Assembly (NCBI RefSeq): GCF_000763295.1
Contig: NZ_JRJE01000008.1
Location: 1 to 64,000 of the forward strand
Direction of reading: 5' to 3'
Source of the DNA: Thalassospira australica
GTDB taxonomy: Bacteria > Pseudomonadota > Alphaproteobacteria > Rhodospirillales > Thalassospiraceae
Length of the DNA stretch: 64,000 nt
The position numbers and the translations under genes were made by a program. The notes under the pieces are model-generated. The model was not told the DNA's origin. It ran no database searches and saw nothing but the letters and a program-made list of their open reading frames with translations. Shown here one piece after another: positions 1 through 64,000 of this stretch; the stretch's first letter is position 1; every line of letters starts with the position of its first letter.

Positions 1-449
1 CCGGAAGCGGTCTTCTGCAAGTTACGGCAACTGTCAGTGATCCGATATCCGGCACTAGCAACAGCAGCCTTGCTGAGATCAACCTTGAGGTCCTCAATGT
101 TGCGGATACGCCAACGATTGATATCGATGTTCCGTCAATTGCACTCGAAGATAGTGCTACTCCCTTGACGATCACAGTCGGCGATTTGGCTTTGACAGAA
201 GAACTTTCGGTAACCATTGACGGCATTGATAATGGAGCCACATTGAATGCAGGTACATTGAACCCCGATGGCACCTACAGTCTTGAGCTTGCCGACCTTG
301 TCGGGTTGACGATAACACCTGAAACAGCGGATGATCTTCATCTTACAGTAACGGCATCCGTGAATGACAGCTCCACGGCGACAAATGCAGAAGCATCCGC
401 TACGGTTGACATTGATGTGGTATCCAACCCAATAGATCCATTGATCTAA
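1..449 (+). CDS. C-terminal end of a large repetitive surface protein (partial)
   Basis: The reading frame is open from base 3 of the window to the TAA at 447-449, so the 5' part lies outside. The visible ~148 residues are acidic, Thr/Ser/Asp-rich and Cys-free, and carry two or three beta-sandwich-like units with phrases such as TLNPDGTYSLELADL, as in cadherin-like, VCBS or bacterial Ig-like adhesin repeats. The role would be surface adhesion or biofilm. Oddly, the protein ends directly after a repeat (DIDVVSNPIDPLI), with no glycine-rich RTX nonapeptides and no obvious C-terminal type I secretion tail. Family membership is inferred from composition only. The two genes that follow are signalling genes on the same strand, 18 bp downstream. 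Confidence 0.6.
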   Translation, partial: GSGLLQVTATVSDPISGTSNSSLAEINLEVLNVADTPTIDIDVPSIALEDSATPLTITVGDLALTEELSVTIDGIDNGATLNAGTLNPDGTYSLELADLVGLTITPETADDLHLTVTASVNDSSTATNAEASATVDIDVVSNPIDPLI

Positions 450-467
450 TGAGGCCCGACAGGAGAA

Positions 468-1556
468 ATGAGCACTGTGGCACACACGACAAGCAGCAAG
501 AATGTGGCAGCTTCTCGCCCCATACGGCTTTTGATTTGCGATGATTCAGTCTTTATGCGCATGGCCGTCAGAACCGTGTGCGACGCACATCCTGATATCG
601 AAATCATTGGCGAAGCAGAAGATGGCGAAGACGCGATCAATGCGGTCAAGGAACTGTCTCCTGACATCGTGACCATGGATATCTCGATGCCAGGACTGGA
701 TGGTGTTGCCGCCACAACCGAAATTGCTCAAACACATGATGTGCCGATCATTATCCTGAGTTCTCTGACAGAACGCCGAAGTGCCCTTGCTGAACGTCTT
801 ATGGAGGTCGGCGCGGTTGATGTGATCTGGAAGTCAGCCTCGCTGATGGACATCGATATAGATGGAATTTCCAATACAATTCTGGAGAAGATTCTGTTTT
901 GGGGACGCCATCATCTTTCTACGGAACAAGACAATAGCATTTGGGCGAAACCGTCAGAAGCAGAGCTTCTGGCTTTTCAAGACCGTTTCAATGACAATAA
1001 TTCAGCCAATACTGTTCTCTTGATCAGCATGGGAGCCGGAAGCCAGGACAGTATCCCAACCTTGTTCGGACAACTTGATAGCGACTGCCCGCCAATTATT
1101 ATTCAGCCGAATGTTCCGCAATCATGCCTGGACGGGTTTGTACGCTATCTTAATAACAGAACATCTGTTCCAGTCCTCGTCGCACAGGACGGACAAAACC
1201 TTGAACGCGGACATATTTACTGCGCCTTCCCATCAGCGGGACTTGCCTTGGAGAGTCTTCAGGAGAACAGATTTTCATTCCGTGTATCCAAAGGTGTCCG
1301 CAGCCCGGAACTACAATTGTCATGGCTCCATCAAACACTTGTCGCAAGTGGAACAACTCCGGTCACCATTGTTTTGTCTGGTGCCTCGGTTGAAGCCTGT
1401 TCAAGCGTTCTGACAACGTTACGAAAAGGTGCGGTTATTGTTGAGACGCCTTCTGTCTGTCCCGAAGGGCAAGCAGCATCCGTTATTGCCAACAAATTTG
1501 CTCAAAGCATTGTATGTGCTCCCGGAACAATTTCCGAGTTAATGAGGGCGTTATGA
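468..1556 (+). CDS. CheB-like response regulator with degenerate methylesterase domain
   Basis: 362 aa. An N-terminal receiver (about 18-140) keeps the acidic pair D25/D26, phospho-acceptor D71 in TMDISMPG, switch Ser 98/99 and Lys122. A C-terminal domain (about 180-362) follows the CheB methylesterase fold, but the catalytic triad is gone: GASTGG reads GAGSQD (189-194, Ser to Gly), the QHM histidine is Pro214, and the GMGxDG aspartate reads GASVEA. It is therefore probably not a chemoreceptor methylesterase but a phosphorylation-controlled binding or output protein. The start has an AGGAGA ribosome site. The stop overlaps the next start (ATGA), so it is co-translated with the Hpt protein. 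The upstream neighbour is an adhesin end, not a che operon. Confidence 0.8.
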   Translation: MSTVAHTTSSKNVAASRPIRLLICDDSVFMRMAVRTVCDAHPDIEIIGEAEDGEDAINAVKELSPDIVTMDISMPGLDGVAATTEIAQTHDVPIIILSSLTERRSALAERLMEVGAVDVIWKSASLMDIDIDGISNTILEKILFWGRHHLSTEQDNSIWAKPSEAELLAFQDRFNDNNSANTVLLISMGAGSQDSIPTLFGQLDSDCPPIIIQPNVPQSCLDGFVRYLNNRTSVPVLVAQDGQNLERGHIYCAFPSAGLALESLQENRFSFRVSKGVRSPELQLSWLHQTLVASGTTPVTIVLSGASVEACSSVLTTLRKGAVIVETPSVCPEGQAASVIANKFAQSIVCAPGTISELMRAL

Positions 1557-1885
1557 ACCTGTTAAATGATGCCCAAAAGGCGGACCTGAAATCGAAACTG
1601 AAAAAACTGCAGGATGACTATGCCAGTAGTATTCCTGAAAAACTGACCGAAATATCCGACCATTGGGAACAATATCAATCCCAGAAGGATGAGGCATCAA
1701 TTGATCAATTAATCAATTGCGTCCACAAGCTTGCCGGAACAGCCAAGACATACGGCTTTGCCGAGCTTGGCATGCTGGCTGGCAATGCCGAAGATGAACT
1801 TATTTGTTTTCAGGAACAACCATTGTCAGATCGCAAAAATTTAGCCCCATCAGAATCAATCGAAAAATTGCTCAATTATCGATAG
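1553..1885 (+). CDS. Hpt (histidine phosphotransfer) domain protein
   Basis: 110 aa, helical and rich in Lys/Glu. The motif HKLAGTAKTYGF places the phospho-accepting histidine at residue 58, which is the Hpt signature. It should relay phosphate between a hybrid kinase and a receiver. The ATG at 1553 overlaps the TGA of the receiver/CheB-like gene (ATGA), so that receiver is its most likely partner; a longer reading from 1514 would lie inside the upstream gene and is not needed. No kinase is visible in the window. The C-terminal tail after about residue 90 has no feature I recognise. Confidence 0.8.
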   Translation: MNLLNDAQKADLKSKLKKLQDDYASSIPEKLTEISDHWEQYQSQKDEASIDQLINCVHKLAGTAKTYGFAELGMLAGNAEDELICFQEQPLSDRKNLAPSESIEKLLNYR

Positions 1886-1959
1886 GTACAAAGAATCTTA
1901 CATAAGATTTACGAACACCCCAAGGGCACGAATAACGCCATCCCCCAAACACCCACGGC

Positions 1960-4900
1960 TCAATGAAAATCGTGACTATCGATTTTCAGGTTTGGTACAT
2001 CATGTGCGTTTGAAGTCTGTGGTTGCCTTGAATTATCCGCCCCATTGGCCCAGCGAAGATTACGCGGATGCGTGTTATTGCTGCGCGCTATTTCAGCAGT
2101 TTCGGTCAGACCTTGTAGCATCCCTGTCAGATCAACCAGCTTGTCTGCAATGATGTGGGTGACACCATCTTCGCGCTGGAGCCTTCCGGATACGCCAAGA
2201 ACCGTGGCGGTCATCACCTCCCGGCGATATTTTTCCATCATCTTGTTCCAAACCACCAGATTGGCGATGCCCGTTTCATCTTCAAGTGTAATAAAAACCA
2301 CCCCTGATGAAGTTCCCGGACGTTGTCGAACAATTGCAAGACCAGCATGAGATACCGGATCTCCATCCCGCAAATTGGACAAGTCCGACGCTTTACATAT
2401 GCCTGCAGCGGTCAAGGCATCACGCAACATGCTCATCGGATGCCCTTTCAGCGACAACCGAAGGCTGGCGTAATCTTCGATAATTTCCTCGCCCGGTGCC
2501 ATGATCGGTAAATCGACCGGGGCCTCTGCACCGAATTCGGCGGAAACTCCCATATTATGGTTGAAGTTCTGTGCTGCCTCAAACAAGGGTAAAACCGCAG
2601 GTGCCTTACGTCCCTTGCCAAAACGCCGCACAGTCCAAAGGGCCTCGCGTCGTGACAAGCCAAGCGATCCGAAGGCATCCGCCTCGGCCAACTTTTCAAG
2701 AGCTGCGGGAGAAAGTCCCGTCTGACGCGCCATCAGATAGACATCCTGATACCCCCCCGACGGCTTATTGTTCATCACCGCCAAAGCATCAAGCACGCCA
2801 AACCCGCGGATCTGTCGAAACCCCAGACGCACAGAATGATAACCACCATGACGTCCCAATTCACGTTCCAGCCGATTATCCCAGAAACTGTGATTGATAT
2901 CGATTGCAAGCACCCGCACACCATGATTTTTGGCATCCGCGACAAGCTGTGACGGGGCATAAAATCCCATTGGCTGTGAATTCAAAAGCGCACATAAAAA
3001 CACATCTGGATGATGGCATTTCAACCAAGAAGACGCATAGGCCAAAATGGCAAAGCTTGCCGCATGACTTTCAGGAAACCCGTAATCGGCAAAGCCTTCG
3101 ATCTGTTTAAAACAACGTTCGGCGAAATCCATGTCATAGCCGTTTTTCAACATGCCGTTGATGAATTTGTCGCGGTGCTCGCCAATCGTTCCGGTGCGCT
3201 TGAACGTCGCCATGGCTCGTCGCAGATTATCTGCTTCCCCCCCGGAGTATCCCGCCGCAACGATAGCTATCTGCATGGCCTGTTCCTGGAATAATGGCAC
3301 ACCACAGGTACGTTTAAGAACGGCTTCAAGCTCTTTGGATGGGTAATCGACCTTTTCGCGCTTCATACGCCGTTGTAAAAACGGGTGGACCATTCCCCCC
3401 TGAATTGGCCCCGGGCGAACAATGGCAACCTGAATGGTCAGGTCATAAATGCTTTGCGGCTTAAGACGTGGCAGCATGCTCATTTGTGCCCGCGATTCCA
3501 CCTGAAAAGTGCCAATACTGTCAGCCTTTTCCAGCATCTGGTAGGTCGCCTTGTCTTCCTTGGGCAAGGAAGCAAGATCATGGTCGATATTCTTGTGGTC
3601 ACGTAACGCATCAAACGATTTGCGAATACAGGTCAGCATTCCCAATGCCAGAACATCAACTTTAAGGATACCCAGCGCATCAATATCATCCTTATCCCAT
3701 TCGATGGTGGTGCGGTCCGCCATCGCGGCATTGGCAATGGGCGACAACTCACATAACGGCCCACGCGTAATCACAAACCCACCGACATGCTGAGACAGAT
3801 GGCGGGGAAAACCGGTTAACTCTCCGGCAAGGTTCAGCACAGCTTTCAGGCGTGGTTCATCGGGATGAATGCCTGATTGGCGCATCATTTGATCATGTGC
3901 GCCCTTGCTACTTGATCCCCATATGGTTTTGGTCAGTTTGACAATCGTGTCTTCCGACAGGCCAAAGACCTTGCCGACATCTCGAATGGCACTGCGTGAA
4001 CGGTATGAAATCACGGTCGCCGTTAGTCCGGCGCGATCCCGGCCATAGCGTTCATAGATGTATTGAATGACTTCTTCGCGCCGCTCATGTTCGAAATCAA
4101 CGTCGATATCGGGCGGTTCATCGCGCGCATTGCTGATGAAGCGTGAAAATAAAAGTTCGACCTCGTTGGGGTCAACCGATGTGACATACAGACAAAAACA
4201 GACCGACGAATTAGCAGCCGACCCTCGCCCCTGACACAAAATATCCTTGGACCGGGCAAAGGCTACAATGTCATGAACGGTCAGAAAATAGGAAGCATAG
4301 CCAAGCTCATCGATCAGTTTCAGCTCCGCCTTTAACAGCTTCCTGACCTTATCGGGAATGCCATCCGGATATCGTCTTGCCGCCCCTTCCCAGGTCAGGC
4401 GGACAAGGCGCTCTTGTGTGTCTTCGCCTGATCCGTCGTTTTCATCCGGGTATTCGTACCTGAGTTCTGCAAGGGTAAATCTGCATTGATCGGCAATCTC
4501 GACTGTACGGGACAGCCAGTGGGGGTGATCGGGAAACAGGCGCGCCATTTCGCCCGGCGATTTAATATGGCGTTCCCCGTTGGGAAACAACCGGTATCCC
4601 GCATCCTCAATCGGGCAACGGTGTCGAATACACGTCAGCACATCTTGCAGGGGTTTGCGCGACCTAAGGTGCATATGCACGTCATTGGTGACGACAACCG
4701 GGATACCAAGATCGGCCTCAATCACCTCGGAAAATGCAAGGCGCTCGCGATCGAACCCGTCCATAAACCGACCAACAGCCAACCAGATTTTTCCATCAAA
4801 ATGGCTTTGAAGGTCCATCAATTCATTTCGAAAGTCCTCATCGGGAAACTGTGGCGGAACTGCAACAAACAGAAGCCCGTCGCTATGTGCGATGATGTCG

Positions 4901-5265
4901 GAAACATAAATCTCGCATGACCCTTTGGGGGCCCGACGTTTACCAAGGGTCAACAGTTGACAGAGCTGCCCATAAGCCAAGCGATCCGTTGGATAACAGA
5001 GCATTGACGGCCCATCCATCGGATCAAGACGACACCCGACAACGTACTTCAGACGATCGGCATAATTGCGATGTGCGGTATGACCGCGCACGATCCCCGC
5101 CAATGTATTGCAATCGGTTATGGCAATGGCATACACCCCCTTGGTTGCGGCCGTCAGCACCAGCTCTTCGGCATGGGATGCACCACGCAGGAAAGAAAAA
5201 TTACTGCTTACATGAAGCTCCGCATAGGGCGGGATTTCTTGTTTGGTGGTGATTTTCTTGGTCAT
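1960..5265 (-). CDS. dnaE2: Error-prone DNA polymerase DnaE2 (ImuC)
   Basis: 1101 aa, usual length for DnaE2. Alternative C-family replicative polymerase that carries out translesion, mutagenic synthesis after DNA damage with ImuB and ImuA. N-terminal PHP domain begins near YAELHVSSNFSFLRGAS (14-30). The palm has PDIDVDF at about 385-391, with the catalytic Asp pair. Thumb, fingers and helix-hairpin-helix follow, then an OB fold near the C-terminus (GVVFITLEDETGIANLVVW). I start at ATG 5265, four bases after the imuB stop, with GGGGTGATG as ribosome site; an in-frame ATG at 5358 lies inside imuB. Third gene of the SOS-controlled imuA-imuB-dnaE2 operon. Confidence 0.95.
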   Translation of the reverse strand: MTKKITTKQEIPPYAELHVSSNFSFLRGASHAEELVLTAATKGVYAIAITDCNTLAGIVRGHTAHRNYADRLKYVVGCRLDPMDGPSMLCYPTDRLAYGQLCQLLTLGKRRAPKGSCEIYVSDIIAHSDGLLFVAVPPQFPDEDFRNELMDLQSHFDGKIWLAVGRFMDGFDRERLAFSEVIEADLGIPVVVTNDVHMHLRSRKPLQDVLTCIRHRCPIEDAGYRLFPNGERHIKSPGEMARLFPDHPHWLSRTVEIADQCRFTLAELRYEYPDENDGSGEDTQERLVRLTWEGAARRYPDGIPDKVRKLLKAELKLIDELGYASYFLTVHDIVAFARSKDILCQGRGSAANSSVCFCLYVTSVDPNEVELLFSRFISNARDEPPDIDVDFEHERREEVIQYIYERYGRDRAGLTATVISYRSRSAIRDVGKVFGLSEDTIVKLTKTIWGSSSKGAHDQMMRQSGIHPDEPRLKAVLNLAGELTGFPRHLSQHVGGFVITRGPLCELSPIANAAMADRTTIEWDKDDIDALGILKVDVLALGMLTCIRKSFDALRDHKNIDHDLASLPKEDKATYQMLEKADSIGTFQVESRAQMSMLPRLKPQSIYDLTIQVAIVRPGPIQGGMVHPFLQRRMKREKVDYPSKELEAVLKRTCGVPLFQEQAMQIAIVAAGYSGGEADNLRRAMATFKRTGTIGEHRDKFINGMLKNGYDMDFAERCFKQIEGFADYGFPESHAASFAILAYASSWLKCHHPDVFLCALLNSQPMGFYAPSQLVADAKNHGVRVLAIDINHSFWDNRLERELGRHGGYHSVRLGFRQIRGFGVLDALAVMNNKPSGGYQDVYLMARQTGLSPAALEKLAEADAFGSLGLSRREALWTVRRFGKGRKAPAVLPLFEAAQNFNHNMGVSAEFGAEAPVDLPIMAPGEEIIEDYASLRLSLKGHPMSMLRDALTAAGICKASDLSNLRDGDPVSHAGLAIVRQRPGTSSGVVFITLEDETGIANLVVWNKMMEKYRREVMTATVLGVSGRLQREDGVTHIIADKLVDLTGMLQGLTETAEIARSNNTHPRNLRWANGADNSRQPQTSNAHDVPNLKIDSHDFH

Positions 5266-5269
5266 GACA

Positions 5270-6886
5270 TCACCCCGCAAACAATCCATGCACAGACCAG
5301 ATATCCTGCCCGGCATGGCCACTGCGAAACAGCCACAGCACTCGACCTTTCTGGTCACAGATACGGAAATAATCGCGCGTCATCTGTGAAATCGCGTAAT
5401 TATCCCGATCCAGATATTCCCACCATTCCGGGCATATCCGTTCCGGACCATCTGCCCACAACACATCAATCAACATCTTGCGCCAGCGGATCCGTGTTGG
5501 AGAACCGGTCGAATTGTATTCAACTACATCAACTGGCTCGGGCGGTTCAAGCAGCCTGACAGGCCGCTTTGGCAAGGGCACATCCTGCAATCTTTCCGGT
5601 TTGATCGAACCGGTGGGAGGTTGACGGATAACAGCTCTTTCGGGCAGGTGGCTGGCGTGATGGGCCGAATGATACAGGATATCGTTTGGCCCAAGATGGT
5701 GGTTGATGCGATCGATCAATTGGGCCAGGGCAAGTGCATCGCTGGTGTCGTCCTGCTGACGATCAAGACGCACTTGACGGAAGGCAACATGTTCAACCCA
5801 TGGGGCATAGACAATTATCTGCTCAATACCAAAACCGGTATCCACACCAGGCATTTTTTCCGCCAGCAGACGCAGGATATGGGTTTCGGACTGACAGGGG
5901 GTTCCGGTCGTCGTGGTGATGGTATGTGTATGTCCATCAACTTGGGTACAGCGAACGATCAAACGTCGCAGGCCCAGGCTCTCGTTACGAAGGTCCGAAC
6001 AAAGTCTCGCAATCAAGGTTTCAATCGCATGAGCCAAATTGGCAGCATCGCCCAGCGGCTCGCCAAAACCCTGTTTGATCAACCACGGATGATCGGGTAA
6101 TTCAAAATTAAGGTGCTCAGGCAGGCGTCCATAAAACTGATCAAGACGAAGCAAAACATCCGGGCCCAAACGGGTTGTGATATTTGCGCGGGGCAGCGGT
6201 GTAATATCGCCAAGCTGTTTCAGGCCCAAACGCGATAACAGGGCTATGATGTCACCCGACAAACGCAAGGATGAAACAGGAAATTCTGCCGCAATCGCAT
6301 GATCGGTTGGCAATGACAAAATGCGATCAGCTTCTTTTCCCGGATGACAACGTGCGCCACCCCAGGCAGCCCCTGCTGTATCGGCAATAGCAACACGCGC
6401 CGCGTACCCCCGGCGTTTCATATCCTGCAGGATTTGCGTAATGAACGGCCCCTCTCCGCCAAAAAGATGACTGCCACCGGTGATTTCAAGCCATAATCCG
6501 GCATCCCCGTTCAGGGTCGTATTATGCAAGTCCCGATCTCGGGCAACCCAAGGGCTATATCGATCCATTACCCGGATCATGCGCGCAAGGTGGCTATCAT
6601 AAAGGTCAGGTTGTTCGGGTATATTGTCTAGATCAGGTAGGATACTGCGGGCATCTGATAAACGCATGCCACCATGCACCCCCGCCTTTTGAGCGGCTGC
6701 ATTTAACGCACAAATAAACACACCTCTATTGTCAACACGTGTGATGACACGCGGAATCTCTGGGGGCGACATCATTCCGGTGGTCCGGCCAGCAGATTTG
6801 CGAGAGTGATCAGGTGTAGATAGACTGATTCTGTGACAATCGGTCTTCCAATGGGTCAACCACAGATAAAGAAAGCGTTGTCGCAT
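5270..6886 (-). CDS. imuB: ImuB, catalytically inactive Y-family polymerase homologue
   Basis: 538 aa. Adaptor of the ImuABC mutasome that links DnaE2 to the sliding clamp. The N-terminus RQRFLYLWLTHWKTD is the characteristic ImuB opening, where active Y-family polymerases carry a metal-binding Asp; the palm segment GLWLEITGGSHLFGGE is also typical and lacks the SxDE pair, so no polymerase activity is expected. Helix-hairpin-helix-like and little-finger regions follow. The start at 6886 lies inside imuA (77-bp overlap), and the conserved N-terminus supports it. It ends 4 bp before dnaE2. A clamp-binding motif was not located with confidence. Confidence 0.93.
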   Translation of the reverse strand: MRQRFLYLWLTHWKTDCHRISLSTPDHSRKSAGRTTGMMSPPEIPRVITRVDNRGVFICALNAAAQKAGVHGGMRLSDARSILPDLDNIPEQPDLYDSHLARMIRVMDRYSPWVARDRDLHNTTLNGDAGLWLEITGGSHLFGGEGPFITQILQDMKRRGYAARVAIADTAGAAWGGARCHPGKEADRILSLPTDHAIAAEFPVSSLRLSGDIIALLSRLGLKQLGDITPLPRANITTRLGPDVLLRLDQFYGRLPEHLNFELPDHPWLIKQGFGEPLGDAANLAHAIETLIARLCSDLRNESLGLRRLIVRCTQVDGHTHTITTTTGTPCQSETHILRLLAEKMPGVDTGFGIEQIIVYAPWVEHVAFRQVRLDRQQDDTSDALALAQLIDRINHHLGPNDILYHSAHHASHLPERAVIRQPPTGSIKPERLQDVPLPKRPVRLLEPPEPVDVVEYNSTGSPTRIRWRKMLIDVLWADGPERICPEWWEYLDRDNYAISQMTRDYFRICDQKGRVLWLFRSGHAGQDIWSVHGLFAG

Positions 6887-7592
6887 CGGCTTTTACTTTC
6901 CAGCTTCCCGGTCGAACCCCGCGTCCCCCGATCAGGCTGAGATAATGAATATTCCCTGTCATGTTCTGTTGCGTGCCAAGGGCCGGTTCAATCTTCCAGC
7001 GTGTCAATGCACTTGATGGCATCAGCCGTCCGGCATGAGGTAACGCCCGGCGAAGAACGATCATGCGCGTCCCCCCCGCCTCACAGGCCAGTTGCATCCT
7101 CCGTGCTGCCGTCAGGTCATAATCCGTGGTTTCCAGAATGACCGATGCAATTTGCCCGGATTTGGCTATTTCCTCTCCTGCCCAAAGTGCTGTGACCTGA
7201 TGGTCAACCGTCAACATCAAGGGCCTTGGCCTGGTGACGGGGGTTTCCGGCAAGGCCAAATGATAAAACCCGCCCTGGTCAATGGCACGCCTCTGTCTGA
7301 TCCAGAACACTGATCTGTGTACCGGTTTTCCGTCCGGTTTTCCGGAACCAATCTGGGCCAATTGCCATGCCAAAACCGATGCAGCCCCCATATCATGGCC
7401 ACAAATTACTTCATGCAATCCAATCGGGGCAAAGCCCCCAATGCTGATATTGCGCGACAGCGGTATGTCCCCAAACACATGTGCAATCACCCTGCTTTCT
7501 GTATCTACAGAACACGCAACACTTCCCTTCCATTGCTTTTCAGCCTGCGCCAAAGCGGCACGGGCATCATTAAGTCGTTGAGCCGGCATCAT
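6810..7592 (-). CDS. imuA: ImuA, RecA-like mutasome protein
   Basis: 260 aa (258-262 is common). First gene of the imuA-imuB-dnaE2 cassette; RecA/SulA-related protein needed for damage-induced mutagenesis. Recognisable parts are GLHEVICGHDMGAASVLAWQLA (about 57-79), a Walker-like strand region, and a C-terminal block GGRGVRPGSWKVKADATTLSLSV that matches the usual ImuA end. The start is ATGATG (7592/7589) behind GAGGG; the second ATG has better spacing. The gene end overlaps imuB by 77 bp. A perfect alphaproteobacterial LexA site lies 19 bp upstream. Confidence 0.9.
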   Translation of the reverse strand: MMPAQRLNDARAALAQAEKQWKGSVACSVDTESRVIAHVFGDIPLSRNISIGGFAPIGLHEVICGHDMGAASVLAWQLAQIGSGKPDGKPVHRSVFWIRQRRAIDQGGFYHLALPETPVTRPRPLMLTVDHQVTALWAGEEIAKSGQIASVILETTDYDLTAARRMQLACEAGGTRMIVLRRALPHAGRLMPSSALTRWKIEPALGTQQNMTGNIHYLSLIGGRGVRPGSWKVKADATTLSLSVVDPLEDRLSQNQSIYT

Positions 7593-7610
7593 CCCTCAAC
7601 AAGGCAACAT

Positions 7611-7625
7611 GTTCACTGTTTGTTC
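7611..7625 (-). promoter_or_regulatory. LexA (SOS) box of the imuA-imuB-dnaE2 operon
   Basis: The plus strand reads GTTCACTGTTTGTTC, an exact GTTC-N7-GTTC direct repeat, which is the established LexA operator of Alphaproteobacteria (GAAC-N7-GAAC on the transcribed minus strand). It sits 19 bp before the imuA start, as expected for SOS repression. No lexA gene is in the window. Confidence 0.9.
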
Positions 7626-7772
7626 TTATTTAGGGAGAGGAAATCTCAGAGTCAAATCAAATGCTCCGTCATATGCATAAGCTTTTATCAAATTTCGTTC
7701 GTTTCGAACCCGATCTGCCCAGCCATACAAACATCGAACCATCCAGACACAAAGAACACGAACATCCTGAAT

Positions 7773-7955
7773 TCAACACCCTCGTTTCAACGCATTAACG
7801 AATCCGGCTGATTTTTCACGAAGGTTCGAATTGGTTGCTTCCAGTGCGCGGACTTCACCTTGCAGGTTTGTGCCGATCATTCTGTATTGATCGGCCACTT
7901 CTTGGGCCGCGTGACTATTATCATATGCTGTGGATATTTTAACCACAGCCGCGGT
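7773..7955 (-). pseudogene. Decayed duplicate of a chemoreceptor C-terminus
   Basis: Bases 7801-7950 align without gaps to 33791-33940, the last ~50 codons of the intact methyl-accepting chemotaxis gene. I count about 13 mismatches in 150. The remnant still reads [16 protein letters not shown] and [21 protein letters not shown] in frame and stops after KRGC. Upstream of the match the frame runs into unrelated sequence overlapping the IclR gene end, with no signalling domain, HAMP or membrane part. It is a non-functional fragment left by duplication or rearrangement. Confidence 0.8.
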
Positions 7956-8013
7956 CAAGATTTTGCAAACAGCAAACCGGTAAATTTCATCCAGCCTATG
8001 TCTTCCCTGACAC

Positions 8014-8796
8014 TCAGCTTCTTGCACCAGCCCCAAGCCGACGGGAAATATCACCTGACATTTCAACCAAACGTTCACGGCACAATTCCGCCGATACGAC
8101 GGACGTTCCCGAGAGACGCTGAATAAACGGCACGGTCAACGCTGCCACGACCTTGCCGGAGAAATCAAAGATCGGGGCCGACAGGTTCAGCACCCCGCCA
8201 ATGGTAAGCGATTGAGACTCACAATATCCGGCTGCGCGCACTTTTGGCAGATCGGCAAGGAACAGTTGCCGCTTTTCATCCGAGACATCACCAGCCTCTT
8301 CAAGCAGGCTGGCAAGCGATTGTTGATCCATCCACGCCGCCAGCACCCGTCCCGATGCCGTTTCATAAATGTTGATCTGTGCCCCCAGCCGCACGGCCGT
8401 GATGTTGTTGTCCTGGCAATCAGCCTGCGCAATTACCAGAACCTTTCCCGAATGAATAATCGCAAGGTGCAATGACTGGTTTACCTCGTTGGCAAGGCGC
8501 TGCATTGCGTCCCCGGCGATAGAAGTCAGACGGCGTATCGGTGGATGCTTGTGGGCGATCTCGAACATCTTTGTTGTCAGATAGTAGCGGTCATCTTCAA
8601 CACGCTGCTCCACATAGCCACGCTGGCAAAGCACCATCAACATGCGGAAAATTTCCGACGTGTTCCGGCCCAATTGTTTCGCAATCTCTATTTGCGACAA
8701 ACCATCGGCTTCCGAGGCGAGAAGCTCAAGAATATCAAGCCCTTTTGACAATGCAGGCGCACGGTATTTTTCCTGATCTTCCTGATCGTCAGACAT
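8014..8796 (-). CDS. IclR-family transcriptional regulator
   Basis: 260 aa. N-terminal winged helix (about residues 12-75; LSQIEIAKQLGRNTSEIFRMLMVLCQRGYVE), then the IclR effector-binding domain (about 85-255) with the usual core GGVLNLSAPIFDFSGKVVAALTVP. Start chosen at ATG 8796 behind an AGAGAGAAG ribosome site; ATG 8910 and 8817 are upstream alternatives with poorer context. It is divergent from the solute-binding-like and CoA-transferase genes and near sugar cluster 1, so it probably controls some of these genes in response to a sugar-acid intermediate. The effector is unknown. Confidence 0.88.
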   Translation of the reverse strand: MSDDQEDQEKYRAPALSKGLDILELLASEADGLSQIEIAKQLGRNTSEIFRMLMVLCQRGYVEQRVEDDRYYLTTKMFEIAHKHPPIRRLTSIAGDAMQRLANEVNQSLHLAIIHSGKVLVIAQADCQDNNITAVRLGAQINIYETASGRVLAAWMDQQSLASLLEEAGDVSDEKRQLFLADLPKVRAAGYCESQSLTIGGVLNLSAPIFDFSGKVVAALTVPFIQRLSGTSVVSAELCRERLVEMSGDISRRLGAGARS

Positions 8797-8914
8797 CTTG
8801 TTGGTCTTCTCTCTCATAAGGTTCTTCAAGCAGTTTGCATCAACACGGGCAGTATATGCAGGGCACCTTAACCTGACAACTACACCCATTGTCTGGTACA
8901 GATATATCACATAT

Positions 8915-8936
8915 AAAATTATCTTTCATTTATAAA
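8915..8936. promoter_or_regulatory. Possible regulator site, AT-rich element shared with 21809-21830
   Basis: The IclR/solute-binding intergenic region holds AATTATCTTT (8917-8926) inside a 22-bp AT-rich stretch that resembles 21809-21830, in front of the ABC transporter operon of the same cluster (same 10-mer; about 17 of 22 positions agree). A common regulator, perhaps the IclR protein, could bind both. AT-rich promoters can match by chance. Confidence 0.3.
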
Positions 8937-8974
8937 TTATCACTATTAGAGTGAGGTCAGGAGGAAACATAACG

Positions 8975-10117
8975 ATGACCGCACAAAAACAACTCAGGGG
9001 CATGACCTGGTCAGACCCGCGCGGCTACGACCCGCTGATTGCAGCAACCAGCGCATTTCGCGAACGTCATCCGGATGTTGATATCACGTGGGACAAGCGA
9101 TCCCTTCAAGGGTTTGAAAGCACGCCGGTTGACGAACTTGCCAGCCAATATGATCTGATCATTATTGATCACCCCCATGTTGGCGCAATCGTGCAGGAAA
9201 ACTGTCTTCTGCCACTTGATGCCCATGCGCCTGAAAGTTGCCTTGAACAACTTCTTGCCGAAACAGTCGGCAAAAGCTTCCAAAGCTATTTTTACAAAGG
9301 ACATCAGTGGGCCGTCCCGGTTGATGCCGCCTGTCAGGTGCAGGCAATCCGCCCTGACCTTTTGTCCGCGCCATTGGCCACTTTTGGCGATGTGATGAAA
9401 CAGGCACGCGATGGACGTGTCGTTTTGCCGCTGCGCCCCCCGCATGTTTTGATGGCGTTCTTTTCTTTGCTGGCCAATTCGGGGGTTCCCTTTCCGGTGA
9501 CCCGTACGAACCGACTGGACCCGATTGCGGCCCAAAAAGTTCTAAAGGAAGTGAAAGCACTTGCAGGGCTGGTTGATCCCGCCTGCACAAAAATGGACCC
9601 CATCGCAGCACTTGATGCGTTATCTGACGGGGATCAATTTGCGGTGTGTCCGCTGGTGTATGTTTATGCGCCTTATGCGCGCAATGGCTATCGCCCCCAT
9701 CGCGTCACCTTCCACGACATGCCTGTCTTTGGTAAATCCGGTCCTTTGGGATCGGCACTGGGCGGGACGGGTCTTGCGGTTTCTGCCAACACACAGCATC
9801 CCGATTTGTGCGTTGAATTCGCCCTGTGGGCTGCATCGGCTGAAGTTCAAAGTGGTCTTTACGCCGAAAACAACGGACAGCCAGGCAACGCAATTGCGTG
9901 GGGTAGTGATGGTGTGAATGCTCCAGTGGGTAATGCCTATCACAATACGCGACTTACCCACGAAGCAGCTTGGTTGCGTCCGCGTCATGCCGGTTACATG
10001 GACTTTCAGGAAGAAGGCTCACAGATCGTGTTTGATGCCATCATGGGCAAAACCTCTGCAACCACGGCGGTTGCAGCCCTTCAGAAACGTTTTGACGAAA
10101 GCTTCCCGCATGACTGA
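8975..10117 (+). CDS. Solute-binding-protein-like protein without signal peptide
   Basis: 380 aa. The fold signature is that of an ABC sugar-binding protein (family 1): FRERHPDVDITW near the N-terminus, YDLIIIDHPHVG, GGTGLAVSANTQHPD, FALWAASAEVQSGLY. It starts MTAQKQLRGMTWSD with no hydrophobic leader and no lipobox. ATG 8975 has a strong AGGAGG site and no upstream in-frame start would add a signal peptide. It is therefore probably cytosolic and not a transporter component; no permease is next to it. The stop overlaps the CaiB/BaiF CoA-transferase start by 8 bp, implying a joint function. Possible roles are a small-molecule sensor or a substrate carrier for the transferase; neither is proven. 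Confidence 0.75.
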   Translation: MTAQKQLRGMTWSDPRGYDPLIAATSAFRERHPDVDITWDKRSLQGFESTPVDELASQYDLIIIDHPHVGAIVQENCLLPLDAHAPESCLEQLLAETVGKSFQSYFYKGHQWAVPVDAACQVQAIRPDLLSAPLATFGDVMKQARDGRVVLPLRPPHVLMAFFSLLANSGVPFPVTRTNRLDPIAAQKVLKEVKALAGLVDPACTKMDPIAALDALSDGDQFAVCPLVYVYAPYARNGYRPHRVTFHDMPVFGKSGPLGSALGGTGLAVSANTQHPDLCVEFALWAASAEVQSGLYAENNGQPGNAIAWGSDGVNAPVGNAYHNTRLTHEAAWLRPRHAGYMDFQEEGSQIVFDAIMGKTSATTAVAALQKRFDESFPHD

Positions 10118-11243
10118 TACATTGCCACTGTCAGGACTTAAGGTCCTTGATTTTTCCCAATTCCTGGCGGGTCCATACTGCGCACTCAAACTGGCTGATT
10201 TGGGGGCAGATGTGGTCAAGGTCGAACGCGCCGGGCTTGGTGATCTGTCACGTTATCTTTATCTGACAGATACAAAGATTGGTGGTGAAAGCACGATCTT
10301 TCACGCCATCAACCGCAATAAACGATCCATTGCCGTGGATCTGAAATCTGATGCAGACAAGCAGCGCCTTGGCACATTGGTTGCCGAGGCAGATGTGATT
10401 TTGCAAAACTTTCGACCCGGCGTCATGAATCGACTTGGCTTTGGCTATGAAGACGTCAAGAAGGTCAACCCGAATGTCGTATACGGCACGGTTACGGGAT
10501 ATGGGGCCGAAGGGCCATGGGTCGACCTGCCGGGACAGGATCTTTTGGCGCAAGCACGCTCTGGCGTTATGTGGTTGTCTGGAAGCGTAGATGACGGCCC
10601 TGTCGCAATGGGGCTTCCCATTGCCGATGTCCTGGCCGGGTCGGCACTTGCCCATGGAGTGCTGGCCCTGTTGTATCGACGCGCAACCCAACAAATAGGC
10701 GGTTATGTTGAAACATCATTGATCGAGGTTCTTGCTGACCTGCAATTTGAACTTTTAACCACATGGTTCAATGACGGGAAACGCACCCCGAAAAGATCAA
10801 AGAACAACCCAGCGCACGCTTATCTTGCCGCACCATACGGCGTTTACGAGACGTCCAATGGTCACATTGCGATTGCAATGGGCAAACTCGATTTGTTGGC
10901 ACAGATAACCGGTCTTGCACCTGACATTGCTCAAAAGGATGCATTTGCCAAACGCGATGAGATAAAGGCAGGCTTGGCCGCAATGCTCAAGACCCGCACA
11001 TCTGATAACTGGATGGCAAAGTTTGTTGAAAATGACATATGGGCCGCCCCTGTGATGGACTGGGACGGCGTGGTCGACAGCGGCATTTTGCAGACACTTG
11101 ATATGGTTCAGGATATTCGCCGTGGTGAACTTGAAATGAAGACCACCAAACTGCCCCTGCGCATTGATGGAACACGGCCGTCCTCATCACGTGCAGCCCC
11201 GGAATTGGGCGAAGCCAATGACTTGCTCGATACCGGTTGGTAA
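10110..11243 (+). CDS. CaiB/BaiF (class III) CoA-transferase family protein
   Basis: 377 aa. Moves CoA between carboxylic acids. N-terminus LSGLKVLDFSQFLAGPYCALKLADLGADVVKVE is the family opening; the catalytic Asp is D173 in GLPIADVLAG. Start ATG 10110 overlaps the preceding stop by 8 bp; an in-frame reading from 9918 lies inside the neighbour. A MaoC-type hydratase gene is in the same cluster, so a CoA-thioester step in breakdown of a sugar-derived acid is plausible. The acid substrate cannot be read from sequence. A terminator follows. Confidence 0.9.
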   Translation: MTDTLPLSGLKVLDFSQFLAGPYCALKLADLGADVVKVERAGLGDLSRYLYLTDTKIGGESTIFHAINRNKRSIAVDLKSDADKQRLGTLVAEADVILQNFRPGVMNRLGFGYEDVKKVNPNVVYGTVTGYGAEGPWVDLPGQDLLAQARSGVMWLSGSVDDGPVAMGLPIADVLAGSALAHGVLALLYRRATQQIGGYVETSLIEVLADLQFELLTTWFNDGKRTPKRSKNNPAHAYLAAPYGVYETSNGHIAIAMGKLDLLAQITGLAPDIAQKDAFAKRDEIKAGLAAMLKTRTSDNWMAKFVENDIWAAPVMDWDGVVDSGILQTLDMVQDIRRGELEMKTTKLPLRIDGTRPSSSRAAPELGEANDLLDTGW

Positions 11244-11275
11244 CAGCAAAAAGCTCCACCATCGTCCAGAAACAT

Positions 11276-11308
11276 AAAAAGCGCGGTTCTGATTTGAACC
11301 GCGCTTTT
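11276..11308 (+). terminator. Rho-independent terminator after the CoA-transferase gene
   Basis: AAAAAGCGCGGTTC / GAACCGCGCTTTT: a GC-rich stem with a 6-nt loop, T-run on the plus strand and A-run before it, so it can act in both directions. Confidence 0.85.
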
Positions 11309-11316
11309 CTGTATGA

Positions 11317-11352
11317 TCAAAGCGTTTCAAATCCAAACGGAAAACGCTTTGA
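11317..11352 (-). terminator. Hairpin at the end of the minus-strand catabolic operon
   Basis: TCAAAGCGTTT (11317-11327) pairs perfectly with AAACGCTTTGA (11342-11352), 14-nt loop. It lies 15 bp beyond the FAH stop and lacks a clear T-run on the minus strand, so it may serve as RNA 3'-end protection or work together with the adjacent bidirectional terminator. Confidence 0.5.
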
Positions 11353-11366
11353 CTATGCCAAGGGGC

Positions 11367-12206
11367 TTAGTCGTCCTTGACGCAGACTTGGCGCTGCGTT
11401 CCCAGCCTGTCGATGCCAAGTTCAACCACATCGCCTTCTTTAAGGTAACGCGGCGGATTGAAACCAAGGCCAACACCCGGAGGCGTGCCGGTTGAAATGA
11501 TATCGCCCGGATGCAGGGTAAAGAACTGCGACAAATACGAAACCAGATGTGGCACGCGATAGACCATGGTTGCGGTCGAACCATCCTGAACACGTTCTCC
11601 GTTCACATCCAGCCACATGCCAAGATTATCAAAATCACCAACCTCATCGGGGGTTACAAGCCACGGGCCGGTCGGCCCGAAGTTGTCGGATGATTTTCCC
11701 TTGGACCATTGGCCTGCACGTTCAATCTGATAGGCGCGTTCTGAAACATCATTGACCAGGCAGAAGCCCGCGACATGATCAAGTGCATTCTCTTCGGAAA
11801 CATATTTGGCTTTCTTGCCAATAACAAAACCAAGCTCGACTTCCCAATCGGTTTTATCTGAGCCACGCGGAATGATAATCGGATCATTCGGACCACAGAT
11901 TGCCGAGGTATATTTGGCAAAAATAACCGGTTCCGGCGGCACTTCCATTCCGGATTCAGCCGCGTGGTCGGCATAGTTCAGGCCAATACAGATGAACTTT
12001 CCGGTCTGCCCAACACACGCGCCCAGGCGCGGTTTACCATCAACCAACGGCAGCGTATCGGGATCAATCGATTTCAAATCGTCAAGGCGGGTCAGAACAT
12101 CACCAGCAATATCCCCGACATGCGCAGAAAGATCGCGCAGGTTGCCATTGTTATCAACAAGTGCGGGCTTCTCAGCGCCACGTTCACCGTACCGTGCAAG
12201 TTTCAT
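11367..12206 (-). CDS. Fumarylacetoacetate hydrolase family protein (2,4-diketo-3-deoxy sugar acid hydrolase-like)
   Basis: 279 aa, single FAH C-terminal domain (about 70-275). The metal-binding and catalytic region contains DWEVELGFVIGKKAKYVSEE; STGTPPGVGLG near the C-terminus is typical. In the non-phosphorylative L-fucose/L-rhamnose routes such enzymes split 2,4-diketo-3-deoxy acids to pyruvate and a 2-hydroxyacid; automatic annotation often calls them ureidoglycolate lyase. The pairing with the SDR just upstream supports the sugar-acid role. A paralogue, roughly two-thirds identical by eye, is at 61093-61935. Last gene of the long minus-strand operon. Confidence 0.85.
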   Translation of the reverse strand: MKLARYGERGAEKPALVDNNGNLRDLSAHVGDIAGDVLTRLDDLKSIDPDTLPLVDGKPRLGACVGQTGKFICIGLNYADHAAESGMEVPPEPVIFAKYTSAICGPNDPIIIPRGSDKTDWEVELGFVIGKKAKYVSEENALDHVAGFCLVNDVSERAYQIERAGQWSKGKSSDNFGPTGPWLVTPDEVGDFDNLGMWLDVNGERVQDGSTATMVYRVPHLVSYLSQFFTLHPGDIISTGTPPGVGLGFNPPRYLKEGDVVELGIDRLGTQRQVCVKDD

Positions 12207-12236
12207 TGTTCTTCCAATCCTTTCTTCAAATTCTGA

Positions 12237-12974
12237 TCAGGCAGTCCAGCCGCCGTCAACAACGTGGACAACTCCGGTCGTAAAGCCACTTTCATCTGCG
12301 GCAAGATACGTCACAAGAGCTGCGATTTCTTCTGGTTTTCCAATCCGGCCCATCGGTTGGCGCCCGATAAATGTTTTGAGTGCACCTTCATAATCACCTG
12401 TCGCGCGCAAACGGTCATGCAGGCTGGGACTATCGACTGTCCCCGGTGCAATTGCGTTGCATCGAATACCTTGCTTCACATGATCATTGGCAATTGCACG
12501 GGTCATGCCCGCCACCGCCGCCTTTGACGCAGAATAAACCAAACGATTGACTGGTCCGGTTACCGGCCCGGCAACAGATGACATATTGATGATTGATCCA
12601 CTGCCCTTTTCAATCATGTGCGGAAGAACCGCACGGATCATGCGAAACTGCGATTTGACATTCAGGTCAAATGCGAAATCCCATTCTTCTTCAGTGGCAT
12701 CCAGAATGGTTCCGTTATGCACAATCCCGGCACAGTTAAACAACACATCAACGCCGCCAATATCAGAAACCAGCGCCTCAATTTCGGCCTTGTTGGTAAC
12801 ATCAAGCTTTCTGGCCTCAATACCGTCAATCGCATTGAGCTCCGCCAAAGAGGCATCATTGATATCGGTTGCAATCACACGTCCGCCTTCCGCAGCCATG
12901 CGTTCAGCCGATGCCCGCCCGATCCCCTGTCCGGCTGCTGTTACGAGACAGGTTTTTCCTTCTAGTCGCTTCAT
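12237..12974 (-). CDS. SDR oxidoreductase (2-keto-3-deoxy sugar acid 4-dehydrogenase-like)
   Basis: 245 aa, classical short-chain dehydrogenase: nucleotide motif TAAGQGIGR (12-20), NCAG, catalytic Ser132/133, Y147 and K151 (YSASK). D37 in ATDIN suggests NAD preference. Related proteins oxidise 2-keto-3-deoxy-L-fuconate/rhamnonate at C4 and resemble DHRS6-type dehydrogenases. The FAH partner follows 30 bp downstream, and a paralogous SDR-FAH pair occurs in cluster 3. The exact stereochemistry of the substrate is not visible. Confidence 0.85.
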   Translation of the reverse strand: MKRLEGKTCLVTAAGQGIGRASAERMAAEGGRVIATDINDASLAELNAIDGIEARKLDVTNKAEIEALVSDIGGVDVLFNCAGIVHNGTILDATEEEWDFAFDLNVKSQFRMIRAVLPHMIEKGSGSIINMSSVAGPVTGPVNRLVYSASKAAVAGMTRAIANDHVKQGIRCNAIAPGTVDSPSLHDRLRATGDYEGALKTFIGRQPMGRIGKPEEIAALVTYLAADESGFTTGVVHVVDGGWTA

Positions 12975-12983
12975 AATTCCTCC

Positions 12984-14186
12984 TCACACAGCCGGTAGGC
13001 ATGACGGCCCGATTGGCTCGAATGTCTTGTATGTCAGTATAAATTCACGGTGTCCCAGAGCTTCGGATTTGGTTTCCGCGCCCTTCGCCACATTCACCAC
13101 AAGGTCACGGATTTCCTGCCCGACTTCGGCAATGGAACGTTTGCCTTCGATGATATCACCCGCATTTACATCCATGTCGTCCGTAAGTGCGCGATATGTG
13201 TCCGGGTTGGCGCAGATCTTAATCACCGGCGAAATGGCGGACCCAACCACCGATCCCCGCCCCGTGACAAACAGCGTCACATGCGCCCCACTTGCGATCA
13301 TTTCAACAATTTCAGCGTTATCGGAAATGTTGGGGAAACCAAACCGGACTTCGCCATCGGGCACAACATCCATCAGATACAATCCACCCGTAGGTGGCAC
13401 ATCCCCCGGTTTGATCAGTCCGGAAATTTTGTTGTCCCCAGATTTGACGTAGGCCCCGAGGCTCTTTTCCTCAATCGTGGAAAGCCCGCCTGCAGCATTC
13501 CCCGCAGCAAACGACCCAAAGCCAAGCGTATCGTAATATCGTTCGGCCTTTTGCACGGCAGCGCGCAGTTCTTCGCCCAGTTCCGGGGTTATGGCGCGTT
13601 CGGCCATAATATCCTCACAACTGATCATTTCGCCGGTTTCTTCAAAGATGCAGGCCGCACCTTCACCGATCAAAAGATCAAAGGCCTTACCCGCTGCCGG
13701 ATTGCCCGAAATGCCAGATGTCCCGTCTGACCCACCGCAGATCGTCCCGATCACAAGGTCTTCTACCCCCATCGGCGCACGTTCTACCTTGGCAATCTCA
13801 TCCAGTGTCTTTCGCACCCATGCACGTCCGGCCTCGACCGTTTTGGTCGTGCCACCCGATCGTTGAATGATCAATGTATCGACCGGGCGCCCGGACTCCG
13901 AAACAGCCGTTGATGCCCTGACCTTGTCAAAGCTTTCGCAACCAAGGGAAACAAACAGGACAGCCCCGACATTGGGATGGGTGCACAAGCGCTCCATCAT
14001 CTGGGCTGCATATTCATTCGGAAAACATCCCGGAAAACCGATCACCTGAACATCTGATTCATCAAACTTAGCGGCAATTTTTGTTGCGACGAAATGGGCG
14101 CATTCCACCAGATAAGCGACAACAATCGTATTGCGGATGCCCTTGCGGCCATCTGCCCGCAAGTAGCCCTGGAATTTTTCAGTCAT
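12984..14186 (-). CDS. UxaA-family dehydratase, large (C-terminal) subunit
   Basis: 400 aa. Corresponds to the catalytic C-terminal part of altronate/galactarate dehydratase; conserved blocks include RADGRKGIRNT (10-20), GCFPNEYA, SLGCESFD and GGSDGTSGISGNPAAG. Conserved Cys and acidic residues would hold iron. The SAF-domain part is encoded separately just upstream, with a 4-bp overlap (ATGA). Two-piece members include sulfolactate sulfo-lyase SuyAB as well as sugar-acid dehydratases; the sugar context favours the latter. Confidence 0.85.
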   Translation of the reverse strand: MTEKFQGYLRADGRKGIRNTIVVAYLVECAHFVATKIAAKFDESDVQVIGFPGCFPNEYAAQMMERLCTHPNVGAVLFVSLGCESFDKVRASTAVSESGRPVDTLIIQRSGGTTKTVEAGRAWVRKTLDEIAKVERAPMGVEDLVIGTICGGSDGTSGISGNPAAGKAFDLLIGEGAACIFEETGEMISCEDIMAERAITPELGEELRAAVQKAERYYDTLGFGSFAAGNAAGGLSTIEEKSLGAYVKSGDNKISGLIKPGDVPPTGGLYLMDVVPDGEVRFGFPNISDNAEIVEMIASGAHVTLFVTGRGSVVGSAISPVIKICANPDTYRALTDDMDVNAGDIIEGKRSIAEVGQEIRDLVVNVAKGAETKSEALGHREFILTYKTFEPIGPSCLPAV

Positions 14187-14500
14187 TTCGACACCTCCGT
14201 GCTTTGGCCATTGGCATCCTGCAGCGCATAGGTCGCGGTATAGGCAGACCTGATGTTATGTACATGTACATGCGCCCCTGCGGGGATATCTTCGGTCGCA
14301 ATGCCAATTGGCATACCGTATTTCAGGATGCGTTCCCCACTTGCAATATCCCGGCTGGCGATTTTGTGGGCCAAGGGAATGGGATGGGAAAGCGTAATTG
14401 TCAGACCATCTGGCAGTTCCACATCAACACCTGCCTCGGCAAGGCGTCGCGCGACCAGAACATTGTCCTTTGGGTTCAACTGCAAAAAAGGTCCGTTCAT
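14183..14500 (-). CDS. UxaA-family dehydratase, small SAF-domain subunit
   Basis: 105 aa. SAF domain: [55 protein letters not shown]. In fused enzymes this is the N-terminal domain of altronate dehydratase; here it is a separate gene overlapping both neighbours by 4 bp (ATGA), consistent with translational coupling and 1:1 assembly with the large subunit. HKI and HVHN histidines may contribute to metal or substrate binding. Confidence 0.85.
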
Positions 14501-14943
14501 GGCTTCATCTCCACCATGTAAATGTGATCGGCGACCAGAACGGTTTCATCCTTCTGGTTTGTCACGACCAACCGTTCGCTGACACGTCCATACCCCGGAC
14601 GTTTTTCCATCACGTCCTTGTCGATGATTTCAACACGTGACTTGATCGTATCACCGATAAAGACCGGTTTGACGAACCGCATACGATCATACCCGTATGA
14701 AAACGCCACTGGATTGATGATGGTCGCCGTAAGACCAACACCGATGGTAAAGACCATCGTGCCATGGGCTATGCGCTGCCCGAATGGCAAGGTCTTGCAG
14801 AACTCTTGATCAAGATGATGGGGAAAGAAATCCCCGGAATGACCGGCATGCACGACAAAGTCCGTTTCGGTGATCGTACGTCCGACCGTATCGCGCCCTT
14901 CGCCAATCTCGTAATCTTCGTAATATTTGATTTGCTCAAGCAT
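14497..14943 (-). CDS. MaoC-like hotdog dehydratase
   Basis: 148 aa, full-length single MaoC domain. GDFFPHHLD (37-45) supplies the catalytic dyad D38/H43 of (R)-specific enoyl-CoA hydratases and mesaconyl-CoA-hydratase-like enzymes, followed by [13 protein letters not shown]. The expected reaction is reversible hydration of an acyl-CoA double bond. In this operon the likely partner is the CaiB/BaiF transferase at 10110-11243. Start overlaps the Gfo/Idh stop by 8 bp. Activity on a non-CoA sugar-acid intermediate cannot be excluded. Confidence 0.85.
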
Positions 14944-15991
14944 CAGGCGCCTCCTTTATTGGATGCATGGGGCGGGCAGAGCTTTCATAAGCTGCCTCTA
15001 CCAGTGCCATGGTGTGCCATGCGTCTTCGGCAGAACCGTCAAGCGCGTCATCAAGTCCGGCAGCAAAACGCTGCACTTGGGCAAAACGCCCATGGAATGC
15101 TTCGATGAACCAGTTCCCCACCAGATCAATCTGACGCCACTGGCCATCGGTATTAAGCCACAGTTCGTCCGGCTCACCTTTGGGGTAGTCAAGATTGACA
15201 CCAAGCTTCATGTAAGCAGCACCTTTGGTGCCACAAATCCGGAATTCACAGGCCTGAAATTTCCGGCCAAATCCATGGTTGTGATTGACGGAAAGATTGC
15301 AGCGCACGCTTTGGCCATAATCGAGCATGATTGAACTGCGTGTATTGGAAACCGTCGAGGATGGATGCCCGATGCTCCGCGCATGAACACCGTTCGGATT
15401 TCCCATCAAATCACGGACGAAATCCAGATAATGGATTGAATGCAAAAGAATTTCGACCCGAGGCAAATCGGCAAGAAACGCCCAAAGATGCCACGGCGTA
15501 TCAAGCGCCAACCAGGCGTCAAAATCCACGACATCGCCCAATAAACCCTTGCCAATTGCATCCTTGAGTGCAAGTGACATCGGGGCAAAGCGAAGTTGGA
15601 AATTAACTGCGGCCTTGATGTTCTTGCGACGCAGGACCGAGATAATCCGGCTTGCTTCATCCAGATCAGAACCAAGTGGTTTCTGAATCACGGCAATTGC
15701 ACCTTCGGGCAATGCTTCAAGCAGCTCGACAATTGCTGCAGGCGGGACCGCAAGATCAAAAACAACGTCTTTCTGACTGGCAGCTTGTTCTAGCGTATCA
15801 AAGGCTGACGTTCCCCAGTCGGAGGCAACCTTTTGTGCTTTATCAAGATCGGGGTCAAAAATCCCGGCAACCGGCACATTCAAATCACGATATGCCGGAA
15901 GATGGGCATCGGTCACAATCGACCCGGCCCCAAAAACCACCACAGGTGTTTTCGTTGTTGGCATTTCAATGGTCTGACGCAAATCAGTCAT
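14936..15991 (-). CDS. Gfo/Idh/MocA family oxidoreductase
   Basis: 351 aa. Rossmann start [21 protein letters not shown]-like element [10 protein letters not shown], and a C-terminal alpha/beta domain with [16 protein letters not shown], where His residues are often catalytic. NAD(P)-dependent sugar oxidation (for example sugar to lactone) is the likely role in this cluster. Start taken at ATG 15991, overlapping the RhaM-like stop by 8 bp; ATG 15964 is an alternative. Much weaker similarity to the Gfo/Idh protein at 44137-45180, so probably a different substrate. Confidence 0.82.
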
Positions 15992-16313
15992 GATGGAAAA
16001 CCTCTTCCATTTCCGCCCACCATTCGCCTTCCAGCCGGCTGTCAAGCGGGCGCTGAAGCGGCTCGCAGAATGTCCACCACCGTTGCGTTTCCGGGTCCGC
16101 GGCCATTTTCTTCATGTCGGCTTCAAAGTCGGTCCCGACATATTCGAAATAGGCAAACAGCACGTTCTCAGGCTCTTTGAGAAAGATCGAATAATTGCGG
16201 ATATTGCATTCGGAAATCTTTGCAAGGACGCCAGGCCAAACATCTGCATGAAGGCGTTTGTATTCGGCAATGGCGTCTGCACCAATTCCGATCACTTGTC
16301 CGTGGCGTGTCAT
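15984..16313 (-). CDS. RhaM-like L-rhamnose/L-fucose mutarotase
   Basis: 109 aa, the usual family size. YKRLHADVWPGVL (18-30) contains the catalytic His22 of the RhaM fold, and ADPETQRWWTFCEPLQ is the family's C-terminal signature. It interconverts alpha and beta anomers of a 6-deoxy- or related sugar, which points to an aldose, not an already oxidised acid, as the substrate of cluster 1. Start overlaps the enolase-superfamily stop (ATGA), and its stop overlaps Gfo/Idh. Confidence 0.85.
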   Translation of the reverse strand: MTRHGQVIGIGADAIAEYKRLHADVWPGVLAKISECNIRNYSIFLKEPENVLFAYFEYVGTDFEADMKKMAADPETQRWWTFCEPLQRPLDSRLEGEWWAEMEEVFHHD

Positions 16314-17428
16314 TGATTGGCCTCCGTAATTTCGAATGCGCTTCCTTCAACACTCAGTGCTGCAAGTTTGTCCTGGTCCCAGTCAATGCCCAGACCCGGC
16401 TCGGTCGGGGCTATTGCATTGCCGCCGTCCCGTGCCATTGGCGCGGCAAGATCTTCAAGCTGCGGGATATATTCAAGCCAGGGCGCGTTGGGCACTGCAC
16501 AGACAAGGCTTACATGCAGTTCCATCAGGAAATGCGGGCAGATTGCGATGTTGTGGGCCTCTGCCATATGCGCGACCTTAAGCCATGGTGTAATTCCGCC
16601 AACGCGGGCAACATCGGCCTGTACAACCGAACAGGCGTCTGCTGCGATGTAATCGGCAAACTGTCCGGGGCTATAAAGGCTTTCACCAACAGCGACCGGC
16701 ACGGTCGAGCGTGCCTGCAAACGGGTGTGCCCTGCGATGTCATCGGATGGCAATGGTTCTTCAAACCAACCGATATTCAACCGTTCAAGCATCGGGACCC
16801 GCCGGGCGGCTTCGGCCCCCGTCATGGATTGGTTGGCATCGGTCATGATCTCGTAATCATCACCCAATGCGCTTCGAACTGCTTCAAGACGTTTGGTATC
16901 CCCGGCAATGGTCGGCGTTCCGATCTTGATTTTCGACCCGGCAAAGCCCTTGGATTTGGCATCCTTCGCGTCATCAACCAGCGCTTCGGGCGACAAATGC
17001 AACCAACCACCTTCGGTCGTATACATCCGGACCGATTGCTTTGCCCCGCCGGCAAGAACATGAAGCGGAAGACCGGTTTTGCGCCCGCGCATGTCCCAAA
17101 GGGCTGTATCGATTGCTGCCAGCGCCAAGGACATAATCGGGCCGACCGCTGTTGCATGAGAACAAAACAGTAAATCACGCCAGATCGCTTCGATCCTGTC
17201 TGCGTCCTGCCCCATCAGGCGTGGCAGCAATGTAACTTGCAAAAGCGACAGGATTGCAGCACCACCGTCGCCGATGGTGTAGCTGTATCCCTGCCCTTCT
17301 GCGCCATCAGCATCGCGGATCACGACAAATATCGTTTCTTGGGATTTGAACGACTGGATCGCATCAGTGCGAACGACCTTGGGCTCAAGGTCCACCATGT
17401 ATGCCTTTGCGGATGTAATCCGTGCCAT
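16310..17428 (-). CDS. Enolase-superfamily sugar acid dehydratase (mandelate racemase type)
   Basis: 372 aa. N-terminal capping domain, then the barrel with K166/K168 (KIKIG), metal ligands D197, E223, E249, and H299 in CPHFLMELHV, matching the MR subgroup that dehydrates aldonates to 2-keto-3-deoxy acids. A strong AGGAGGTCAC ribosome site precedes ATG 17428. It sits between ABC transporter and mutarotase genes. Candidate substrates are L-fuconate, galactonate or a related aldonate; not resolvable here. A second MR-type enzyme is in cluster 3. Confidence 0.85.
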   Translation of the reverse strand: MARITSAKAYMVDLEPKVVRTDAIQSFKSQETIFVVIRDADGAEGQGYSYTIGDGGAAILSLLQVTLLPRLMGQDADRIEAIWRDLLFCSHATAVGPIMSLALAAIDTALWDMRGRKTGLPLHVLAGGAKQSVRMYTTEGGWLHLSPEALVDDAKDAKSKGFAGSKIKIGTPTIAGDTKRLEAVRSALGDDYEIMTDANQSMTGAEAARRVPMLERLNIGWFEEPLPSDDIAGHTRLQARSTVPVAVGESLYSPGQFADYIAADACSVVQADVARVGGITPWLKVAHMAEAHNIAICPHFLMELHVSLVCAVPNAPWLEYIPQLEDLAAPMARDGGNAIAPTEPGLGIDWDQDKLAALSVEGSAFEITEANQ

Positions 17429-17437
17429 TGTGACCTC

Positions 17438-18523
17438 CTACACCTTAAGGGCCACGCCGGTTTCGGCATCGAACAGATGACACCGATCCAGCATAACTTG
17501 GAATGTAAGACGTTCACCGGCCTGTACAGGACGCGGGTTAAGCATCTTGGCCTGCACTTCAGCTCCGGCAAGGGTTGCAAACAAAAGGGTTTCCGTGCCA
17601 AGCGGCTCTGTCAGATTGACCTCCAGCTCGACCTCGGCAATGTGCTCTCCACGGGGAAGAGCATGACCGACCGGCATGATGTTGTCTGCACGAACGCCAA
17701 AGGTAACGGCTTGTCCATCAGACAGATCATAGCCCGGTGGGGCCGTGATGGTTGAACCATCGGCAAACTGAATATTTCCGTTCTTGACGGTACCATCGAG
17801 CAAATTCATCGGCGGCGAACCGATGAAAGTCCCGACAAAAGTATTTACCGGGTTTTCGAACACGTCCAGCGGCGTACCAACCTGCTCGATATGCCCATCA
17901 CGCATGATCACGATACGGTCGGCAAGTGTCATGGCTTCGACCTGATCATGGGTGACATACACAATGGTCGATTTCAGTTTTTGATGCAGTTTCTTGATCT
18001 CGACGCGCATCTGGGTGCGCAATTTGGCATCAAGGTTTGAAAGCGGTTCATCAAAAAGGAAGACTTCCGGATGACGCACAATCGCACGCCCCATCGCCAC
18101 ACGTTGACGCTGCCCACCTGACAGTGCGCCAGGTTTGCGATCCAAAAGCGGCGTCAGTGACAAAATTTCGGCCGCTTCATCAACTGCCTTGTCGATTTCC
18201 TCCTGCGGACGTTTGGAAATCTTAAGAGAAAATCCAAGATTTTCACGCACGGACATATGCGGATAAAGCGCATAGTTCTGGAAAACCATCGAAATATTGC
18301 GCTCTCGCGGTGGCAAATCGTTGACAACTGTATCGCCAATCCGGACGTCTCCGCCCGAAATTGCCTCCAGTCCAGCAATCATCCGAAGAGTGGTGGATTT
18401 GCCGCAGCCAGACGGGCCGACCAGCACCACGAATTCGCCATCGGCGATATCAAGATTGATGGAATGGACAACTTCAAGCACGCCATATTTCTTGACGACA
18501 TCGCGAAGGTGGACCTGAGCCAT
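17438..18523 (-). CDS. CUT1 ABC transporter ATP-binding protein (UgpC/MsmK type)
   Basis: 361 aa. Walker A GPSGCGKST (37-45), Q-loop FQNYALYPHM, signature LSGGQRQRVAMGRA, Walker B VFLFDEPLSNLDA, H-loop YVTHDQ. The C-terminal ~120 residues form the MOP/TOBE regulatory domain of sugar importers. Energises the importer encoded by the two permeases and binding protein upstream; follows the permease by 4 bp. Confidence 0.93.
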   Translation of the reverse strand: MAQVHLRDVVKKYGVLEVVHSINLDIADGEFVVLVGPSGCGKSTTLRMIAGLEAISGGDVRIGDTVVNDLPPRERNISMVFQNYALYPHMSVRENLGFSLKISKRPQEEIDKAVDEAAEILSLTPLLDRKPGALSGGQRQRVAMGRAIVRHPEVFLFDEPLSNLDAKLRTQMRVEIKKLHQKLKSTIVYVTHDQVEAMTLADRIVIMRDGHIEQVGTPLDVFENPVNTFVGTFIGSPPMNLLDGTVKNGNIQFADGSTITAPPGYDLSDGQAVTFGVRADNIMPVGHALPRGEHIAEVELEVNLTEPLGTETLLFATLAGAEVQAKMLNPRPVQAGERLTFQVMLDRCHLFDAETGVALKV

Positions 18524-18527
18524 TTTA

Positions 18528-19394
18528 TTATCCTTTCACACCACCGAACGTCAGTCCGGCAATGAGATGTTTCTGCACGAGGAATGTGAGGATGAGCGCG
18601 GGAATAATCATCAAAACCGCAAGCGCACACATGCCCCCCCAATTCAGGGTGAATTCAGACGTGAAATCGAGAAGCCCGACAGGCATGGTTTTGGAGGTCG
18701 TCGAACGGGTCAACTGGGATGCCAGCGCGTATTCGTTCCACGACGTCAGAAAGGCAAAGATACCTGCTGATGCAACCCCTGAACGGGCAACCGGGAACTC
18801 CACGCGCCAGAACGCCTGCCAACGGGTACAGCCATCAATCTCGGCTGCTTCTGCCAGTTCCGGTGGAACCTGGCGAAAGAATCCGTCAATCAGCCATACC
18901 GTGAATGGCACATTCATGGCGACATAGGCCAGGATCATGCCAATATGGGTATCAATGATACCGATCCGGGCAAACAGAATGAACAATGGCAGCGAAAGCG
19001 CCACCCCCGGCACGGCACGCGTGACCATCAGGCCAACGAAAATACCCCCCTTGAACTTGAACTTGTAGCGGGCAAATGCATACCCACCGGCCATACCGAT
19101 CAGGATGGCAATCACGGTTGATGTCACCGAAATGATCAACGAGTTGGTGAAATAGGTCAGCACAGGAACGCTGCCCTCTCCAATCCCGCCAAACATGGCC
19201 CGGTAATGATCAAGATTAAGATCATTGGGAATCCAGACCGGCGGCTTTGCCATAATTTCCACAGTCGGGCGGAACGAGTTCAGAACGATCCACAGACCGG
19301 GAACACACAGCACCATCATGGCCAGAAACAGACCAACGGAGTGCATCCATTTAAGGGCGACACGGCGCGCTTGATGATTGGTATTGTTTGCCAT
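18528..19394 (-). CDS. CUT1 sugar ABC transporter permease (MalG type)
   Basis: 288 aa, six predicted membrane helices. The EAA loop EAAEIDGCTRWQAFWRVEFPVARSG lies in the C-terminal half, contacting the ATPase. The C-terminus ends with TFGGVKG, typical for MalG-like subunits. Three bases separate it from the upstream permease, so it is co-translated. Substrate is inferred only from the catabolic genes in the operon. Confidence 0.92.
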   Translation of the reverse strand: MANNTNHQARRVALKWMHSVGLFLAMMVLCVPGLWIVLNSFRPTVEIMAKPPVWIPNDLNLDHYRAMFGGIGEGSVPVLTYFTNSLIISVTSTVIAILIGMAGGYAFARYKFKFKGGIFVGLMVTRAVPGVALSLPLFILFARIGIIDTHIGMILAYVAMNVPFTVWLIDGFFRQVPPELAEAAEIDGCTRWQAFWRVEFPVARSGVASAGIFAFLTSWNEYALASQLTRSTTSKTMPVGLLDFTSEFTLNWGGMCALAVLMIIPALILTFLVQKHLIAGLTFGGVKG

Positions 19395-19397
19395 GGC

Positions 19398-20294
19398 TTA
19401 CACCCCCATCCCAAGCTCTTTGCGAGCTGCGGTCAGTTTCTTGAAAAAGTAGATGGTGAAGAAAATCGCCAGAAAGATGGAGACATAGCCCATCGCATTG
19501 GCATACCCCATGCGCGCATCGACATAGCCGGTGCGTCCGATCAGCGTCCAAAGAAGCTCCGTGCGCCGCGCCGGGCCACCGTTGGTCATGATCTGCACGA
19601 TGTCATATGCACGTGCGACATCCAGCGAACGAATGGCCATCGCGATGTAGATAAACGGCATCAGGAACGGCAGGGTGACGAACCGAAACGATTGGAACGG
19701 TGTGCATCCATCAACCTTTGCAGCCTCCAGCGGGTCACGCGGGATCGCATACAGGCCGGCAAGGATAAGAATCCCGAAAACGGATGTGGACGTCCAAACC
19801 TCTGCAAAGATAATTGAAAACATTGCAAGGTTCCCGTCCACCAGCCACGGAATGGCGGTATCGGTAATGCCCAGTGACTGCAACGCATTGTTCACCAGAC
19901 CGACGTTATCGTTAAAGATGAACTTGAACTGGAAACCGACAAGGATTGGCGAAAACATCATCGGGAACATCATCATCGTGCGTAATGCCCGTTGCCCGCG
20001 TGTCACCTTTGAAATCATCAATGCCAGGCCAAGACCAAACAGCATTTCCAGATTAAGGGCCACGGCAAGCAACAGAACCGTCCGTCCGAATGCGGCCCAG
20101 AACTTCACATCGGTTACAGCTTTTTCATAGTTAAACAATCCGACCCAGTTAAACAGGCTGTCAGGCCGGGTCAGTCTGTAGGATGTGAAACTGGAATACA
20201 GTGACAATAACAGTGGAATCAGCACGACGGCCGATAGGATGATAATGGCAGGCATCAACAGAACCAGCCATTGCGGCAGCTTCAAGCGCTTCAT
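19398..20294 (-). CDS. CUT1 sugar ABC transporter permease (MalF type)
   Basis: 298 aa with six hydrophobic segments and EAA loop EAAKVDGCTPFQSFRFVTLPFL. Start chosen at ATG 20294 (MKRLKLPQWLVLLMP), the normal N-terminus of such subunits; the upstream ATG at 20333 has no ribosome site and would add an odd leader. Lies 110 bp after the binding-protein stop, beyond a strong stem-loop that probably lowers its expression relative to the binding protein. Confidence 0.9.
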   Translation of the reverse strand: MKRLKLPQWLVLLMPAIIILSAVVLIPLLLSLYSSFTSYRLTRPDSLFNWVGLFNYEKAVTDVKFWAAFGRTVLLLAVALNLEMLFGLGLALMISKVTRGQRALRTMMMFPMMFSPILVGFQFKFIFNDNVGLVNNALQSLGITDTAIPWLVDGNLAMFSIIFAEVWTSTSVFGILILAGLYAIPRDPLEAAKVDGCTPFQSFRFVTLPFLMPFIYIAMAIRSLDVARAYDIVQIMTNGGPARRTELLWTLIGRTGYVDARMGYANAMGYVSIFLAIFFTIYFFKKLTAARKELGMGV

Positions 20295-20353
20295 CAGAAT
20301 GTCCCGTGGATCGGCATGGAGGACCCCATGCATTGCGTTCTGATTGGATGGAT

Positions 20354-20385
20354 CGGGTGGCGCAAATCCCTGTTTGCGCCACCCG
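20354..20385 (-). promoter_or_regulatory. Intra-operon stem-loop after the sugar-binding-protein gene
   Basis: CGGGTGGCGCAAA pairs perfectly over 13 bp with TTTGCGCCACCCG, 6-nt loop, no T-run. It lies directly after the binding-protein stop (20405) and before the permeases, as an mRNA-stabilising or attenuating hairpin. Confidence 0.7.
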
Positions 20386-20404
20386 TGTGCAATGATCAGG
20401 CGTT

Positions 20405-21733
20405 TTAATAAACGCCTTCTTCCTGCATCAGATCGTCAACCGCTTCTGACGCGTCGCTCAGAGCTTCATCAACGGTCTTGTCACCAAGAATTGCAGCCTG
20501 CAGTTCCGGATAGATCAGGTTGGTCGCCTCAATCCAATAGGGTGTCGGCGGCACGGCAAAGGCTGTAGCTGCCGTTTCCTTGAAGGCGGCAAGCACCTCG
20601 CTGCGATACGCATCGCCTTTCGCCTGCTCAGAGACATGATCCCAAACCGCGGTGCGCGATGGCAGTGGACCGGCAGAACTTTCAAGCTTCTGGCTGTCTT
20701 CGTTGGTCAGGAAATCGACCAGGGATGCTGCGGCTTCCTTGTGTTCGCAATCCTCTGTCACAGAAAAGCCGTGGAAGCCGGACCAACCGGTGCGAACACC
20801 TGCGGACCCTTTCGGCGCCGGTGCAACACCGACATTACCGGCAACTTTTGATGACGACGGATCGTTAAAGAACCCGGCCCAGCCCGGCCAATCCAGGTTA
20901 AGTGCAATCGTACCAGACGCAAACCCGTTGCCAAGATCATCCCAAAGATAGTTGGTCGTCCCGGCCGGCACAGCATCGGCCTGATAAAGGTCTACAAACC
21001 ACTGAAGCGCGCGTTTGCCGGCATCGGAATTGAACGCCGGGGAGAAATCATCATTAAACAGGTCACCGCCTTCAGCGACGACCATCTCGTAAAAACGACC
21101 GACGATGGCTTCATCCTTGCCCGCATATTGCGTGCCATAGAAGTTCGGCGGATCAGCAAAGAACACTGACTGATCTTTTACCTGTTCCCAGGTTTCCGGA
21201 ACGGCAAGCGCATAACCATATTCGGCTTCAAACGCCTTGGCTTTCTCGGGATCGTCATAAAGATCTTTCTGATAATACAATGCAGAAACGTCGAACTGCG
21301 CGCGCGGCAACATCACAAGTCTGCCATCAAACGTCGCAGCCTTGATATTGGCCTGAACAAACTCATCGACAACATCCTGGCCGATCAGCCCTGTCAGATC
21401 CGTGTAAAGCGTTGGATACTGTGACGCAAAGGATGAATGGTTAGACCCGACACACCAGTCGGTTGTTCCTGCAGCAATGTCAGACTTGAATTCCTTATCA
21501 AGTTCGAAGTGATTCTTTTTCGAAATGACTTCAACACTTGCCCCTGTTGCCTCTTCCCATTCCGGAATACGGGCATACAGCGCCTCATACTGCTGACCAC
21601 CAATAAGCTTGGCTTCAATGGTGACACCGTCAAATTCACCTGCCTGCGCAGCATCTGGCGAGGCAAGGACTGCTGTCGAAGCAAGGGCTGCGACAAGTAC
21701 GGCACAGGATGCACCGCTTAACAACGTTTTCAT
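20405..21733 (-). CDS. CUT1 ABC transporter sugar-binding protein
   Basis: 442 aa. Sec signal peptide with probable cleavage after AQA at about residue 31 (mature GEFDGVTIEAKL). The mature part is a family 1 sugar-binding protein; W-rich C-terminal half (NLDWPGWAGFFND, RTGWSGFHGFSV) suggests stacking with a sugar ring. Periplasmic receptor of the importer encoded downstream. First gene of the minus-strand operon of cluster 1, divergent from the amidohydrolase gene. Confidence 0.92.
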   Translation of the reverse strand: MKTLLSGASCAVLVAALASTAVLASPDAAQAGEFDGVTIEAKLIGGQQYEALYARIPEWEEATGASVEVISKKNHFELDKEFKSDIAAGTTDWCVGSNHSSFASQYPTLYTDLTGLIGQDVVDEFVQANIKAATFDGRLVMLPRAQFDVSALYYQKDLYDDPEKAKAFEAEYGYALAVPETWEQVKDQSVFFADPPNFYGTQYAGKDEAIVGRFYEMVVAEGGDLFNDDFSPAFNSDAGKRALQWFVDLYQADAVPAGTTNYLWDDLGNGFASGTIALNLDWPGWAGFFNDPSSSKVAGNVGVAPAPKGSAGVRTGWSGFHGFSVTEDCEHKEAAASLVDFLTNEDSQKLESSAGPLPSRTAVWDHVSEQAKGDAYRSEVLAAFKETAATAFAVPPTPYWIEATNLIYPELQAAILGDKTVDEALSDASEAVDDLMQEEGVY

Positions 21734-21808
21734 TCTATCCTCCCTGAATGAAAGGCCACTTTCGGCCGATTGCTATTTCCGGTGCCATTTCGATAAGCTT
21801 TTATATCC

Positions 21809-21853
21809 GGAATTATCTTTTATATTTAAACTTGACTTGATCAAGGAGTCAAG
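21809..21853. promoter_or_regulatory. Divergent control region of cluster 1 transporter/lactonase
   Basis: Contains the AATTATCTTT element (21811-21820) shared with 8917-8926, and an inverted repeat CTTGACT-N9-AGTCAAG (21831-21853) with TTGATCAA inside. Both lie between the binding-protein operon (minus) and the amidohydrolase (plus). Operator function is inferred from position and symmetry. Confidence 0.35.
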
Positions 21854-21962
21854 GTGAACTCCAAAAGAAATCAATTGAAACGAGAAAACCGGTCTGCAAT
21901 TCCAGTTGCACCGCTGTTGTCAGCCACCCAATCAGGTGCGATAACGTAAAAGGAGGAACCCC

Positions 21963-22796
21963 ATGTTCATCGACACCCATCTCCATCTGGTCGCGCGCAA
22001 ACGCATCTCGTACCCTTGGCTCAAGGACGTTCCGGCACTCAATCGCGACTGGTCGTTTGAAGATTACGAAGTTTCTGCCCGACGCATCGGCATTACCGGC
22101 GTGCTGCATATGGAAGTCGATTGCGCACCGGAATATATTGCAACGGAAAACACGTGGGTTTCCGAACTGATGTTGCGCCCCGATAGCCTGATGCGCGGCG
22201 CCATTTCATCAGCACGCCCCGAAGACGAGAGTTTCGACGCTTTTATCGATACGCTTGATCTTTCGATCGTCAAAGGCATCCGGCGCGTTCTGCACGTTGT
22301 GCCCGATGATGTTTCACAGACGAACCTGTTTCGCGAAAATGTCCGCAAAATCGGGAAAAAGGGCCTGCCCTTTGATATCTGTGTGCTGCAAAGGCAGCTC
22401 GACATTGCCACCGCTCTGATAGATGCCTGCCCGGAGACTGTCTTCGTACTTGATCATTGCGGGGTGCCGGACATTGCCGGGGATGGGTTTGCCGATTGGT
22501 CAAAATCCATAACCGATCTTGCCAAACGCCAAAACGTGAACGCCAAGATTTCCGGCATTTCGGCCTATGCCAAACCGGACTGGACGCTTGACACACTTCG
22601 ACCCTATGTCGAACACATTATCGAAAACTTCGGCTGGAAACGGGTCGTCTGGGGATCTGACAGCCCGGTCTGCACGTTAAATTCATCGCTTGATCAATGG
22701 ATGGCCACAACACGGGCCCTGATCGCAAATGTTTCAGAAACAGAAAAAGCAGCTTTTGCGTCTGAGAACGCCAAACGGATATGGAATTTGCCGTGA
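21963..22796 (+). CDS. Amidohydrolase 2 family protein, probable sugar-acid lactonase
   Basis: 277 aa TIM-barrel hydrolase. Metal motif DTHLHL (H6, H8), then VLDHCGVPD and VVWGSDSPVC supplying the further His and Asp. Relatives of this size hydrolyse L-fucono-/L-rhamnono-/galactaro-lactones or 4-sulfomuconolactone. Next to an aldose transporter, mutarotase, Gfo/Idh and dehydratase, a lactonase role is the simplest reading. An AGGAGGAAC ribosome site precedes ATG 21963. Divergent from the transporter operon, presumably co-regulated. Confidence 0.82.
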   Translation: MFIDTHLHLVARKRISYPWLKDVPALNRDWSFEDYEVSARRIGITGVLHMEVDCAPEYIATENTWVSELMLRPDSLMRGAISSARPEDESFDAFIDTLDLSIVKGIRRVLHVVPDDVSQTNLFRENVRKIGKKGLPFDICVLQRQLDIATALIDACPETVFVLDHCGVPDIAGDGFADWSKSITDLAKRQNVNAKISGISAYAKPDWTLDTLRPYVEHIIENFGWKRVVWGSDSPVCTLNSSLDQWMATTRALIANVSETEKAAFASENAKRIWNLP

Positions 22797-22816
22797 CCTT
22801 TGCGATGCTTCCGCCT

Positions 22817-22897
22817 CATAACCGCATGCGTAAATGGTGTGACGCAACCGGACTGCTTGACCTCACCAATCAGGGCGTCCGCCTCAGCACGCCATAG
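22817..22897 (+). pseudogene. Possible remnant of a tyrosine recombinase
   Basis: A short frame after the lactonase stop reads NRMRKWCDATGLLDLT and QGVR and then stops. It resembles the stretch before and including the catalytic HxxR box of phage-type integrases (RKWCDEAGLP..SAHGLRK), with the His replaced. The rest of the gene is absent. Only about 25 residues support this. Confidence 0.35.
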
Positions 22898-23037
22898 ATC
22901 AGGGTATGGTTCACAGTCTCAAACGAGAGGAGAAGAGGTTCACCACAGCGGCTGAGAAATCGTTGTCAACTTCTTGGCGCGAATGTCAGCAGAACAATAC
23001 AGGTGATCCTTCAATCAACCATGACCACCAAGAATAT

Positions 23038-23949
23038 CTAACGTAGATAGTCAAACAGTGACAGGTCGCTCATCTGCGCCGTTACCGAGTAGGATGCTTC
23101 AAGCTGCATCGACAGGGTTTCAAGTGTCACCACCGCTTCGGCAAGGTCAACGTCTGTCAGGGTACTGACCGTGGATTCCGCTGTCAGTTGGAAATCCGTA
23201 TGCATGTCTATGATGTTTTCAAGCTTGTCTTGCGTGTAGGACACCTGGTTTTGCAGTTCTGATATCCCGGCGACGGCTGCTTCCAGAAGTTCGGCCGCCT
23301 CCTGCAAGGCGACTTCGTCAACCGGATCGGTATTGGCATATGCCGCGAGGTTTAAAGCACGCAAAGCATTCTCGAACGTTTCATTGTCTGCAGTGATGCC
23401 ATATTCGATCTTCGTTCCGTCCGCGACCTTTGCAGAGGCTATATCGCTGTTCCCGGAATAGTATGAGGTGTCAGCAACTGTCGGGCTTGTTTTGGCTGGA
23501 TAAGTCACAGCATCAACAGCGACCGGTTCTTTTTCAGTTACCGAACCGGCATAAATATAGCGGCCCTCGTACTCGGTATTGAGCAAGGATGCGAAGGTTT
23601 CCAAGGCAGCGGTTGCAGACTCTGCGATACCATATGAATTCTCTGTCCCGGTACTCAAACCCGCAGAAATATCTGCCGTCATATCGGTCAGAACATCGAC
23701 CATGTCATTAAGGGTCGAATAATAAACCTCGACACGCCCCTGAATTTCCTCGGCAATCTCGCTATACGCTGCGGCTTGCGAAACCTCGGCACTCAGGGTT
23801 GCAATCAGATACGAATTTTCCGACACACCTGAATTTGAACTGGCGATCTTGCCGGAACTTGATTGCTCTGTTGCATCCGCAAGTTGGGTCTGCACCGAAC
23901 GGATCTGAGCCAACATGTTTTCTTGCATTGCCGCTGTTGAAACTCTCAT
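23038..23949 (-). CDS. flgL: Flagellar hook-filament junction protein FlgL
   Basis: 303 aa. Flagellin-like N-terminus (MRVSTAAMQENMLAQIRSVQ) and C-terminus (LTDVDLAEAVVTLETLSMQLEASY) form the coiled D0/D1 ends; the middle is variable and acidic. It joins hook and filament after FlgK. Lies 11 bp after flgK in a flgD-flgE-flgN-flgK-flgL order typical of late hook/junction genes. Confidence 0.9.
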   Translation of the reverse strand: MRVSTAAMQENMLAQIRSVQTQLADATEQSSSGKIASSNSGVSENSYLIATLSAEVSQAAAYSEIAEEIQGRVEVYYSTLNDMVDVLTDMTADISAGLSTGTENSYGIAESATAALETFASLLNTEYEGRYIYAGSVTEKEPVAVDAVTYPAKTSPTVADTSYYSGNSDIASAKVADGTKIEYGITADNETFENALRALNLAAYANTDPVDEVALQEAAELLEAAVAGISELQNQVSYTQDKLENIIDMHTDFQLTAESTVSTLTDVDLAEAVVTLETLSMQLEASYSVTAQMSDLSLFDYLR

Positions 23950-23960
23950 GACTATTTTCC

Positions 23961-25682
23961 TTACCTTACAGCTTCAAGCAGCGTGTCCATGAGCGACTGG
24001 GTGATTTCCAGAACAGCTGCCGCAGCCTCATAGGCACTTTCAAGATTACTCAACATCAAAGCTTCTTCATCGGTATTTACGCCGTAACTATTTGAAAATG
24101 TTTCAACCAAGTCCGCATATGCTTCCAATGAGACACTCGCTTCAGTATCCGCGGCCGATGCCTGTTGAGCGACATCTGACAGGATCTCTGCCCCATAGTC
24201 CGAAAAGGTCGTTCTGGTCGAACCAAGGTGTCCGGCATCCGAATAACTGATGTTCTCGTCAAAGACATCGGCAAGGGCCTCGGTTATGTCGGAACTTGAT
24301 GTTGAAATCACACTATCCCCGACCGCCAGCCCAGCATCATCCGAGCCGGTTCCAACCGGCAGCCTGCTGCTATCGGCATCCCAGTCGGCGTTCAGTGAAA
24401 TATTGTCGGCACCCGTGCCGTCAAACATGTCATTTAAACCGAAATAGGCAGAGAACCCTTCGTCATCGCCCCCTACTTCGGCGTCCATATTGACAATCGA
24501 AATCCCGTAGTCGTCGTCAGTCGTTGCGATTGACAGCGTTCCATCCGTGTTAACAGAGGCACTTAAATTGCCTGAGGCATTAATATCGTCGACAAAGTCC
24601 TGAACCGTTGCAATTGTCGTCAGATCAATATCGACAATCTCGATCGCATTACCTTCATCATCGGTTGCCACGAGCCGTACCGTTCCGGTCCCGGAAAAAG
24701 CATCGGTCAAATCGGTTTGGGTTGTCCCCGTCAGATCGTTTGGCGGCGGATATGCAGTTCCCAGGTTTGAGACTTCGTTCAAAGCATCCATGAGTGTGGT
24801 TGCCAAATTGTCGAGTTCTTCCTGAATATCGGACAAAGTCTCGTCGCGCAGCTCAATCAACCCGCCAAGCTCACCGCCCGATATATCATCTGAGATCGAT
24901 TGGCCATTCACGGTCACATCGGCAAAATTGGTATCTGCATTCACCGCCCCGGCCGCGTTATAGGAGAGTTCCTGAACCTGACTGCCAACAACAAGCGTAC
25001 CGCCAATATAGATGTTCGTGTTGTTCGATGAGTCCGTGTAATAGGAAATATCCACCAACTCCGACAGATCGTTGATTGCCTGAGCGCGGGCATCATTCAA
25101 CTCACTGCTGGAAAGCGTCGAGTCCGCTGTTCCGCTGAGCTGCTTGTTGTAGGAATCAATTTTATAAAGCAACTCGTTGATCTGATTGACAGTATCTTCA
25201 ATCGACTGATCTGCACTGGCCCGCTGGTCCTGAACGGTTGCTGATAGGCTGTTCAACTCATCTGCTACCGCTTCGGCATCGCGGAGAACGGTGGACTTTG
25301 CCGATTGACTATCGGGACTGACAGACAACGCCGCAAATGATGTTTCAAGATCGGTGATCAGGGTCGAAATTGCACCATCGTCACCAATATCCCCAAACCC
25401 ACTCGCAACTGTTTCAAGCGGCGTTGAAAACACCGATGCATATCCGCTCTCGGACGCTGCCTGACTGATCGATTTCAGCAGGTAACTGTCTACATCTGAT
25501 CCAACCGATGTGATCGTGACCCCGGTCGTAGCCCCGGCAGTAACACTACTCGCAGTGCTTGCCGATTTTGCGGTGTAACCGTCGACGGACGCATTGGCGA
25601 TGTTCTCCGAAGACACACTGATCCCGGCCTGGCTTGTCTGCAGGGCACTTAACGCAGCAGTTTGTGCAGCACGGATCGACAT
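23961..25682 (-). CDS. flgK: Flagellar hook-associated protein FlgK
   Basis: 573 aa. N-terminal rod/hook motif SALQTSQAGISVSSENIANASVDGYT (about 12-38) and C-terminal LSNLESAYEAAAAVLEITQSLMDTLLEAV are the paired terminal helices of axial proteins. The centre is Asp/Ser/Thr-rich and nearly free of Lys and Arg. First of the two hook-filament junction proteins, exported by the flagellar type III system. Preceded by the FlgN-like chaperone gene. Confidence 0.92.
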   Translation of the reverse strand: MSIRAAQTAALSALQTSQAGISVSSENIANASVDGYTAKSASTASSVTAGATTGVTITSVGSDVDSYLLKSISQAASESGYASVFSTPLETVASGFGDIGDDGAISTLITDLETSFAALSVSPDSQSAKSTVLRDAEAVADELNSLSATVQDQRASADQSIEDTVNQINELLYKIDSYNKQLSGTADSTLSSSELNDARAQAINDLSELVDISYYTDSSNNTNIYIGGTLVVGSQVQELSYNAAGAVNADTNFADVTVNGQSISDDISGGELGGLIELRDETLSDIQEELDNLATTLMDALNEVSNLGTAYPPPNDLTGTTQTDLTDAFSGTGTVRLVATDDEGNAIEIVDIDLTTIATVQDFVDDINASGNLSASVNTDGTLSIATTDDDYGISIVNMDAEVGGDDEGFSAYFGLNDMFDGTGADNISLNADWDADSSRLPVGTGSDDAGLAVGDSVISTSSSDITEALADVFDENISYSDAGHLGSTRTTFSDYGAEILSDVAQQASAADTEASVSLEAYADLVETFSNSYGVNTDEEALMLSNLESAYEAAAAVLEITQSLMDTLLEAVR

Positions 25683-25752
25683 GTTTCGGACCTGTTTGGT
25701 TACAACCTGGGGTCATCCCCCGCTTAGCCGCCCTGCGCAGCTGACGTTTTAA

Positions 25753-26175
25753 TCACATTTTGATGCTGAGAATTCTCTGGTGGAGGCCGCCACGGACATT
25801 GCCATCCTGACCATAGGACGGTGTTTCGTCCGACGCGGTTACCGCCCAACCGACACGTATGCGCTTCAGGCATGCTTCACGCTTTGCCTTAAGACGAATA
25901 TTGTTTCGGTTCAGTTTCGCACGCAGGTCATTGACCTTTTCAATATCCAGGATCAATCCGGCCAACGGATTGTCGCTGCTTTTCATCCGCTGAGCTGCAA
26001 TTTCACCGTGCAGCTCATTTTCAAGCGCATTCTTTTCCTTAGTAATGTCATGCAGCAGGTCGTATTTTGCCTGCTCCAGAACGCGCCACTCGACATCCAA
26101 CAAGTCAGATAAACGGTTAATGACTTCAGTAATTTTGTCGCTATCACGTGGCATCACTGGTGCTTGGACGGTCAT
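25753..26175 (-). CDS. FlgN-like flagellar export chaperone (putative)
   Basis: 140 aa, mostly helical and charged, with KITEVINRLSDLLDVEWRVLEQAKYDLLHDITKEKNALENEL near the N-terminus, which fits the FlgN fold that binds FlgK and FlgL C-termini. Gene position directly before flgK and size support the call; sequence similarity alone is weak. Strong AGGGGAGG ribosome site at ATG 26175. Confidence 0.65.
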   Translation of the reverse strand: MTVQAPVMPRDSDKITEVINRLSDLLDVEWRVLEQAKYDLLHDITKEKNALENELHGEIAAQRMKSSDNPLAGLILDIEKVNDLRAKLNRNNIRLKAKREACLKRIRVGWAVTASDETPSYGQDGNVRGGLHQRILSIKM

Positions 26176-26187
26176 GAAAACCTCCCC

Positions 26188-27483
26188 TTAGTTTACAGAC
26201 GAAATGAGGGTGTCATACATGTCGCTGGTCGTTGAGATGACCTGGGCTGCAGCGGAATAAGCCTGCTGTGCGACAATCATGCGCGAAAATTCAGTGGTGC
26301 TATCGACCGTGGAGCTTTCCAGCGAATAAGAAGCAATCGTCCCCGTACCACCGTCACCAGGAGTCTTCAGGACATAGCTGCCCGACGTATTGCTTTCGCG
26401 GTAAACGGTATCGCTGTAAGCGGTGAGGCCGTCTGCATTGGTAAAGTCGGCCAAGACGACCTGATAGACAGGTTCACTGACACCATTCTCGTAGGTCACC
26501 GATACGACGCCGTCGTTCGAAATGTCGATCTCAGCAATCTCACTGTAGTTCGAGCCGTCCTGATCAACAGAATAGAGGGTCATATCCCCATCTTCTTCAT
26601 CAGAGGCGTATTGCTGCAGACCATCACTGCCACCTGCCGTCCCGAAGTCGGTAACAATGGTGCTATCAGAAGCGCCCGTCGTCCATCCGGTAACGCTCAG
26701 CGTGGCATTGTCGGTTACATCCGTTCCGCCGGAATCCTCAATCGATTCAAGTTCGCCGTCCGAGTTAAAGGTAATCGTCAACGGACCACCAGAAGATGTG
26801 CCCGTCACCGTCGCTCCGTCCGAGGTCAAAACCGGGTCGGAATAATCCACTTCCCATTCATTTGCCGCCGTTTTTGTATAGGTGTAGGTCACCGTATGAC
26901 TGGTCCCAAGGCTGTCAAACACCTCGACATCGACAGAGAAATCATCACCAACGTCTGCGTCTGCCGGCAGGTTTGCCACAATAGAGGCTTCTGTTGTTGC
27001 CTCGGCGGTGCCGGTCAGGTTCTCAATATTGATTGTTGATAGTGCCGCGGTGCTCGTCGGTACGGTTCCCGATGCCGGGTTTCCATCGTCGTCGAGCTCA
27101 TAGCCCATCAGATAGTAGCCCGAACTGTTGACAAGGTTACCCTCGGAATCGGACGAAAAATCACCTGCGCGGGTGTAAAAGGTATCCCCGCTGGCATCCG
27201 TGACAACAAAATAACCATCACCTGAAATCGCAAGGCTGGTAGCAGACGTATCTGCTTCAATCAGCCCTTGCGTCGAGATATTCGTCAACGTCGTCGTTGT
27301 CACGCCGTTGGAATTTCCCTGTGTCGACGAGCCCGGGTTGGTCACAAGCGACGAAAACGCCGTCGTGCTGTCCTTGTAACCGGTGGTTTCACTGTTGGCG
27401 ATGTTCCCCGAGATGACACTAAGTGATGTGGATTGTGCTGATAGGCCCAGCACAGCAGCATTCAGAGCACTGTTGAGACTCAT
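26188..27483 (-). CDS. flgE: Flagellar hook protein FlgE
   Basis: 431 aa. N-terminal helix AALGLSAQS..ISGNIANSETTGYKDS-type motif, central hook domain with FSVDVEVFDSLGTSHTVTYTYTKT (about 180-205), and C-terminal EFSRMIVAQQAYSAAAQVISTTSDMYDTLI. Builds the flexible hook. Composition is strongly acidic with few Lys, as in the other axial proteins here. It follows flgD by 17 bp. Confidence 0.92.
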   Translation of the reverse strand: MSLNSALNAAVLGLSAQSTSLSVISGNIANSETTGYKDSTTAFSSLVTNPGSSTQGNSNGVTTTTLTNISTQGLIEADTSATSLAISGDGYFVVTDASGDTFYTRAGDFSSDSEGNLVNSSGYYLMGYELDDDGNPASGTVPTSTAALSTINIENLTGTAEATTEASIVANLPADADVGDDFSVDVEVFDSLGTSHTVTYTYTKTAANEWEVDYSDPVLTSDGATVTGTSSGGPLTITFNSDGELESIEDSGGTDVTDNATLSVTGWTTGASDSTIVTDFGTAGGSDGLQQYASDEEDGDMTLYSVDQDGSNYSEIAEIDISNDGVVSVTYENGVSEPVYQVVLADFTNADGLTAYSDTVYRESNTSGSYVLKTPGDGGTGTIASYSLESSTVDSTTEFSRMIVAQQAYSAAAQVISTTSDMYDTLISSVN

Positions 27484-27500
27484 GTTCTTAATCCTTCATT

Positions 27501-28202
27501 TCAGGAAACGGTCTGCGTGCCCTGTACATTCGAGATCGACACATCGACCCCGTTCACATACAGCACGGCTTCCTCACCAGTGAGGTCGATTGCCGACACA
27601 ACACCAGTCATCAAAGTTTCCGATGAGATGGCGTTACCATCGGAATCAGCAGCAGTAACCGACAGGGTATAAGTCCCCGAACTCTGGGTTTCGCCGCTTT
27701 CAGTAATGCCATCCCAGACAAAACTGTTGGAACCTTCCGATCCGGATTCCGTTGTTTCGTAAACAACATTGCCGTCCTCGTCGGCGACGCTGAGCGTCAC
27801 ATTCGAAGCATCATCTTCGAGCACGTAATACCATTCGACTTCACCGTCCTCGAGCGGCGCTGTATCACCCATAGCGACGATATCTGTCCCGAGATAGCTT
27901 TGGGCAGCACTGTCATCGACAACCCCCTGCAAAGTGGTCAGGGCCTCTGAAAGGTTCGACAGAAGAGAGTTGTTCTCCTCGGCGAGCTCAAGCTGTTCAA
28001 AAGTTGCCAGTTGGGTTGTAATTTCCGAGACGTCTTCAGGGTCTGTCGGGTCCTGGTTCTCAAGCGTCGTCAGCAACAACGTCATATATGTCTCGTAGGT
28101 CGAGTCATCACTTGTCGTCGAAGACGTGTCTGTTGTGCTGCTGCTTGATGAAGACGTTGTCGACGTCAGGCTATCGTATGTCAGGCTACCGAGATAACTC
28201 AT
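27501..28202 (-). CDS. flgD: Flagellar hook-capping scaffold protein FlgD
   Basis: 233 aa. Ser/Thr-rich leader, then the FlgD core YMTLLLTTLENQDPTDPEDVSEITTQLATFEQLE (about 40-75), followed by FlgD-type Ig-like/tudor domains. Caps the growing hook. ATG 28202 has GGAG at the right spacing; the in-frame TTG at 28208 is less likely. It is the first gene after the terminator that closes the ECF cassette, so it needs its own promoter, which I could not assign. Confidence 0.88.
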   Translation of the reverse strand: MSYLGSLTYDSLTSTTSSSSSSTTDTSSTTSDDSTYETYMTLLLTTLENQDPTDPEDVSEITTQLATFEQLELAEENNSLLSNLSEALTTLQGVVDDSAAQSYLGTDIVAMGDTAPLEDGEVEWYYVLEDDASNVTLSVADEDGNVVYETTESGSEGSNSFVWDGITESGETQSSGTYTLSVTAADSDGNAISSETLMTGVVSAIDLTGEEAVLYVNGVDVSISNVQGTQTVS

Positions 28203-28301
28203 CACCAACTCCGGGCAAGAACGGTTAAAGGCGCTATTGTTCTTTACACGGGCGCTCTGCCGGAAACTGGCGCAGGAATTTTGGATTTTTTAGACAACAA
28301 A

Positions 28302-28325
28302 AAAGGGATGCGACTGCATCCCTTT
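28302..28325 (-). terminator. Rho-independent terminator closing the ECF sigma cassette
   Basis: AAAGGGATGC / GCATCCCTTT with a 4-nt loop; on the minus strand it runs into TTTTTTGTTG. It ends transcription coming from the metal-sensor-like gene (28338-28832). Confidence 0.88.
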
Positions 28326-28337
28326 GAAATAACGGTT

Positions 28338-28832
28338 TTATTCTTCTTTTGGCGGCCTGCCGGGCGGACGCATCATGGCCATTTTTTCCCGATCATCCTG
28401 TGAAAGTTTGATTGTCACATTCGCCATGTGATCCAGCACCAAGCTCACCTCGTTGAGAACCCCGTTTTTGAGTTCGGCATATGCTTGACGGATCTCCGCA
28501 TCCGTTACATTCGGGTCTTCCAGAACCTTCTGTAAAGAATCTTCAAGAATCCTCGGATTTTGGCGCTCGCGGATCTGCGAAATAACAGGATCAAATTCGC
28601 GATCGAAAATGACCTTTCCTTCAGCACTCAACTTGTTGCGCATTGCCCGCAGCAACCGAAGGCTTGGTGACCTGGGCGAATTGTTGAACTCTGACGGCGG
28701 CATGAAATTATTGAAAACAGGAAGCCCTGCCGCAAAAGTGCCCGCTAGAGCACCAACCAGAAACAGGTTCACGGCCAGCGATGCCAGCATCACTTTACGC
28801 ATGGAAGAAACCCGGCGGAACGCAAAGGTCAT
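28338..28832 (-). CDS. Periplasmic metal-sensor-like protein (CnrX/Metal_resist type)
   Basis: 164 aa. One membrane anchor (about 11-37, MRKVMLASLAVNLFLVGALAG), then a helical periplasmic domain with RLLRAMRNKLSAEGKVIFDREF and NVTDAEIRQAYAELKNGV, resembling the heavy-metal resistance/sensor family (CnrX, ZraP, Spy relatives). C-terminus is Met/Pro/Arg-rich (MAMMRPPGRPP). Overlaps the anti-sigma gene (ATGA). In Cnr-type systems such a protein senses metal or envelope stress and controls the anti-sigma factor. Few His/Cys ligands are visible, so the signal may not be a metal. Confidence 0.7.
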   Translation of the reverse strand: MTFAFRRVSSMRKVMLASLAVNLFLVGALAGTFAAGLPVFNNFMPPSEFNNSPRSPSLRLLRAMRNKLSAEGKVIFDREFDPVISQIRERQNPRILEDSLQKVLEDPNVTDAEIRQAYAELKNGVLNEVSLVLDHMANVTIKLSQDDREKMAMMRPPGRPPKEE

Positions 28833-29512
28833 TGACCACCTTCTCCCTGATTTAAGCGCACGTCAGCATCACCATCTGCCGATAACTGATCGAGTGAATA
28901 AACATGTGTTTCAAGCAGCTCGCTTAACTGAGCTTCTTGCGCCATGGCCGTTTCTTGATATCCTTGTTCAACTGTCAGTGTGACGCCAAAAACAAACCCG
29001 GCCAGAACACAAACCGCCATTCCAGTCAGGGAAAAGACACGTTCGCCCAACCAGTCAAGAGTGCCAGCTTTGCGCGTTGTATGACTTGCGCCGTCCTTGG
29101 GAATATCGGAGCGCGTCGGTGACACAGAAACCTTAGCCGGATACGTTTTGCGTGCGGGACCATCACCTGTCGGTGCAGCGCTTGTTGCGGCCAAATTCTG
29201 GCGCGATTTCGGACGATCATCAAGTGCCTGGAAAGGACTTTCTGCTTCGAATTTGATTGCGACCGTATCCGGCGCTGTCTCTTGCTCGGAAGCTTCAATG
29301 GCATCAAATATATCGTCAATCGCCTTGTGCTTGCCCATCGATACGGGATCGTCGGCAAGGATATCCTCAACTGCACGCAATGACCGGTGCAGTTCCGCAG
29401 CACGGGCATCATTCGCGATGAGAATATTCGCATCTCGGCGCAATGCATCGGGCCAGGAAGTCAAATCCCAGCCATACTGATCCAGTAATTCTTCGAAATT
29501 CTCGATTTTCAC
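28829..29512 (-). CDS. Probable membrane anti-sigma factor
   Basis: 227 aa, GTG start with GGTGAG ribosome site. Cytosolic N-terminal part (1-160) with FEELLDQYGWDLTSWPDALR, one membrane helix near 169-190 (VFSLTGMAVCVLAGFVFGVTL), short periplasmic tail. This topology, together with its place between an ECF sigma gene and a CnrX-like sensor, identifies it as the likely anti-sigma factor. No zinc HxxxCxxC motif is present, so it is not of the ZAS class. Confidence 0.7.
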   Translation of the reverse strand: MKIENFEELLDQYGWDLTSWPDALRRDANILIANDARAAELHRSLRAVEDILADDPVSMGKHKAIDDIFDAIEASEQETAPDTVAIKFEAESPFQALDDRPKSRQNLAATSAAPTGDGPARKTYPAKVSVSPTRSDIPKDGASHTTRKAGTLDWLGERVFSLTGMAVCVLAGFVFGVTLTVEQGYQETAMAQEAQLSELLETHVYSLDQLSADGDADVRLNQGEGGQ

Positions 29513-29575
29513 AGCTCACCGCTTTTTAATAGGACGAACGTACCTGTTCGAACGACACTTGAACCTAATATGTTC

Positions 29576-30187
29576 TCAGGTTGATTTCAACTCTTCGCGC
29601 AACCGCTTTCTGGCTCGCTTTAACAGCGATTCCATAGCATTGACCGAAATCCCCATAATGGAGGCAGCTTCCTGATTGGACAGTTCCCGATCATAAAAGA
29701 GGTTAATGGCGATTTGTTGTTGATCAGACAGTTTTTTGATCGCTTTGCGCAATCGCTTGAATTCCTGATGCTGGGCCAACTTGTCGACGGCTGACATACT
29801 CTCGTCAGGAACGTCATCAAGTTCCTGATCGCCCACAGACTGAGGTTTGCGCTTGATATCAATGACGCGATTCACAGCCACGCGATAAAGCCAGGTCTTG
29901 AAAGTTGCCCCTCCGTCGGCCTGCCATTTTTCACGGTGCAGCCAGACACGCACGAAAACGTCCTGTGCGACATCTTCGGCATCACCGCCAACAAGACCCA
30001 TTCGGCGAGAAACACCAACAATCCCACGGTAATACCGTTCAACGATGACGCGATACGCCGCCTTGTCACCTTGCACCATACGCGCAACAAGGGCGTTGTC
30101 ATCGAGCTCCGTCAGGACTGCTTTTGCCGACGCATTAGCAGATGCACCTGGACTTGTCGTCACAGCTTCGCGCAAACCTAAATTCAA
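29576..30187 (-). CDS. ECF-family RNA polymerase sigma factor
   Basis: 203 aa as an open frame from TTG 30187; the first residues are uncertain, with no ideal ribosome site. Sigma-2 region VARMVQGDKAAYRVIVERYYRGIVGVSRRMG and DAEDVAQDVFVRVW, sigma-4 region LSDQQQIAINLFYDRELSNQEAASIMGISVNAMESLLKRARKRLRE with the helix-turn-helix. It directs transcription of a stress regulon, probably including its own cassette. It starts 8 bp after fliS, so readthrough from the flagellin-fliD-fliS unit is possible. Confidence 0.9.
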   Translation of the reverse strand: MNLGLREAVTTSPGASANASAKAVLTELDDNALVARMVQGDKAAYRVIVERYYRGIVGVSRRMGLVGGDAEDVAQDVFVRVWLHREKWQADGGATFKTWLYRVAVNRVIDIKRKPQSVGDQELDDVPDESMSAVDKLAQHQEFKRLRKAIKKLSDQQQIAINLFYDRELSNQEAASIMGISVNAMESLLKRARKRLREELKST

Positions 30188-30194
30188 GCATCCC

Positions 30195-30659
30195 TCACAA
30201 TACGGTTCCGATCATCGGATGCCCTGTTTGGGCTTGAACAGTCCTACGTGGATCGACTTTCGAGAATTTTTCCCATTCGCGCGCAAGCTCTTGCAGGTTG
30301 CGGTCGACGACCTCGTATCGTTCCTCCATGGAACAATCCCTGCGGTTACGCGCTAACAATTTAATCATTCTGGCATAAAAGGCAAAGAGATCTCTTGAAA
30401 GCTCCGGCGCAGAATCTGGCGCGACACATGCTTGCAAAGCCTTGAGCCTTTTTACGACAACAGCCTTTTCCTGATGTTCCTTCTCAAAATCTCCTTGCTC
30501 TCTGAACTGCCAAGCTTCACGAAGATGCTGCCGCGTCTTGGTAAGGGCAATCACCATCATTGCAACCGGCGAGGTTGTTCTTAGTGCGTTGTTATAAAGC
30601 GCAGTCGCGCCCGCACAGCGATACGCCTTCTGTGCGGCAGTCGGAGCATAATTAGTCAT
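30195..30659 (-). CDS. fliS: FliS-like flagellar secretion chaperone
   Basis: 154 aa helical protein. AAQKAYRCAGATALYN and FAFYARMIKLLARNRRDCSMEERYEVVDRNLQELAREWEKF agree with FliS, the cytosolic chaperone that holds flagellin before export. Start ATG 30659 overlaps the fliD stop by 8 bp, as in many fliD-fliS pairs. Similarity is moderate, but position and size make the call good. Confidence 0.75.
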   Translation of the reverse strand: MTNYAPTAAQKAYRCAGATALYNNALRTTSPVAMMVIALTKTRQHLREAWQFREQGDFEKEHQEKAVVVKRLKALQACVAPDSAPELSRDLFAFYARMIKLLARNRRDCSMEERYEVVDRNLQELAREWEKFSKVDPRRTVQAQTGHPMIGTVL

Positions 30660-32340
30660 CGTCACCCCACAAGGCTTCAAGTTGTTCGCGCAATAGCTGA
30701 AGCTGATAGAGTTCGGCTTCAATTGCAGAATAGCGCTCGGTTAGTTCTGCGGCATATTTGGTCGCATCTTCGGTGATGTCCTCGACATCATCTTCCAGGT
30801 CATCGACCTGTTCCTCAAGACGTTCAAGGCGGTTGGCGATCAGCCCGTCCGAACTATTGGTGTAGCGGTCCAGGGAATTGGTAAGATCATACGCAAGCCC
30901 ATTCGTGACTGTGACCTCAACGCTTTGCGATGTGTCGCCGCCAAAAAACAGCGTGACCCCTTCGTATTCACCACCCGCGGTGCCGATCAATTTGTTGTCA
31001 CTGACTGTAAACAGGCTGTCATCACCATCAACGCTGGCTGATGTGATATTGCCATCGGCGTCCGTCGCGATATCGATGGTAAAGGTCCCGCTGTAAGAAC
31101 CGTTCGCCTCGGAAACCAGAAGATCTTCTGAATCTGTATTTCCCGAAAAGGAAAAGAGTGCGGCAACCTCGTCAAAGCCCGTAACCAGCGCTTCTTCAAG
31201 CACTGCAGAATCAATGACCAGGTAATTGCTATCATCAAGTGTAATGCCGAGCGATGCCAACGACGCGTAGGTATCGCCGCCGTTGGTAAAGGATAGCCCA
31301 TCGTAAACAGCTGATGAAACAGAACTCAGCAGACTGTCACCAAACAGGACAGCGTCCTCATCAGCACCTTCACCAACTTCATAGGCCTGATGAGTGATGA
31401 TGAAACTGCGCAACTCGTTATATGCAGCAACGAATTCCTCGATCGCGCTATAGGCCGAATTCGCATCATCTTCGACTTCAAGAGTAATTTCTGTACCTTC
31501 TTCCTCGGCATAGAGATACAGCGTCACCCCATCGATCACATCGTCAACGGTGTTGCTGCTGCGGGTAACTTCGACACCATCAATCGAAAAGATTGCCTGA
31601 TCCGCTGTAACAAGTTCGTTGCTATATGAACCATCAGCTTCAACGAACCCCAAAGACCGGGCAATCGATGTGTCTGCACCATCGGTATCAAAAGCAATCT
31701 CTTGCCCGGTATCAACCGCAGAAAGGACCAACATATATTCATCATCAGATACCTTCAGGACGCTTGCACTTACGCCTGTGGTCGTGGCTGCTTCGTTGAT
31801 CGCTTCAGCAATATCAGCAATCGACATGTCTTCTGTAATTTCGACATCAACAGCTTCATGGTCATCACCTGCAACCAGGCTGATCGTTCCACTTAATGAT
31901 TGCCCAGTTGTCGTGTCGGCATTGGTATTGCCACCAAGCTTGTGTGCTGCGGCCAACTGCTTGACTTCGAGGGTGTAACTGCCAACCGATGCAGTATCAT
32001 CCACCAGCACGCCGACAACATCCGACGCATCCGTATTTGCATCAGAAGATGACAGGTAGGCAGCCTTACCAACCCATACATCGTCACGCGAACTGTCGAG
32101 TTCAGCCTCCGAGGTCAGAACCTCTGCTGCGTCCTCCAGCGTCTCAAGCAGGGTCTGCAAGTCTTCAAAGGCCGCAACCTCGAGCTCGACCTCGTCGATT
32201 TCAGCCTCGACAAGGTCAGCGACCTCCATTTTGGTATCATAGGCATCCTGAACGAGCTCGGCTGTATCAATGTCCGTCAGGCCAGAAACATAAGACGAAG
32301 AAGCATAGCTCGATGACGATGTTGAGTTAATGGTCGACAT
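30652..32340 (-). CDS. fliD: Flagellar filament cap protein FliD
   Basis: 562 aa. N-terminal YVSGLTDIDTAELVQDAY and a long coiled-coil start; C-terminus RLERLEEQVDDLEDDVEDITEDATKYAAELTERYSAIEAEL is the FliD terminal coil. Very acidic. Caps the filament tip and folds incoming flagellin. Strong GGAGGGAAGT ribosome site. It follows the flagellin gene across a terminator-like hairpin. Confidence 0.9.
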   Translation of the reverse strand: MSTINSTSSSSYASSSYVSGLTDIDTAELVQDAYDTKMEVADLVEAEIDEVELEVAAFEDLQTLLETLEDAAEVLTSEAELDSSRDDVWVGKAAYLSSSDANTDASDVVGVLVDDTASVGSYTLEVKQLAAAHKLGGNTNADTTTGQSLSGTISLVAGDDHEAVDVEITEDMSIADIAEAINEAATTTGVSASVLKVSDDEYMLVLSAVDTGQEIAFDTDGADTSIARSLGFVEADGSYSNELVTADQAIFSIDGVEVTRSSNTVDDVIDGVTLYLYAEEEGTEITLEVEDDANSAYSAIEEFVAAYNELRSFIITHQAYEVGEGADEDAVLFGDSLLSSVSSAVYDGLSFTNGGDTYASLASLGITLDDSNYLVIDSAVLEEALVTGFDEVAALFSFSGNTDSEDLLVSEANGSYSGTFTIDIATDADGNITSASVDGDDSLFTVSDNKLIGTAGGEYEGVTLFFGGDTSQSVEVTVTNGLAYDLTNSLDRYTNSSDGLIANRLERLEEQVDDLEDDVEDITEDATKYAAELTERYSAIEAELYQLQLLREQLEALWGDDD

Positions 32341-32370
32341 ACTTCCCTCCTTCTGCCTTCAACCGAAACA

Positions 32371-32411
32371 AAATCAGGGCCATCCGGGGGCTCTCAACAC
32401 CGGATGGCCCT
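32371..32411 (-). terminator. Terminator/attenuator after the flagellin gene
   Basis: AGGGCCATCCGG pairs perfectly over 12 bp with CCGGATGGCCCT; the minus strand continues GATTTTGTTT. It probably limits readthrough from flagellin into fliD, giving an excess of flagellin mRNA. Confidence 0.8.
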
Positions 32412-32419
32412 GTCACGAG

Positions 32420-33235
32420 TTAGCTCAGCAAGCGCGAGAGCTTCTCGAGATTCTCATTGGAGATGGACAGCGCCTGAATGGCGGAGTCCATTTTCACACC
32501 CAATTCGGTTTGTTCGGCACTAAGCGCTGCAACATCCGCATCCATGTAGACACCCATCGCAGCTTCGAGGTTCGTTTTGGCCGTTTCGATGTTGCCTGCC
32601 GCGTAATCAAAACGAGACATCATGGCACCGACGGATGCACGACCGCCGGACACGACTTCGATGGCTGCTTCGATCTCACCAAGTGCTGTGGTGGCGTTCG
32701 CCGAGGAATCAATCCCGGCGGCGATCGCCAGCCCGGTGGTGTCATAGGCCTGGCCCAGCGTTACATCAATCGGCGCTGCAGCAGAGTCCGCAGAAACCGT
32801 AAAGCTCTCGCTATAGGTGCCATCCAGCAGTGAGGTGTCGAAATAGGTCGTCGACTCAACGATCGAGTCAATCTGGGAGCTCAGCTCGGTGTATTCGTCG
32901 TCAAGGTATGCACGTTCCGTGTCGGTCACAGAACCCGAAGAGGCCTGCGAAGCCAACTCGTACATACGCTCAAGAATATCGGCGATCTCAGCCAGACCAC
33001 CATCGGCGGTCTCAAGAATTGCAGTGGCAACTTCTGCGTTGTCACCAGCCTGATCCCACGCCGCATAGTCAACCGACATCGCAGTGTAAACGGCAAGCCC
33101 CGCAGCATCATCCGACGCAGAGTTAATCGACCGACCGCTCGACATTGCGGTCAGAACCGAGGTCATCTCGTCAGTGGTTTTGTTGAGGCTCGACACTGCA
33201 AGAGTGGCCGACATGTTTGTGTTAATACTCGCCAT
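32420..33235 (-). CDS. Flagellin
   Basis: 271 aa. N-terminal D0/D1 MASINTNMSATLAVSSLN and AMSSGRSINSASDDAAGLAV; C-terminal D1/D0 GRASVGAMMSRFDYAAGNIETAKTNLEAAMGVYMDADVA. The variable middle is short, as in alphaproteobacterial flagellins. Secreted filament subunit. AGGAG ribosome site 9 nt before ATG. I searched the upstream region for sigma-28 and sigma-54 sites and found none that fit. Confidence 0.93.
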   Translation of the reverse strand: MASINTNMSATLAVSSLNKTTDEMTSVLTAMSSGRSINSASDDAAGLAVYTAMSVDYAAWDQAGDNAEVATAILETADGGLAEIADILERMYELASQASSGSVTDTERAYLDDEYTELSSQIDSIVESTTYFDTSLLDGTYSESFTVSADSAAAPIDVTLGQAYDTTGLAIAAGIDSSANATTALGEIEAAIEVVSGGRASVGAMMSRFDYAAGNIETAKTNLEAAMGVYMDADVAALSAEQTELGVKMDSAIQALSISNENLEKLSRLLS

Positions 33236-33529
33236 TTTTCATACTCCTATATGGATCTCACTGTTGACATACCTGCCAACACGCCCAGGAAAAGGGCCGA
33301 TACAAGAGCACACGCGAGCGGTCGGAAAAACTGGCGGTGTTTTTTCGATTTTCTTTGGCAAAGCTAGCCAAAACACACAGAACAAATTGATTTTAAATGA
33401 TATTTTATCTTGGATTCATTTTATGCAGGACAACTGGACCAGTCCAGCAAACCCGAAGCATGCACACGGGTAGCTGCTCAGACGCGATATATGTGTCATG
33501 CGAGGAAGGCGGAAATTTTGGAAATGTCA

Positions 33530-33658
33530 GGTGCCACAAAAGATGACATTCGACATACAGCGAAATCAACAACTTGGCAGTTCCGATTGCCAGACAAGTT
33601 GACACGGATTGGCACATAAGCTGACAAACAACCGCGAAATTGACACATAAACTGACAA
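33530..33658 (-). repeat. Four imperfect subterminal-type repeats, possible IS21-family end remnant
   Basis: Within the ~530-bp gene-free stretch 33236-33765 the plus strand carries ATTGACACATAAACTGACAA (33639-33658) and ATTGGCACATAAGCTGACAA (33608-33627), differing at 2 of 20 bases, plus weaker copies at 33586-33604 and 33530-33549. Repeated TGTCA..TTATGTG(C/T)CAAT blocks are the usual end structure of IS21-like elements, where the transposase binds. No istA/istB gene remains. The rest of the stretch shows only short non-coding frames. Confidence 0.5.
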
Positions 33659-33664
33659 TTCTCT

Positions 33665-33694
33665 AAAAAATACCGGCGCACTCAGTACGCCGGT
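33665..33694 (-). terminator. Rho-independent terminator of the chemoreceptor gene
   Basis: ACCGGCG / CGCCGGT with a 9-nt loop; the minus strand then reads ATTTTTTAG. Lies 72 bp after the chemoreceptor stop. Confidence 0.82.
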
Positions 33695-33765
33695 CAAGTT
33701 TGCACGTCAGGTTAGAAACGTGCGCTCTGGCGTGCTCGGCCAGTCAGGAAACTCTGAAGGATGCC

Positions 33766-36108
33766 TCAATATTGCTTTAGCGCGTCGACGAATTCGGCTG
33801 ATTTTTCACGAAGGTTCGAATTGGTTGCTTCCAGTGCACGGACTTCACCTTGCAGGTTTGTCCCGATCAGTCTGGATTGATCAGCCACTTCTTGGGCCGC
33901 GTGACTGTTATCGTATGCTGTGGATGTTTCAGTCGCAGCCGACGAGGAACTTCTGGCAATTTCACTGGTAGCTGCATTTTGCTGCTGGACCGCTGCACTG
34001 ACATTTGCGGTAATTTCCTCAAGACGTGAAATTGCGCTTCCGATAGAGGCGCTGCTTGTCACGGCTCGTTTGGTCTCGTCCTGAATGACCTGGATGCGGC
34101 TTTCGATTTCCTCGGTCACCTTGGCCGATTGCTGCGCAAGGTTTTTAACCTCATTGGCGACGACAACAAATCCCTTGCCAGCTTCTCCGGCACGAGCGGC
34201 CTCAATTGTTGCATTAAGCGCCAAAAGATTTGTCTGTTCGGCAATATCGGCAATCAGAACAACCGCCCCGGCGATACTGTCACTCGCCTTGACCAGCGCA
34301 TCAATTGCATTGCCAACATCCGACCCCGACTTACCGACATCATTTGCAACCGATACACAATCCTCAATCCGTGCAGAAATCTCCTTGATGGTGTTTGACA
34401 TTTCTTCTGTTGCGGAGGCAACCGCCTGAACACTGTGAGTCGCCCGTTCGGTAGCCTCGCGCGATTGCAACGAAACATCCGAAGATTTGTCAGATGCCAA
34501 AAGCATCTCACCAACGGCCCCATCTACACGCACCAATGTTTCCTGTGCATCATTCAAGGCCGCAATCACAGTTGCCTCAAAGCGGGCAACGATTTCTTCA
34601 CGCTGCCGTTTTTTCTCAATCGCGGCAAGCGCCTCGCGATCGCTTGCTTCTTGTTCCAGGCGCTGCTTTTCCTTGGAGGCATCACGCAATGCGACAACAT
34701 GCCGACCAATCAAGCCCAATTCATCCTTGCGTTTTTGAACCTTTATCGCTGCATCAAAATCACCCGCGACAATCCGCTTGAGATCTCCCCCCAACGCCAA
34801 CAGCGGCTTTACAACATTTCGGTGCAAAAGGAAGGCCAGTAACGATGCGAGAACAAAGCCAAAAACCAGTCCAGAAAGGATGCCGTTGCCTGCAAAGTTC
34901 GATGCATTTTTTGCAGAATTCACAACACTATCGCGATATACGGCCAAAAGTTCCCCGCTTTGGGCGGCAATAAGATCGACATTGGTTTCTTCTGCAAGCA
35001 ATTCACCGAAACTCTCAGACAAGCTGGCAACACCTGCAGAAATGCGATCAATTGTCGCGCGGCTGGTGCCCAATCCGGCAAGGACTGGCGCGATATCTTC
35101 TTGTGTTTGCTGCGCCTGACTGAACGCAGTCTGCAAGCTATCGGGGTCAGACGCCGTCACCATGGACTGAATGTTTGAGCGCAATTTCAACATCTCGCGC
35201 AGAACTTCTTCTGCGGAACGCATAAAAGACTGACTGTCGCGCATCTCTGACGCCGCATCCGCACTTGTTTTCGTCGCTGCGGAAAATTCGGATGAAAGTC
35301 TGTCGCGAAGTGTGCCGACGTGAGTTGCCATATCACGCAACGCAATCTCTGCATCCGCTGCAGCAATGGCATCGCTGTTTTTGAAGAACTTTTCAAAGGC
35401 GTCATCAAAGCCATCAAGCAAAGTCAGAACATCTTTCCCTGTCTGGTCCTCACCTTGCATCAGGTTGGAAAGATCGCCCAAAAGTCCCCGCAATACGGTA
35501 CTTTGATTCTGGACACTTTCAGCAAGGTCAGCCTGCCAAGTATAGCTGAACTTCAGGTTTGTGGTGGTAAGACGGTTTACACCTTCCGCAATCTCATTGA
35601 CGCGCGAAAGTGCTCTGAATGCAGCAGCGCGCTGGGCTTCTGCCTTTTGCGCCAGTTGGGATTTCTCTTCAAAATTGGCGCGCGCGGCAGTCGTCTGACG
35701 TGAAACACCCGATAACAACGTTTCAAGGTCTGAGACAACCTTCTGCTCCAACTGGCTGCTTTGCTCAAACCTGCCGCGAAAGTCACCGATTGCGGCAACG
35801 TAATCATCAAGTTTGGAAACTATGTCATTTCCAGCCGCGTTCTTTTGTGCACTTTGCAATGCCCTACTGGCAGCCTGAGACGCCCTTTCGGCAAATTGAG
35901 CTTCACCAGAAAGCCGATACCCACCCAGTGCCAGTTGCGCATCCTTGACATCAAGCACCAGCACGGCAGATGCATTGGCATTCTCGTAACGGTCACCCGA
36001 AAAACTATTCCCCCAATAACCAACTCCGCCAACAGCCGCAATCACCAGCACAAGCAACAGGTTGCTGACCGCGAACTTTGAAGAAAGCGACAAATCAAAA
36101 CCACGCAT
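33766..36108 (-). CDS. Methyl-accepting chemotaxis protein
   Basis: 780 aa from ATG 36108 (GGGGGGTGGAA ribosome site). TM1 about 11-32, a long helical periplasmic sensor with repeated Q/S/A heptads, a second membrane helix around the middle ([19 protein letters not shown]), HAMP ([20 protein letters not shown]), then the cytoplasmic signalling domain with the hairpin tip [33 protein letters not shown]. The tip binds CheA/CheW. Ligand unknown. The last ~50 codons are duplicated as a decayed fragment at 7773-7955. No che genes are nearby. Confidence 0.93.
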
Positions 36109-36136
36109 TTCCACCCCCCGAACGATGCTGTTCGTT

Positions 36137-36436
36137 TTAATTTTCTGTTTGAGCAACCCTCGCCCCCAGCCAGACTTCCTTGCGGGCAATCATTGGCTGG
36201 GCTTCAGTATCGAATTGCTTGAAATGCGCGGAGGCAAGATGAACATCGAATGCTGCTCGGTCATCATAGATTTCATACAAATAGAAAACCGACGGGTCTG
36301 ATGCGTCCTGCACCACATCGAACTGACTGCAGGCATCTTCAAGCTTCAGGCTGTTTGCCGCCTGCTTCAAAACAAGGTCTTTGAACTTGGCAACGGAATG
36401 TGACCAGATCTCAAACCGAACGATGACTGCAAACAT
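36137..36436 (-). CDS. Antibiotic-biosynthesis-monooxygenase (ABM) fold small protein
   Basis: 99 aa, dimeric ferredoxin-like ABM domain: [29 protein letters not shown], then [26 protein letters not shown]. Similar to putative quinol monooxygenases and LsrG-type isomerases. ATG 36436 touches the otnC stop (TGATG), with GGAGG in the otnC end; co-translated last gene of the otn operon. Its role in acid-sugar breakdown (isomerase or oxygenase) is unknown. Confidence 0.75.
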
Positions 36437-37074
36437 CACTTTCCTCCGAATTTTTGTTTAAGGTGCGCAACCTGTTCATCGTTAAGCGGGCGTGTTTTTT
36501 GCCCCTGCAACAGCAAGAAAAGCTTTGCCGTTTCTTCGAGTTCTTCGGTCGCATAGATCGCATTTTCAAGGCTGTCACCCGCCACAACCGGTCCATGATT
36601 GGCCAACAGTACTGCGTGATGATCCCCTGCCAATTCTTTGACAGCTTTGGCAAGATTGATGTCACCGGGCGGGTAATACGGAACAAGCGGCAGGCTGCCG
36701 ATGCGCATCACAAAATACGGCGTCAAGGGCGGCAAAACACTGTGCGTGCAACCACAATCCATGCAACTGACCGCCGCAGAGTAAGACGAATGCAAATGCA
36801 CTACCGCACGTGCCGTTTTCTGCCCGTCATACATGCATTGGTGCAAAAACGCCTCTTTGGTCGGCTTGTCGCCGGAAATCAGATTGCCATCCTGGTCCAA
36901 ACGCGACAGACGCGCCGGATCCAGATTGCCCATGGATGATCCGGTTGGCGTCATCAGCCAACCATCATCAAGGCGCACACTGATATTGCCCGATGCCCCG
37001 AAGGTCAGGCCACGTTCAAACAAAGACGCCGAAAGCCGACAAATTTGCTCGCGAAGCTTGTTTTCGCTGGTCAT
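36436..37074 (-). CDS. otnC: Class II aldolase family decarboxylase, OtnC-like (3-oxo-tetronate 4-phosphate decarboxylase)
   Basis: 212 aa aldolase II/adducin domain. Zinc ligands in VVHLHSSYSAA and the later His in LANHGPVVAG; KEAFLHQ carries the usual acidic residue. With OtnK it converts 3-oxo-tetronate 4-phosphate to dihydroxyacetone phosphate and CO2. ATG 37074 overlaps the otnK stop (ATGA) with GGGGGA in front; ATG 37089 is an alternative. Confidence 0.85.
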   Translation of the reverse strand: MTSENKLREQICRLSASLFERGLTFGASGNISVRLDDGWLMTPTGSSMGNLDPARLSRLDQDGNLISGDKPTKEAFLHQCMYDGQKTARAVVHLHSSYSAAVSCMDCGCTHSVLPPLTPYFVMRIGSLPLVPYYPPGDINLAKAVKELAGDHHAVLLANHGPVVAGDSLENAIYATEELEETAKLFLLLQGQKTRPLNDEQVAHLKQKFGGK

Positions 37075-38348
37075 ATCGACATCCCCCATGCCTTGGAGAA
37101 GAAATCAGCGTCCCCGAAGTTTCCTGATTTAAGAGCCAGGGCAATCGTTTCATCCCCACCGATGGATCGGGTCCATGGCACGCCCGGCGCGATCTCCGGC
37201 CCGATTTCAAGCATCGGTACTCCCAAGGCATCAACAACAGCGCCTGATGTTTCGCCACCTGCCACGATAAAGCGCCGCACGCCAATCCCGAACAAATGCC
37301 GGGCAAGAACTTTTTGGGCCTCTTCAACGATTTCACCAGCACGATCCCGGCCATATTCGATTTGGAAATCGCGCACCTCATCCGGGGACGCCGTTGAATA
37401 AACAAGTGGCGGCAACGGGGCTTGATTAATCGTCTCAGATAGCCAGTCACATGCGTGCTGAACTTCTGCATTGCCCTTGGCAAGCTTGAACGGATCAAGC
37501 TGGAATGCCGGAAATCCTGCATCAATGGCTGTTTGTATTTGTTGGCGGGTTGCTTCCGAACAACTCCCGGCAAGGACCGCCCCCTTGCCAGCGGGGTAGT
37601 CAAAACCGGCAACCGGATCATAGGGGTTTAGTTTCCCTGCCCTTCTGAAATTTTCCGGCAGGCCGATTGCAATGCCTGAACCCCCTGAAATCAATTTGTG
37701 CCCGGCAACGGCCTGACCAATGGCACGCAGATCATCATCGACAATCGCATCAACGATCAAAAGATTTCTGCCTTCGTTACGTGCAGCATCAATGGCTTCG
37801 GAAATTGCAACATGACCTTTGCGGACAGTTTCCCACGGGACGATACCAACACTTCCTGCAGACTGACTTTGCAACACGCGCACAAGATCAGGATCGCGCA
37901 TGGGGGTCAGCGGATGATTGCGCAATGATGATTCAGAAAGCAGCCGCCCATTCACAAAAAGATGTCCCTGAAACAAACTACGCCCGGCTTCGGGGAAGGC
38001 AGGACAGGCGATGGCAACATCGCTTCTGAGTTTCTCCTGAAGCGCTTCAAGTACAGGTCCGATATTTCCCTGATCGGTTGAATCAAAGGTGGAGCAATAT
38101 TTGAAGAAAATCTGCTCTGCACCTGCGGCAAGCAGAAAGTCCAACGCGTTGAGTGATTGTTCAACAGCCGCACGTGCCGGGATCGTCCGTGATTTCAAGG
38201 CAACAACGACCGCGTCAGCCCGATCAAGGTCAACCTCCCCTTCAGGAACACCCGACACCTGCACTGTTTTCATACCGTTGCGCACAAGGTTTAGCGCAAG
38301 GTCGGTTGCACCGGTAAGGTCATCAGCAATACATCCAAGCAAGGTCAT
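37071..38348 (-). CDS. otnK: Four-carbon acid sugar kinase OtnK-like
   Basis: 425 aa. N-terminal domain IADDLTGATDLALNLV (7-22) and FKYCSTFDSTDQGNIGPV; C-terminal nucleotide-binding part FIVAGGETSGAVVDALG. Phosphorylates 3-oxo-tetronates (from L-threonate, D-erythronate) at C4. Overlaps tctA upstream (ATGA) and otnC downstream, so transport, phosphorylation and decarboxylation are co-expressed. The LtnD/DenD-type dehydrogenase that normally makes its substrate is absent from the visible cluster. Confidence 0.88.
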   Translation of the reverse strand: MTLLGCIADDLTGATDLALNLVRNGMKTVQVSGVPEGEVDLDRADAVVVALKSRTIPARAAVEQSLNALDFLLAAGAEQIFFKYCSTFDSTDQGNIGPVLEALQEKLRSDVAIACPAFPEAGRSLFQGHLFVNGRLLSESSLRNHPLTPMRDPDLVRVLQSQSAGSVGIVPWETVRKGHVAISEAIDAARNEGRNLLIVDAIVDDDLRAIGQAVAGHKLISGGSGIAIGLPENFRRAGKLNPYDPVAGFDYPAGKGAVLAGSCSEATRQQIQTAIDAGFPAFQLDPFKLAKGNAEVQHACDWLSETINQAPLPPLVYSTASPDEVRDFQIEYGRDRAGEIVEEAQKVLARHLFGIGVRRFIVAGGETSGAVVDALGVPMLEIGPEIAPGVPWTRSIGGDETIALALKSGNFGDADFFSKAWGMSI

Positions 38349-39898
38349 TTTCCGCCTCCTGCTTCGACAGCATCAGTTCTTCGTCGTGCCAGTTTGGCCC
38401 AGATTTTCCCTTTGGCGCGCTGCCATGCCGGAAGTTGGGACAGAATGGTCAGGACAATCGCGATAATCAGAATGACGGCCACCGGACGTTCAAAGAACCC
38501 GGCAACACTTCCTTCCGATACCATCAACGCACGTCGAAGGTTCTCATCGGCCATCGGACCAAGAATGACACCAATCACAAGTGGCGAGATCGGATAGTCC
38601 ATTTCCCCCAAAAGGTAGGCAACGATGCCCACAGGCACCATCAGATACAGGTTAAAGATGCTAAGTCCCAAAGCGTAGGACCCGATAACCGACATCACGG
38701 CAACAATTGGCAGGAATACAGACGCCGGAACACGCAGAACCTTGACCACATGCTTGGCCAGGAACATGCCGTTGATCCACATGGCAAGAGAAGCCAAAAC
38801 CATGATCGCCGTAAGCTGCACCAGAAAGTTGGGGTTCGTGATCGAAATCATCGGACCGGGCGTAAGGCCATGCAACATCAAGGCACCAAGCAGCATGACA
38901 GCAGGCGGGCTGCCCGGAATGCCCAGCGTAACCAGCGGAATCAGTGCGCCACCGATACAGGCGTTATTTGCCGTTTCCGACGCGATGATGCCTGCTGGTT
39001 CACCCTTGCCGAAATTCTCGGGATTGGAATGGGAATTTTTGGCCGTACCATAGGAAACCCAGCCAGCAATATCTTCGCCCACACCGGGAACAGCACCGAT
39101 CCCGATCCCCAGTAACGCCGAACGCACAATATTTTTGAAATTCCGCACGATGGCACCAAATTCCGGCAACATCCGTTTGATATCTTGCGGTTTTCCAAGT
39201 GACATCCGGTCACGCAAGGTTTTGATGATCTGCGGCAGGGCAAAGGCACCGATCAGAACCGGAACCACTTCAATACCACCATCAAGCTGCGACTGATCGA
39301 ATGTAAAGCGCGGGAAGAATTGCAGCCGGTCACGACCGATACAGGCCAATGCCAACCCCAACAAACCAGCGATCCAGCCCTTATAGACCAAATCCTTGCT
39401 GGTCAGTGTGCCACTGATAATGATCCCGAAGAATGCCAGAAGGAAGAATTCGTACGATGTAAACTGCAAGGCTGCATCAGAAATAAGGGGCGCAAACGCA
39501 ACAAGTGCCAGCATCCCGACGATCGTTCCGATGAAGGATGCAGTGGTTGTCAATCCAAGCGCACGGCCACCTTCTCCACGACGGGCCATGGGATAACCGT
39601 CCATAGCCGTTGCTGCTGCGGCTGCTGTGCCGGGAATATTGATCAGAATGGACGGATACGACCCACCATAAACCGCCCCGACATACATGGAAATCAGCGA
39701 TACCAGAGCAGTTTCAAGGTTCATCGAATATGTCAGGGTAGTCAGCAGCGCAACACCAAGCGTTGCTGTTAAGCCCGGCAAGGCCCCGAAAACAATCCCG
39801 AGAAAACTAGACCCCATCAGCAACACGACTGTTAGCGGATCACTGAGCATACTTAAGATCGTTTGTCCGAAGACACCAAAATCACTTAGAAAATTCAT
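38345..39898 (-). CDS. tctA: Tripartite tricarboxylate transporter, large permease TctA
   Basis: 517 aa, about 12 hydrophobic segments. Family signatures GSSFLGIVFGALPGLTATLGVALL near the N-terminus and GIGIGAVPGVGEDIAGWVSYG in the centre. Start at ATG 39898 behind GAGGG, 7 bp after tctB; the longer in-frame reading overlaps tctB. Secondary, ion-driven uptake of a carboxylate, here presumably an acid sugar destined for OtnK/OtnC. Confidence 0.93.
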   Translation of the reverse strand: MNFLSDFGVFGQTILSMLSDPLTVVLLMGSSFLGIVFGALPGLTATLGVALLTTLTYSMNLETALVSLISMYVGAVYGGSYPSILINIPGTAAAAATAMDGYPMARRGEGGRALGLTTTASFIGTIVGMLALVAFAPLISDAALQFTSYEFFLLAFFGIIISGTLTSKDLVYKGWIAGLLGLALACIGRDRLQFFPRFTFDQSQLDGGIEVVPVLIGAFALPQIIKTLRDRMSLGKPQDIKRMLPEFGAIVRNFKNIVRSALLGIGIGAVPGVGEDIAGWVSYGTAKNSHSNPENFGKGEPAGIIASETANNACIGGALIPLVTLGIPGSPPAVMLLGALMLHGLTPGPMISITNPNFLVQLTAIMVLASLAMWINGMFLAKHVVKVLRVPASVFLPIVAVMSVIGSYALGLSIFNLYLMVPVGIVAYLLGEMDYPISPLVIGVILGPMADENLRRALMVSEGSVAGFFERPVAVILIIAIVLTILSQLPAWQRAKGKIWAKLARRRTDAVEAGGGK

Positions 39899-39905
39899 TT
39901 TGCCC

Positions 39906-40652
39906 TCACCCCAACTGTCCGATGACACGCGCAACATTCGCCATTGCATCAATCACGATACCCTCGACCGGAAGCGGCACCAGAAGTCCAAACTTGAACG
40001 ACGGAACAAGAACAAGCGGCGTAACCACTGCGGACAACATCGAAATCCGCCATTTCTTGAAATAAAGCGCATTGTTGCGCGACATGAGCGCAACGATCAG
40101 GTTCTGTATGATTGCTGCCGCCAGGACAAAGCCATCAAGGATCGCACCATTGGTTTGCGGGTCACGACCGACGGCAAAAACGATGATTGATACGATGATG
40201 AAGGGACCAAACAGCGGACGCAGGATGCGCGAATCATCAATGTAAAACGGCGTGATCAGGACGGTTAAAAACGCAAATGCCGCAATCCAGAAATCAATGT
40301 TTGGCACCAGTCCATAAACAAACGCGGCGATGATCCCGATCAAGACCACCAAGCGGTGAAGATTCTCGCTCGCCAGAAACTGGCCTGTTTTCGGCAATCC
40401 TTTGATGGCTTCTGCCATACCGCCATCACGGATTGCACGCACCATCAGCATCAGCGCCATCACAATCAATAAGCCGGAAACAAGCAAAGGAAATAATGCT
40501 GGCGACACATACCAGACGTTCGACACTCCGCCGTAACTGTCGGCCATTGGGAATGTCAGCGTTTCAGCCAACATCGCAACAGACAGTACAAGGAGAAGAA
40601 TACTGGTAAAAAAGTCTGCCCGCCGTTTTTTTGTCAGTTGCGGATCAGTCAT
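39906..40652 (-). CDS. tctB: Tripartite tricarboxylate transporter, small membrane subunit TctB
   Basis: 248 aa; four or more hydrophobic helices (ILLLVLSVAMLAETLTF, LFPLLVSGLLIVMALMLMV, VLIGIIAAFVYGLV, FAFLTVLITPFYI). Longer than the shortest TctB proteins, with a C-terminal helix pair. ATG 40652 has AGGGAA in front; the GTG at 40670 is less likely. Separated from tctC by a strong hairpin. Confidence 0.85.
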   Translation of the reverse strand: MTDPQLTKKRRADFFTSILLLVLSVAMLAETLTFPMADSYGGVSNVWYVSPALFPLLVSGLLIVMALMLMVRAIRDGGMAEAIKGLPKTGQFLASENLHRLVVLIGIIAAFVYGLVPNIDFWIAAFAFLTVLITPFYIDDSRILRPLFGPFIIVSIIVFAVGRDPQTNGAILDGFVLAAAIIQNLIVALMSRNNALYFKKWRISMLSAVVTPLVLVPSFKFGLLVPLPVEGIVIDAMANVARVIGQLG

Positions 40653-40707
40653 ATTCGTTCCCTGGCGCACAAGGCACCCAAATTCAAATATTCAAAGCCA
40701 GAAAATG

Positions 40708-40742
40708 GGAGAGGTGACACCCCCCAGAAAGGTCACCTCTCC
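40708..40742 (-). promoter_or_regulatory. Intra-operon stem-loop between tctC and tctB
   Basis: GGAGAGGTGAC pairs over 11 bp with GTCACCTCTCC; no long T-run follows on the minus strand. The position suggests partial termination or 3'-end protection that favours the binding protein. Confidence 0.7.
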
Positions 40743-40791
40743 GTTTGATCAGTACAATGTTATCTTTTGCACCGAACCTTCTTTACCCTGA

Positions 40792-41796
40792 TCAGGGTTT
40801 GGCAATGCCAAGTGTCGCCGGGTCAATTTTCGCAGCGCCCAGGTCATGCAGTGCCCATGAGAAAACAGACTCAAGCTTGAGATACTCTTTCTGCGCTTCT
40901 TCACCGGTTTTACCAGACAGCACATAGAAGTTTTCTTCTGCCCATTTCTTTACGGCATCCGTTTCCATGGCTTTGCCAAACGCCTCTGAAAGGGTGGCTT
41001 TGACATCGTCTGGTGCATCGGAACGAATGGCAATACCCAGGGTCTGCTGAATCGGGAGGTATTCAGAAAGGCCCGGGTAATCGCCAAATCCCGACGGAAT
41101 ATCACCAATACCGTCAACCGATACGGAATCTTCAACAAGCATTGCCAACGGACGAATTTTACCTGCACGCAGGAGCTGAAGCTGCTCGGCAAGGGACGTT
41201 ACAACTGCCGTAACTTCGCCCGTCATTGCAGCATTCTGTGCCGGGGCAGATCCCGGATACGGAATAAAGTTAAAGCTCGCACCGGTTCCTTTTTCCAGCG
41301 CAAGCAAATTGATGTGATGGATCGAACCGGAACCACCTGCTGATGCTTTTACCGAACCCGGATTTGCTTTAGCTGCCTCAATCAGGTCAGTCAGAGTCTT
41401 GTATGGGGAGTCGGCTGTAACCGAAATCAGGTCCGGAGAACCACCGATCAGGAACGGATACCATTCTTTAAACGTCTGATCCCAGCCGCCCATAACAGCA
41501 GAAGTCGTGTTCGAGTCCGCAACACCAACAAGGGTATAGCCATCAGCAGGCTGCGAATGCGCATAGCTCATACCGATTGACCCTGCAACACCACCGGGCT
41601 TGTTTACAACATTGATACGAACCGGCAGGAATTTTGCCATTTCAGCCGCAACGACGCGGTTTGAAACATCGGTACCGCCGCCAGCAGACCAGGTAACAAC
41701 ATCGGTAATATCACGGGACGGATAATCGTCAGCCTGTGCTTGCGAAACGACACCGCCCATAAGCGCAGCAACGCAAAGAGTTGCGAAAGTCTTCAT
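40792..41796 (-). CDS. tctC: Tripartite tricarboxylate transporter binding protein TctC
   Basis: 334 aa. Signal peptide MKTFATLCVAALMGGVVSQA, cleavage after AQA (about 22). Mature start DDYPSRDITDVVTWSAGGGTDVSNR is the TTT receptor motif, followed by NKPGGVAGSIG. Periplasmic high-affinity receptor for a carboxylate. First gene of the tctCBA-otnKC operon and divergent from the SMP-30 gene; a palindromic operator candidate lies between. Confidence 0.92.
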   Translation of the reverse strand: MKTFATLCVAALMGGVVSQAQADDYPSRDITDVVTWSAGGGTDVSNRVVAAEMAKFLPVRINVVNKPGGVAGSIGMSYAHSQPADGYTLVGVADSNTTSAVMGGWDQTFKEWYPFLIGGSPDLISVTADSPYKTLTDLIEAAKANPGSVKASAGGSGSIHHINLLALEKGTGASFNFIPYPGSAPAQNAAMTGEVTAVVTSLAEQLQLLRAGKIRPLAMLVEDSVSVDGIGDIPSGFGDYPGLSEYLPIQQTLGIAIRSDAPDDVKATLSEAFGKAMETDAVKKWAEENFYVLSGKTGEEAQKEYLKLESVFSWALHDLGAAKIDPATLGIAKP

Positions 41797-41889
41797 GTGA
41801 TTCCTCCACTGAGTTCTTGGTTATTTTAACATCCCGCATTGAGCCTTCGATTAGGTGTCGAATTCTCTTGATTCGCTCAATGCATGTGT

Positions 41890-41903
41890 TAACGTATACA
41901 TTA
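41890..41903. promoter_or_regulatory. Candidate GntR operator in the tctC / SMP-30 intergenic region
   Basis: TAACGTATACATTA is a 14-bp palindrome centred on GTATAC with one mismatched pair, in the divergent promoter region. GTATAC-centred palindromes are known for FCD-type GntR regulators of hexuronate genes (UxuR/ExuR type). The FCD regulator at 45191-45895 is the obvious candidate. Confidence 0.5.
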
Positions 41904-41967
41904 ATAAATACAACGTCAATGGTTTATGATGAAAGCCATCAAACGTTGAATTTTCAGAGAGGAAACA

Positions 41968-42975
41968 ATGATTTCACTAGACCAGATCGATTTCGTCGGC
42001 TCGGAACTGAACCGCCCGGAATGTGTTTTAACCCACAAAAGCGGTCTGCTTTTTGCGGCAGACTGGACCGGAAATGGCGGAGTCTCGGTCATAAAGTCCG
42101 ATGAATCGGTCCATCACATTCTTTCAAACGACACGTCCTTTGAAGTGCGCCCGAACGGCATCGCAGTTGAGCATGATGGAACATTTCTGCTTGCGCATCT
42201 GGGCCAGGAAACCGGCGGTATATTCCGACTGCATCCGGATGGGGCGCTTGAAAATGTCCTGACCGAACTCGACGGAACCGCACTGCCACCGTCAAACTAC
42301 ATTCATATAGATACGCTTGGTCGCATCTGGATTACGGTAAGTACACGTCATGTTCCTCGCGCCTCTGCCTATCGTGGCGATGTCGCAGACGGGTTTGTCG
42401 TTCTGCTTGATGATTCTGGTGCGCGGATTGTAGCGGATGATCTTGGTTACACGAATGAATGCCTTGTACATCCCGACGGTAAACGGCTTTTCGTCAATGA
42501 GACATTCGCGCGCAAACTGACGTCTTTTGACATTGATGCAAAAGGAAACCTTTCAAACAAAAAGACCATTTGCGAGTTCGGCGCAGGCACGTTTCCTGAT
42601 GGGATGACATTTGATACCGATGGCGGCATCTGGATCACCAGCATCGTCAGCAACCGGGTTATCCGTGTCACCGAAGACGGCAAACAGGAAATCCTGATTG
42701 AAGATGTCGACAAAGATCATCTTGCAAATGTCGAACAGGCTTTTGGTCAGGCAACGATGGGACGTCCACACCTGGATCGTGCTCACAGTCAAAAACTCAA
42801 AAACATCTCCAGCCTCGCCTTTGGCAGCACGGATATGAAGACGGCATATCTTGGCTGCCTGCTTGGCGACCGGATTGGACGTTTCCAAAGTCCCGTCAGC
42901 GGTGTGAAACCGGCTCATTGGGAAGCTCCGCTGACCAAACTTCACTCGCTACTTTTTCGAGACACCCCCCAATAA
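41968..42975 (+). CDS. SMP-30/gluconolactonase/LRE family lactonase
   Basis: 335 aa six-bladed propeller. HIDTLGRIWITVSTR, YTNECLVHPDGKRLFVNETFARKLTSFDID and FPDGMTFDTDGGIWITSI contain the metal-site Asn/Asp residues typical of SMP-30. Hydrolyses an aldonolactone to the acid. AGAGGAAAC ribosome site. First gene of the plus-strand unit with two dehydrogenases and a regulator, probably co-controlled with tctC. Confidence 0.85.
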   Translation: MISLDQIDFVGSELNRPECVLTHKSGLLFAADWTGNGGVSVIKSDESVHHILSNDTSFEVRPNGIAVEHDGTFLLAHLGQETGGIFRLHPDGALENVLTELDGTALPPSNYIHIDTLGRIWITVSTRHVPRASAYRGDVADGFVVLLDDSGARIVADDLGYTNECLVHPDGKRLFVNETFARKLTSFDIDAKGNLSNKKTICEFGAGTFPDGMTFDTDGGIWITSIVSNRVIRVTEDGKQEILIEDVDKDHLANVEQAFGQATMGRPHLDRAHSQKLKNISSLAFGSTDMKTAYLGCLLGDRIGRFQSPVSGVKPAHWEAPLTKLHSLLFRDTPQ

Positions 42976-42999
42976 CATAAAAAGACATTCGAGGTTTTC

Positions 43000-44121
43000 A
43001 TGACCAGTTCAAACAGCTTTAACGTCGCTGTTTTCCCGGGCGACGGCATTGGCGAAGAAATCACAAAGCCATGCGTCGAAATCTTGCAAGAAGCCATTGG
43101 CAAAGTAGGTGGTTTCTCTGCCTCCTTCGACTGGCTGCCTGCAGGTGCCGGAAATTACCGGGATACCGGTCAATCACTTCCAAAGGATTCGATGGCCAAA
43201 GCCGCAAAATCGGATGCCATCCTTTTGGCAGCCATGGGGTTGCCAGATATTCGCTACCCTGACGGAACAGAAATTTCGCCGCAGATTGATTTGCGTTTTG
43301 AATTCGGGCTGTATGCCGGTGTTCGTCCGGTACGATCTATTCCGGGGCTTTCACCGGTTCTGAACAACCCAGATGCACACGCGCTTGATTTCGTCATCAT
43401 TCGTGAATCAACCGAGGGACTGTTTGCATCTCATGGCAAAGGCACCGTGACCAACGATGCCGAAGCCCGCGACACATTGCTCATCACCCGCGATGTCAGT
43501 GAACGCCTGTTTGACTTTTCGCTCAATCTTGGGCGCAAACGCAAAAACCAAGGTAAATCCGGTGTTGTCACCTGCGTTGACAAAGCCAATGTTTTCAAAT
43601 CATTTGCGTTCTTCCGCAAGGTATTTGATGAACGTGCAGCCCTGAACAAGGATGTCGCTACCGACCATATGTATGTTGATGCTGCGGCACTCAATATGGT
43701 GCGCAAGCCTTGGGATCTTGATGTTCTCGTCACCGAAAACATGTTTGGCGATATTCTTTCCGACTTGGGTGCTGGCCTTATTGGCGGCATGGGCTTTGCC
43801 CCTTCAGCAGACATTGGCGACGAACATGCGGTCTTCCAGCCATGCCATGGATCGGCCCCGGACATTGCGGGTAAAAAACTTGCCAACCCGACAGCCATGT
43901 TCCTTTCTGGTGCAATGATGCTTGAGTGGCTTGGCGACAAACATGGGTGTAACGAAGCCGAACAGGCAGGCGCCTTGGTTCGGGCCGCAGTAGACGCGGC
44001 ATTCGCCAATGGCGACCTGATTACCGGCGAACTTGGCGGCAAGGCAGGTACCGATGATGTGTCGCGTGCGGTCATGACCGCGCTCAAGGAACTTGATCCG
44101 GCACAGCATGGTGTTGGCTAG
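43000..44121 (+). CDS. Isocitrate/isopropylmalate-type dehydrogenase (tartrate/D-malate dehydrogenase-like)
   Basis: 373 aa. FPGDGIGEEI near the N-terminus, substrate-binding Arg block LRFEFGLYAGVRPVRSIPG, DKANVFKSFAFFRKVF and ENMFGDILSDLGAGLIGGMGFAPSADIG with the metal Asp residues, so the enzyme looks active. Family members oxidise and decarboxylate 2-hydroxyacids such as isopropylmalate, tartrate and D-malate. Next to OtnK/OtnC it may provide the missing oxidation of a four-carbon acid. NAD is likely the cofactor. Confidence 0.88.
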   Translation: MTSSNSFNVAVFPGDGIGEEITKPCVEILQEAIGKVGGFSASFDWLPAGAGNYRDTGQSLPKDSMAKAAKSDAILLAAMGLPDIRYPDGTEISPQIDLRFEFGLYAGVRPVRSIPGLSPVLNNPDAHALDFVIIRESTEGLFASHGKGTVTNDAEARDTLLITRDVSERLFDFSLNLGRKRKNQGKSGVVTCVDKANVFKSFAFFRKVFDERAALNKDVATDHMYVDAAALNMVRKPWDLDVLVTENMFGDILSDLGAGLIGGMGFAPSADIGDEHAVFQPCHGSAPDIAGKKLANPTAMFLSGAMMLEWLGDKHGCNEAEQAGALVRAAVDAAFANGDLITGELGGKAGTDDVSRAVMTALKELDPAQHGVG

Positions 44122-44136
44122 GGAACAGAGGTCAGA

Positions 44137-45180
44137 ATGACTAAAATCCGCATTGCAGCGGTTGGAACCGGCTATTTCAGTCGGTTCCAGTATGCCGCAT
44201 GGAACAGGATCGAAGAAGCAAAGGTCGTTGCCGTTTGCAACCGAACGCTATCTGGCGCTCAGGATGTTGCAACTACATTTGGTATCGGACAGGTCTTTGA
44301 TGATTTTGTCGAAATGCTCGATACGGCAAAGCCCGATATTGTTGATGTCATCACACCGCCTGCCACCCATCTGGCTTATATTACCGAGGCAGCCAAACGC
44401 GGCGTGAATGTGATTTGCCAGAAACCTTTCTGCGAAGACCTCAACGATGCGATCAAGGCCGTGGAAGTTGCGGAAAAGGCAAACATCACGCTTGTCATCC
44501 ATGAAAACTTCCGTTTTCAACCCTGGTATTCAAAACTCGCCAACGAAATTTGCGACGGACAGCTTGGTGACCTTTATCAGGCGCAGTTCCGCCTGCGCCC
44601 GGGCGATGGTCAGGGACCAAATGCCTATCTTGCACGCCAGCCCTATTTTCAAAAGATGCCCCGTTTTCTGATCCATGAAACCGGTGTGCACTGGATCGAT
44701 ACATTCCGCTATCTGTTTGGCGAAATCGTTTCGGTGAATGCTGTTCTCAGGCGTTTGAACCCGGCAATTTCGGGCGAAGATGCGGGGCTTGTCGCCATGG
44801 AATTCGAAAGCGGACTTCTGGCTGTTCTGGATGGAAACCGCCTGTCAGATCATGTTGCTGAAAACCGGCGCTTGACCATGGGGGAAATGATGATCGAAGG
44901 ATCAGCAGGCACGCTTGCACTTGATGGAAATGCTAATATAACAATGCGCCCGCATGGTCAAAATCAAGCGGAACAACGCTACTATCAATGGAACGATATT
45001 GATTTTGGTGGCGACTGTGTTTATCGCCTGCAACGCCACGTGATAGATTCTCTGACGAACAACGGTCCATTGATGAATACTGGCCGGGAATATTTGCGCA
45101 ATTTGATCGTCGAACAGGCGGTCTACCGTGCAGCAGACGAAAACCGTACGATTCGCGTCGACTACTCGCAAGTTATTTGA
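44137..45180 (+). CDS. Gfo/Idh/MocA family oxidoreductase
   Basis: 347 aa. Rossmann motif AAVGTGYFSRFQYAAW (6-21), EKP equivalent NVICQKPFCEDL, and HETGVHWIDTFRYLFGEI carrying candidate catalytic His residues. NAD(P)-dependent oxidation of a sugar or acid sugar; could produce the lactone for the SMP-30 enzyme. 15 bp after the upstream dehydrogenase and 10 bp before the GntR gene, so one operon. Confidence 0.85.
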   Translation: MTKIRIAAVGTGYFSRFQYAAWNRIEEAKVVAVCNRTLSGAQDVATTFGIGQVFDDFVEMLDTAKPDIVDVITPPATHLAYITEAAKRGVNVICQKPFCEDLNDAIKAVEVAEKANITLVIHENFRFQPWYSKLANEICDGQLGDLYQAQFRLRPGDGQGPNAYLARQPYFQKMPRFLIHETGVHWIDTFRYLFGEIVSVNAVLRRLNPAISGEDAGLVAMEFESGLLAVLDGNRLSDHVAENRRLTMGEMMIEGSAGTLALDGNANITMRPHGQNQAEQRYYQWNDIDFGGDCVYRLQRHVIDSLTNNGPLMNTGREYLRNLIVEQAVYRAADENRTIRVDYSQVI

Positions 45181-45190
45181 AAGTAAGAAC

Positions 45191-45895
45191 ATGTCATCGG
45201 AATCCGTTCAGGCAGCACGCAACACAGACACCAAAATCAAATTGTCCCTGCCCGACCGCGCGTATCGCGAAATCAAACGCCGCATTCTTGAAAATGAAAT
45301 GCCGTCCGGCACCATCATGCTTGAAAGCGAGTTGGCCGACCTTCTTGATATGAGCAGAACCCCGGTACGCGAAGCACTCATACGCCTGTCGAATGAAGGA
45401 ATGGTCGAAGTACGCCCGCGTCATGGGATGCGTGTTTTGCCTGTTTCGCGTGACGACATGATCGAGATTTATGACATTCTCACCGCACTTGAATCCGAGG
45501 CAGCCGATCTTGTCGCTCGGCGCGGTTTGTCAGAACAGCAACTTGGTCAACTGACCGCCGCCGTTGACGAGATGGATCAGGCCCTTGAAAAGGATGACCT
45601 GACCGGATGGGCAAACGCAGATGAACGCTTTCACCTTTTACTGGTGGAGTTTTGTGGGAACAAGCGACTGACCAATATGGTGAACACGTTCTGGGATCAG
45701 TCCCACCGGGTACGCCTTCTGACACTTCGCCTACGCCCCAAACCAAGCGGCTCAAACGACGATCATCGCGCCGTTGTCGCGGCAATTGCGCGCAATGATC
45801 CGGATGCAGCCCGCGACCTTCACCGGCAACATCGTCTAAAAAGCGGTACGATGCTGGTTGAAATCCTCGAGAAGCATGGCCTTTCAAATGTCTAA
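45191..45895 (+). CDS. GntR-family regulator, FCD subgroup
   Basis: 234 aa. Winged helix SLPDRAYREIKRRILENEMPSGTIMLESELADLLDMSRTPVREALIRLSNEGMVEVRPRHGMRVLP (about 20-85), then an FCD ligand domain (about 90-225) with Asp/His metal-site residues (DERFH, DDHRAVVAAI). ATG 45191 is preceded by a weak site; a longer frame from 45128 lies in the neighbour. Last gene of the plus-strand unit; probable regulator of cluster 2 via 41890-41903. The 226 bp to the next gene hold only a short hairpin (45963-45988). Confidence 0.88.
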   Translation: MSSESVQAARNTDTKIKLSLPDRAYREIKRRILENEMPSGTIMLESELADLLDMSRTPVREALIRLSNEGMVEVRPRHGMRVLPVSRDDMIEIYDILTALESEAADLVARRGLSEQQLGQLTAAVDEMDQALEKDDLTGWANADERFHLLLVEFCGNKRLTNMVNTFWDQSHRVRLLTLRLRPKPSGSNDDHRAVVAAIARNDPDAARDLHRQHRLKSGTMLVEILEKHGLSNV

Positions 45896-46070
45896 GTGAG
45901 AACCACAATGTTCTCTCCTGTGCAACGAAACCCTCTTCCTACGGATGTGTATCTACTTTTCCGCTTGGAGAACTATATTGCTCCAAGCTGTCGGTGCTTA
46001 AATTGGCGTGTCGAGCAACCCGGCAAGCACCATTTAATATGCACATGATTGATTTTCAGGAACATTCTTG

Positions 46071-46113
46071 GAAAAAACGACGGGACCGTTTGCCGTGAGG
46101 AAACGGCCCCGTC
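46071..46113 (-). terminator. Rho-independent terminator of the TRAP operon
   Basis: GACGGGACCGTTT pairs with AAACGGCCCCGTC (one A-C mismatch); on the minus strand it is followed by GTTTTTTCC. It lies just past the dctM stop. Confidence 0.88.
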
Positions 46114-46121
46114 CAATCGCA

Positions 46122-47399
46122 TCAGCGATAAAGCATATTGGGCAGCCACATCGCGAAGCCTGGAATAAACGTTATCAGCATCAAAACGATAACCAGTGGC
46201 ACCAGGAACGGCATGGTGGCAGAGACGCAACGCTCAAACTTCACGCCAGACACTTGCGACAATACATACAAGACCATCCCGACAGGCGGCGTTAGCAACC
46301 CGAGCATAAGGTTCATGATCAAGACAACGCCCAGATGAACAGGATCAATACCAACGGCCACGGCGACCGGCAAAAGCACGGGAACAAGAATTGTGATGGC
46401 CGCGATGGTTTCCATGAAAAGCCCCACAAGAAGGACCACCACGGAAATGATCGCAAGTATCAAATACTTGTTGTCAGAAAATGCCAGTAGATATTCGCTC
46501 AGATTGGCAGCGACCTGCGCTGCTGTCAGGATCCATGCAAAAATCGCTGCCGACGCCACGATCATTAAAATCGAGGCCGACGTCTGAACCGTGTCCATAG
46601 ACACACGCGCCAACGAACGCCACGTCAGTGTCCGATATACCACCACGCCAAGGAACAGTGCGTATGCAACCGCGGCAACGGCAGATTCGGTGGGCGTGAA
46701 AGCCCCCGTGATAATGCCGCCAATGATAATGGCCGGTGTAAAAAGTGGTAAAATCGCCGCACGGAACGTAACCCAAAGCCGATAAAACTCAAACCGGGCA
46801 TCCCGCGGGTAATTACGACGGCGCGCATACCAGGCAACCATCACCATAAGAGAAACCGCCATAAGCAGTCCGGGTATGATCCCGGCCGTAAACAGCTCAC
46901 CGATTGATACCGATGCCATCACACCATAAATCACAAGCGGCAAAGAGGGCGGAATAATTGGCCCAATCGTAGATGAAGCTGCCGTTACCCCGACCGAAAA
47001 ATCGGTGTCATACCCGGCATCACGCATCGCCTTGATTTCAATTGTGCCAAGCCCGCCTGCATCTGCAACAGCAGCACCTGACATCCCCGCGAACAACACA
47101 CTGGCCCCGACATTGACATGCCCGAGCCCACCGTGCATCCAGCCAACAAGCGCACGCGCAAACGCAAATATCTTATTGGTAATACCGGCTGTATTCATCA
47201 GGTGACCGGCTAGGATGAAGAATGGAATAGCCAAAAGCGGAAAGCTATCAACACCATTAATCATGTTATGTGCCAGAACGACACTCGGAACGCCTTCAAC
47301 CAGAATGTAAACCAATGAAGACGTCGCAAGAGCGAACGCCACCGGAACGCCAACTGTGAGCATCACAGCCAGCATAGCAAACATCAAAATCAAACCCAT
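46122..47399 (-). CDS. dctM: TRAP transporter large permease (DctM)
   Basis: 425 aa, about 12 membrane helices. Signatures VPVAFALATSSLVYILVEG, AIPFFILAGHLMNTAGIT, GMSGAAVADAGGLG and ASSTIGPIIPPSLPLVIYG are diagnostic. Sodium-driven uptake subunit. Starts 1 bp after dctQ. Substrate unknown; the FadR-type operator before dctP links it to the aldA operon. Confidence 0.93.
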   Translation of the reverse strand: MGLILMFAMLAVMLTVGVPVAFALATSSLVYILVEGVPSVVLAHNMINGVDSFPLLAIPFFILAGHLMNTAGITNKIFAFARALVGWMHGGLGHVNVGASVLFAGMSGAAVADAGGLGTIEIKAMRDAGYDTDFSVGVTAASSTIGPIIPPSLPLVIYGVMASVSIGELFTAGIIPGLLMAVSLMVMVAWYARRRNYPRDARFEFYRLWVTFRAAILPLFTPAIIIGGIITGAFTPTESAVAAVAYALFLGVVVYRTLTWRSLARVSMDTVQTSASILMIVASAAIFAWILTAAQVAANLSEYLLAFSDNKYLILAIISVVVLLVGLFMETIAAITILVPVLLPVAVAVGIDPVHLGVVLIMNLMLGLLTPPVGMVLYVLSQVSGVKFERCVSATMPFLVPLVIVLMLITFIPGFAMWLPNMLYR

Positions 47400-47400
47400 T

Positions 47401-47988
47401 TTAGATTTCCGCCTCGATTTCGGCTTCCAGTTTGGTATGCGTGATTTCCTCGCCGCTCTGACGCCAATACCGCAAAACGTTTCGTACTGACATTAACGCC
47501 ATCGCAAAGAATGAAACTGCTACCGTCCAGTAAATGATGCTTTTTGGCAGGTCGATCGAAACCATTTTTTGGGAATGCGTACGTTGTGCCAGCTCAACCG
47601 TCAGCCAACCGGCATAGGCACAGAAAGCCACAACAATGCACTCAATGACAATCGCCAGGACTTTGACATTTGATACCGAAAGATAGCGATAGAAAAACTG
47701 CAAAAAGATATGCGACCCACGTCGCACACAGGTCACAGATCCAACAAAGCACAGCAAAATCAGAAGATATCGCGCAATTTCCTCGGTCCATCCCAGTGAA
47801 TCATTGAGGAAGTACCGCGTGAAAAACTGCAAAAAGACGATCAGGAAAAGTCCCCAGAAAATCGCCAAAACAGGCCAATCGACAGGCCGAATGTCAGCAA
47901 GATCAATCTTTTCGACACCCGTTACCATATCGGCACTTTCTTTTGACGGATCGGTCGACCCGTCATGCACATTTTTTGAATACGCCAA
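47401..47988 (-). CDS. dctQ: TRAP transporter small permease (DctQ)
   Basis: Four membrane helices (VLAIFWGLFLIVFLQFF, YLLILLCFVGSVTCV, VLAIVIECIVVAFCAYAGWL, YWTVAVSFFAMALMS), with SLGWTEEIARYLLI typical of DctQ. Start uncertain: TTG 47988 has a good GGGAGAA site and gives 195 aa; ATG 47928 gives 175 aa. A reading from 48069 would overlap dctP and the hairpin and is rejected. Confidence 0.85.
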   Translation of the reverse strand: MAYSKNVHDGSTDPSKESADMVTGVEKIDLADIRPVDWPVLAIFWGLFLIVFLQFFTRYFLNDSLGWTEEIARYLLILLCFVGSVTCVRRGSHIFLQFFYRYLSVSNVKVLAIVIECIVVAFCAYAGWLTVELAQRTHSQKMVSIDLPKSIIYWTVAVSFFAMALMSVRNVLRYWRQSGEEITHTKLEAEIEAEI

Positions 47989-48018
47989 TTCGTTTCTCCC
48001 ATACGCCAAATGACGAAA

Positions 48019-48044
48019 CAGTTCCCGGCCGAAACCGGGAACTG
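48019..48044 (-). promoter_or_regulatory. Intra-operon stem-loop between dctP and dctQ
   Basis: CAGTTCCCGG pairs perfectly over 10 bp with CCGGGAACTG, 6-nt loop; followed on the minus strand by TTTCGTC. Likely 3'-end protection or attenuation for the binding-protein mRNA. Confidence 0.7.
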
Positions 48045-48065
48045 AAACACCGCCAATAATTTGGA

Positions 48066-49055
48066 TCAATCGGCGTCTGGAATTGCTTGCATGCGTTTGT
48101 AAACGTCAGGCTCCCAAGGCATATCACTGCTCAACAGTGCGGGCTGCACGGCATCCATAAAGGGTTGGCGATCCACTTCATTGACCGTAACCCCCTGCTC
48201 GCGGAACCATTCAACCAATGTGTTCTCTGCGTGAACAATTTCAGCGGACGCCCATTCAGCTGACTCCTGAAGGACTTCCTTGAGCGCGGCACGATCTTCC
48301 TCGCTCATTGCGTCCAGACGAGAGCCAGACGCAACCGTCACCAGCGAATTCACAAGATGGGCGGTCAGATTGATATGTGACTGAACTTCGTAAAATTTCT
48401 TGAACTTGATTGTCGGCAGCGGGTTTTCCTGTGCATCGACGACCCCCTGCTGCAGCGCCAAATACACCTCGGAAAATGCAAGTGGCGTCGGGTTTGCGCC
48501 CGTTTCTTTCGGGAACAACACATAAGCTGGCGCATTCGGAACTCGGATCTTCAGGCCCTTCATGTCTTCGGGCTTGAGTATCGGTTTGTTCGACGTTACC
48601 TGACGTGCGCCATAATAGGTAAGTGCCACAATTTCGTTGCCAGACGCGTTCTTGTAACCTTCGGACAGTTCAGCGAACAAATCGCTGTTACGATATGCTT
48701 CCCAATGCTTGTAACCACGTAGCGTAAACGGGAAGTCCGAAATTGCAATCGGGCCGTAGTTACGAGAGGCAAAACCTACCCCCGTATAAATGATATCGAC
48801 AGTCCCAAGAGAAAGTCCTTCGTTAATCGCGACTTCTTTGCCAAGTGACGAAGCCGGGAATACCTTTATCTCGTAGCGACCATCGGTGCGCTCTTCAAGG
48901 GCCTTGGCAGCGCGAAGGGCAGCTTCATGGTATGGGGTGCCGACTTCGTAAACATGTGCAAAGTTCAAAACTTCCTGCGCGCTGGCTGACGCCACGCCCG
49001 CAGACAGCAATGCGCCACAAGCAGCACCTAGGATCTTGTTCAATTTGAGATTCAT
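48066..49055 (-). CDS. dctP: TRAP transporter substrate-binding protein (DctP)
   Basis: 329 aa. Signal peptide with cleavage after SAQA/ASAQ at about 26. Mature domain: NFAHVYEVGTPYHEAALRAAKALEERT, LKIRVPNAPAYVLFPKETGANPTPLAFSEVYLALQQGVVDAQENPL, which includes the conserved Arg (RVPNAP) that binds the substrate carboxylate. An organic acid, perhaps a sugar acid, is the expected ligand. Promoter with operator upstream. Confidence 0.92.
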   Translation of the reverse strand: MNLKLNKILGAACGALLSAGVASASAQEVLNFAHVYEVGTPYHEAALRAAKALEERTDGRYEIKVFPASSLGKEVAINEGLSLGTVDIIYTGVGFASRNYGPIAISDFPFTLRGYKHWEAYRNSDLFAELSEGYKNASGNEIVALTYYGARQVTSNKPILKPEDMKGLKIRVPNAPAYVLFPKETGANPTPLAFSEVYLALQQGVVDAQENPLPTIKFKKFYEVQSHINLTAHLVNSLVTVASGSRLDAMSEEDRAALKEVLQESAEWASAEIVHAENTLVEWFREQGVTVNEVDRQPFMDAVQPALLSSDMPWEPDVYKRMQAIPDAD

Positions 49056-49230
49056 TATTTCCTCCCTGAGGATTGATCAAAAACCCCACCTGATCCAACC
49101 AAAACAAGATTCGGTAGCTGAACCCGGTTGGGAAATTATCGGCCTGTTCGGCTCTTTTTCTTTTAAGTTCCGGCAGATAACCGACGTTTCTCAGCATCGG
49201 ACTTGCCAGAGAGCATGTCTTGCACCATAA

Positions 49231-49245
49231 TTTGGTACGACCAAA
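49231..49245. promoter_or_regulatory. FadR-type GntR operator before the TRAP operon
   Basis: TTTGGTACGACCAAA: perfect 6-3-6 inverted repeat matching the FadR-subfamily pattern TGGTnnnACCA. On the other strand it is identical to the aldA-promoter operator at 52821-52835. It lies just downstream of the predicted minus-strand promoter, within the 357-bp dctP / GntR gap. Confidence 0.75.
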
Positions 49246-49253
49246 CTTTAGGG

Positions 49254-49282
49254 AGTTAATAATTTCGACACAGAAAGGTCAA
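49254..49282 (-). promoter_or_regulatory. Predicted promoter of the TRAP operon
   Basis: On the minus strand TTGACC (49282-49277) is followed by TATTAA (15-bp spacing) or TTAACT (17-bp spacing). The operator 49231-49245 would cover the start region, consistent with repression. Confidence 0.45.
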
Positions 49283-49412
49283 CGGTTTTTTCTACCCAGC
49301 GTAAAAAACCTTCCAGAACTTATCCTGTTTGTGTAGGTTCCGGCTGCCTTACCCTGCCTTTAAATCCGGATAGTATTTGGCAGTATTCGCCGCCATATGA
49401 GATAAAGCTTGC

Positions 49413-50186
49413 ATGAAACGCCACGCACCCGACAAGCAGACTTCTGCTGCACAATTGGTCAACCAGACCAGCACTGATACAACACGCACCGGTCGTGCTG
49501 CGGACGAGATCGTGCGCCATATCGAAAAGAAAATTGTGTCCGGGGCATTACCAGACCGAAGCCCGCTGCCGGCCGAACGCGACCTTATGACCCAATTTGG
49601 CACCAGCCGCACGGTTGTACGAGAGGCGATTACAGCACTTTCCAATCGTGGTCTGATCGAAAACCGTCCTCGTTTCAGGCCGATTGTGCGAAAGCCGGGA
49701 TACGAAACCATCATTCGAAATGCCGACAGTATTGTTGGTCATCTCTTGTCGGAAAATCACGGTGTAAAGAACCTTTATGATACCCGTGTTTTCATAGAAC
49801 GCGCCCTGGTTAGAGAAGCCGCCCTGAATGCGCAAACTGCCGATATCCGCAGACTTAAAAGCGCACTTCTTGCCAATGAAAAGTCTATTGATGACTCAAC
49901 TCTTTTCTATGAAACAGACATTGCGTTTCACGGGGTTCTCTATGAGGTACCCAGAAACCCTATTTTCCCGGCTGTTCATCAGGCTTATTTGTCATGGCTT
50001 GCGCCGCACTGGCGTAAAATGCCGCGCTCGCCGGAACGTAACCTTGTGAACTTCAAAAGCCATCAGGCGATCGCCGAAGCCATTTTCGAACGTGACGCAG
50101 AAGCAGCCGACGAGGCCCTTACCCGTCACTTGCACGCCGCATGGGAATATGTGCGCGTAACGTTCGAGCCCGAAGAATCAGACTAG
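49413..50186 (+). CDS. GntR-family regulator, FadR subgroup
   Basis: 257 aa. Winged helix about 25-95: GALPDRSPLPAERDLMTQFGTSRTVVREAITALSNRGLIENRPRFRPIV, with the canonical SRTVVREA recognition helix; C-terminal FCD domain ending HLHAAWEYVRVTF. Divergent from the TRAP operon and adjacent to the TTTGGT-N3-ACCAAA operator, so likely its repressor. Paralogue of 51947-52690. Ribosome site weak. Confidence 0.88.
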   Translation: MKRHAPDKQTSAAQLVNQTSTDTTRTGRAADEIVRHIEKKIVSGALPDRSPLPAERDLMTQFGTSRTVVREAITALSNRGLIENRPRFRPIVRKPGYETIIRNADSIVGHLLSENHGVKNLYDTRVFIERALVREAALNAQTADIRRLKSALLANEKSIDDSTLFYETDIAFHGVLYEVPRNPIFPAVHQAYLSWLAPHWRKMPRSPERNLVNFKSHQAIAEAIFERDAEAADEALTRHLHAAWEYVRVTFEPEESD

Positions 50187-50227
50187 ACAGCAAAGTTATG
50201 TCGGCTTGGGGCTGACACTTTGCTGTC
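50186..50227. terminator. Bidirectional hairpin between convergent GntR and GMC genes
   Basis: GACAGCAAAGT pairs perfectly over 11 bp with ACTTTGCTGTC; the loop can form a second short stem (GTCGGC/GCTGAC). No U-run on the plus strand, so termination is inferred from the convergent position. Confidence 0.5.
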
Positions 50228-50236
50228 GGTGTGTTC

Positions 50237-51859
50237 TCAGGCCTTTCCCATAATGAAATCTGCGCAACGATCGCCAAGCATCATTGCAACAGAATTCGTG
50301 TTCCCCGCATTGATATCTGGCACGGCAGACATATCGCAAACTCGTATGTTTTCGATGCCGCGAAGGCGCATTCGAGAATCCAGAACAGCCATATCATCCC
50401 CATCAGCCCCCATGCGACAGGTTCCAGCCGGATGATAATTGGTTTTCACAAACCGTTTGCAATGCGCGATCAGGGCCTCATCACTCAGATCCTTGGGGTC
50501 AGGTGCAACAAAACGCTCGACCTTTTCCCTTAACGGGCTCTTCTGGAAAGCTTCGATGAAGAACCCCTGACCGGCGACCATTGCCTGCATATCCCGAGGG
50601 TCTTTTAGCAGGTTGGGCGATACGACAGGCATTTCGCCCGGATCTGCCGATCTAAGCCGAACCGTTCCGCGCGAAACCGGCTTCACCACAACCGTGGTAA
50701 CCGTAAGCCCATGAGTATCCTTTACACTTTTCGCCAATTCGCGGTCCAGATACACAATGGGAACGCAAAATGCCTGTATTGTTGGATCTCCGTCCGGATC
50801 AAGCGGATTGACAAAGGCACCGGCCTCGACGCCTGCTGACGTTACAGGCCCCGAACCAAATAACTTGAACTGCAAACCGTTGCGCAACATGCGCCAACCA
50901 TCCCCCTGACCGAAATACCCATACGGGCCATTGGCGGTGGTAATAATTGGCACCTCCGGGTGATCAATAAGGTTTTCGCCGATGCCCGTCAGATTTTCGA
51001 TACACTCGACGCCATGTTGCGAAAGTTGATCGGCAGGCCCGATCCCCGACAACATTAATATCTTTGGCGTGATCAATGCTCCCGCAGCGACAATCACCTC
51101 TTGGGTTGCTTGCACTTCATGATGCCGACCGCTCTTGTCTCGATACATCACCCCAGTCGCACGACCGTTTTTGGTGACGATCCGTTGAACTTCAGCCTGC
51201 AATCGTATTTCGAGATTGGGGTTGTTCTTTTGCGGCTCCAGATAGGCATAGGCCGCGCTGGAACGACGCCCGTTACGGTTCATGAATTGATAAAATCCGC
51301 ATCCGCGCTGGGATGAACCGTTAAAGTCGTGATTATAGGGTTCCCCAAGAGCCTGAACCGCTTGCACGAACCAACGCGACATTTCGTTGATATGTCCCGG
51401 ATCCGAAACCATCATCGGCCCATCTGGCTGATGCAGCTCATTGTTCAATCGGTTATTGCCAGCCATGCGCTTGAAATGCGGCAACACATCCTTCCATGCC
51501 CACCCTGCGGATTGATTGTTTCCACGCAAGATTTTGTGCCACTCGTCGTAATCGGATGGTCGCCCGCGGATGTAAACCTGCGCATTAACCGACGATCCCC
51601 CACCCAGTACATTACCCTGCGGAATTTCATGTGACCGACCACCAAGGTGCTCCTGCGCTGAGGTTTTGTGGTAACGCATATATTTGCTGCCCTTGATCAT
51701 CTTGAAAATGCCCGGCGGCATATCAAGCAAGGGATGGCGATGAGAATAACCCGCTTCGAGGATCAGAATTCGGGCACCACTATCAGCGGCCAGTCGCGCG
51801 GCCACGACAGAACCAGCCGATCCACCGCCGATTACAATATAATCAAATCTGTCGCTCAT
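50237..51859 (-). CDS. GMC-family FAD oxidoreductase (choline dehydrogenase-like)
   Basis: 540 aa. FAD motif DYIVIGGGSAGSVVAARLA (6-24), GMC signatures GNVLGGGSSVNAQVYIRGRPSDYDEW and GALITPKILMLSGIGP, and C-terminal NYHPAGTCRMG with catalytic His plus NTNSVAMMLG. Oxidises an alcohol or polyol to an aldehyde, passing electrons to a quinone or other acceptor. No betaine genes nearby, so choline is unlikely. Probably transcribed with the GntR gene upstream (87-bp gap). Confidence 0.88.
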   Translation of the reverse strand: MSDRFDYIVIGGGSAGSVVAARLAADSGARILILEAGYSHRHPLLDMPPGIFKMIKGSKYMRYHKTSAQEHLGGRSHEIPQGNVLGGGSSVNAQVYIRGRPSDYDEWHKILRGNNQSAGWAWKDVLPHFKRMAGNNRLNNELHQPDGPMMVSDPGHINEMSRWFVQAVQALGEPYNHDFNGSSQRGCGFYQFMNRNGRRSSAAYAYLEPQKNNPNLEIRLQAEVQRIVTKNGRATGVMYRDKSGRHHEVQATQEVIVAAGALITPKILMLSGIGPADQLSQHGVECIENLTGIGENLIDHPEVPIITTANGPYGYFGQGDGWRMLRNGLQFKLFGSGPVTSAGVEAGAFVNPLDPDGDPTIQAFCVPIVYLDRELAKSVKDTHGLTVTTVVVKPVSRGTVRLRSADPGEMPVVSPNLLKDPRDMQAMVAGQGFFIEAFQKSPLREKVERFVAPDPKDLSDEALIAHCKRFVKTNYHPAGTCRMGADGDDMAVLDSRMRLRGIENIRVCDMSAVPDINAGNTNSVAMMLGDRCADFIMGKA

Positions 51860-51946
51860 GGCGCCCTCCGTTAGAAACGATTGAAATCCGTAATTTTGGG
51901 GAACATGTTTTTTTGTTCTGCTCGCTGATGAGGGAATGCCAGCACA

Positions 51947-52690
51947 TCAAAATGTTACCCGGACATACTCCCAGGCAGCGTCCAGATGCCGTCGCAAAGC
52001 GTCTTCTGCTGCGTCCGCATCGCGGTCTTCAATTGCCTGAAAAATTGCCTTATGGCTTAGAAAGTTGACCTTGTTTCGGTCGATTGACCGGAACATTTTC
52101 CCCCAATAGGGCGCCAACCAGGATGTGTATGCCTTATGCATTGGCGGGAATATGGGGTTTTTGGCGATTTCATAAAGCAATCCGTGGAACGCGATATCTG
52201 TAGCGTAGAATGCATCCGAATCGTTAATTGCCGCCTTGTTAGCCCCCAGCGCTGCACGCAATTTTGCAATGTCTTCCTTGCGCGCGTTGCGTGCGGCATT
52301 TCTTGCCAAGCCAACTTCAACAAACAAGCGGCATTCATATAAATTACGCACGCCATCTGATTGCCCCAGCAAACGATGCACAACGCCTTCGACTGCAGAA
52401 AGCGCCGTACCATAGGTCGGGCGCTGTACCGTTGGCCGACATCGGGCTTTCGTAGCGATCAACCCGCGATACTCCAGCAACTTTAATGCACGGCTTACCG
52501 CCAAACGACCTGCATTGTGCTTCTGCATCAATTCACGCTGGGATGGCAGCATTTCACCATTTTCGATGCGGCCTTCCGCTATCTCATGCTCAATCTTGCT
52601 GGCAATACGGGCAGCCCCCTGAAGGTCAGCGGCTCTAAGACCTTCGTTTTCAAAGGCACCCTGAGTGTCATTTTCCAGTGAACCATTCAT
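51947..52690 (-). CDS. GntR-family regulator, FadR subgroup, with atypical recognition helix
   Basis: 247 aa from ATG 52690 (AGAGG site); ATG 52723 would run into the operator. The ligand domain closely matches the regulator at 49413-50186 (DIAFHGLLYE, HLDAAWEYVRVTF), but the DNA-binding part reads PSQRELMQKHNAGRLAVSRALKLLEYRGLIA, lacking the usual SRTxVREAL. Divergent from aldA. It may recognise the same palindrome with altered affinity or compete with its paralogue. Confidence 0.85.
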   Translation of the reverse strand: MNGSLENDTQGAFENEGLRAADLQGAARIASKIEHEIAEGRIENGEMLPSQRELMQKHNAGRLAVSRALKLLEYRGLIATKARCRPTVQRPTYGTALSAVEGVVHRLLGQSDGVRNLYECRLFVEVGLARNAARNARKEDIAKLRAALGANKAAINDSDAFYATDIAFHGLLYEIAKNPIFPPMHKAYTSWLAPYWGKMFRSIDRNKVNFLSHKAIFQAIEDRDADAAEDALRRHLDAAWEYVRVTF

Positions 52691-52724
52691 GCGACGTCGC
52701 CTCTTTACGATCTGTTTCGGCATT

Positions 52725-52739
52725 TTTAATACGACCAAA
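52725..52739. promoter_or_regulatory. Imperfect operator in front of the GntR gene at 51947-52690
   Basis: TTTAATACGACCAAA keeps the spacer and right half (ACGACCAAA) of the 49231-49245 operator, with the left half degenerate. Position 35 bp before the start suggests autoregulation. Confidence 0.55.
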
Positions 52740-52793
52740 TATTGATTTTAGTAATCTAAAAAACCCATTTTTCCGCAATCAACAAGAAAATTA

Positions 52794-52823
52794 TTGACGA
52801 AATTGCGAACTTGCACATATTTT
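52794..52823 (+). promoter_or_regulatory. Predicted promoter of the aldA-ytfQRT operon
   Basis: TTGACG (52794-52799) with an AT-rich -10 (CATATT, ATATTT or TATTTT) after 16-18 bp. The operator 52821-52835 overlaps the -10/start region. Confidence 0.5.
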
Positions 52824-52835
52824 GGTCGTACCAAA
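52821..52835. promoter_or_regulatory. FadR-type GntR operator at the aldA promoter
   Basis: TTTGGTCGTACCAAA, a perfect inverted repeat, is the exact reverse complement of the TRAP-operon site at 49231-49245. A bound GntR protein would block the promoter. Confidence 0.75.
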
Positions 52836-52858
52836 TAAAAAACGATCCAGGAGGAAGA

Positions 52859-54328
52859 ATGAGCCAGTTTGTTCGAACCATTAGCGGTGTTGATCACTAT
52901 GCGATGTTCATCAATGGCACCTGGACGACCGGTCACGCCACCGATGTCATAGAAGTGGAAAATCCGGCTACCGAAACGGTTTTCGCCACAATTCCAAACG
53001 GCACAGCACAAGATGCGCTTGACGCCCTGGAAGCAGCAAAGGTCGCACAAGTCGCGTGGGCACGATTACCCGCGATCGAACGGGGAAGGCTTGTTTCCCG
53101 GTTTGCCGATGCGATTGATGAAAACCGTCAACGCATGGCAAAAATCATCGTTGCCGAACAAGGAAAGCCTCTTAACCAGGCCTTTGGCGAAGTCGATGCA
53201 TGCGGCAACTTTCTCCGATATGCAGCCGAAAATGCGCGCCGGGTCGAAGGGGATATCCTGCCATCAGATGCCCCCAAGGAAGAGTTATGGATCAGACGCC
53301 TTCCGTATGGTGTCGTGGTTGGCCTTACGGCATGGAATTATCCGGCAGCCCTTGCGGCGCGTAAACTCGGCCCCGCATTGATCGCCGGCAACAGCTTTGT
53401 GTTAAAGGCGCATGAATTCACCCCTGTTTCCGGCTTGGAACTGGCGAGGATCGCACAAGAAGTCGGCATTCCGAATGGCGTCTTTAATGTCGTTACCGGT
53501 GCCGGGCGAACAGTCGGTGAGGCACTGGTAAACAGCCCGACGTCAGATTTGATCACGATGACCGGCAGTAACCGCGCCGGACGGGAAATTTATGCTGCGG
53601 GTGCGGAACAGATCAAGGTTCTGCGTCTCGAACTGGGCGGTAAAGCACCATTTATCGTAATGGCTGATGCCGATATTGATGCCGCTGTCGATAGCGCCAT
53701 CACAGCACGCTTCACCAACTGCGGCCAGATCTGCACCTGTAACGAACGGATGTATCTGCAAAAAAGCATCGCAGACGAATTCACCGAAAAGTTCATCGCA
53801 AAAGCAAAACAACTGACAATCGGGCAGCCACTTGAAAACCCCGACATGGGCCCGAAAGTCAGCGGCGATGAAATAAGCAAGATCGAACAAATCGTTGGTG
53901 ATGCCGTTTCCAACGGTGCGGAATTTCTTCTCAAAGGCGGCCCGCTTAATGACGGCAAATACGCCAAGGGGCACTGGTATGCCCCAAGTGTCTTGCGCGT
54001 TACCGATCAAAAATCCCCACTGATTGAACAGGAAATATTTGGCCCCGTCGTTCCAGTTTCGGAATTCGACACATTCGATCAGGTCTTGGCAATGGCGAAT
54101 GACACGCGCTTTGGGCTTTCCGCTTATGTCTATACCCAAAACTTCCGACACATCATGGCGTTGAGCACCGAACTGGATTTTGGGGAAATCTACGTAAACC
54201 GCACCTGCGGTGAACTTGTACAGGGCTTTCACACGGGCTGGGGTCATTCCGGCCTTGGCGGCGAAGACGGCAAGTACGGCTTCGACGGGTATCTCCGGAA
54301 AAAGGCCATGTACGTCAACTGGTCCTGA
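52859..54328 (+). CDS. AldA-like lactaldehyde/glycolaldehyde dehydrogenase
   Basis: 489 aa NAD-dependent aldehyde dehydrogenase. N160 in TAWNYP, K183, general base E259 in LELGGKAP, catalytic C292 in CGQICTCNERMY. The C-terminal half follows E. coli AldA closely (EIYVNRTCGELVQGFHTGWGHSGLGGEDGKYG). ATG 52859 has an AGGAGGAAG site; a frame from 52811 would include the operator. In deoxy-sugar breakdown AldA oxidises L-lactaldehyde to L-lactate. First gene of cluster 3. Confidence 0.88.
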   Translation: MSQFVRTISGVDHYAMFINGTWTTGHATDVIEVENPATETVFATIPNGTAQDALDALEAAKVAQVAWARLPAIERGRLVSRFADAIDENRQRMAKIIVAEQGKPLNQAFGEVDACGNFLRYAAENARRVEGDILPSDAPKEELWIRRLPYGVVVGLTAWNYPAALAARKLGPALIAGNSFVLKAHEFTPVSGLELARIAQEVGIPNGVFNVVTGAGRTVGEALVNSPTSDLITMTGSNRAGREIYAAGAEQIKVLRLELGGKAPFIVMADADIDAAVDSAITARFTNCGQICTCNERMYLQKSIADEFTEKFIAKAKQLTIGQPLENPDMGPKVSGDEISKIEQIVGDAVSNGAEFLLKGGPLNDGKYAKGHWYAPSVLRVTDQKSPLIEQEIFGPVVPVSEFDTFDQVLAMANDTRFGLSAYVYTQNFRHIMALSTELDFGEIYVNRTCGELVQGFHTGWGHSGLGGEDGKYGFDGYLRKKAMYVNWS

Positions 54329-54385
54329 CGGGACCAAACAAAACGCGACCGCAAACGAAATGGTCGCATCATAGGGAGGACTACA

Positions 54386-55372
54386 ATGAAACGTTTGAAG
54401 ACACTGACATCAACACTTGTTCTTGCGGCCAGCCTTTCAGTGACTGCGTTAAGCACCGCATCCGCCCAAAGCCTGCCTCCGCTTGAAAAGAAAGACCAAT
54501 ACAAGGTCGGCTTCGCCCAGATGGAAAGCAACAACCCGTGGCGTATTGCTGAAACCAAAAGCTTCAAGGACACTGCAGAAGCCTGCAACTGGGACCTCAT
54601 TACGACCGATGCAGCGGGCTCTGCTGCCAAACAGGTCTCGGATGTCGACAGCATGATCGCCCAGGGCATTGATGTTCTGTTTCTGCCGCCACGCGAAGAA
54701 AAACCGCTGATCGCTGCAGTAATGCGTGCGCGAGCCGCAGGCATTCCGACATTCCTTGTGGACCGCAGCGTTGACAAGAACGTTGCAAAAGCAGGCGAAC
54801 ATTTCGTTGCCTTCATGGGGTCCGACTTCATCGAACAGGGCCGACGTGCAGCGGAATGGACGCTGGAAAACTTCAAGGGCGACAAAGGCGTAATTGTTGA
54901 ACTTGAAGGCACCACCGGATCGTCCCCTGCCAATGATCGTAAAAAGGGCTTTGACGATGTCATGGCCAAACACGACAACATGACCATTGTCGCTTCGCAA
55001 AGCGGTGATTTTGCGCGCGATCTTGGACGTCAGGTTATGGAAACGCTGTTGCAGGCGCATCCGGACGTCAACATCGTCTATGCTCATAACGATGAAATGG
55101 CGATCGGTGCAATCCAGGCACTTGAACTTGCCGGGCGCAAACCGGGCGAGGATGTGCTGATCGTCTCGATCGATGGAACGCGCGATGCGCTTCAGGCCAT
55201 CATTGATGGCAAAATGGGGGTCACCGTCGAATCCAGCCCGTTCTTTGGTCCGCTCGCGTGTGACGTGATGCAGCGTTATGCCGATGGCGAGAAAATTGAA
55301 CCATGGGTTCAGGTCAAAGATCGCATCTTCACCAAGGAAAATGCAGCCCAGTTCATTGATGAGGCCTACTAG
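54386..55372 (+). CDS. Sugar ABC transporter binding protein, YtfQ-like (furanose type)
   Basis: 328 aa. Signal peptide to about residue 27 (ASA-Q). Mature VGFAQMESNNPWRIAETKSFKDTAEACNWDLITTDA, SAAKQVSDVDSMIAQGIDVLFLPP and VELEGTTGSSPANDRKKGFDD match the YtfQ group, which binds galactofuranose/arabinofuranose. With one ATPase and two separate permeases downstream, the set has the YtfQ-YtfR-YtfT-YjfF architecture. AGGGAGGACT ribosome site. Confidence 0.85.
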   Translation: MKRLKTLTSTLVLAASLSVTALSTASAQSLPPLEKKDQYKVGFAQMESNNPWRIAETKSFKDTAEACNWDLITTDAAGSAAKQVSDVDSMIAQGIDVLFLPPREEKPLIAAVMRARAAGIPTFLVDRSVDKNVAKAGEHFVAFMGSDFIEQGRRAAEWTLENFKGDKGVIVELEGTTGSSPANDRKKGFDDVMAKHDNMTIVASQSGDFARDLGRQVMETLLQAHPDVNIVYAHNDEMAIGAIQALELAGRKPGEDVLIVSIDGTRDALQAIIDGKMGVTVESSPFFGPLACDVMQRYADGEKIEPWVQVKDRIFTKENAAQFIDEAY

Positions 55373-55419
55373 GTTTCCCTCCCTGACCTCAGGAACACAA
55401 CCTTCAATGATCTGAGCAT

Positions 55420-55452
55420 GTCGGAGGTGTACGTCACATGTGCACCTCCGAC
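55420..55452 (+). promoter_or_regulatory. Intra-operon stem-loop after the YtfQ-like gene
   Basis: GTCGGAGGTG pairs with CACCTCCGAC, extended to 15 bp with two G-U pairs and a 3-nt loop; TTTCCCGACCTTTTTT follows. Strong enough for partial termination before the ATPase gene. Confidence 0.75.
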
Positions 55453-55486
55453 TTTCCCGACCTTTTTTCTCGGAAAAGGTAATGTA

Positions 55487-57043
55487 ATGCATTCCTCACT
55501 TCTAAAGATGCACGGTATCAACAAGGCCTTCGGGGGCGTATCAGCCTTGCGCGGTGCCGAACTTGAAATAGGCCAAGGCGAAGTTCACGCCCTGATTGGG
55601 CAAAATGGCGCCGGAAAATCCACCCTGATCAAAATTCTGACGGGTGTTTATCGACGCGACAGTGGCACGGTTGATTTCAACGGCAAAGCATCGACCATTT
55701 CCAACCCGCGTGAAGCCCAGTCAAGCGGCATCAGCACCATCTATCAGGAACTTACCCTCGTACCGTTGCGCAGTGTCACCGAGAACATTGTTCTTGGGTA
55801 CGAACCCCGGCGCATTGGCGGGCTTATCGACTGGAAAGAAGCCCATCGCCGGTCACAAGAAATTCTGGCACGCTTCAACATTGATATTGATGTGAAAGCA
55901 CCACTTGGAACGTATTCAACTGCCATTCAGCAACTTGTCGCCATCGCAAGGGCGGTGTCGCTCAATGCGAAACTTGTCATCATGGACGAGCCTACATCCT
56001 CGCTTGATGACAATGAAGTGGCCGTATTGTTTTCGGTTGTGAAGTCCCTAAAAGAGTCCGGTGTATCGGTTCTTTACGTTAGCCATTTCCTTGATGAGCT
56101 GTTCAAGATATGCGACCGCGTTACCATCATGCGCGATGGGCAAACCGTCAAAAACGTCGCAATCGAGGACACCAGCAAACTTGACCTGATTGCAAACATG
56201 CTTGGCCGAAATGCCGATGACATTGAATCCGCCGGCATGACCGAATTTGCCAAAGGCGAAGCCAAGACGGGCGATGTCATCCTTAAAACCAAGAATGTCG
56301 CGACCAAACGCCTGCTGCGCAAATTCGACCTCAAAATTCATCGGGGTGAGATTGTTGGTCTTGGCGGGCTTCTTGGCTCGGGTCGTACCGAAGCTGCACG
56401 CGCTATTTTTGGTGTAGACGAACTGACACAGGGCGAAATTCATCTGGCGAAGGGGGTCCCCCAGCCTGTAACACCGAAACAGGCGATTGCCGCGGGGATC
56501 GGTTTTCTGAGCGAAGACCGTAAGTCCGAAGGGATCATTCCCGACATGTCCGTCCGCGAAAACCTGACACTGGCGCTTTTACCCAACCTCAGTCGCTTTG
56601 GTCATATTGACCACGCCCGCGAAAAAGAGCTCGTCGCATCATTCATATCAGCACTGGGCATCAAAACAGCGCATATGGATCAACCGATCCGGGAACTGTC
56701 AGGCGGTAATCAACAAAAGGTCCTTTTGGCACGCTGGCTTGTCACCAATCCTTCTTTGCTGATTTTGGATGAACCAACCCGTGGCGTCGATGTTGGCGCC
56801 AAACTGGAAATTCAGTCCATCATTCGCAGGTATGTCGACAAAGGCCTGGCTGTGCTGCTGATCTCGTCCGAGTTCGAAGAACTTGTCGAAGGTGCTGATC
56901 GAATTGTTGTGCTTCAGGACGGCATTAGCGTTTCCGAACTCAAAAACCCCGGCATTACCGAAGACACGCTGGTGCGTGCAATTGCACATCACCACACGCC
57001 AGAACAACAGGCCGTCCCCCGTCAGGAGAATGCACATGTCTGA
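55487..57043 (+). CDS. Sugar ABC transporter ATPase with two nucleotide domains, YtfR-like
   Basis: 518 aa, RbsA/YtfR class. First half: Walker A GQNGAGKST, YQELTLVP, Walker B LVIMDEPTSSLD. Second half: degenerate Walker A GLLGSGRTE, signature LSGGNQQKVLLARWL, LILDEPTRGVDVGA. Start ATG 55487; a longer frame from 55418 would begin inside the stem-loop. Stop overlaps the first permease by 8 bp. Confidence 0.92.
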   Translation: MHSSLLKMHGINKAFGGVSALRGAELEIGQGEVHALIGQNGAGKSTLIKILTGVYRRDSGTVDFNGKASTISNPREAQSSGISTIYQELTLVPLRSVTENIVLGYEPRRIGGLIDWKEAHRRSQEILARFNIDIDVKAPLGTYSTAIQQLVAIARAVSLNAKLVIMDEPTSSLDDNEVAVLFSVVKSLKESGVSVLYVSHFLDELFKICDRVTIMRDGQTVKNVAIEDTSKLDLIANMLGRNADDIESAGMTEFAKGEAKTGDVILKTKNVATKRLLRKFDLKIHRGEIVGLGGLLGSGRTEAARAIFGVDELTQGEIHLAKGVPQPVTPKQAIAAGIGFLSEDRKSEGIIPDMSVRENLTLALLPNLSRFGHIDHAREKELVASFISALGIKTAHMDQPIRELSGGNQQKVLLARWLVTNPSLLILDEPTRGVDVGAKLEIQSIIRRYVDKGLAVLLISSEFEELVEGADRIVVLQDGISVSELKNPGITEDTLVRAIAHHHTPEQQAVPRQENAHV

Positions 57044-58037
57044 CACAAATGTTGCGGCAGAAACCAAACAGACCGCACGGGAACTGATGATCCCGAAATT
57101 CAGTTTCCGGAAGCATGGCGGCCTTGTCGCCCTGTTGATTATTCTGGCGTTCAATATTGCCGTCACCCCGAACTTCCTGCAAATGCAGACGCTTTTTGTC
57201 AACATCTCGCAGGTGGCCACCATCGCGATTGTGGCTGTTGGCATGAGCCTTGTAATTGCAACTGGCGGCATTGATTTATCCGTCGGGGCAGTGATGGCCG
57301 TTGCAGGCGCCCTTGCCCCGATCATTTTCCAATCTTCGCTTGGGGTCGAATATCCGGTTGCAGGGCTCGTTCTTTCGGTTCTGATTCCCGTTCTGGTCGC
57401 GGCCTTATGCGGCCTGTTTAACGGCACGCTGGTTTGTGTGCTCAAAGTGCAGCCAATCATCGCAACCTTGATCCTTTTCATTTCGGGTCGCGGCATTGCG
57501 ATGGTGATGACGAACGGACAACTTCAAACATTTAACATGCCAAGCTTCAGCCTCTTGGGAACCGGAAAGCTTCTGGGCTTCCCGTTTCAGGGTTGGCTTG
57601 CCCTTGGTATCGCTGCCGTGGTCGCATGGATTGTCGGTAAAACCCTGTTTGGACGTTATCTGCTGGCGATCGGCGGCAACGAGAAATCCGCCCATCTTGC
57701 CGGTGCACCAGTCCGTAAAGTCAAAATCGCTGCTTATGTGATTTGTGGTTCTCTGTCTGGCATTGCCGGTCTGATTGTTGTTGCCATCAATTCGGCTTCC
57801 GATGCTGCACGTATCGGCAACTTGATGGAACTTGATGCCATCGCCGCAGCGGTTGTTGGCGGCGCCGTTCTTTCGGGGGGAAGAGCCCCGATCTTTGGCG
57901 CGGTTCTGGGCGCCATGATCATCCAGCTGGTGAAATACACATTGCTGGCAAACGGCGTGGCTGATGAGGTCGCCCTGATTGCGAAATCCATGATTATCGT
58001 CGCCGCTGTTTATATTCAGCAAAGCCGAAAGGAATAG
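57036..58037 (+). CDS. Sugar ABC transporter permease, YtfT-like
   Basis: 333 aa, 8-10 hydrophobic helices of the RbsC family. Core motif [20 protein letters not shown] and VVGGAVLSGGRAPIFGAVLGA near the C-terminus. ATG 57036 has AGGAG at 7-nt spacing; ATG 57030 is too close to it. Translationally coupled to the ATPase. Confidence 0.9.
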   Translation: MSDTNVAAETKQTARELMIPKFSFRKHGGLVALLIILAFNIAVTPNFLQMQTLFVNISQVATIAIVAVGMSLVIATGGIDLSVGAVMAVAGALAPIIFQSSLGVEYPVAGLVLSVLIPVLVAALCGLFNGTLVCVLKVQPIIATLILFISGRGIAMVMTNGQLQTFNMPSFSLLGTGKLLGFPFQGWLALGIAAVVAWIVGKTLFGRYLLAIGGNEKSAHLAGAPVRKVKIAAYVICGSLSGIAGLIVVAINSASDAARIGNLMELDAIAAAVVGGAVLSGGRAPIFGAVLGAMIIQLVKYTLLANGVADEVALIAKSMIIVAAVYIQQSRKE

Positions 58038-58041
58038 CCCG

Positions 58042-59052
58042 ATGCAATTTGACTCATCAACATTTGACCTGCGGCGTCTTTTGGGCAACTCCAGTTCAAC
58101 ACAGGCTTTGGGTGTCTGGGCGGCCTTGATTCTACTGATCGTATTTGCCCTGTTGCGCTATGACAATTTTGGCAGCGCCTATAACATCGTTTCATTTTTG
58201 AACTACAACTCGATGTTCATTCTCATCGCGCTTGGCATGTGCTTTGTCATCATGACCGGCGGCATTGATCTTTCCGTTGGGTCTGTTGCTGCATTCTCCA
58301 GTGTTATTGCCGCATTCCTGAGCGAGCACGGGCTTGAATATGCCCTACCGGGTGGAATTCTGGCTGGAATGGTGATTGGTGCAATCAACGCATTTATGAT
58401 TGTCGCAATGCGTATCCCGCCGTTCATTGCAACACTGGCCTCGATGCTTGGCGCAAAGGGGGCCGCTCTGGTCATTTCCGATGCGCAAACCGTCTCCATC
58501 TCGTGGGAAAGCAACTTTACCGCACTTGGTATGGGCAAACTGTTCGACATCATCCCATGGACGATCCTTATCGTTGCAGTTATCGCAATCATCGCCTGGG
58601 TTGTCCTGGAACATACATCCCTTGGCCGTACAGTACTGGCCGTCGGTGGTGGCCAAGAGGCATCCCAGTTGATGGGGCTAAGCGTTAAGCGCACCACATG
58701 CATCGTCTATATTTTCAGTGGTGCCTGCGCGGGCCTTGCCGGTGTGTTTCTTGCCTCGGGCTTCGGTGCTGGTCAGCCTCTGGAAGGGTTGGGATGGGAA
58801 TTGTCGGCAATTGCATCCGTGGTCGTTGGTGGAACGCTTTTGACCGGTGGCATGGGGTCTGTCCCTGCGACAATTGCGGGCGCACTTCTCCTAGGCCTTT
58901 TGTTCAATGTACTGAACTTCGAGAACGGACTTGGAATCATTAGCCTCAGTGCGCACTGGCAATCCGTCATTCGCGGGGCATTTCTGTTTGTCGTGATCCT
59001 GCTTCAGGCACGCATGGCGTCCAAAGCCGACCTTTCGTTGCGAAGAAACTGA
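58042..59052 (+). CDS. Sugar ABC transporter permease, YjfF-like
   Basis: 336 aa, RbsC family with [20 protein letters not shown] and [22 protein letters not shown]. Two non-identical permeases next to one two-domain ATPase indicate a heterodimeric channel, as in the YtfT-YjfF furanose importer. 4 bp after the first permease, AAAGGAA ribosome site. Confidence 0.9.
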
Positions 59053-59108
59053 CACCGAAGGTGATTCTCGCTGTACCCGATCACACTGCAACCTGGCAGA
59101 AATCTATA

Positions 59109-60212
59109 ATGACAAATAAAACAACGACAATTCGCACCGTGACAGCGCAGCTATTCAACATTCCGCTGACAGAGGTTCTCACCGATGCAAAACATGGTGA
59201 TCACACACATTTCGAATTGGTGACCGTCACCATCGAACTTGATAACGGTGCTACGGGAACGGGTTACACTTATACCGGCGGACGTGGGGGACACGCCATC
59301 AAGGCAATGGTTGACCATGATCTTGCCGACTTCCTGATCGGCCGCAACGCAACGGATATCGACCACCTGTTTGACGAGATGCAGTGGCACATGCATTACG
59401 TCGCCAGAGGCGGCATCGCGTCCTTTGCCATCTCGGCGATTGATATCGCATTGTGGGATCTACGTGGTGTGATCACACAAACGCCGCTGTGGAAAATGGC
59501 CGGGGGCGTATCCAATAAATCACGGGCTTATTGTGGCGGGATTGATCTTAATTTCTCATTGGAAAAGCTTCTTCTGACGATTGAGGGATATCTGAAACGC
59601 GGGTTCAACGGTGTTAAAATCAAAGTCGGGCACAACGACCTTGGTAAAGACATTGAACGTGTTAAGGCCATACGCGAGCTGATTGGTCCTGATGTTGCCT
59701 TTATGGTCGATGCCAACTATGCCTATGATATCGATCAGGCAATTGTTGCGGCAAATCAGTTCCGCGAATTTGATCTTCTCTGGTTTGAAGAACCGATCAT
59801 TCCCGATGATTATGCCGGATATGCCCGGATCGCCCGCGAAACCGGCATTGCACTGGCGATGGGGGAAAACCTCCATACCATGCATGAGTTTGGCTATGCC
59901 TTCGAACAATCCAACCTGTCGTTTATCCAGCCTGATGCGTCAAACTGCGGCGGAATCACGGGTTTCCTGCGTGTTGCGAAAGAAGCCCGCAAACACAAAA
60001 TTCCGGTGTGCTCACATGGCATGCAGGAACTTCATGTCAGCTTGGTCGGCGCACAACCAAATGCCGGATTGATCGAAGTACACAGCTTCCCGATTGATCA
60101 ATACACCCTGCGCCCGCTGGTTGTTGAAGATCATATGGCGGTTGCACCCGATACTCCCGGAACCGGCGTTTGCTTTGACTGGGCCAAACTCAGAGACGCA
60201 AACGACGCCTGA
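59109..60212 (+). CDS. Enolase-superfamily sugar acid dehydratase (mandelate racemase type)
   Basis: 367 aa. K170/K172 (VKIKVG), metal ligands D201 (VDAN), E227 (WFEEP), E253 (MGENL), and H303 in [10 protein letters not shown], the MR-subgroup set. Start ATG 59109; the frame from 59061 lacks a good site. Dehydrates an aldonate to its 2-keto-3-deoxy form. Only distantly similar to the enzyme at 16310-17428, so a different substrate is likely. No sugar dehydrogenase or lactonase is visible here, so the imported compound may already be an acid, or these steps are encoded elsewhere. Confidence 0.87.
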
Positions 60213-60304
60213 AAAAACATCGCTCACAATCACTGCTCCTGTTCACCGGATCAATGCACAGGCTTGCCTTGCGCTGCCCGGAGCACCAGCACAAAGGACA
60301 TCAC

Positions 60305-61057
60305 ATGAAAAGATTAGAAGGAAAAACCTGCGTCGTCACCGCCGCGGGTGCGGGCATTGGCCGTGCAACGGCACTGCGTATGGCCCATGAAGGCGGCACA
60401 GTTTATGCCACTGACATTAACCCTGACACGCTTGCATCGTTAAAACACGAAGCCTCGGACAACGGGTTGTCCATCGTAACAGAAATCCTTGATGTCACCT
60501 CGGACGAAGCAATTGCAAGGTTTTCCAAACAACTTGGCAGCGTTGATGTCCTGTTTAACTGCGCAGGCTTTGTTGCCGGTGGCACCATCCTTGAGTGCAG
60601 CAACAAGGACTATGAGTTTTCCTTTGAATTGAATGTGCGTTCACTGTTTCAGATGATGAAAAACTTTCTGCCCGGAATGCTTGATCAGGGTGCAGGATCC
60701 ATCGTCAATGTTGCATCGGTGGCAGGATCAATTTCAGGGGTCCCCAACCGATTCATTTATGGTGCAACCAAGGCGGCTGTTATCGGCATGACGAAATCCG
60801 TTGCCGCTGATTTTGTTGCCAAGGGCATTCGTTGCAACGCCATCTGTCCGGGCACGATCGACAGCCCATCCTTGCAGGACCGCATGCGCGCCCAAGGAAA
60901 CTACGAAGAAGCCCGCGCTGCCTTTGTTGCACGCCAACCCATGGGACGCCTTGGCAAAGCCGAAGAAGTCGCAGCACTTGCCTGTTACCTTGCCTCTGAT
61001 GAGGCCGGCTTTACCACGGGCCAGACGCATAACATTGATGGCGGCTGGACGACCTGA
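60305..61057 (+). CDS. SDR oxidoreductase (2-keto-3-deoxy sugar acid 4-dehydrogenase-like)
   Basis: 250 aa. TAAGAGIGR (12-20), D37 in ATDIN (NAD preference), NCAG, Ser138, Y152 and K156 (YGATK). Start ATG 60305, which aligns with the paralogue at 12237-12974 (both begin MKRLEGKTC). Followed by the FAH gene, repeating the SDR-FAH pair of cluster 1. Confidence 0.87.
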   Translation: MKRLEGKTCVVTAAGAGIGRATALRMAHEGGTVYATDINPDTLASLKHEASDNGLSIVTEILDVTSDEAIARFSKQLGSVDVLFNCAGFVAGGTILECSNKDYEFSFELNVRSLFQMMKNFLPGMLDQGAGSIVNVASVAGSISGVPNRFIYGATKAAVIGMTKSVAADFVAKGIRCNAICPGTIDSPSLQDRMRAQGNYEEARAAFVARQPMGRLGKAEEVAALACYLASDEAGFTTGQTHNIDGGWTT

Positions 61058-61092
61058 TTTTCATTCAAATTGATGCACACTTGGAGACAAAA

Positions 61093-61935
61093 ATGAAACT
61101 TCTACGCTACGGCCCGATTGGGCAGGAAAAGCCCGGCATCCTTGACGCACAGAACAATATTCGTGATCTGTCAGAACATGTCGGCGACATCAATGGTGCC
61201 GCATTACAGCCAGACATCATCAAAAATTTGCAGGCACTTGATATCGATAGCCTGCCTGTTGTCACCGGCTCCCCGCGGTTGGGTGCCTGTGTTTCGGGTA
61301 CAGGAAAGTTCATTTGCATTGGCTTGAACTATTCTGACCACGCTGCAGAAACCGGCGCAACCGTTCCGCCCGAGCCGATCATCTTTATGAAGGCCACTTC
61401 GGCAATTTGCGGCCCGAATGACAATGTGGAAATTCCGCGCAATTCCGAAAAAACCGACTGGGAAGTCGAATTGGGCGTCGTGATTGGCAAAACCGCCAAA
61501 TATGTTTCCGAAGAAAACGCCATGGATCACGTTGCCGGCTATTGCCTGATCAATGATGTTTCCGAGCGCGCCTTTCAGGCAGAACGTGAAGGCCAATGGA
61601 CCAAGGGGAAATCGGCCGACACCTTTGGTCCGACGGGCCCGTGGCTTGTCACCCGTGACGAGATTTCCGATCCGCAAAACCTTGGAATGTGGCTTGATGT
61701 GAATGGTCACCGTTTCCAGGACGGCTCGACCAAAACCATGGTTTATGGCGTGCGCCATCTTGTATCCTACTTGTCACAATTCATGAGCCTGCAACCTGGT
61801 GACATTATCTCGACCGGAACCCCTCCGGGTGTTGGCCTGGGTCAGACACCGAACATTTTCCTGAAACCCGGCGATGTTATTTCGCTTGGCATTGACGGAC
61901 TGGGTGAACAACGCCAAACCGTTGTTCAGGGATAG
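61093..61935 (+). CDS. FAH-family hydrolase (2,4-diketo-3-deoxy sugar acid hydrolase-like)
   Basis: 280 aa from ATG 61093; the TTG at 61081 is not needed. Metal/catalytic segment DWEVELGVVIGKTAKYVSEE, STGTPPGVGLG near the end. About two-thirds identical by eye to 11367-12206. Splits a 2,4-diketo-3-deoxy acid into pyruvate and a hydroxyacid: lactate from a 6-deoxyhexose, glycerate from a hexose. The glycerate kinase 16 bp downstream favours glycerate. Confidence 0.87.
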   Translation: MKLLRYGPIGQEKPGILDAQNNIRDLSEHVGDINGAALQPDIIKNLQALDIDSLPVVTGSPRLGACVSGTGKFICIGLNYSDHAAETGATVPPEPIIFMKATSAICGPNDNVEIPRNSEKTDWEVELGVVIGKTAKYVSEENAMDHVAGYCLINDVSERAFQAEREGQWTKGKSADTFGPTGPWLVTRDEISDPQNLGMWLDVNGHRFQDGSTKTMVYGVRHLVSYLSQFMSLQPGDIISTGTPPGVGLGQTPNIFLKPGDVISLGIDGLGEQRQTVVQG

Positions 61936-61951
61936 GGTAAAAGGCGCAGCC

Positions 61952-63190
61952 ATGACTGATTTCCACATTCTGAAAGCCCTGTTTGATTCCGCATTGGATG
62001 CGGCTGTACCAGATGGAAAGTTCAGCAGGCTGCGCCCGCCTGCCCCAAAAGGAAAAACAATTGTTGTCGGCGCCGGAAAGGCTGCGGCGAAAATGGCTGC
62101 TGCCTTCGAGGATGACTGGCCAAATGAATGCCAAGGTCTTGTTGTCACCCGATACGGGCATAGAACGCCGACCCGACATATCGAAGTGGTCGAAGCCGCC
62201 CACCCGGTTCCCGATCAGGCCGGCGTTGATGCCGCAAGGCGAATTGCCGATCTTGTATCGTCGGCAACGAAGGATGATCTGGTGATATGCCTGATATCAG
62301 GCGGGGCATCGGCCTTGCTAAGCTTGCCGGCAACAGGCATTACCCTGAAGGAAAAGCAGGACATCAATCAGGCACTGCTGCGCTCAGGCGCGCCGATTGA
62401 TCAAATGAATACAGTTCGGAAATCGCTTTCCGCCATAAAGGGGGGGCGATTGGCTGAAATGGCATTTCCTGCCCAATTGGTGACTTATCTGATTTCCGAT
62501 GTGCCAGGGGATGCACCTTCTGCCATTGGGTCTGGCCCAACCATTTCAGAATCCAGCAACCCTGAAGATGCGCTTGCAATTCTAAAGCGTTGGGATATTC
62601 CCGTGTCAGATCGCCTAAAGCAGGCAATCTTGCAAAACCCGACAAAAGCATCCTCTGCCCCGGCGACCGTGCATATGTTGGCGACACCTATGATGTCACT
62701 TGAAGCCGCATCAAACAAAGCGCGCAGCCTTGGAATAACGCCCTATGTTCTTGGCGACGCCATCGAAGGCGAGGCACGCGAAGCAGGGCGTATTTTGGGC
62801 GGGATCGTGCGCTCAATCCTGATGCATGACCAGCCTTTCACATCTCCTTGTGTATTGCTGTCGGGTGGCGAAACCACGGTCACAGTAAAGGGGAATGGGC
62901 GGGGTGGTAGAAATGCAGAATTTCTATTGTCCCTTTTTGAAACAGTCGGCGATGAACCACGCGTTGCCGCAATTGCTTGCGATACAGACGGTATTGATGG
63001 CATTGAAGACAATGCAGGTGCCTGGTTTGATGGCACACTTAAAACCTTAACCCGCAAACGAAACCTTGATGCCGGTTCCTATCTTGCGAATAATGACGCG
63101 TGGACGTTTTTCCATCAACTTGATCGCTTGGTACATACAGGTCCGACCTTGACCAATGTGAATGATTTTCGTGCAATTCTGATAAAGTAA
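61952..63190 (+). CDS. Glycerate 2-kinase (GckA/TtuD type, MOFRL family)
   Basis: 412 aa. N-terminal domain with VVGAGKAAAKMAAAFE, EAAHPVPDQAG, LISGGASALLSLPATGITL, NTVRKSLSAIKGGRLA and SDVPGDAPSAIGSGPT; C-terminal MOFRL domain LLSGGETTVTVKGNGRGGRNAEFLL and AIACDTDGIDGIEDNAGAW. Converts D-glycerate and ATP to 2-phosphoglycerate. ATG 61952, 16 bp after FAH. The only kinase in cluster 3, so it is the likely entry to central metabolism. Confidence 0.92.
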   Translation: MTDFHILKALFDSALDAAVPDGKFSRLRPPAPKGKTIVVGAGKAAAKMAAAFEDDWPNECQGLVVTRYGHRTPTRHIEVVEAAHPVPDQAGVDAARRIADLVSSATKDDLVICLISGGASALLSLPATGITLKEKQDINQALLRSGAPIDQMNTVRKSLSAIKGGRLAEMAFPAQLVTYLISDVPGDAPSAIGSGPTISESSNPEDALAILKRWDIPVSDRLKQAILQNPTKASSAPATVHMLATPMMSLEAASNKARSLGITPYVLGDAIEGEAREAGRILGGIVRSILMHDQPFTSPCVLLSGGETTVTVKGNGRGGRNAEFLLSLFETVGDEPRVAAIACDTDGIDGIEDNAGAWFDGTLKTLTRKRNLDAGSYLANNDAWTFFHQLDRLVHTGPTLTNVNDFRAILIK

Positions 63191-63200
63191 GGCGCCTCTG

Positions 63201-64000
63201 ATGACCCATACCCCACCTGAAATCGCCTATGGTCGTGGCTTCATCTCCTTGAGCCTGCCTGAAAATGCCCGCACAACGGTTATTCGCAAGGCAGAGCTCG
63301 CCAAACTTCCAGACAATCACGCAGCCATTCGCAACGCACTTGAAAATCCGGTGGAGGCCGCCCCGCTGTCGGAACTCGCCAAAAACCGCAAAAGCGCGTG
63401 CATCCTGATCTGCGATATTACCCGGCCGGTCCCAAACAAACTTTTCTTGCGCCCGATGATCGAAACCATGCTGGCAGCAGGAATTCCACAAAGCGAAATC
63501 ACGGTACTGGTCGCCACCGGCCTTCACCGCCCCAATCTGGGCGAAGAACTTGATGAATTGCTGGGTGACCCGTGGGTTTTGGAAAACGTGCGGGTCGAAA
63601 ACCATTATGCCCGCAATGAAGATGACTTGGTTGATCTTGGATCAACTCCGACCCGTGATGTTCCGGTTAAGCTGAACAAGTATTTGGTGAATGCCGATCT
63701 CAGGATCGCCACCGGGTTGGTGGAACCCCACTTCATGGCCGGTTGGTCCGGCGGTCGCAAGGTGGTTGCCCCCGGTGTTGCCGGTCACGAAACAATCCGG
63801 ACATTCCATTCTGCACGCTTCATGGAAGATCCCCTTGCTGTGCAGTGTAACCTTGCGGGAAATCCTCTTCACGAAGAGCAACTCGAAATCGTCCGCAAGC
63901 TGGGCGAGATTTATGCGCTTAACACCGTTCTGGATGAAGACCGCGACCTTGTTCACGTTACATTTGGTGAAATCATCGCCAGCCACCTTGCTGCGGTCAG
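63201..64000 (+). CDS. LarA-like nickel-dependent 2-hydroxyacid racemase/epimerase (partial)
   Basis: 266 codons open to the window end, no stop; truncated by the window, not broken. D72 and R75 (CDITRP), His in TGLHRP, EPHFMAGWSGGRKVVAPG with the His and the Lys that carries the nickel-pincer cofactor in LarA, and TFHSARF with a further His. All core LarA residues visible so far are conserved. LarA homologues racemise lactate, malate or other 2-hydroxyacids, or epimerise aldonates at C2. Follows the glycerate kinase by 10 bp; the cofactor genes larB/C/E are not in view. Confidence 0.85.
   Translation, partial: MTHTPPEIAYGRGFISLSLPENARTTVIRKAELAKLPDNHAAIRNALENPVEAAPLSELAKNRKSACILICDITRPVPNKLFLRPMIETMLAAGIPQSEITVLVATGLHRPNLGEELDELLGDPWVLENVRVENHYARNEDDLVDLGSTPTRDVPVKLNKYLVNADLRIATGLVEPHFMAGWSGGRKVVAPGVAGHETIRTFHSARFMEDPLAVQCNLAGNPLHEEQLEIVRKLGEIYALNTVLDEDRDLVHVTFGEIIASHLAAV

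Follow-up and report, generated by a model that had tools for sequence, protein, structure and literature searches.

Agar has 3,6-anhydro-L-galactose (AHG) as a main sugar, which cannot be fermented, and this has been called an obstacle to the use of agarose (PMC9706016). The first two steps of its breakdown have been described in Vibrio EJY3 and Streptomyces (PMC9706016, PMC11219438) and, according to the review PMC11219438, lead to L-2-keto-3-deoxygalactonate (L-KDGal). In the canonical pathway, for instance that of Aquimarina ERC-38, AHG dehydrogenase and 3,6-anhydro-L-galactonate cycloisomerase (ACI) are followed by EC 1.1.1.389, EC 1.1.1.127, KDG kinase, and KDPG aldolase (PMC10163077). 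The routes from KDGal named in the abstract of the review run through an aldolase or through a kinase and an aldolase (PMC11219438), and papers on agarolysis describe inversion to KDG (e.g., PMC10163077). A second body of work concerns LarA enzymes, which racemize glycerate in vitro; the best of them on glycerate, LarAH43, has Gln at the position of LarA1 T359 (PMC11770544). LarAIp prefers lactate and 2-hydroxybutyrate over L-glycerate (PMC11851776). The physiological meaning of glycerate racemization by LarA is, according to PMC11770544, still to be determined.

We examined an operon of Thalassospira australica (genome, 4.26 Mb) that begins within the window, the whole 64,000-nucleotide stretch that was analyzed (C8:1-64000). 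The five genes that the sequence-only reading had listed (MR/enolase, SDR, FAH, glycerate 2-kinase, and LarA) are all intact, lie on the plus strand, and follow one another in the order claimed. The operon is larger than described there, extending upstream to an importer and an aldehyde dehydrogenase and downstream past the window end, where larA is completed and larC, larE, and larB follow directly. Start codons of the operon open reading frames (ORFs) are our choice.

51947..52738, minus strand: regulator of the GntR/FCD type, oriented divergently to the operon (184 bits with the NanR subfamily model; cut-off, 260)
52859..54328, plus strand: aldehyde dehydrogenase, putative AHG dehydrogenase (best PDB match, 6J75)
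54386..55372, plus strand: periplasmic sugar-binding protein of a CUT2-type ABC importer (Pfam Peripla_BP_4, 169 bits)
55418..57043, plus strand: importer double ATPase (from the ORF and sequence reading)
57036..58037, plus strand: importer permease 1 (Pfam BPD_transp_2, 120 bits)
58042..59052, plus strand: importer permease 2 (Pfam BPD_transp_2, 128 bits)
59109..60212, plus strand: putative ACI (MR/enolase superfamily; closest, 5XD7)
60305..61057, plus strand: SDR, putative 2-keto-3-deoxy-L-galactonate C4 dehydrogenase (Pfam adh_short_C2)
61093..61935, plus strand: FAH-family diketo-acid hydrolase, predicted products pyruvate and L-glycerate (closest PDB entry, 8GSR)
61952..63190, plus strand: glycerate 2-kinase, GckA (DUF4147 and MOFRL; Pfam, 273 and 124 bits)
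63201..64499, plus strand (window end, 64000): larA, nickel-pincer 2-hydroxyacid racemase, putative glycerate racemase (Lar_N, 197 bits; LarA_C, 68 bits)
64496-65719: larC (one ORF that carries both the LarC1 and the LarC2 domain, above the NCBIfam cut-offs)
65722-66507: larE (above the NCBIfam cut-off)
66504-67160: larB (above the NCBIfam cut-off)

The gaps from the MR/enolase gene through the SDR, FAH, and kinase genes to larA are 92, 35, 16, and 10 bp; larA and larC overlap by 4 bp, larC and larE are 2 bp apart, and larE and larB overlap by 4 bp. This spacing suggests one transcript for the whole gene run. Scans for promoters and terminators returned no more sites than did shuffled sequences (14 versus 13.1 and 19 versus 20.2, respectively).

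The operon is probably an AHG catabolic unit that works by a hydrolytic route, with LarA inverting L- to D-glycerate for GckA. This proposal builds on the gene content, order, and tight spacing, the closest characterized relatives, the catalytic residues, the full cofactor gene set, and the replacement of the canonical enzyme pair observed at the locus, and comparative genomics lends support in outline to the pathway put forward in the sequence-only reading. We infer the following substrates and products. The importer would take up AHG, the aldehyde dehydrogenase would convert it to 3,6-anhydro-L-galactonate, and ACI would open the ring to give L-KDGal. The SDR would oxidize L-KDGal at C4, replacing the published C5 inversion to KDG, and FAH would split the resulting 2,4-diketo acid by hydrolysis into pyruvate and L-glycerate, the L form being expected because AHG-derived KDGal is the L enantiomer (PMC11219438). 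LarA, with the nickel-pincer cofactor supplied by LarB, LarC, and LarE of the same operon, would turn L-glycerate into D-glycerate, from which GckA would form 2-phosphoglycerate.

The best matches of the two entry enzymes make AHG, from agar, the likely sugar. ACI matched 5XD7 at 525 bits (218/357 residues identical, 61%), and the next distinct protein was 2OVL, at 329 bits. By motif, the active-site KxK, Asp, Glu, Glu, Asp, and His correspond to K170, K172, D201, E227, E253, D276, and H303; the eighth residue of the published SCO3480 list (Glu307) was unmatched. This gene had been called a dehydratase on first reading, but its best match is a cycloisomerase and not a hexonate dehydratase; a talarate/galactarate-type enzyme (230 bits; cut-off, 500) was rejected in favor of ACI. 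The aldehyde dehydrogenase matched 6J75 at 493 bits, followed by 3K2W at 482 bits, and carries the catalytic motifs N160/E258/C292; the NCBIfam model NF007497, "aldehyde dehydrogenase," scored 502.7 bits (cut-off, 500). 6J75 is listed as EC 1.2.1.92, AHG dehydrogenase (PMC10163077). The L-configured hexonate that the earlier pathway required would accordingly be one derived from AHG, to which both matches point. No convincing agarase was found in the genome by weak tests covering GH16 and PF17992. The one GH16 match, over 29 positions with 23.4 bits against a cut-off of 22, was discounted, and the PF17992 search gave zero matches, as did its control, and is hence uninformative.

To place the operon among related loci, we compared ACI relatives. 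Twenty other loci had ACI identities of at least 59%, of which 19 were read and G1046 was left out; three of seven matches at 44 to 48% were also fetched (L119 to L121), all outside the 19. Some loci are limited in extent: L108 is a 6-kb contig, and L109 and L116 have their ACI gene 3 to 6 kb away from where a contig stops. The MDR and KduD pair was found in 8/19 loci, counting L106, the source of the queries, and its arrangement there agrees with the published route through EC 1.1.1.389 and EC 1.1.1.127. In three of the eight (L140 to L142), an aldehyde dehydrogenase 47% identical to ours follows ACI-MDR-KduD; in L107 the pair is about 6 kb from ACI, and the MDR match in L136 (45%) has no KduD with it. 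Relatives of the GntR/FCD-type regulator (45 to 51% identity) lie on the opposite strand upstream of the cycloisomerase in 4/19 loci (L106, L107, L110, about 3 kb away in L110, and L137), and 51947..52738 is likely the operon's own regulator. Neither LarA nor GckA was found in the stretches read of the 19 other ACI loci.

Around our operon, the MDR and KduD pair is absent, and SDR, FAH, glycerate 2-kinase, and larACEB stand in its place. One could suppose that AHG is used but that enzymes from other loci carry L-KDGal on to KDG and KDPG, with FAH, the kinase, and the lar genes serving another compound on a shared transcript. That route is published (PMC10163077), and the genome contains two KDPG-aldolase-family genes and MDR-family enzymes, the best only 32% identical in a genome-wide search (KduD was sought around the operon). 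We nevertheless consider this unlikely, given the absence of the pair here and its replacement by SDR and FAH, which is also seen in a second genome: in L114, ACI, SDR, and FAH are consecutive, and the SDR is 62% identical to ours. 13C tracing alone would not separate the hydrolytic and KDPG routes, because, by our carbon mapping, each would place C1 to C3 in pyruvate and make C4 the carboxyl end of the lower half.

The SDR matched 8XWK and 8Y11 best in the PDB (303 to 304 bits), entries named only "SDR family oxidoreductase." The best PDB match of FAH was 8GSR, L-2,4-diketo-3-deoxyrhamnonate hydrolase (330 bits), and FAH scored 434 bits with the 2,4-didehydro-3-deoxy-L-rhamnonate hydrolase model NF053535, below its cut-off of 500, so that it may work like that hydrolase without being filed as a member. 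The genome has three MOFRL matches, GckA among them. GckA matched PDB 2B8N, "glycerate kinase, putative," at 291 bits, and two NCBIfam models matched it, both under their cut-offs; it would be specific for D-glycerate.

Because cleavage of an L-hexonate diketone would yield pyruvate and L-glycerate, the best reading of LarA is that of a glycerate racemase which supplies this kinase. It has the features of the superfamily, namely Lar_N and LarA_C domains, two catalytic His, the cofactor Lys, the Ni-binding His, and Arg75, and it scored 360.5 bits with the lactate racemase equivalog NF033504, below the cut-off of 460. Its closest PDB entry was 9EID, "broad-substrate spectrum lactate racemase A" (326 bits), which we take to be LarAIp. 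In our alignments, Q363 of LarA occupies the place of LarA1 T359, and LarAIp has Gln there too. Since LarAIp prefers lactate despite this residue, Q363 indicates glycerate competence at most. R75, H109, H177, K187, H203, and Q363 occur in 81/81 sequences of the LarA clade. The clade is nearly invariant at the positions checked, a point that, together with its gene neighbors (below), counts against the glycerate reading.

We counted neighbors of LarA at 80 loci by tblastn (E 1e-15, 40% identity), using these tables because ORF clustering was confounded by antisense ORFs in GC-rich DNA; absences are weak, since several loci are short contigs. In the stretches read, 12/80 loci had a FAD oxidase of the GlcD-like kind, as would suit D-lactate, and 3/80 had gckA; with the oxidases outnumbering gckA, the clade may consist mainly of lactate racemases. 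Rhizobiales loci of the clade carry FAH, SDR, aldo-keto reductase, amidohydrolase, and GlcD-like FAD oxidase, and the operon's FAH and SDR are 70 to 72% and 57 to 73% identical, respectively, to relatives in such GlcD-type modules. LarA in these loci seems to serve a module of the 6-deoxy sugar and L-lactate kind. The operon could be of that kind as well, as the sequence-only reading had offered in the alternative: from a 6-deoxy-L-sugar, or a mixture, FAH would release L-lactate, LarA would be a lactate racemase for a D-lactate-oxidizing enzyme, and the kinase would serve another purpose. Besides the Rhizobiales modules, the kinship of FAH to the diketorhamnonate hydrolase and the lactate preference of the closest solved LarA (PMC11851776) favor this. 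We find it quite improbable, however, because ACI and the dehydrogenase fit AHG, whose C6 carries an oxygen, the 36 kb surrounding the operon contain no GlcD-like match (E 1e-12), and the glycerate kinase, which ends 10 bp before larA in a pairing apparently older than the split from a congener, would be left unexplained.

The age of this pairing is suggested by congener G283 (L004), in which a stretch of 107 bp directly upstream of larA resembles the 3' end of the operon gckA with a match score of 56.5. None of 1,000 shuffles and none of 1,000 random window pieces reached this score, and four other gckA ends scored 20 to 30.5. The match lies the same 17 bp from the larA start as in the operon. 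It seems to be a decayed gckA 3' end, and the gckA-larA pair would then predate the split. This relic and the 10-bp spacing led us to reject the idea that the lar genes are passengers. The association of larACEB with gckA recurred in L022 and L034, where gckA comes directly after larB, and the full ACI-to-lar arrangement was seen in one genome only, that of T. australica. That LarA is a C2 epimerase of the aldonate itself, without a role on the three-carbon product, is very improbable: some LarA homologs epimerize hexonates (PMC11770544), but LarA scored 360 bits with the lactate racemase model and 27 with the hexonate-epimerase model, and its nearest structure is that of a racemase of small substrates.

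If the hydrolytic AHG route is true, it would bypass the aldolase, kinase-plus-aldolase, and KDG-inversion routes. The operon is a concrete candidate for a role of glycerate-racemizing LarA, with all cofactor genes in one gene run. We think it reasonably probable that LarA is an in vivo glycerate racemase in such a pathway; more broadly, its clade would act as a stereochemical adaptor behind diketo-hydrolase routes, converting the L-2-hydroxyacid released to the D form, for a D-lactate oxidase in Rhizobiales and a D-glycerate kinase here.

A hydrolytic AHG route with a nickel racemase is apparently undescribed and a variant of known pathways. With the canonical AHG pathway, the operon would have in common the two opening enzymes and L-KDGal as an intermediate; it differs in having SDR, FAH, LarA, and glycerate 2-kinase for the C5 dehydrogenase/reductase pair and in its proposed entry into central metabolism at 2-phosphoglycerate rather than glyceraldehyde 3-phosphate. 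The proposed sequence of SDR oxidation to a 2,4-diketo-3-deoxy acid and its hydrolysis by an FAH-family enzyme is that of the nonphosphorylative L-rhamnose and L-fucose routes (LRA6, C785_RS20550, XCC4067; PMC13406643), where 6-deoxy sugars yield L-lactate, whereas the hexonate here would yield L-glycerate, needing inversion. A work cited by PMC13406643 would, judging by its title, follow this carbon logic for an acid derived from L-galactose; that title names neither a racemase nor a kinase step. LarAH43 and LarAIp resemble the operon LarA in family, catalytic residues, and Gln at the T359 position; they are known by in vitro activity, LarAIp preferring lactate, whereas the operon neighborhood gives LarA a candidate role (PMC11770544, PMC11851776).

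The five genes on which the sequence-only reading was built (dehydratase, SDR, FAH-family hydrolase, glycerate 2-kinase [gckA], and larA) are all present, intact, and contiguous, with intergenic gaps of 92, 35, 16, and 10 bp. The window forms the first part of a 169-kb contig (C8) within a 4.26-Mb genome, and the sequence past its end is readable: larA is complete at 63201-64499, and larC, larE, and larB, the accessory genes that reading had proposed to look for, directly follow it (spacing -4, 2, and -4 bp). LarC, LarE, and LarB score above their respective NCBIfam cut-offs, and LarC is one ORF holding both halves. On the 5' side of the first gene lie an aldehyde dehydrogenase and a CUT2-type sugar importer, with all gaps at most 57 bp, and beyond the aldehyde dehydrogenase is a GntR/FCD-type regulator encoded on the other strand. 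The full arrangement was observed once, in this genome.

The dehydratase, a mandelate racemase (MR)/enolase enzyme, matches 5XD7, a 3,6-anhydro-alpha-L-galactonate cycloisomerase (ACI), at 525 bits with 218 of 357 positions identical; the second-best distinct protein scores 329 bits. The aldehyde dehydrogenase has its best match in 6J75 (493 bits; runner-up 3K2W, 482 bits). In a table in the available part of PMC10163077, 6J75 is entered under 3,6-anhydro-alpha-L-galactose dehydrogenase and 5XD7 under the cycloisomerase. Together the two reactions convert 3,6-anhydro-L-galactose (AHG) to 2-keto-3-deoxygalactonate, whose L-form is stated in an excerpt of a review (PMC11219438).

The hydrolase is closest to 8GSR, an L-2,4-diketo-3-deoxyrhamnonate hydrolase (330 bits), and the gene after it belongs to the glycerate 2-kinase family. 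Hydrolysis of 2,4-diketo-3-deoxy-L-galactonate would yield pyruvate plus a C4-6 fragment, L-glycerate; we propose these products by comparison with the FAH routes described in the available portion of PMC13406643, which states in addition that XCC4067 accepts 2-keto-3-deoxy-L-galactonate. LarA would then supply D-glycerate to the kinase, assuming that the latter is D-specific. The sequence-only reading knew of no such pathway, and "undescribed" here means not found in the open-licence literature. There, we found no link from AHG to glycerate and pyruvate via a hydrolase and a dehydrogenase, no racemase of this role in AHG breakdown in the passages available, and no pertinent case of an operon with larA, glycerate kinase, and lactate racemase among the matches listed; for glycerate racemization, an in vitro study alone was found. 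Where the passage is shown in open-licence papers, diketo-3-deoxy-L-galactonate is the 2,5-diketo compound.

ACI relatives (59 to 70% identity) were found in 4 genomes (5 loci) of the order, 7 of the class, and 8 more of the phylum; the samples, which overlap, comprised 317, 385, and 398 genomes, respectively. We examined 19 of the 20 loci, ∼10 kb either side where the contig was long enough. Eight contain both an MDR dehydrogenase and a KduD-type SDR, followed in three by an aldehyde dehydrogenase 47% identical to that of the operon; the KduD of locus L106 scores 322 bits against a model cut-off of 339. This pair is the enzyme set given for Aquimarina (EC 1.1.1.389 and EC 1.1.1.127) in the available part of PMC10163077. 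It is absent from the window, where its position is occupied by the SDR and the FAH-family hydrolase. The canonical AHG route could run from genes elsewhere in the genome, which holds two KDPG-aldolase-family genes; the best MDR match there is 32% identical.

Consecutive ACI, SDR, and FAH genes occur in one other genome, of the same class (L114:5722-12843; SDR 62% and FAH 68% identical over the matched part). Next to them are a TRAP transporter and a tartronate semialdehyde reductase family gene, and gckA and lar genes were not found within the stretch examined; this is perhaps another way of using L-glycerate. Neither LarA nor GckA was found in the examined stretch of any of the 19 ACI loci.

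In the stretches examined at 80 LarA loci (68 to 93% identity), FAH at 70 to 72% identity was present in 10, SDR at 57 to 73% in 14, a GlcD-like FAD oxidase in 12, a tartronate semialdehyde/3-hydroxyisobutyrate family reductase in 16, gckA in 3 (directly after larB on the same strand in L022 and L034), and an ACI match of at least 40% in none. Thus, the LarA clade accompanies diketo-hydrolase modules repeatedly, though not usually. A nearby GlcD oxidase is naturally read as pointing to lactate as the LarA substrate, and a nearby gckA to glycerate. Several loci among L018-L041 (e.g., L041:1226-18839) are Rhizobiales modules combining LarA and larCEB with FAH, SDR, a GlcD-like FAD oxidase, aldo-keto reductases, an amidohydrolase, a LIV-type importer (by reading), and a tartronate semialdehyde family reductase; these are candidates for an L-fucose-like route that includes a lactate racemase step. 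A separate sample of the class (385 genomes) has LarA at an E value of 1e-150 or better in 19, the operon's own genome among them; of the other 18, gckA was found in one (L187, LarA 55% identical, other strand) and FAH in none.

Within the genus, larA occurs in 2 of 29 genomes, this one and a congener (G283, whose larA locus is L004), where larACEB is flanked by the folD region and a transporter. No ACI, FAH, or intact gckA was found in the 20 kb examined there, and the congener was not among the genomes with a match in the ACI search. In the operon's genome, the sequences flanking its lar site are separated by 1.4 kb on a contig other than C8, whereas C8 alone has the lar match. Directly 5' of the congener's larA, 107 bp (L004:8877-8983) match the 3' terminus of the operon gckA; 75 of 115 alignment columns are identical, gaps shift the reading frame, and the score is 56.5. 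The best of 1,000 dinucleotide shuffles scored 37.5, the best of 1,000 random window pieces 46, and other gckA ends (two paralogues, L022, and L034) 20 to 30.5. The distance to the larA start is 17 bp in both genomes. Given this relic, the gckA-larA adjacency seems to predate the split of the two species, the kinase having apparently decayed in the genome that lacks the remainder of the route. The relic supports a functional gckA-larA link and is no proof of the substrate.

This genome's three MOFRL kinases are spread over different clusters, one adjoining two dehydrogenases of tartrate/isopropylmalate type (by reading). Other features along C8 are as follows.

Window 1960-7592, minus strand: genes like a dnaE2-imuB-imuA mutagenesis cassette (by reading)
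Window 11367-17428, minus strand: second SDR and FAH pair, 58.6% and 71% identical to those of the operon
Window 49413-50186 and 51947-52738: two related GntR/FCD-type regulators (family by reading), 51% identical to each other
C8:67506-70143 and beyond (L003:3507-9857), minus strand: FCD regulator, D-apionate lactonase, Gfo/Idh dehydrogenase, and CUT2-type importer genes

The second SDR and FAH pair is accompanied by two dehydratase-like proteins, one resembling galactarate dehydratase and one, an MR enzyme, resembling talarate/galactarate dehydratase. This group adjoins an importer reading like a CUT1 ABC system and is probably another diketo-hydrolase sugar-acid route. A GMC-type oxidoreductase (by reading) lies between the two regulators, adjoining the operon. 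The cluster after larB, on the opposite strand, is a probable apiose cluster; its lactonase scores 845 bits against NF049900, above the cut-off.

All 81 LarA sequences have both catalytic His residues together with the cofactor Lys, the Ni-binding His, and Arg75; the second catalytic His is followed by Phe (81/81) and Met (80/81). LarA enzymes racemize glycerate in vitro, and LarAH43 is somewhat better on glycerate than on lactate; its authors point to a Gln at the T359 position (PMC11770544, in the part available). In our alignment, Q363 of the operon LarA occupies this place. Judged by sequence, the residues checked show predicted competence for glycerate, not specialization. LarAIp, the closest solved relative, likewise has Gln at the T359 place, yet lactate and 2-hydroxybutyrate are its best substrates, followed by L-glycerate, according to the available part of PMC11851776.
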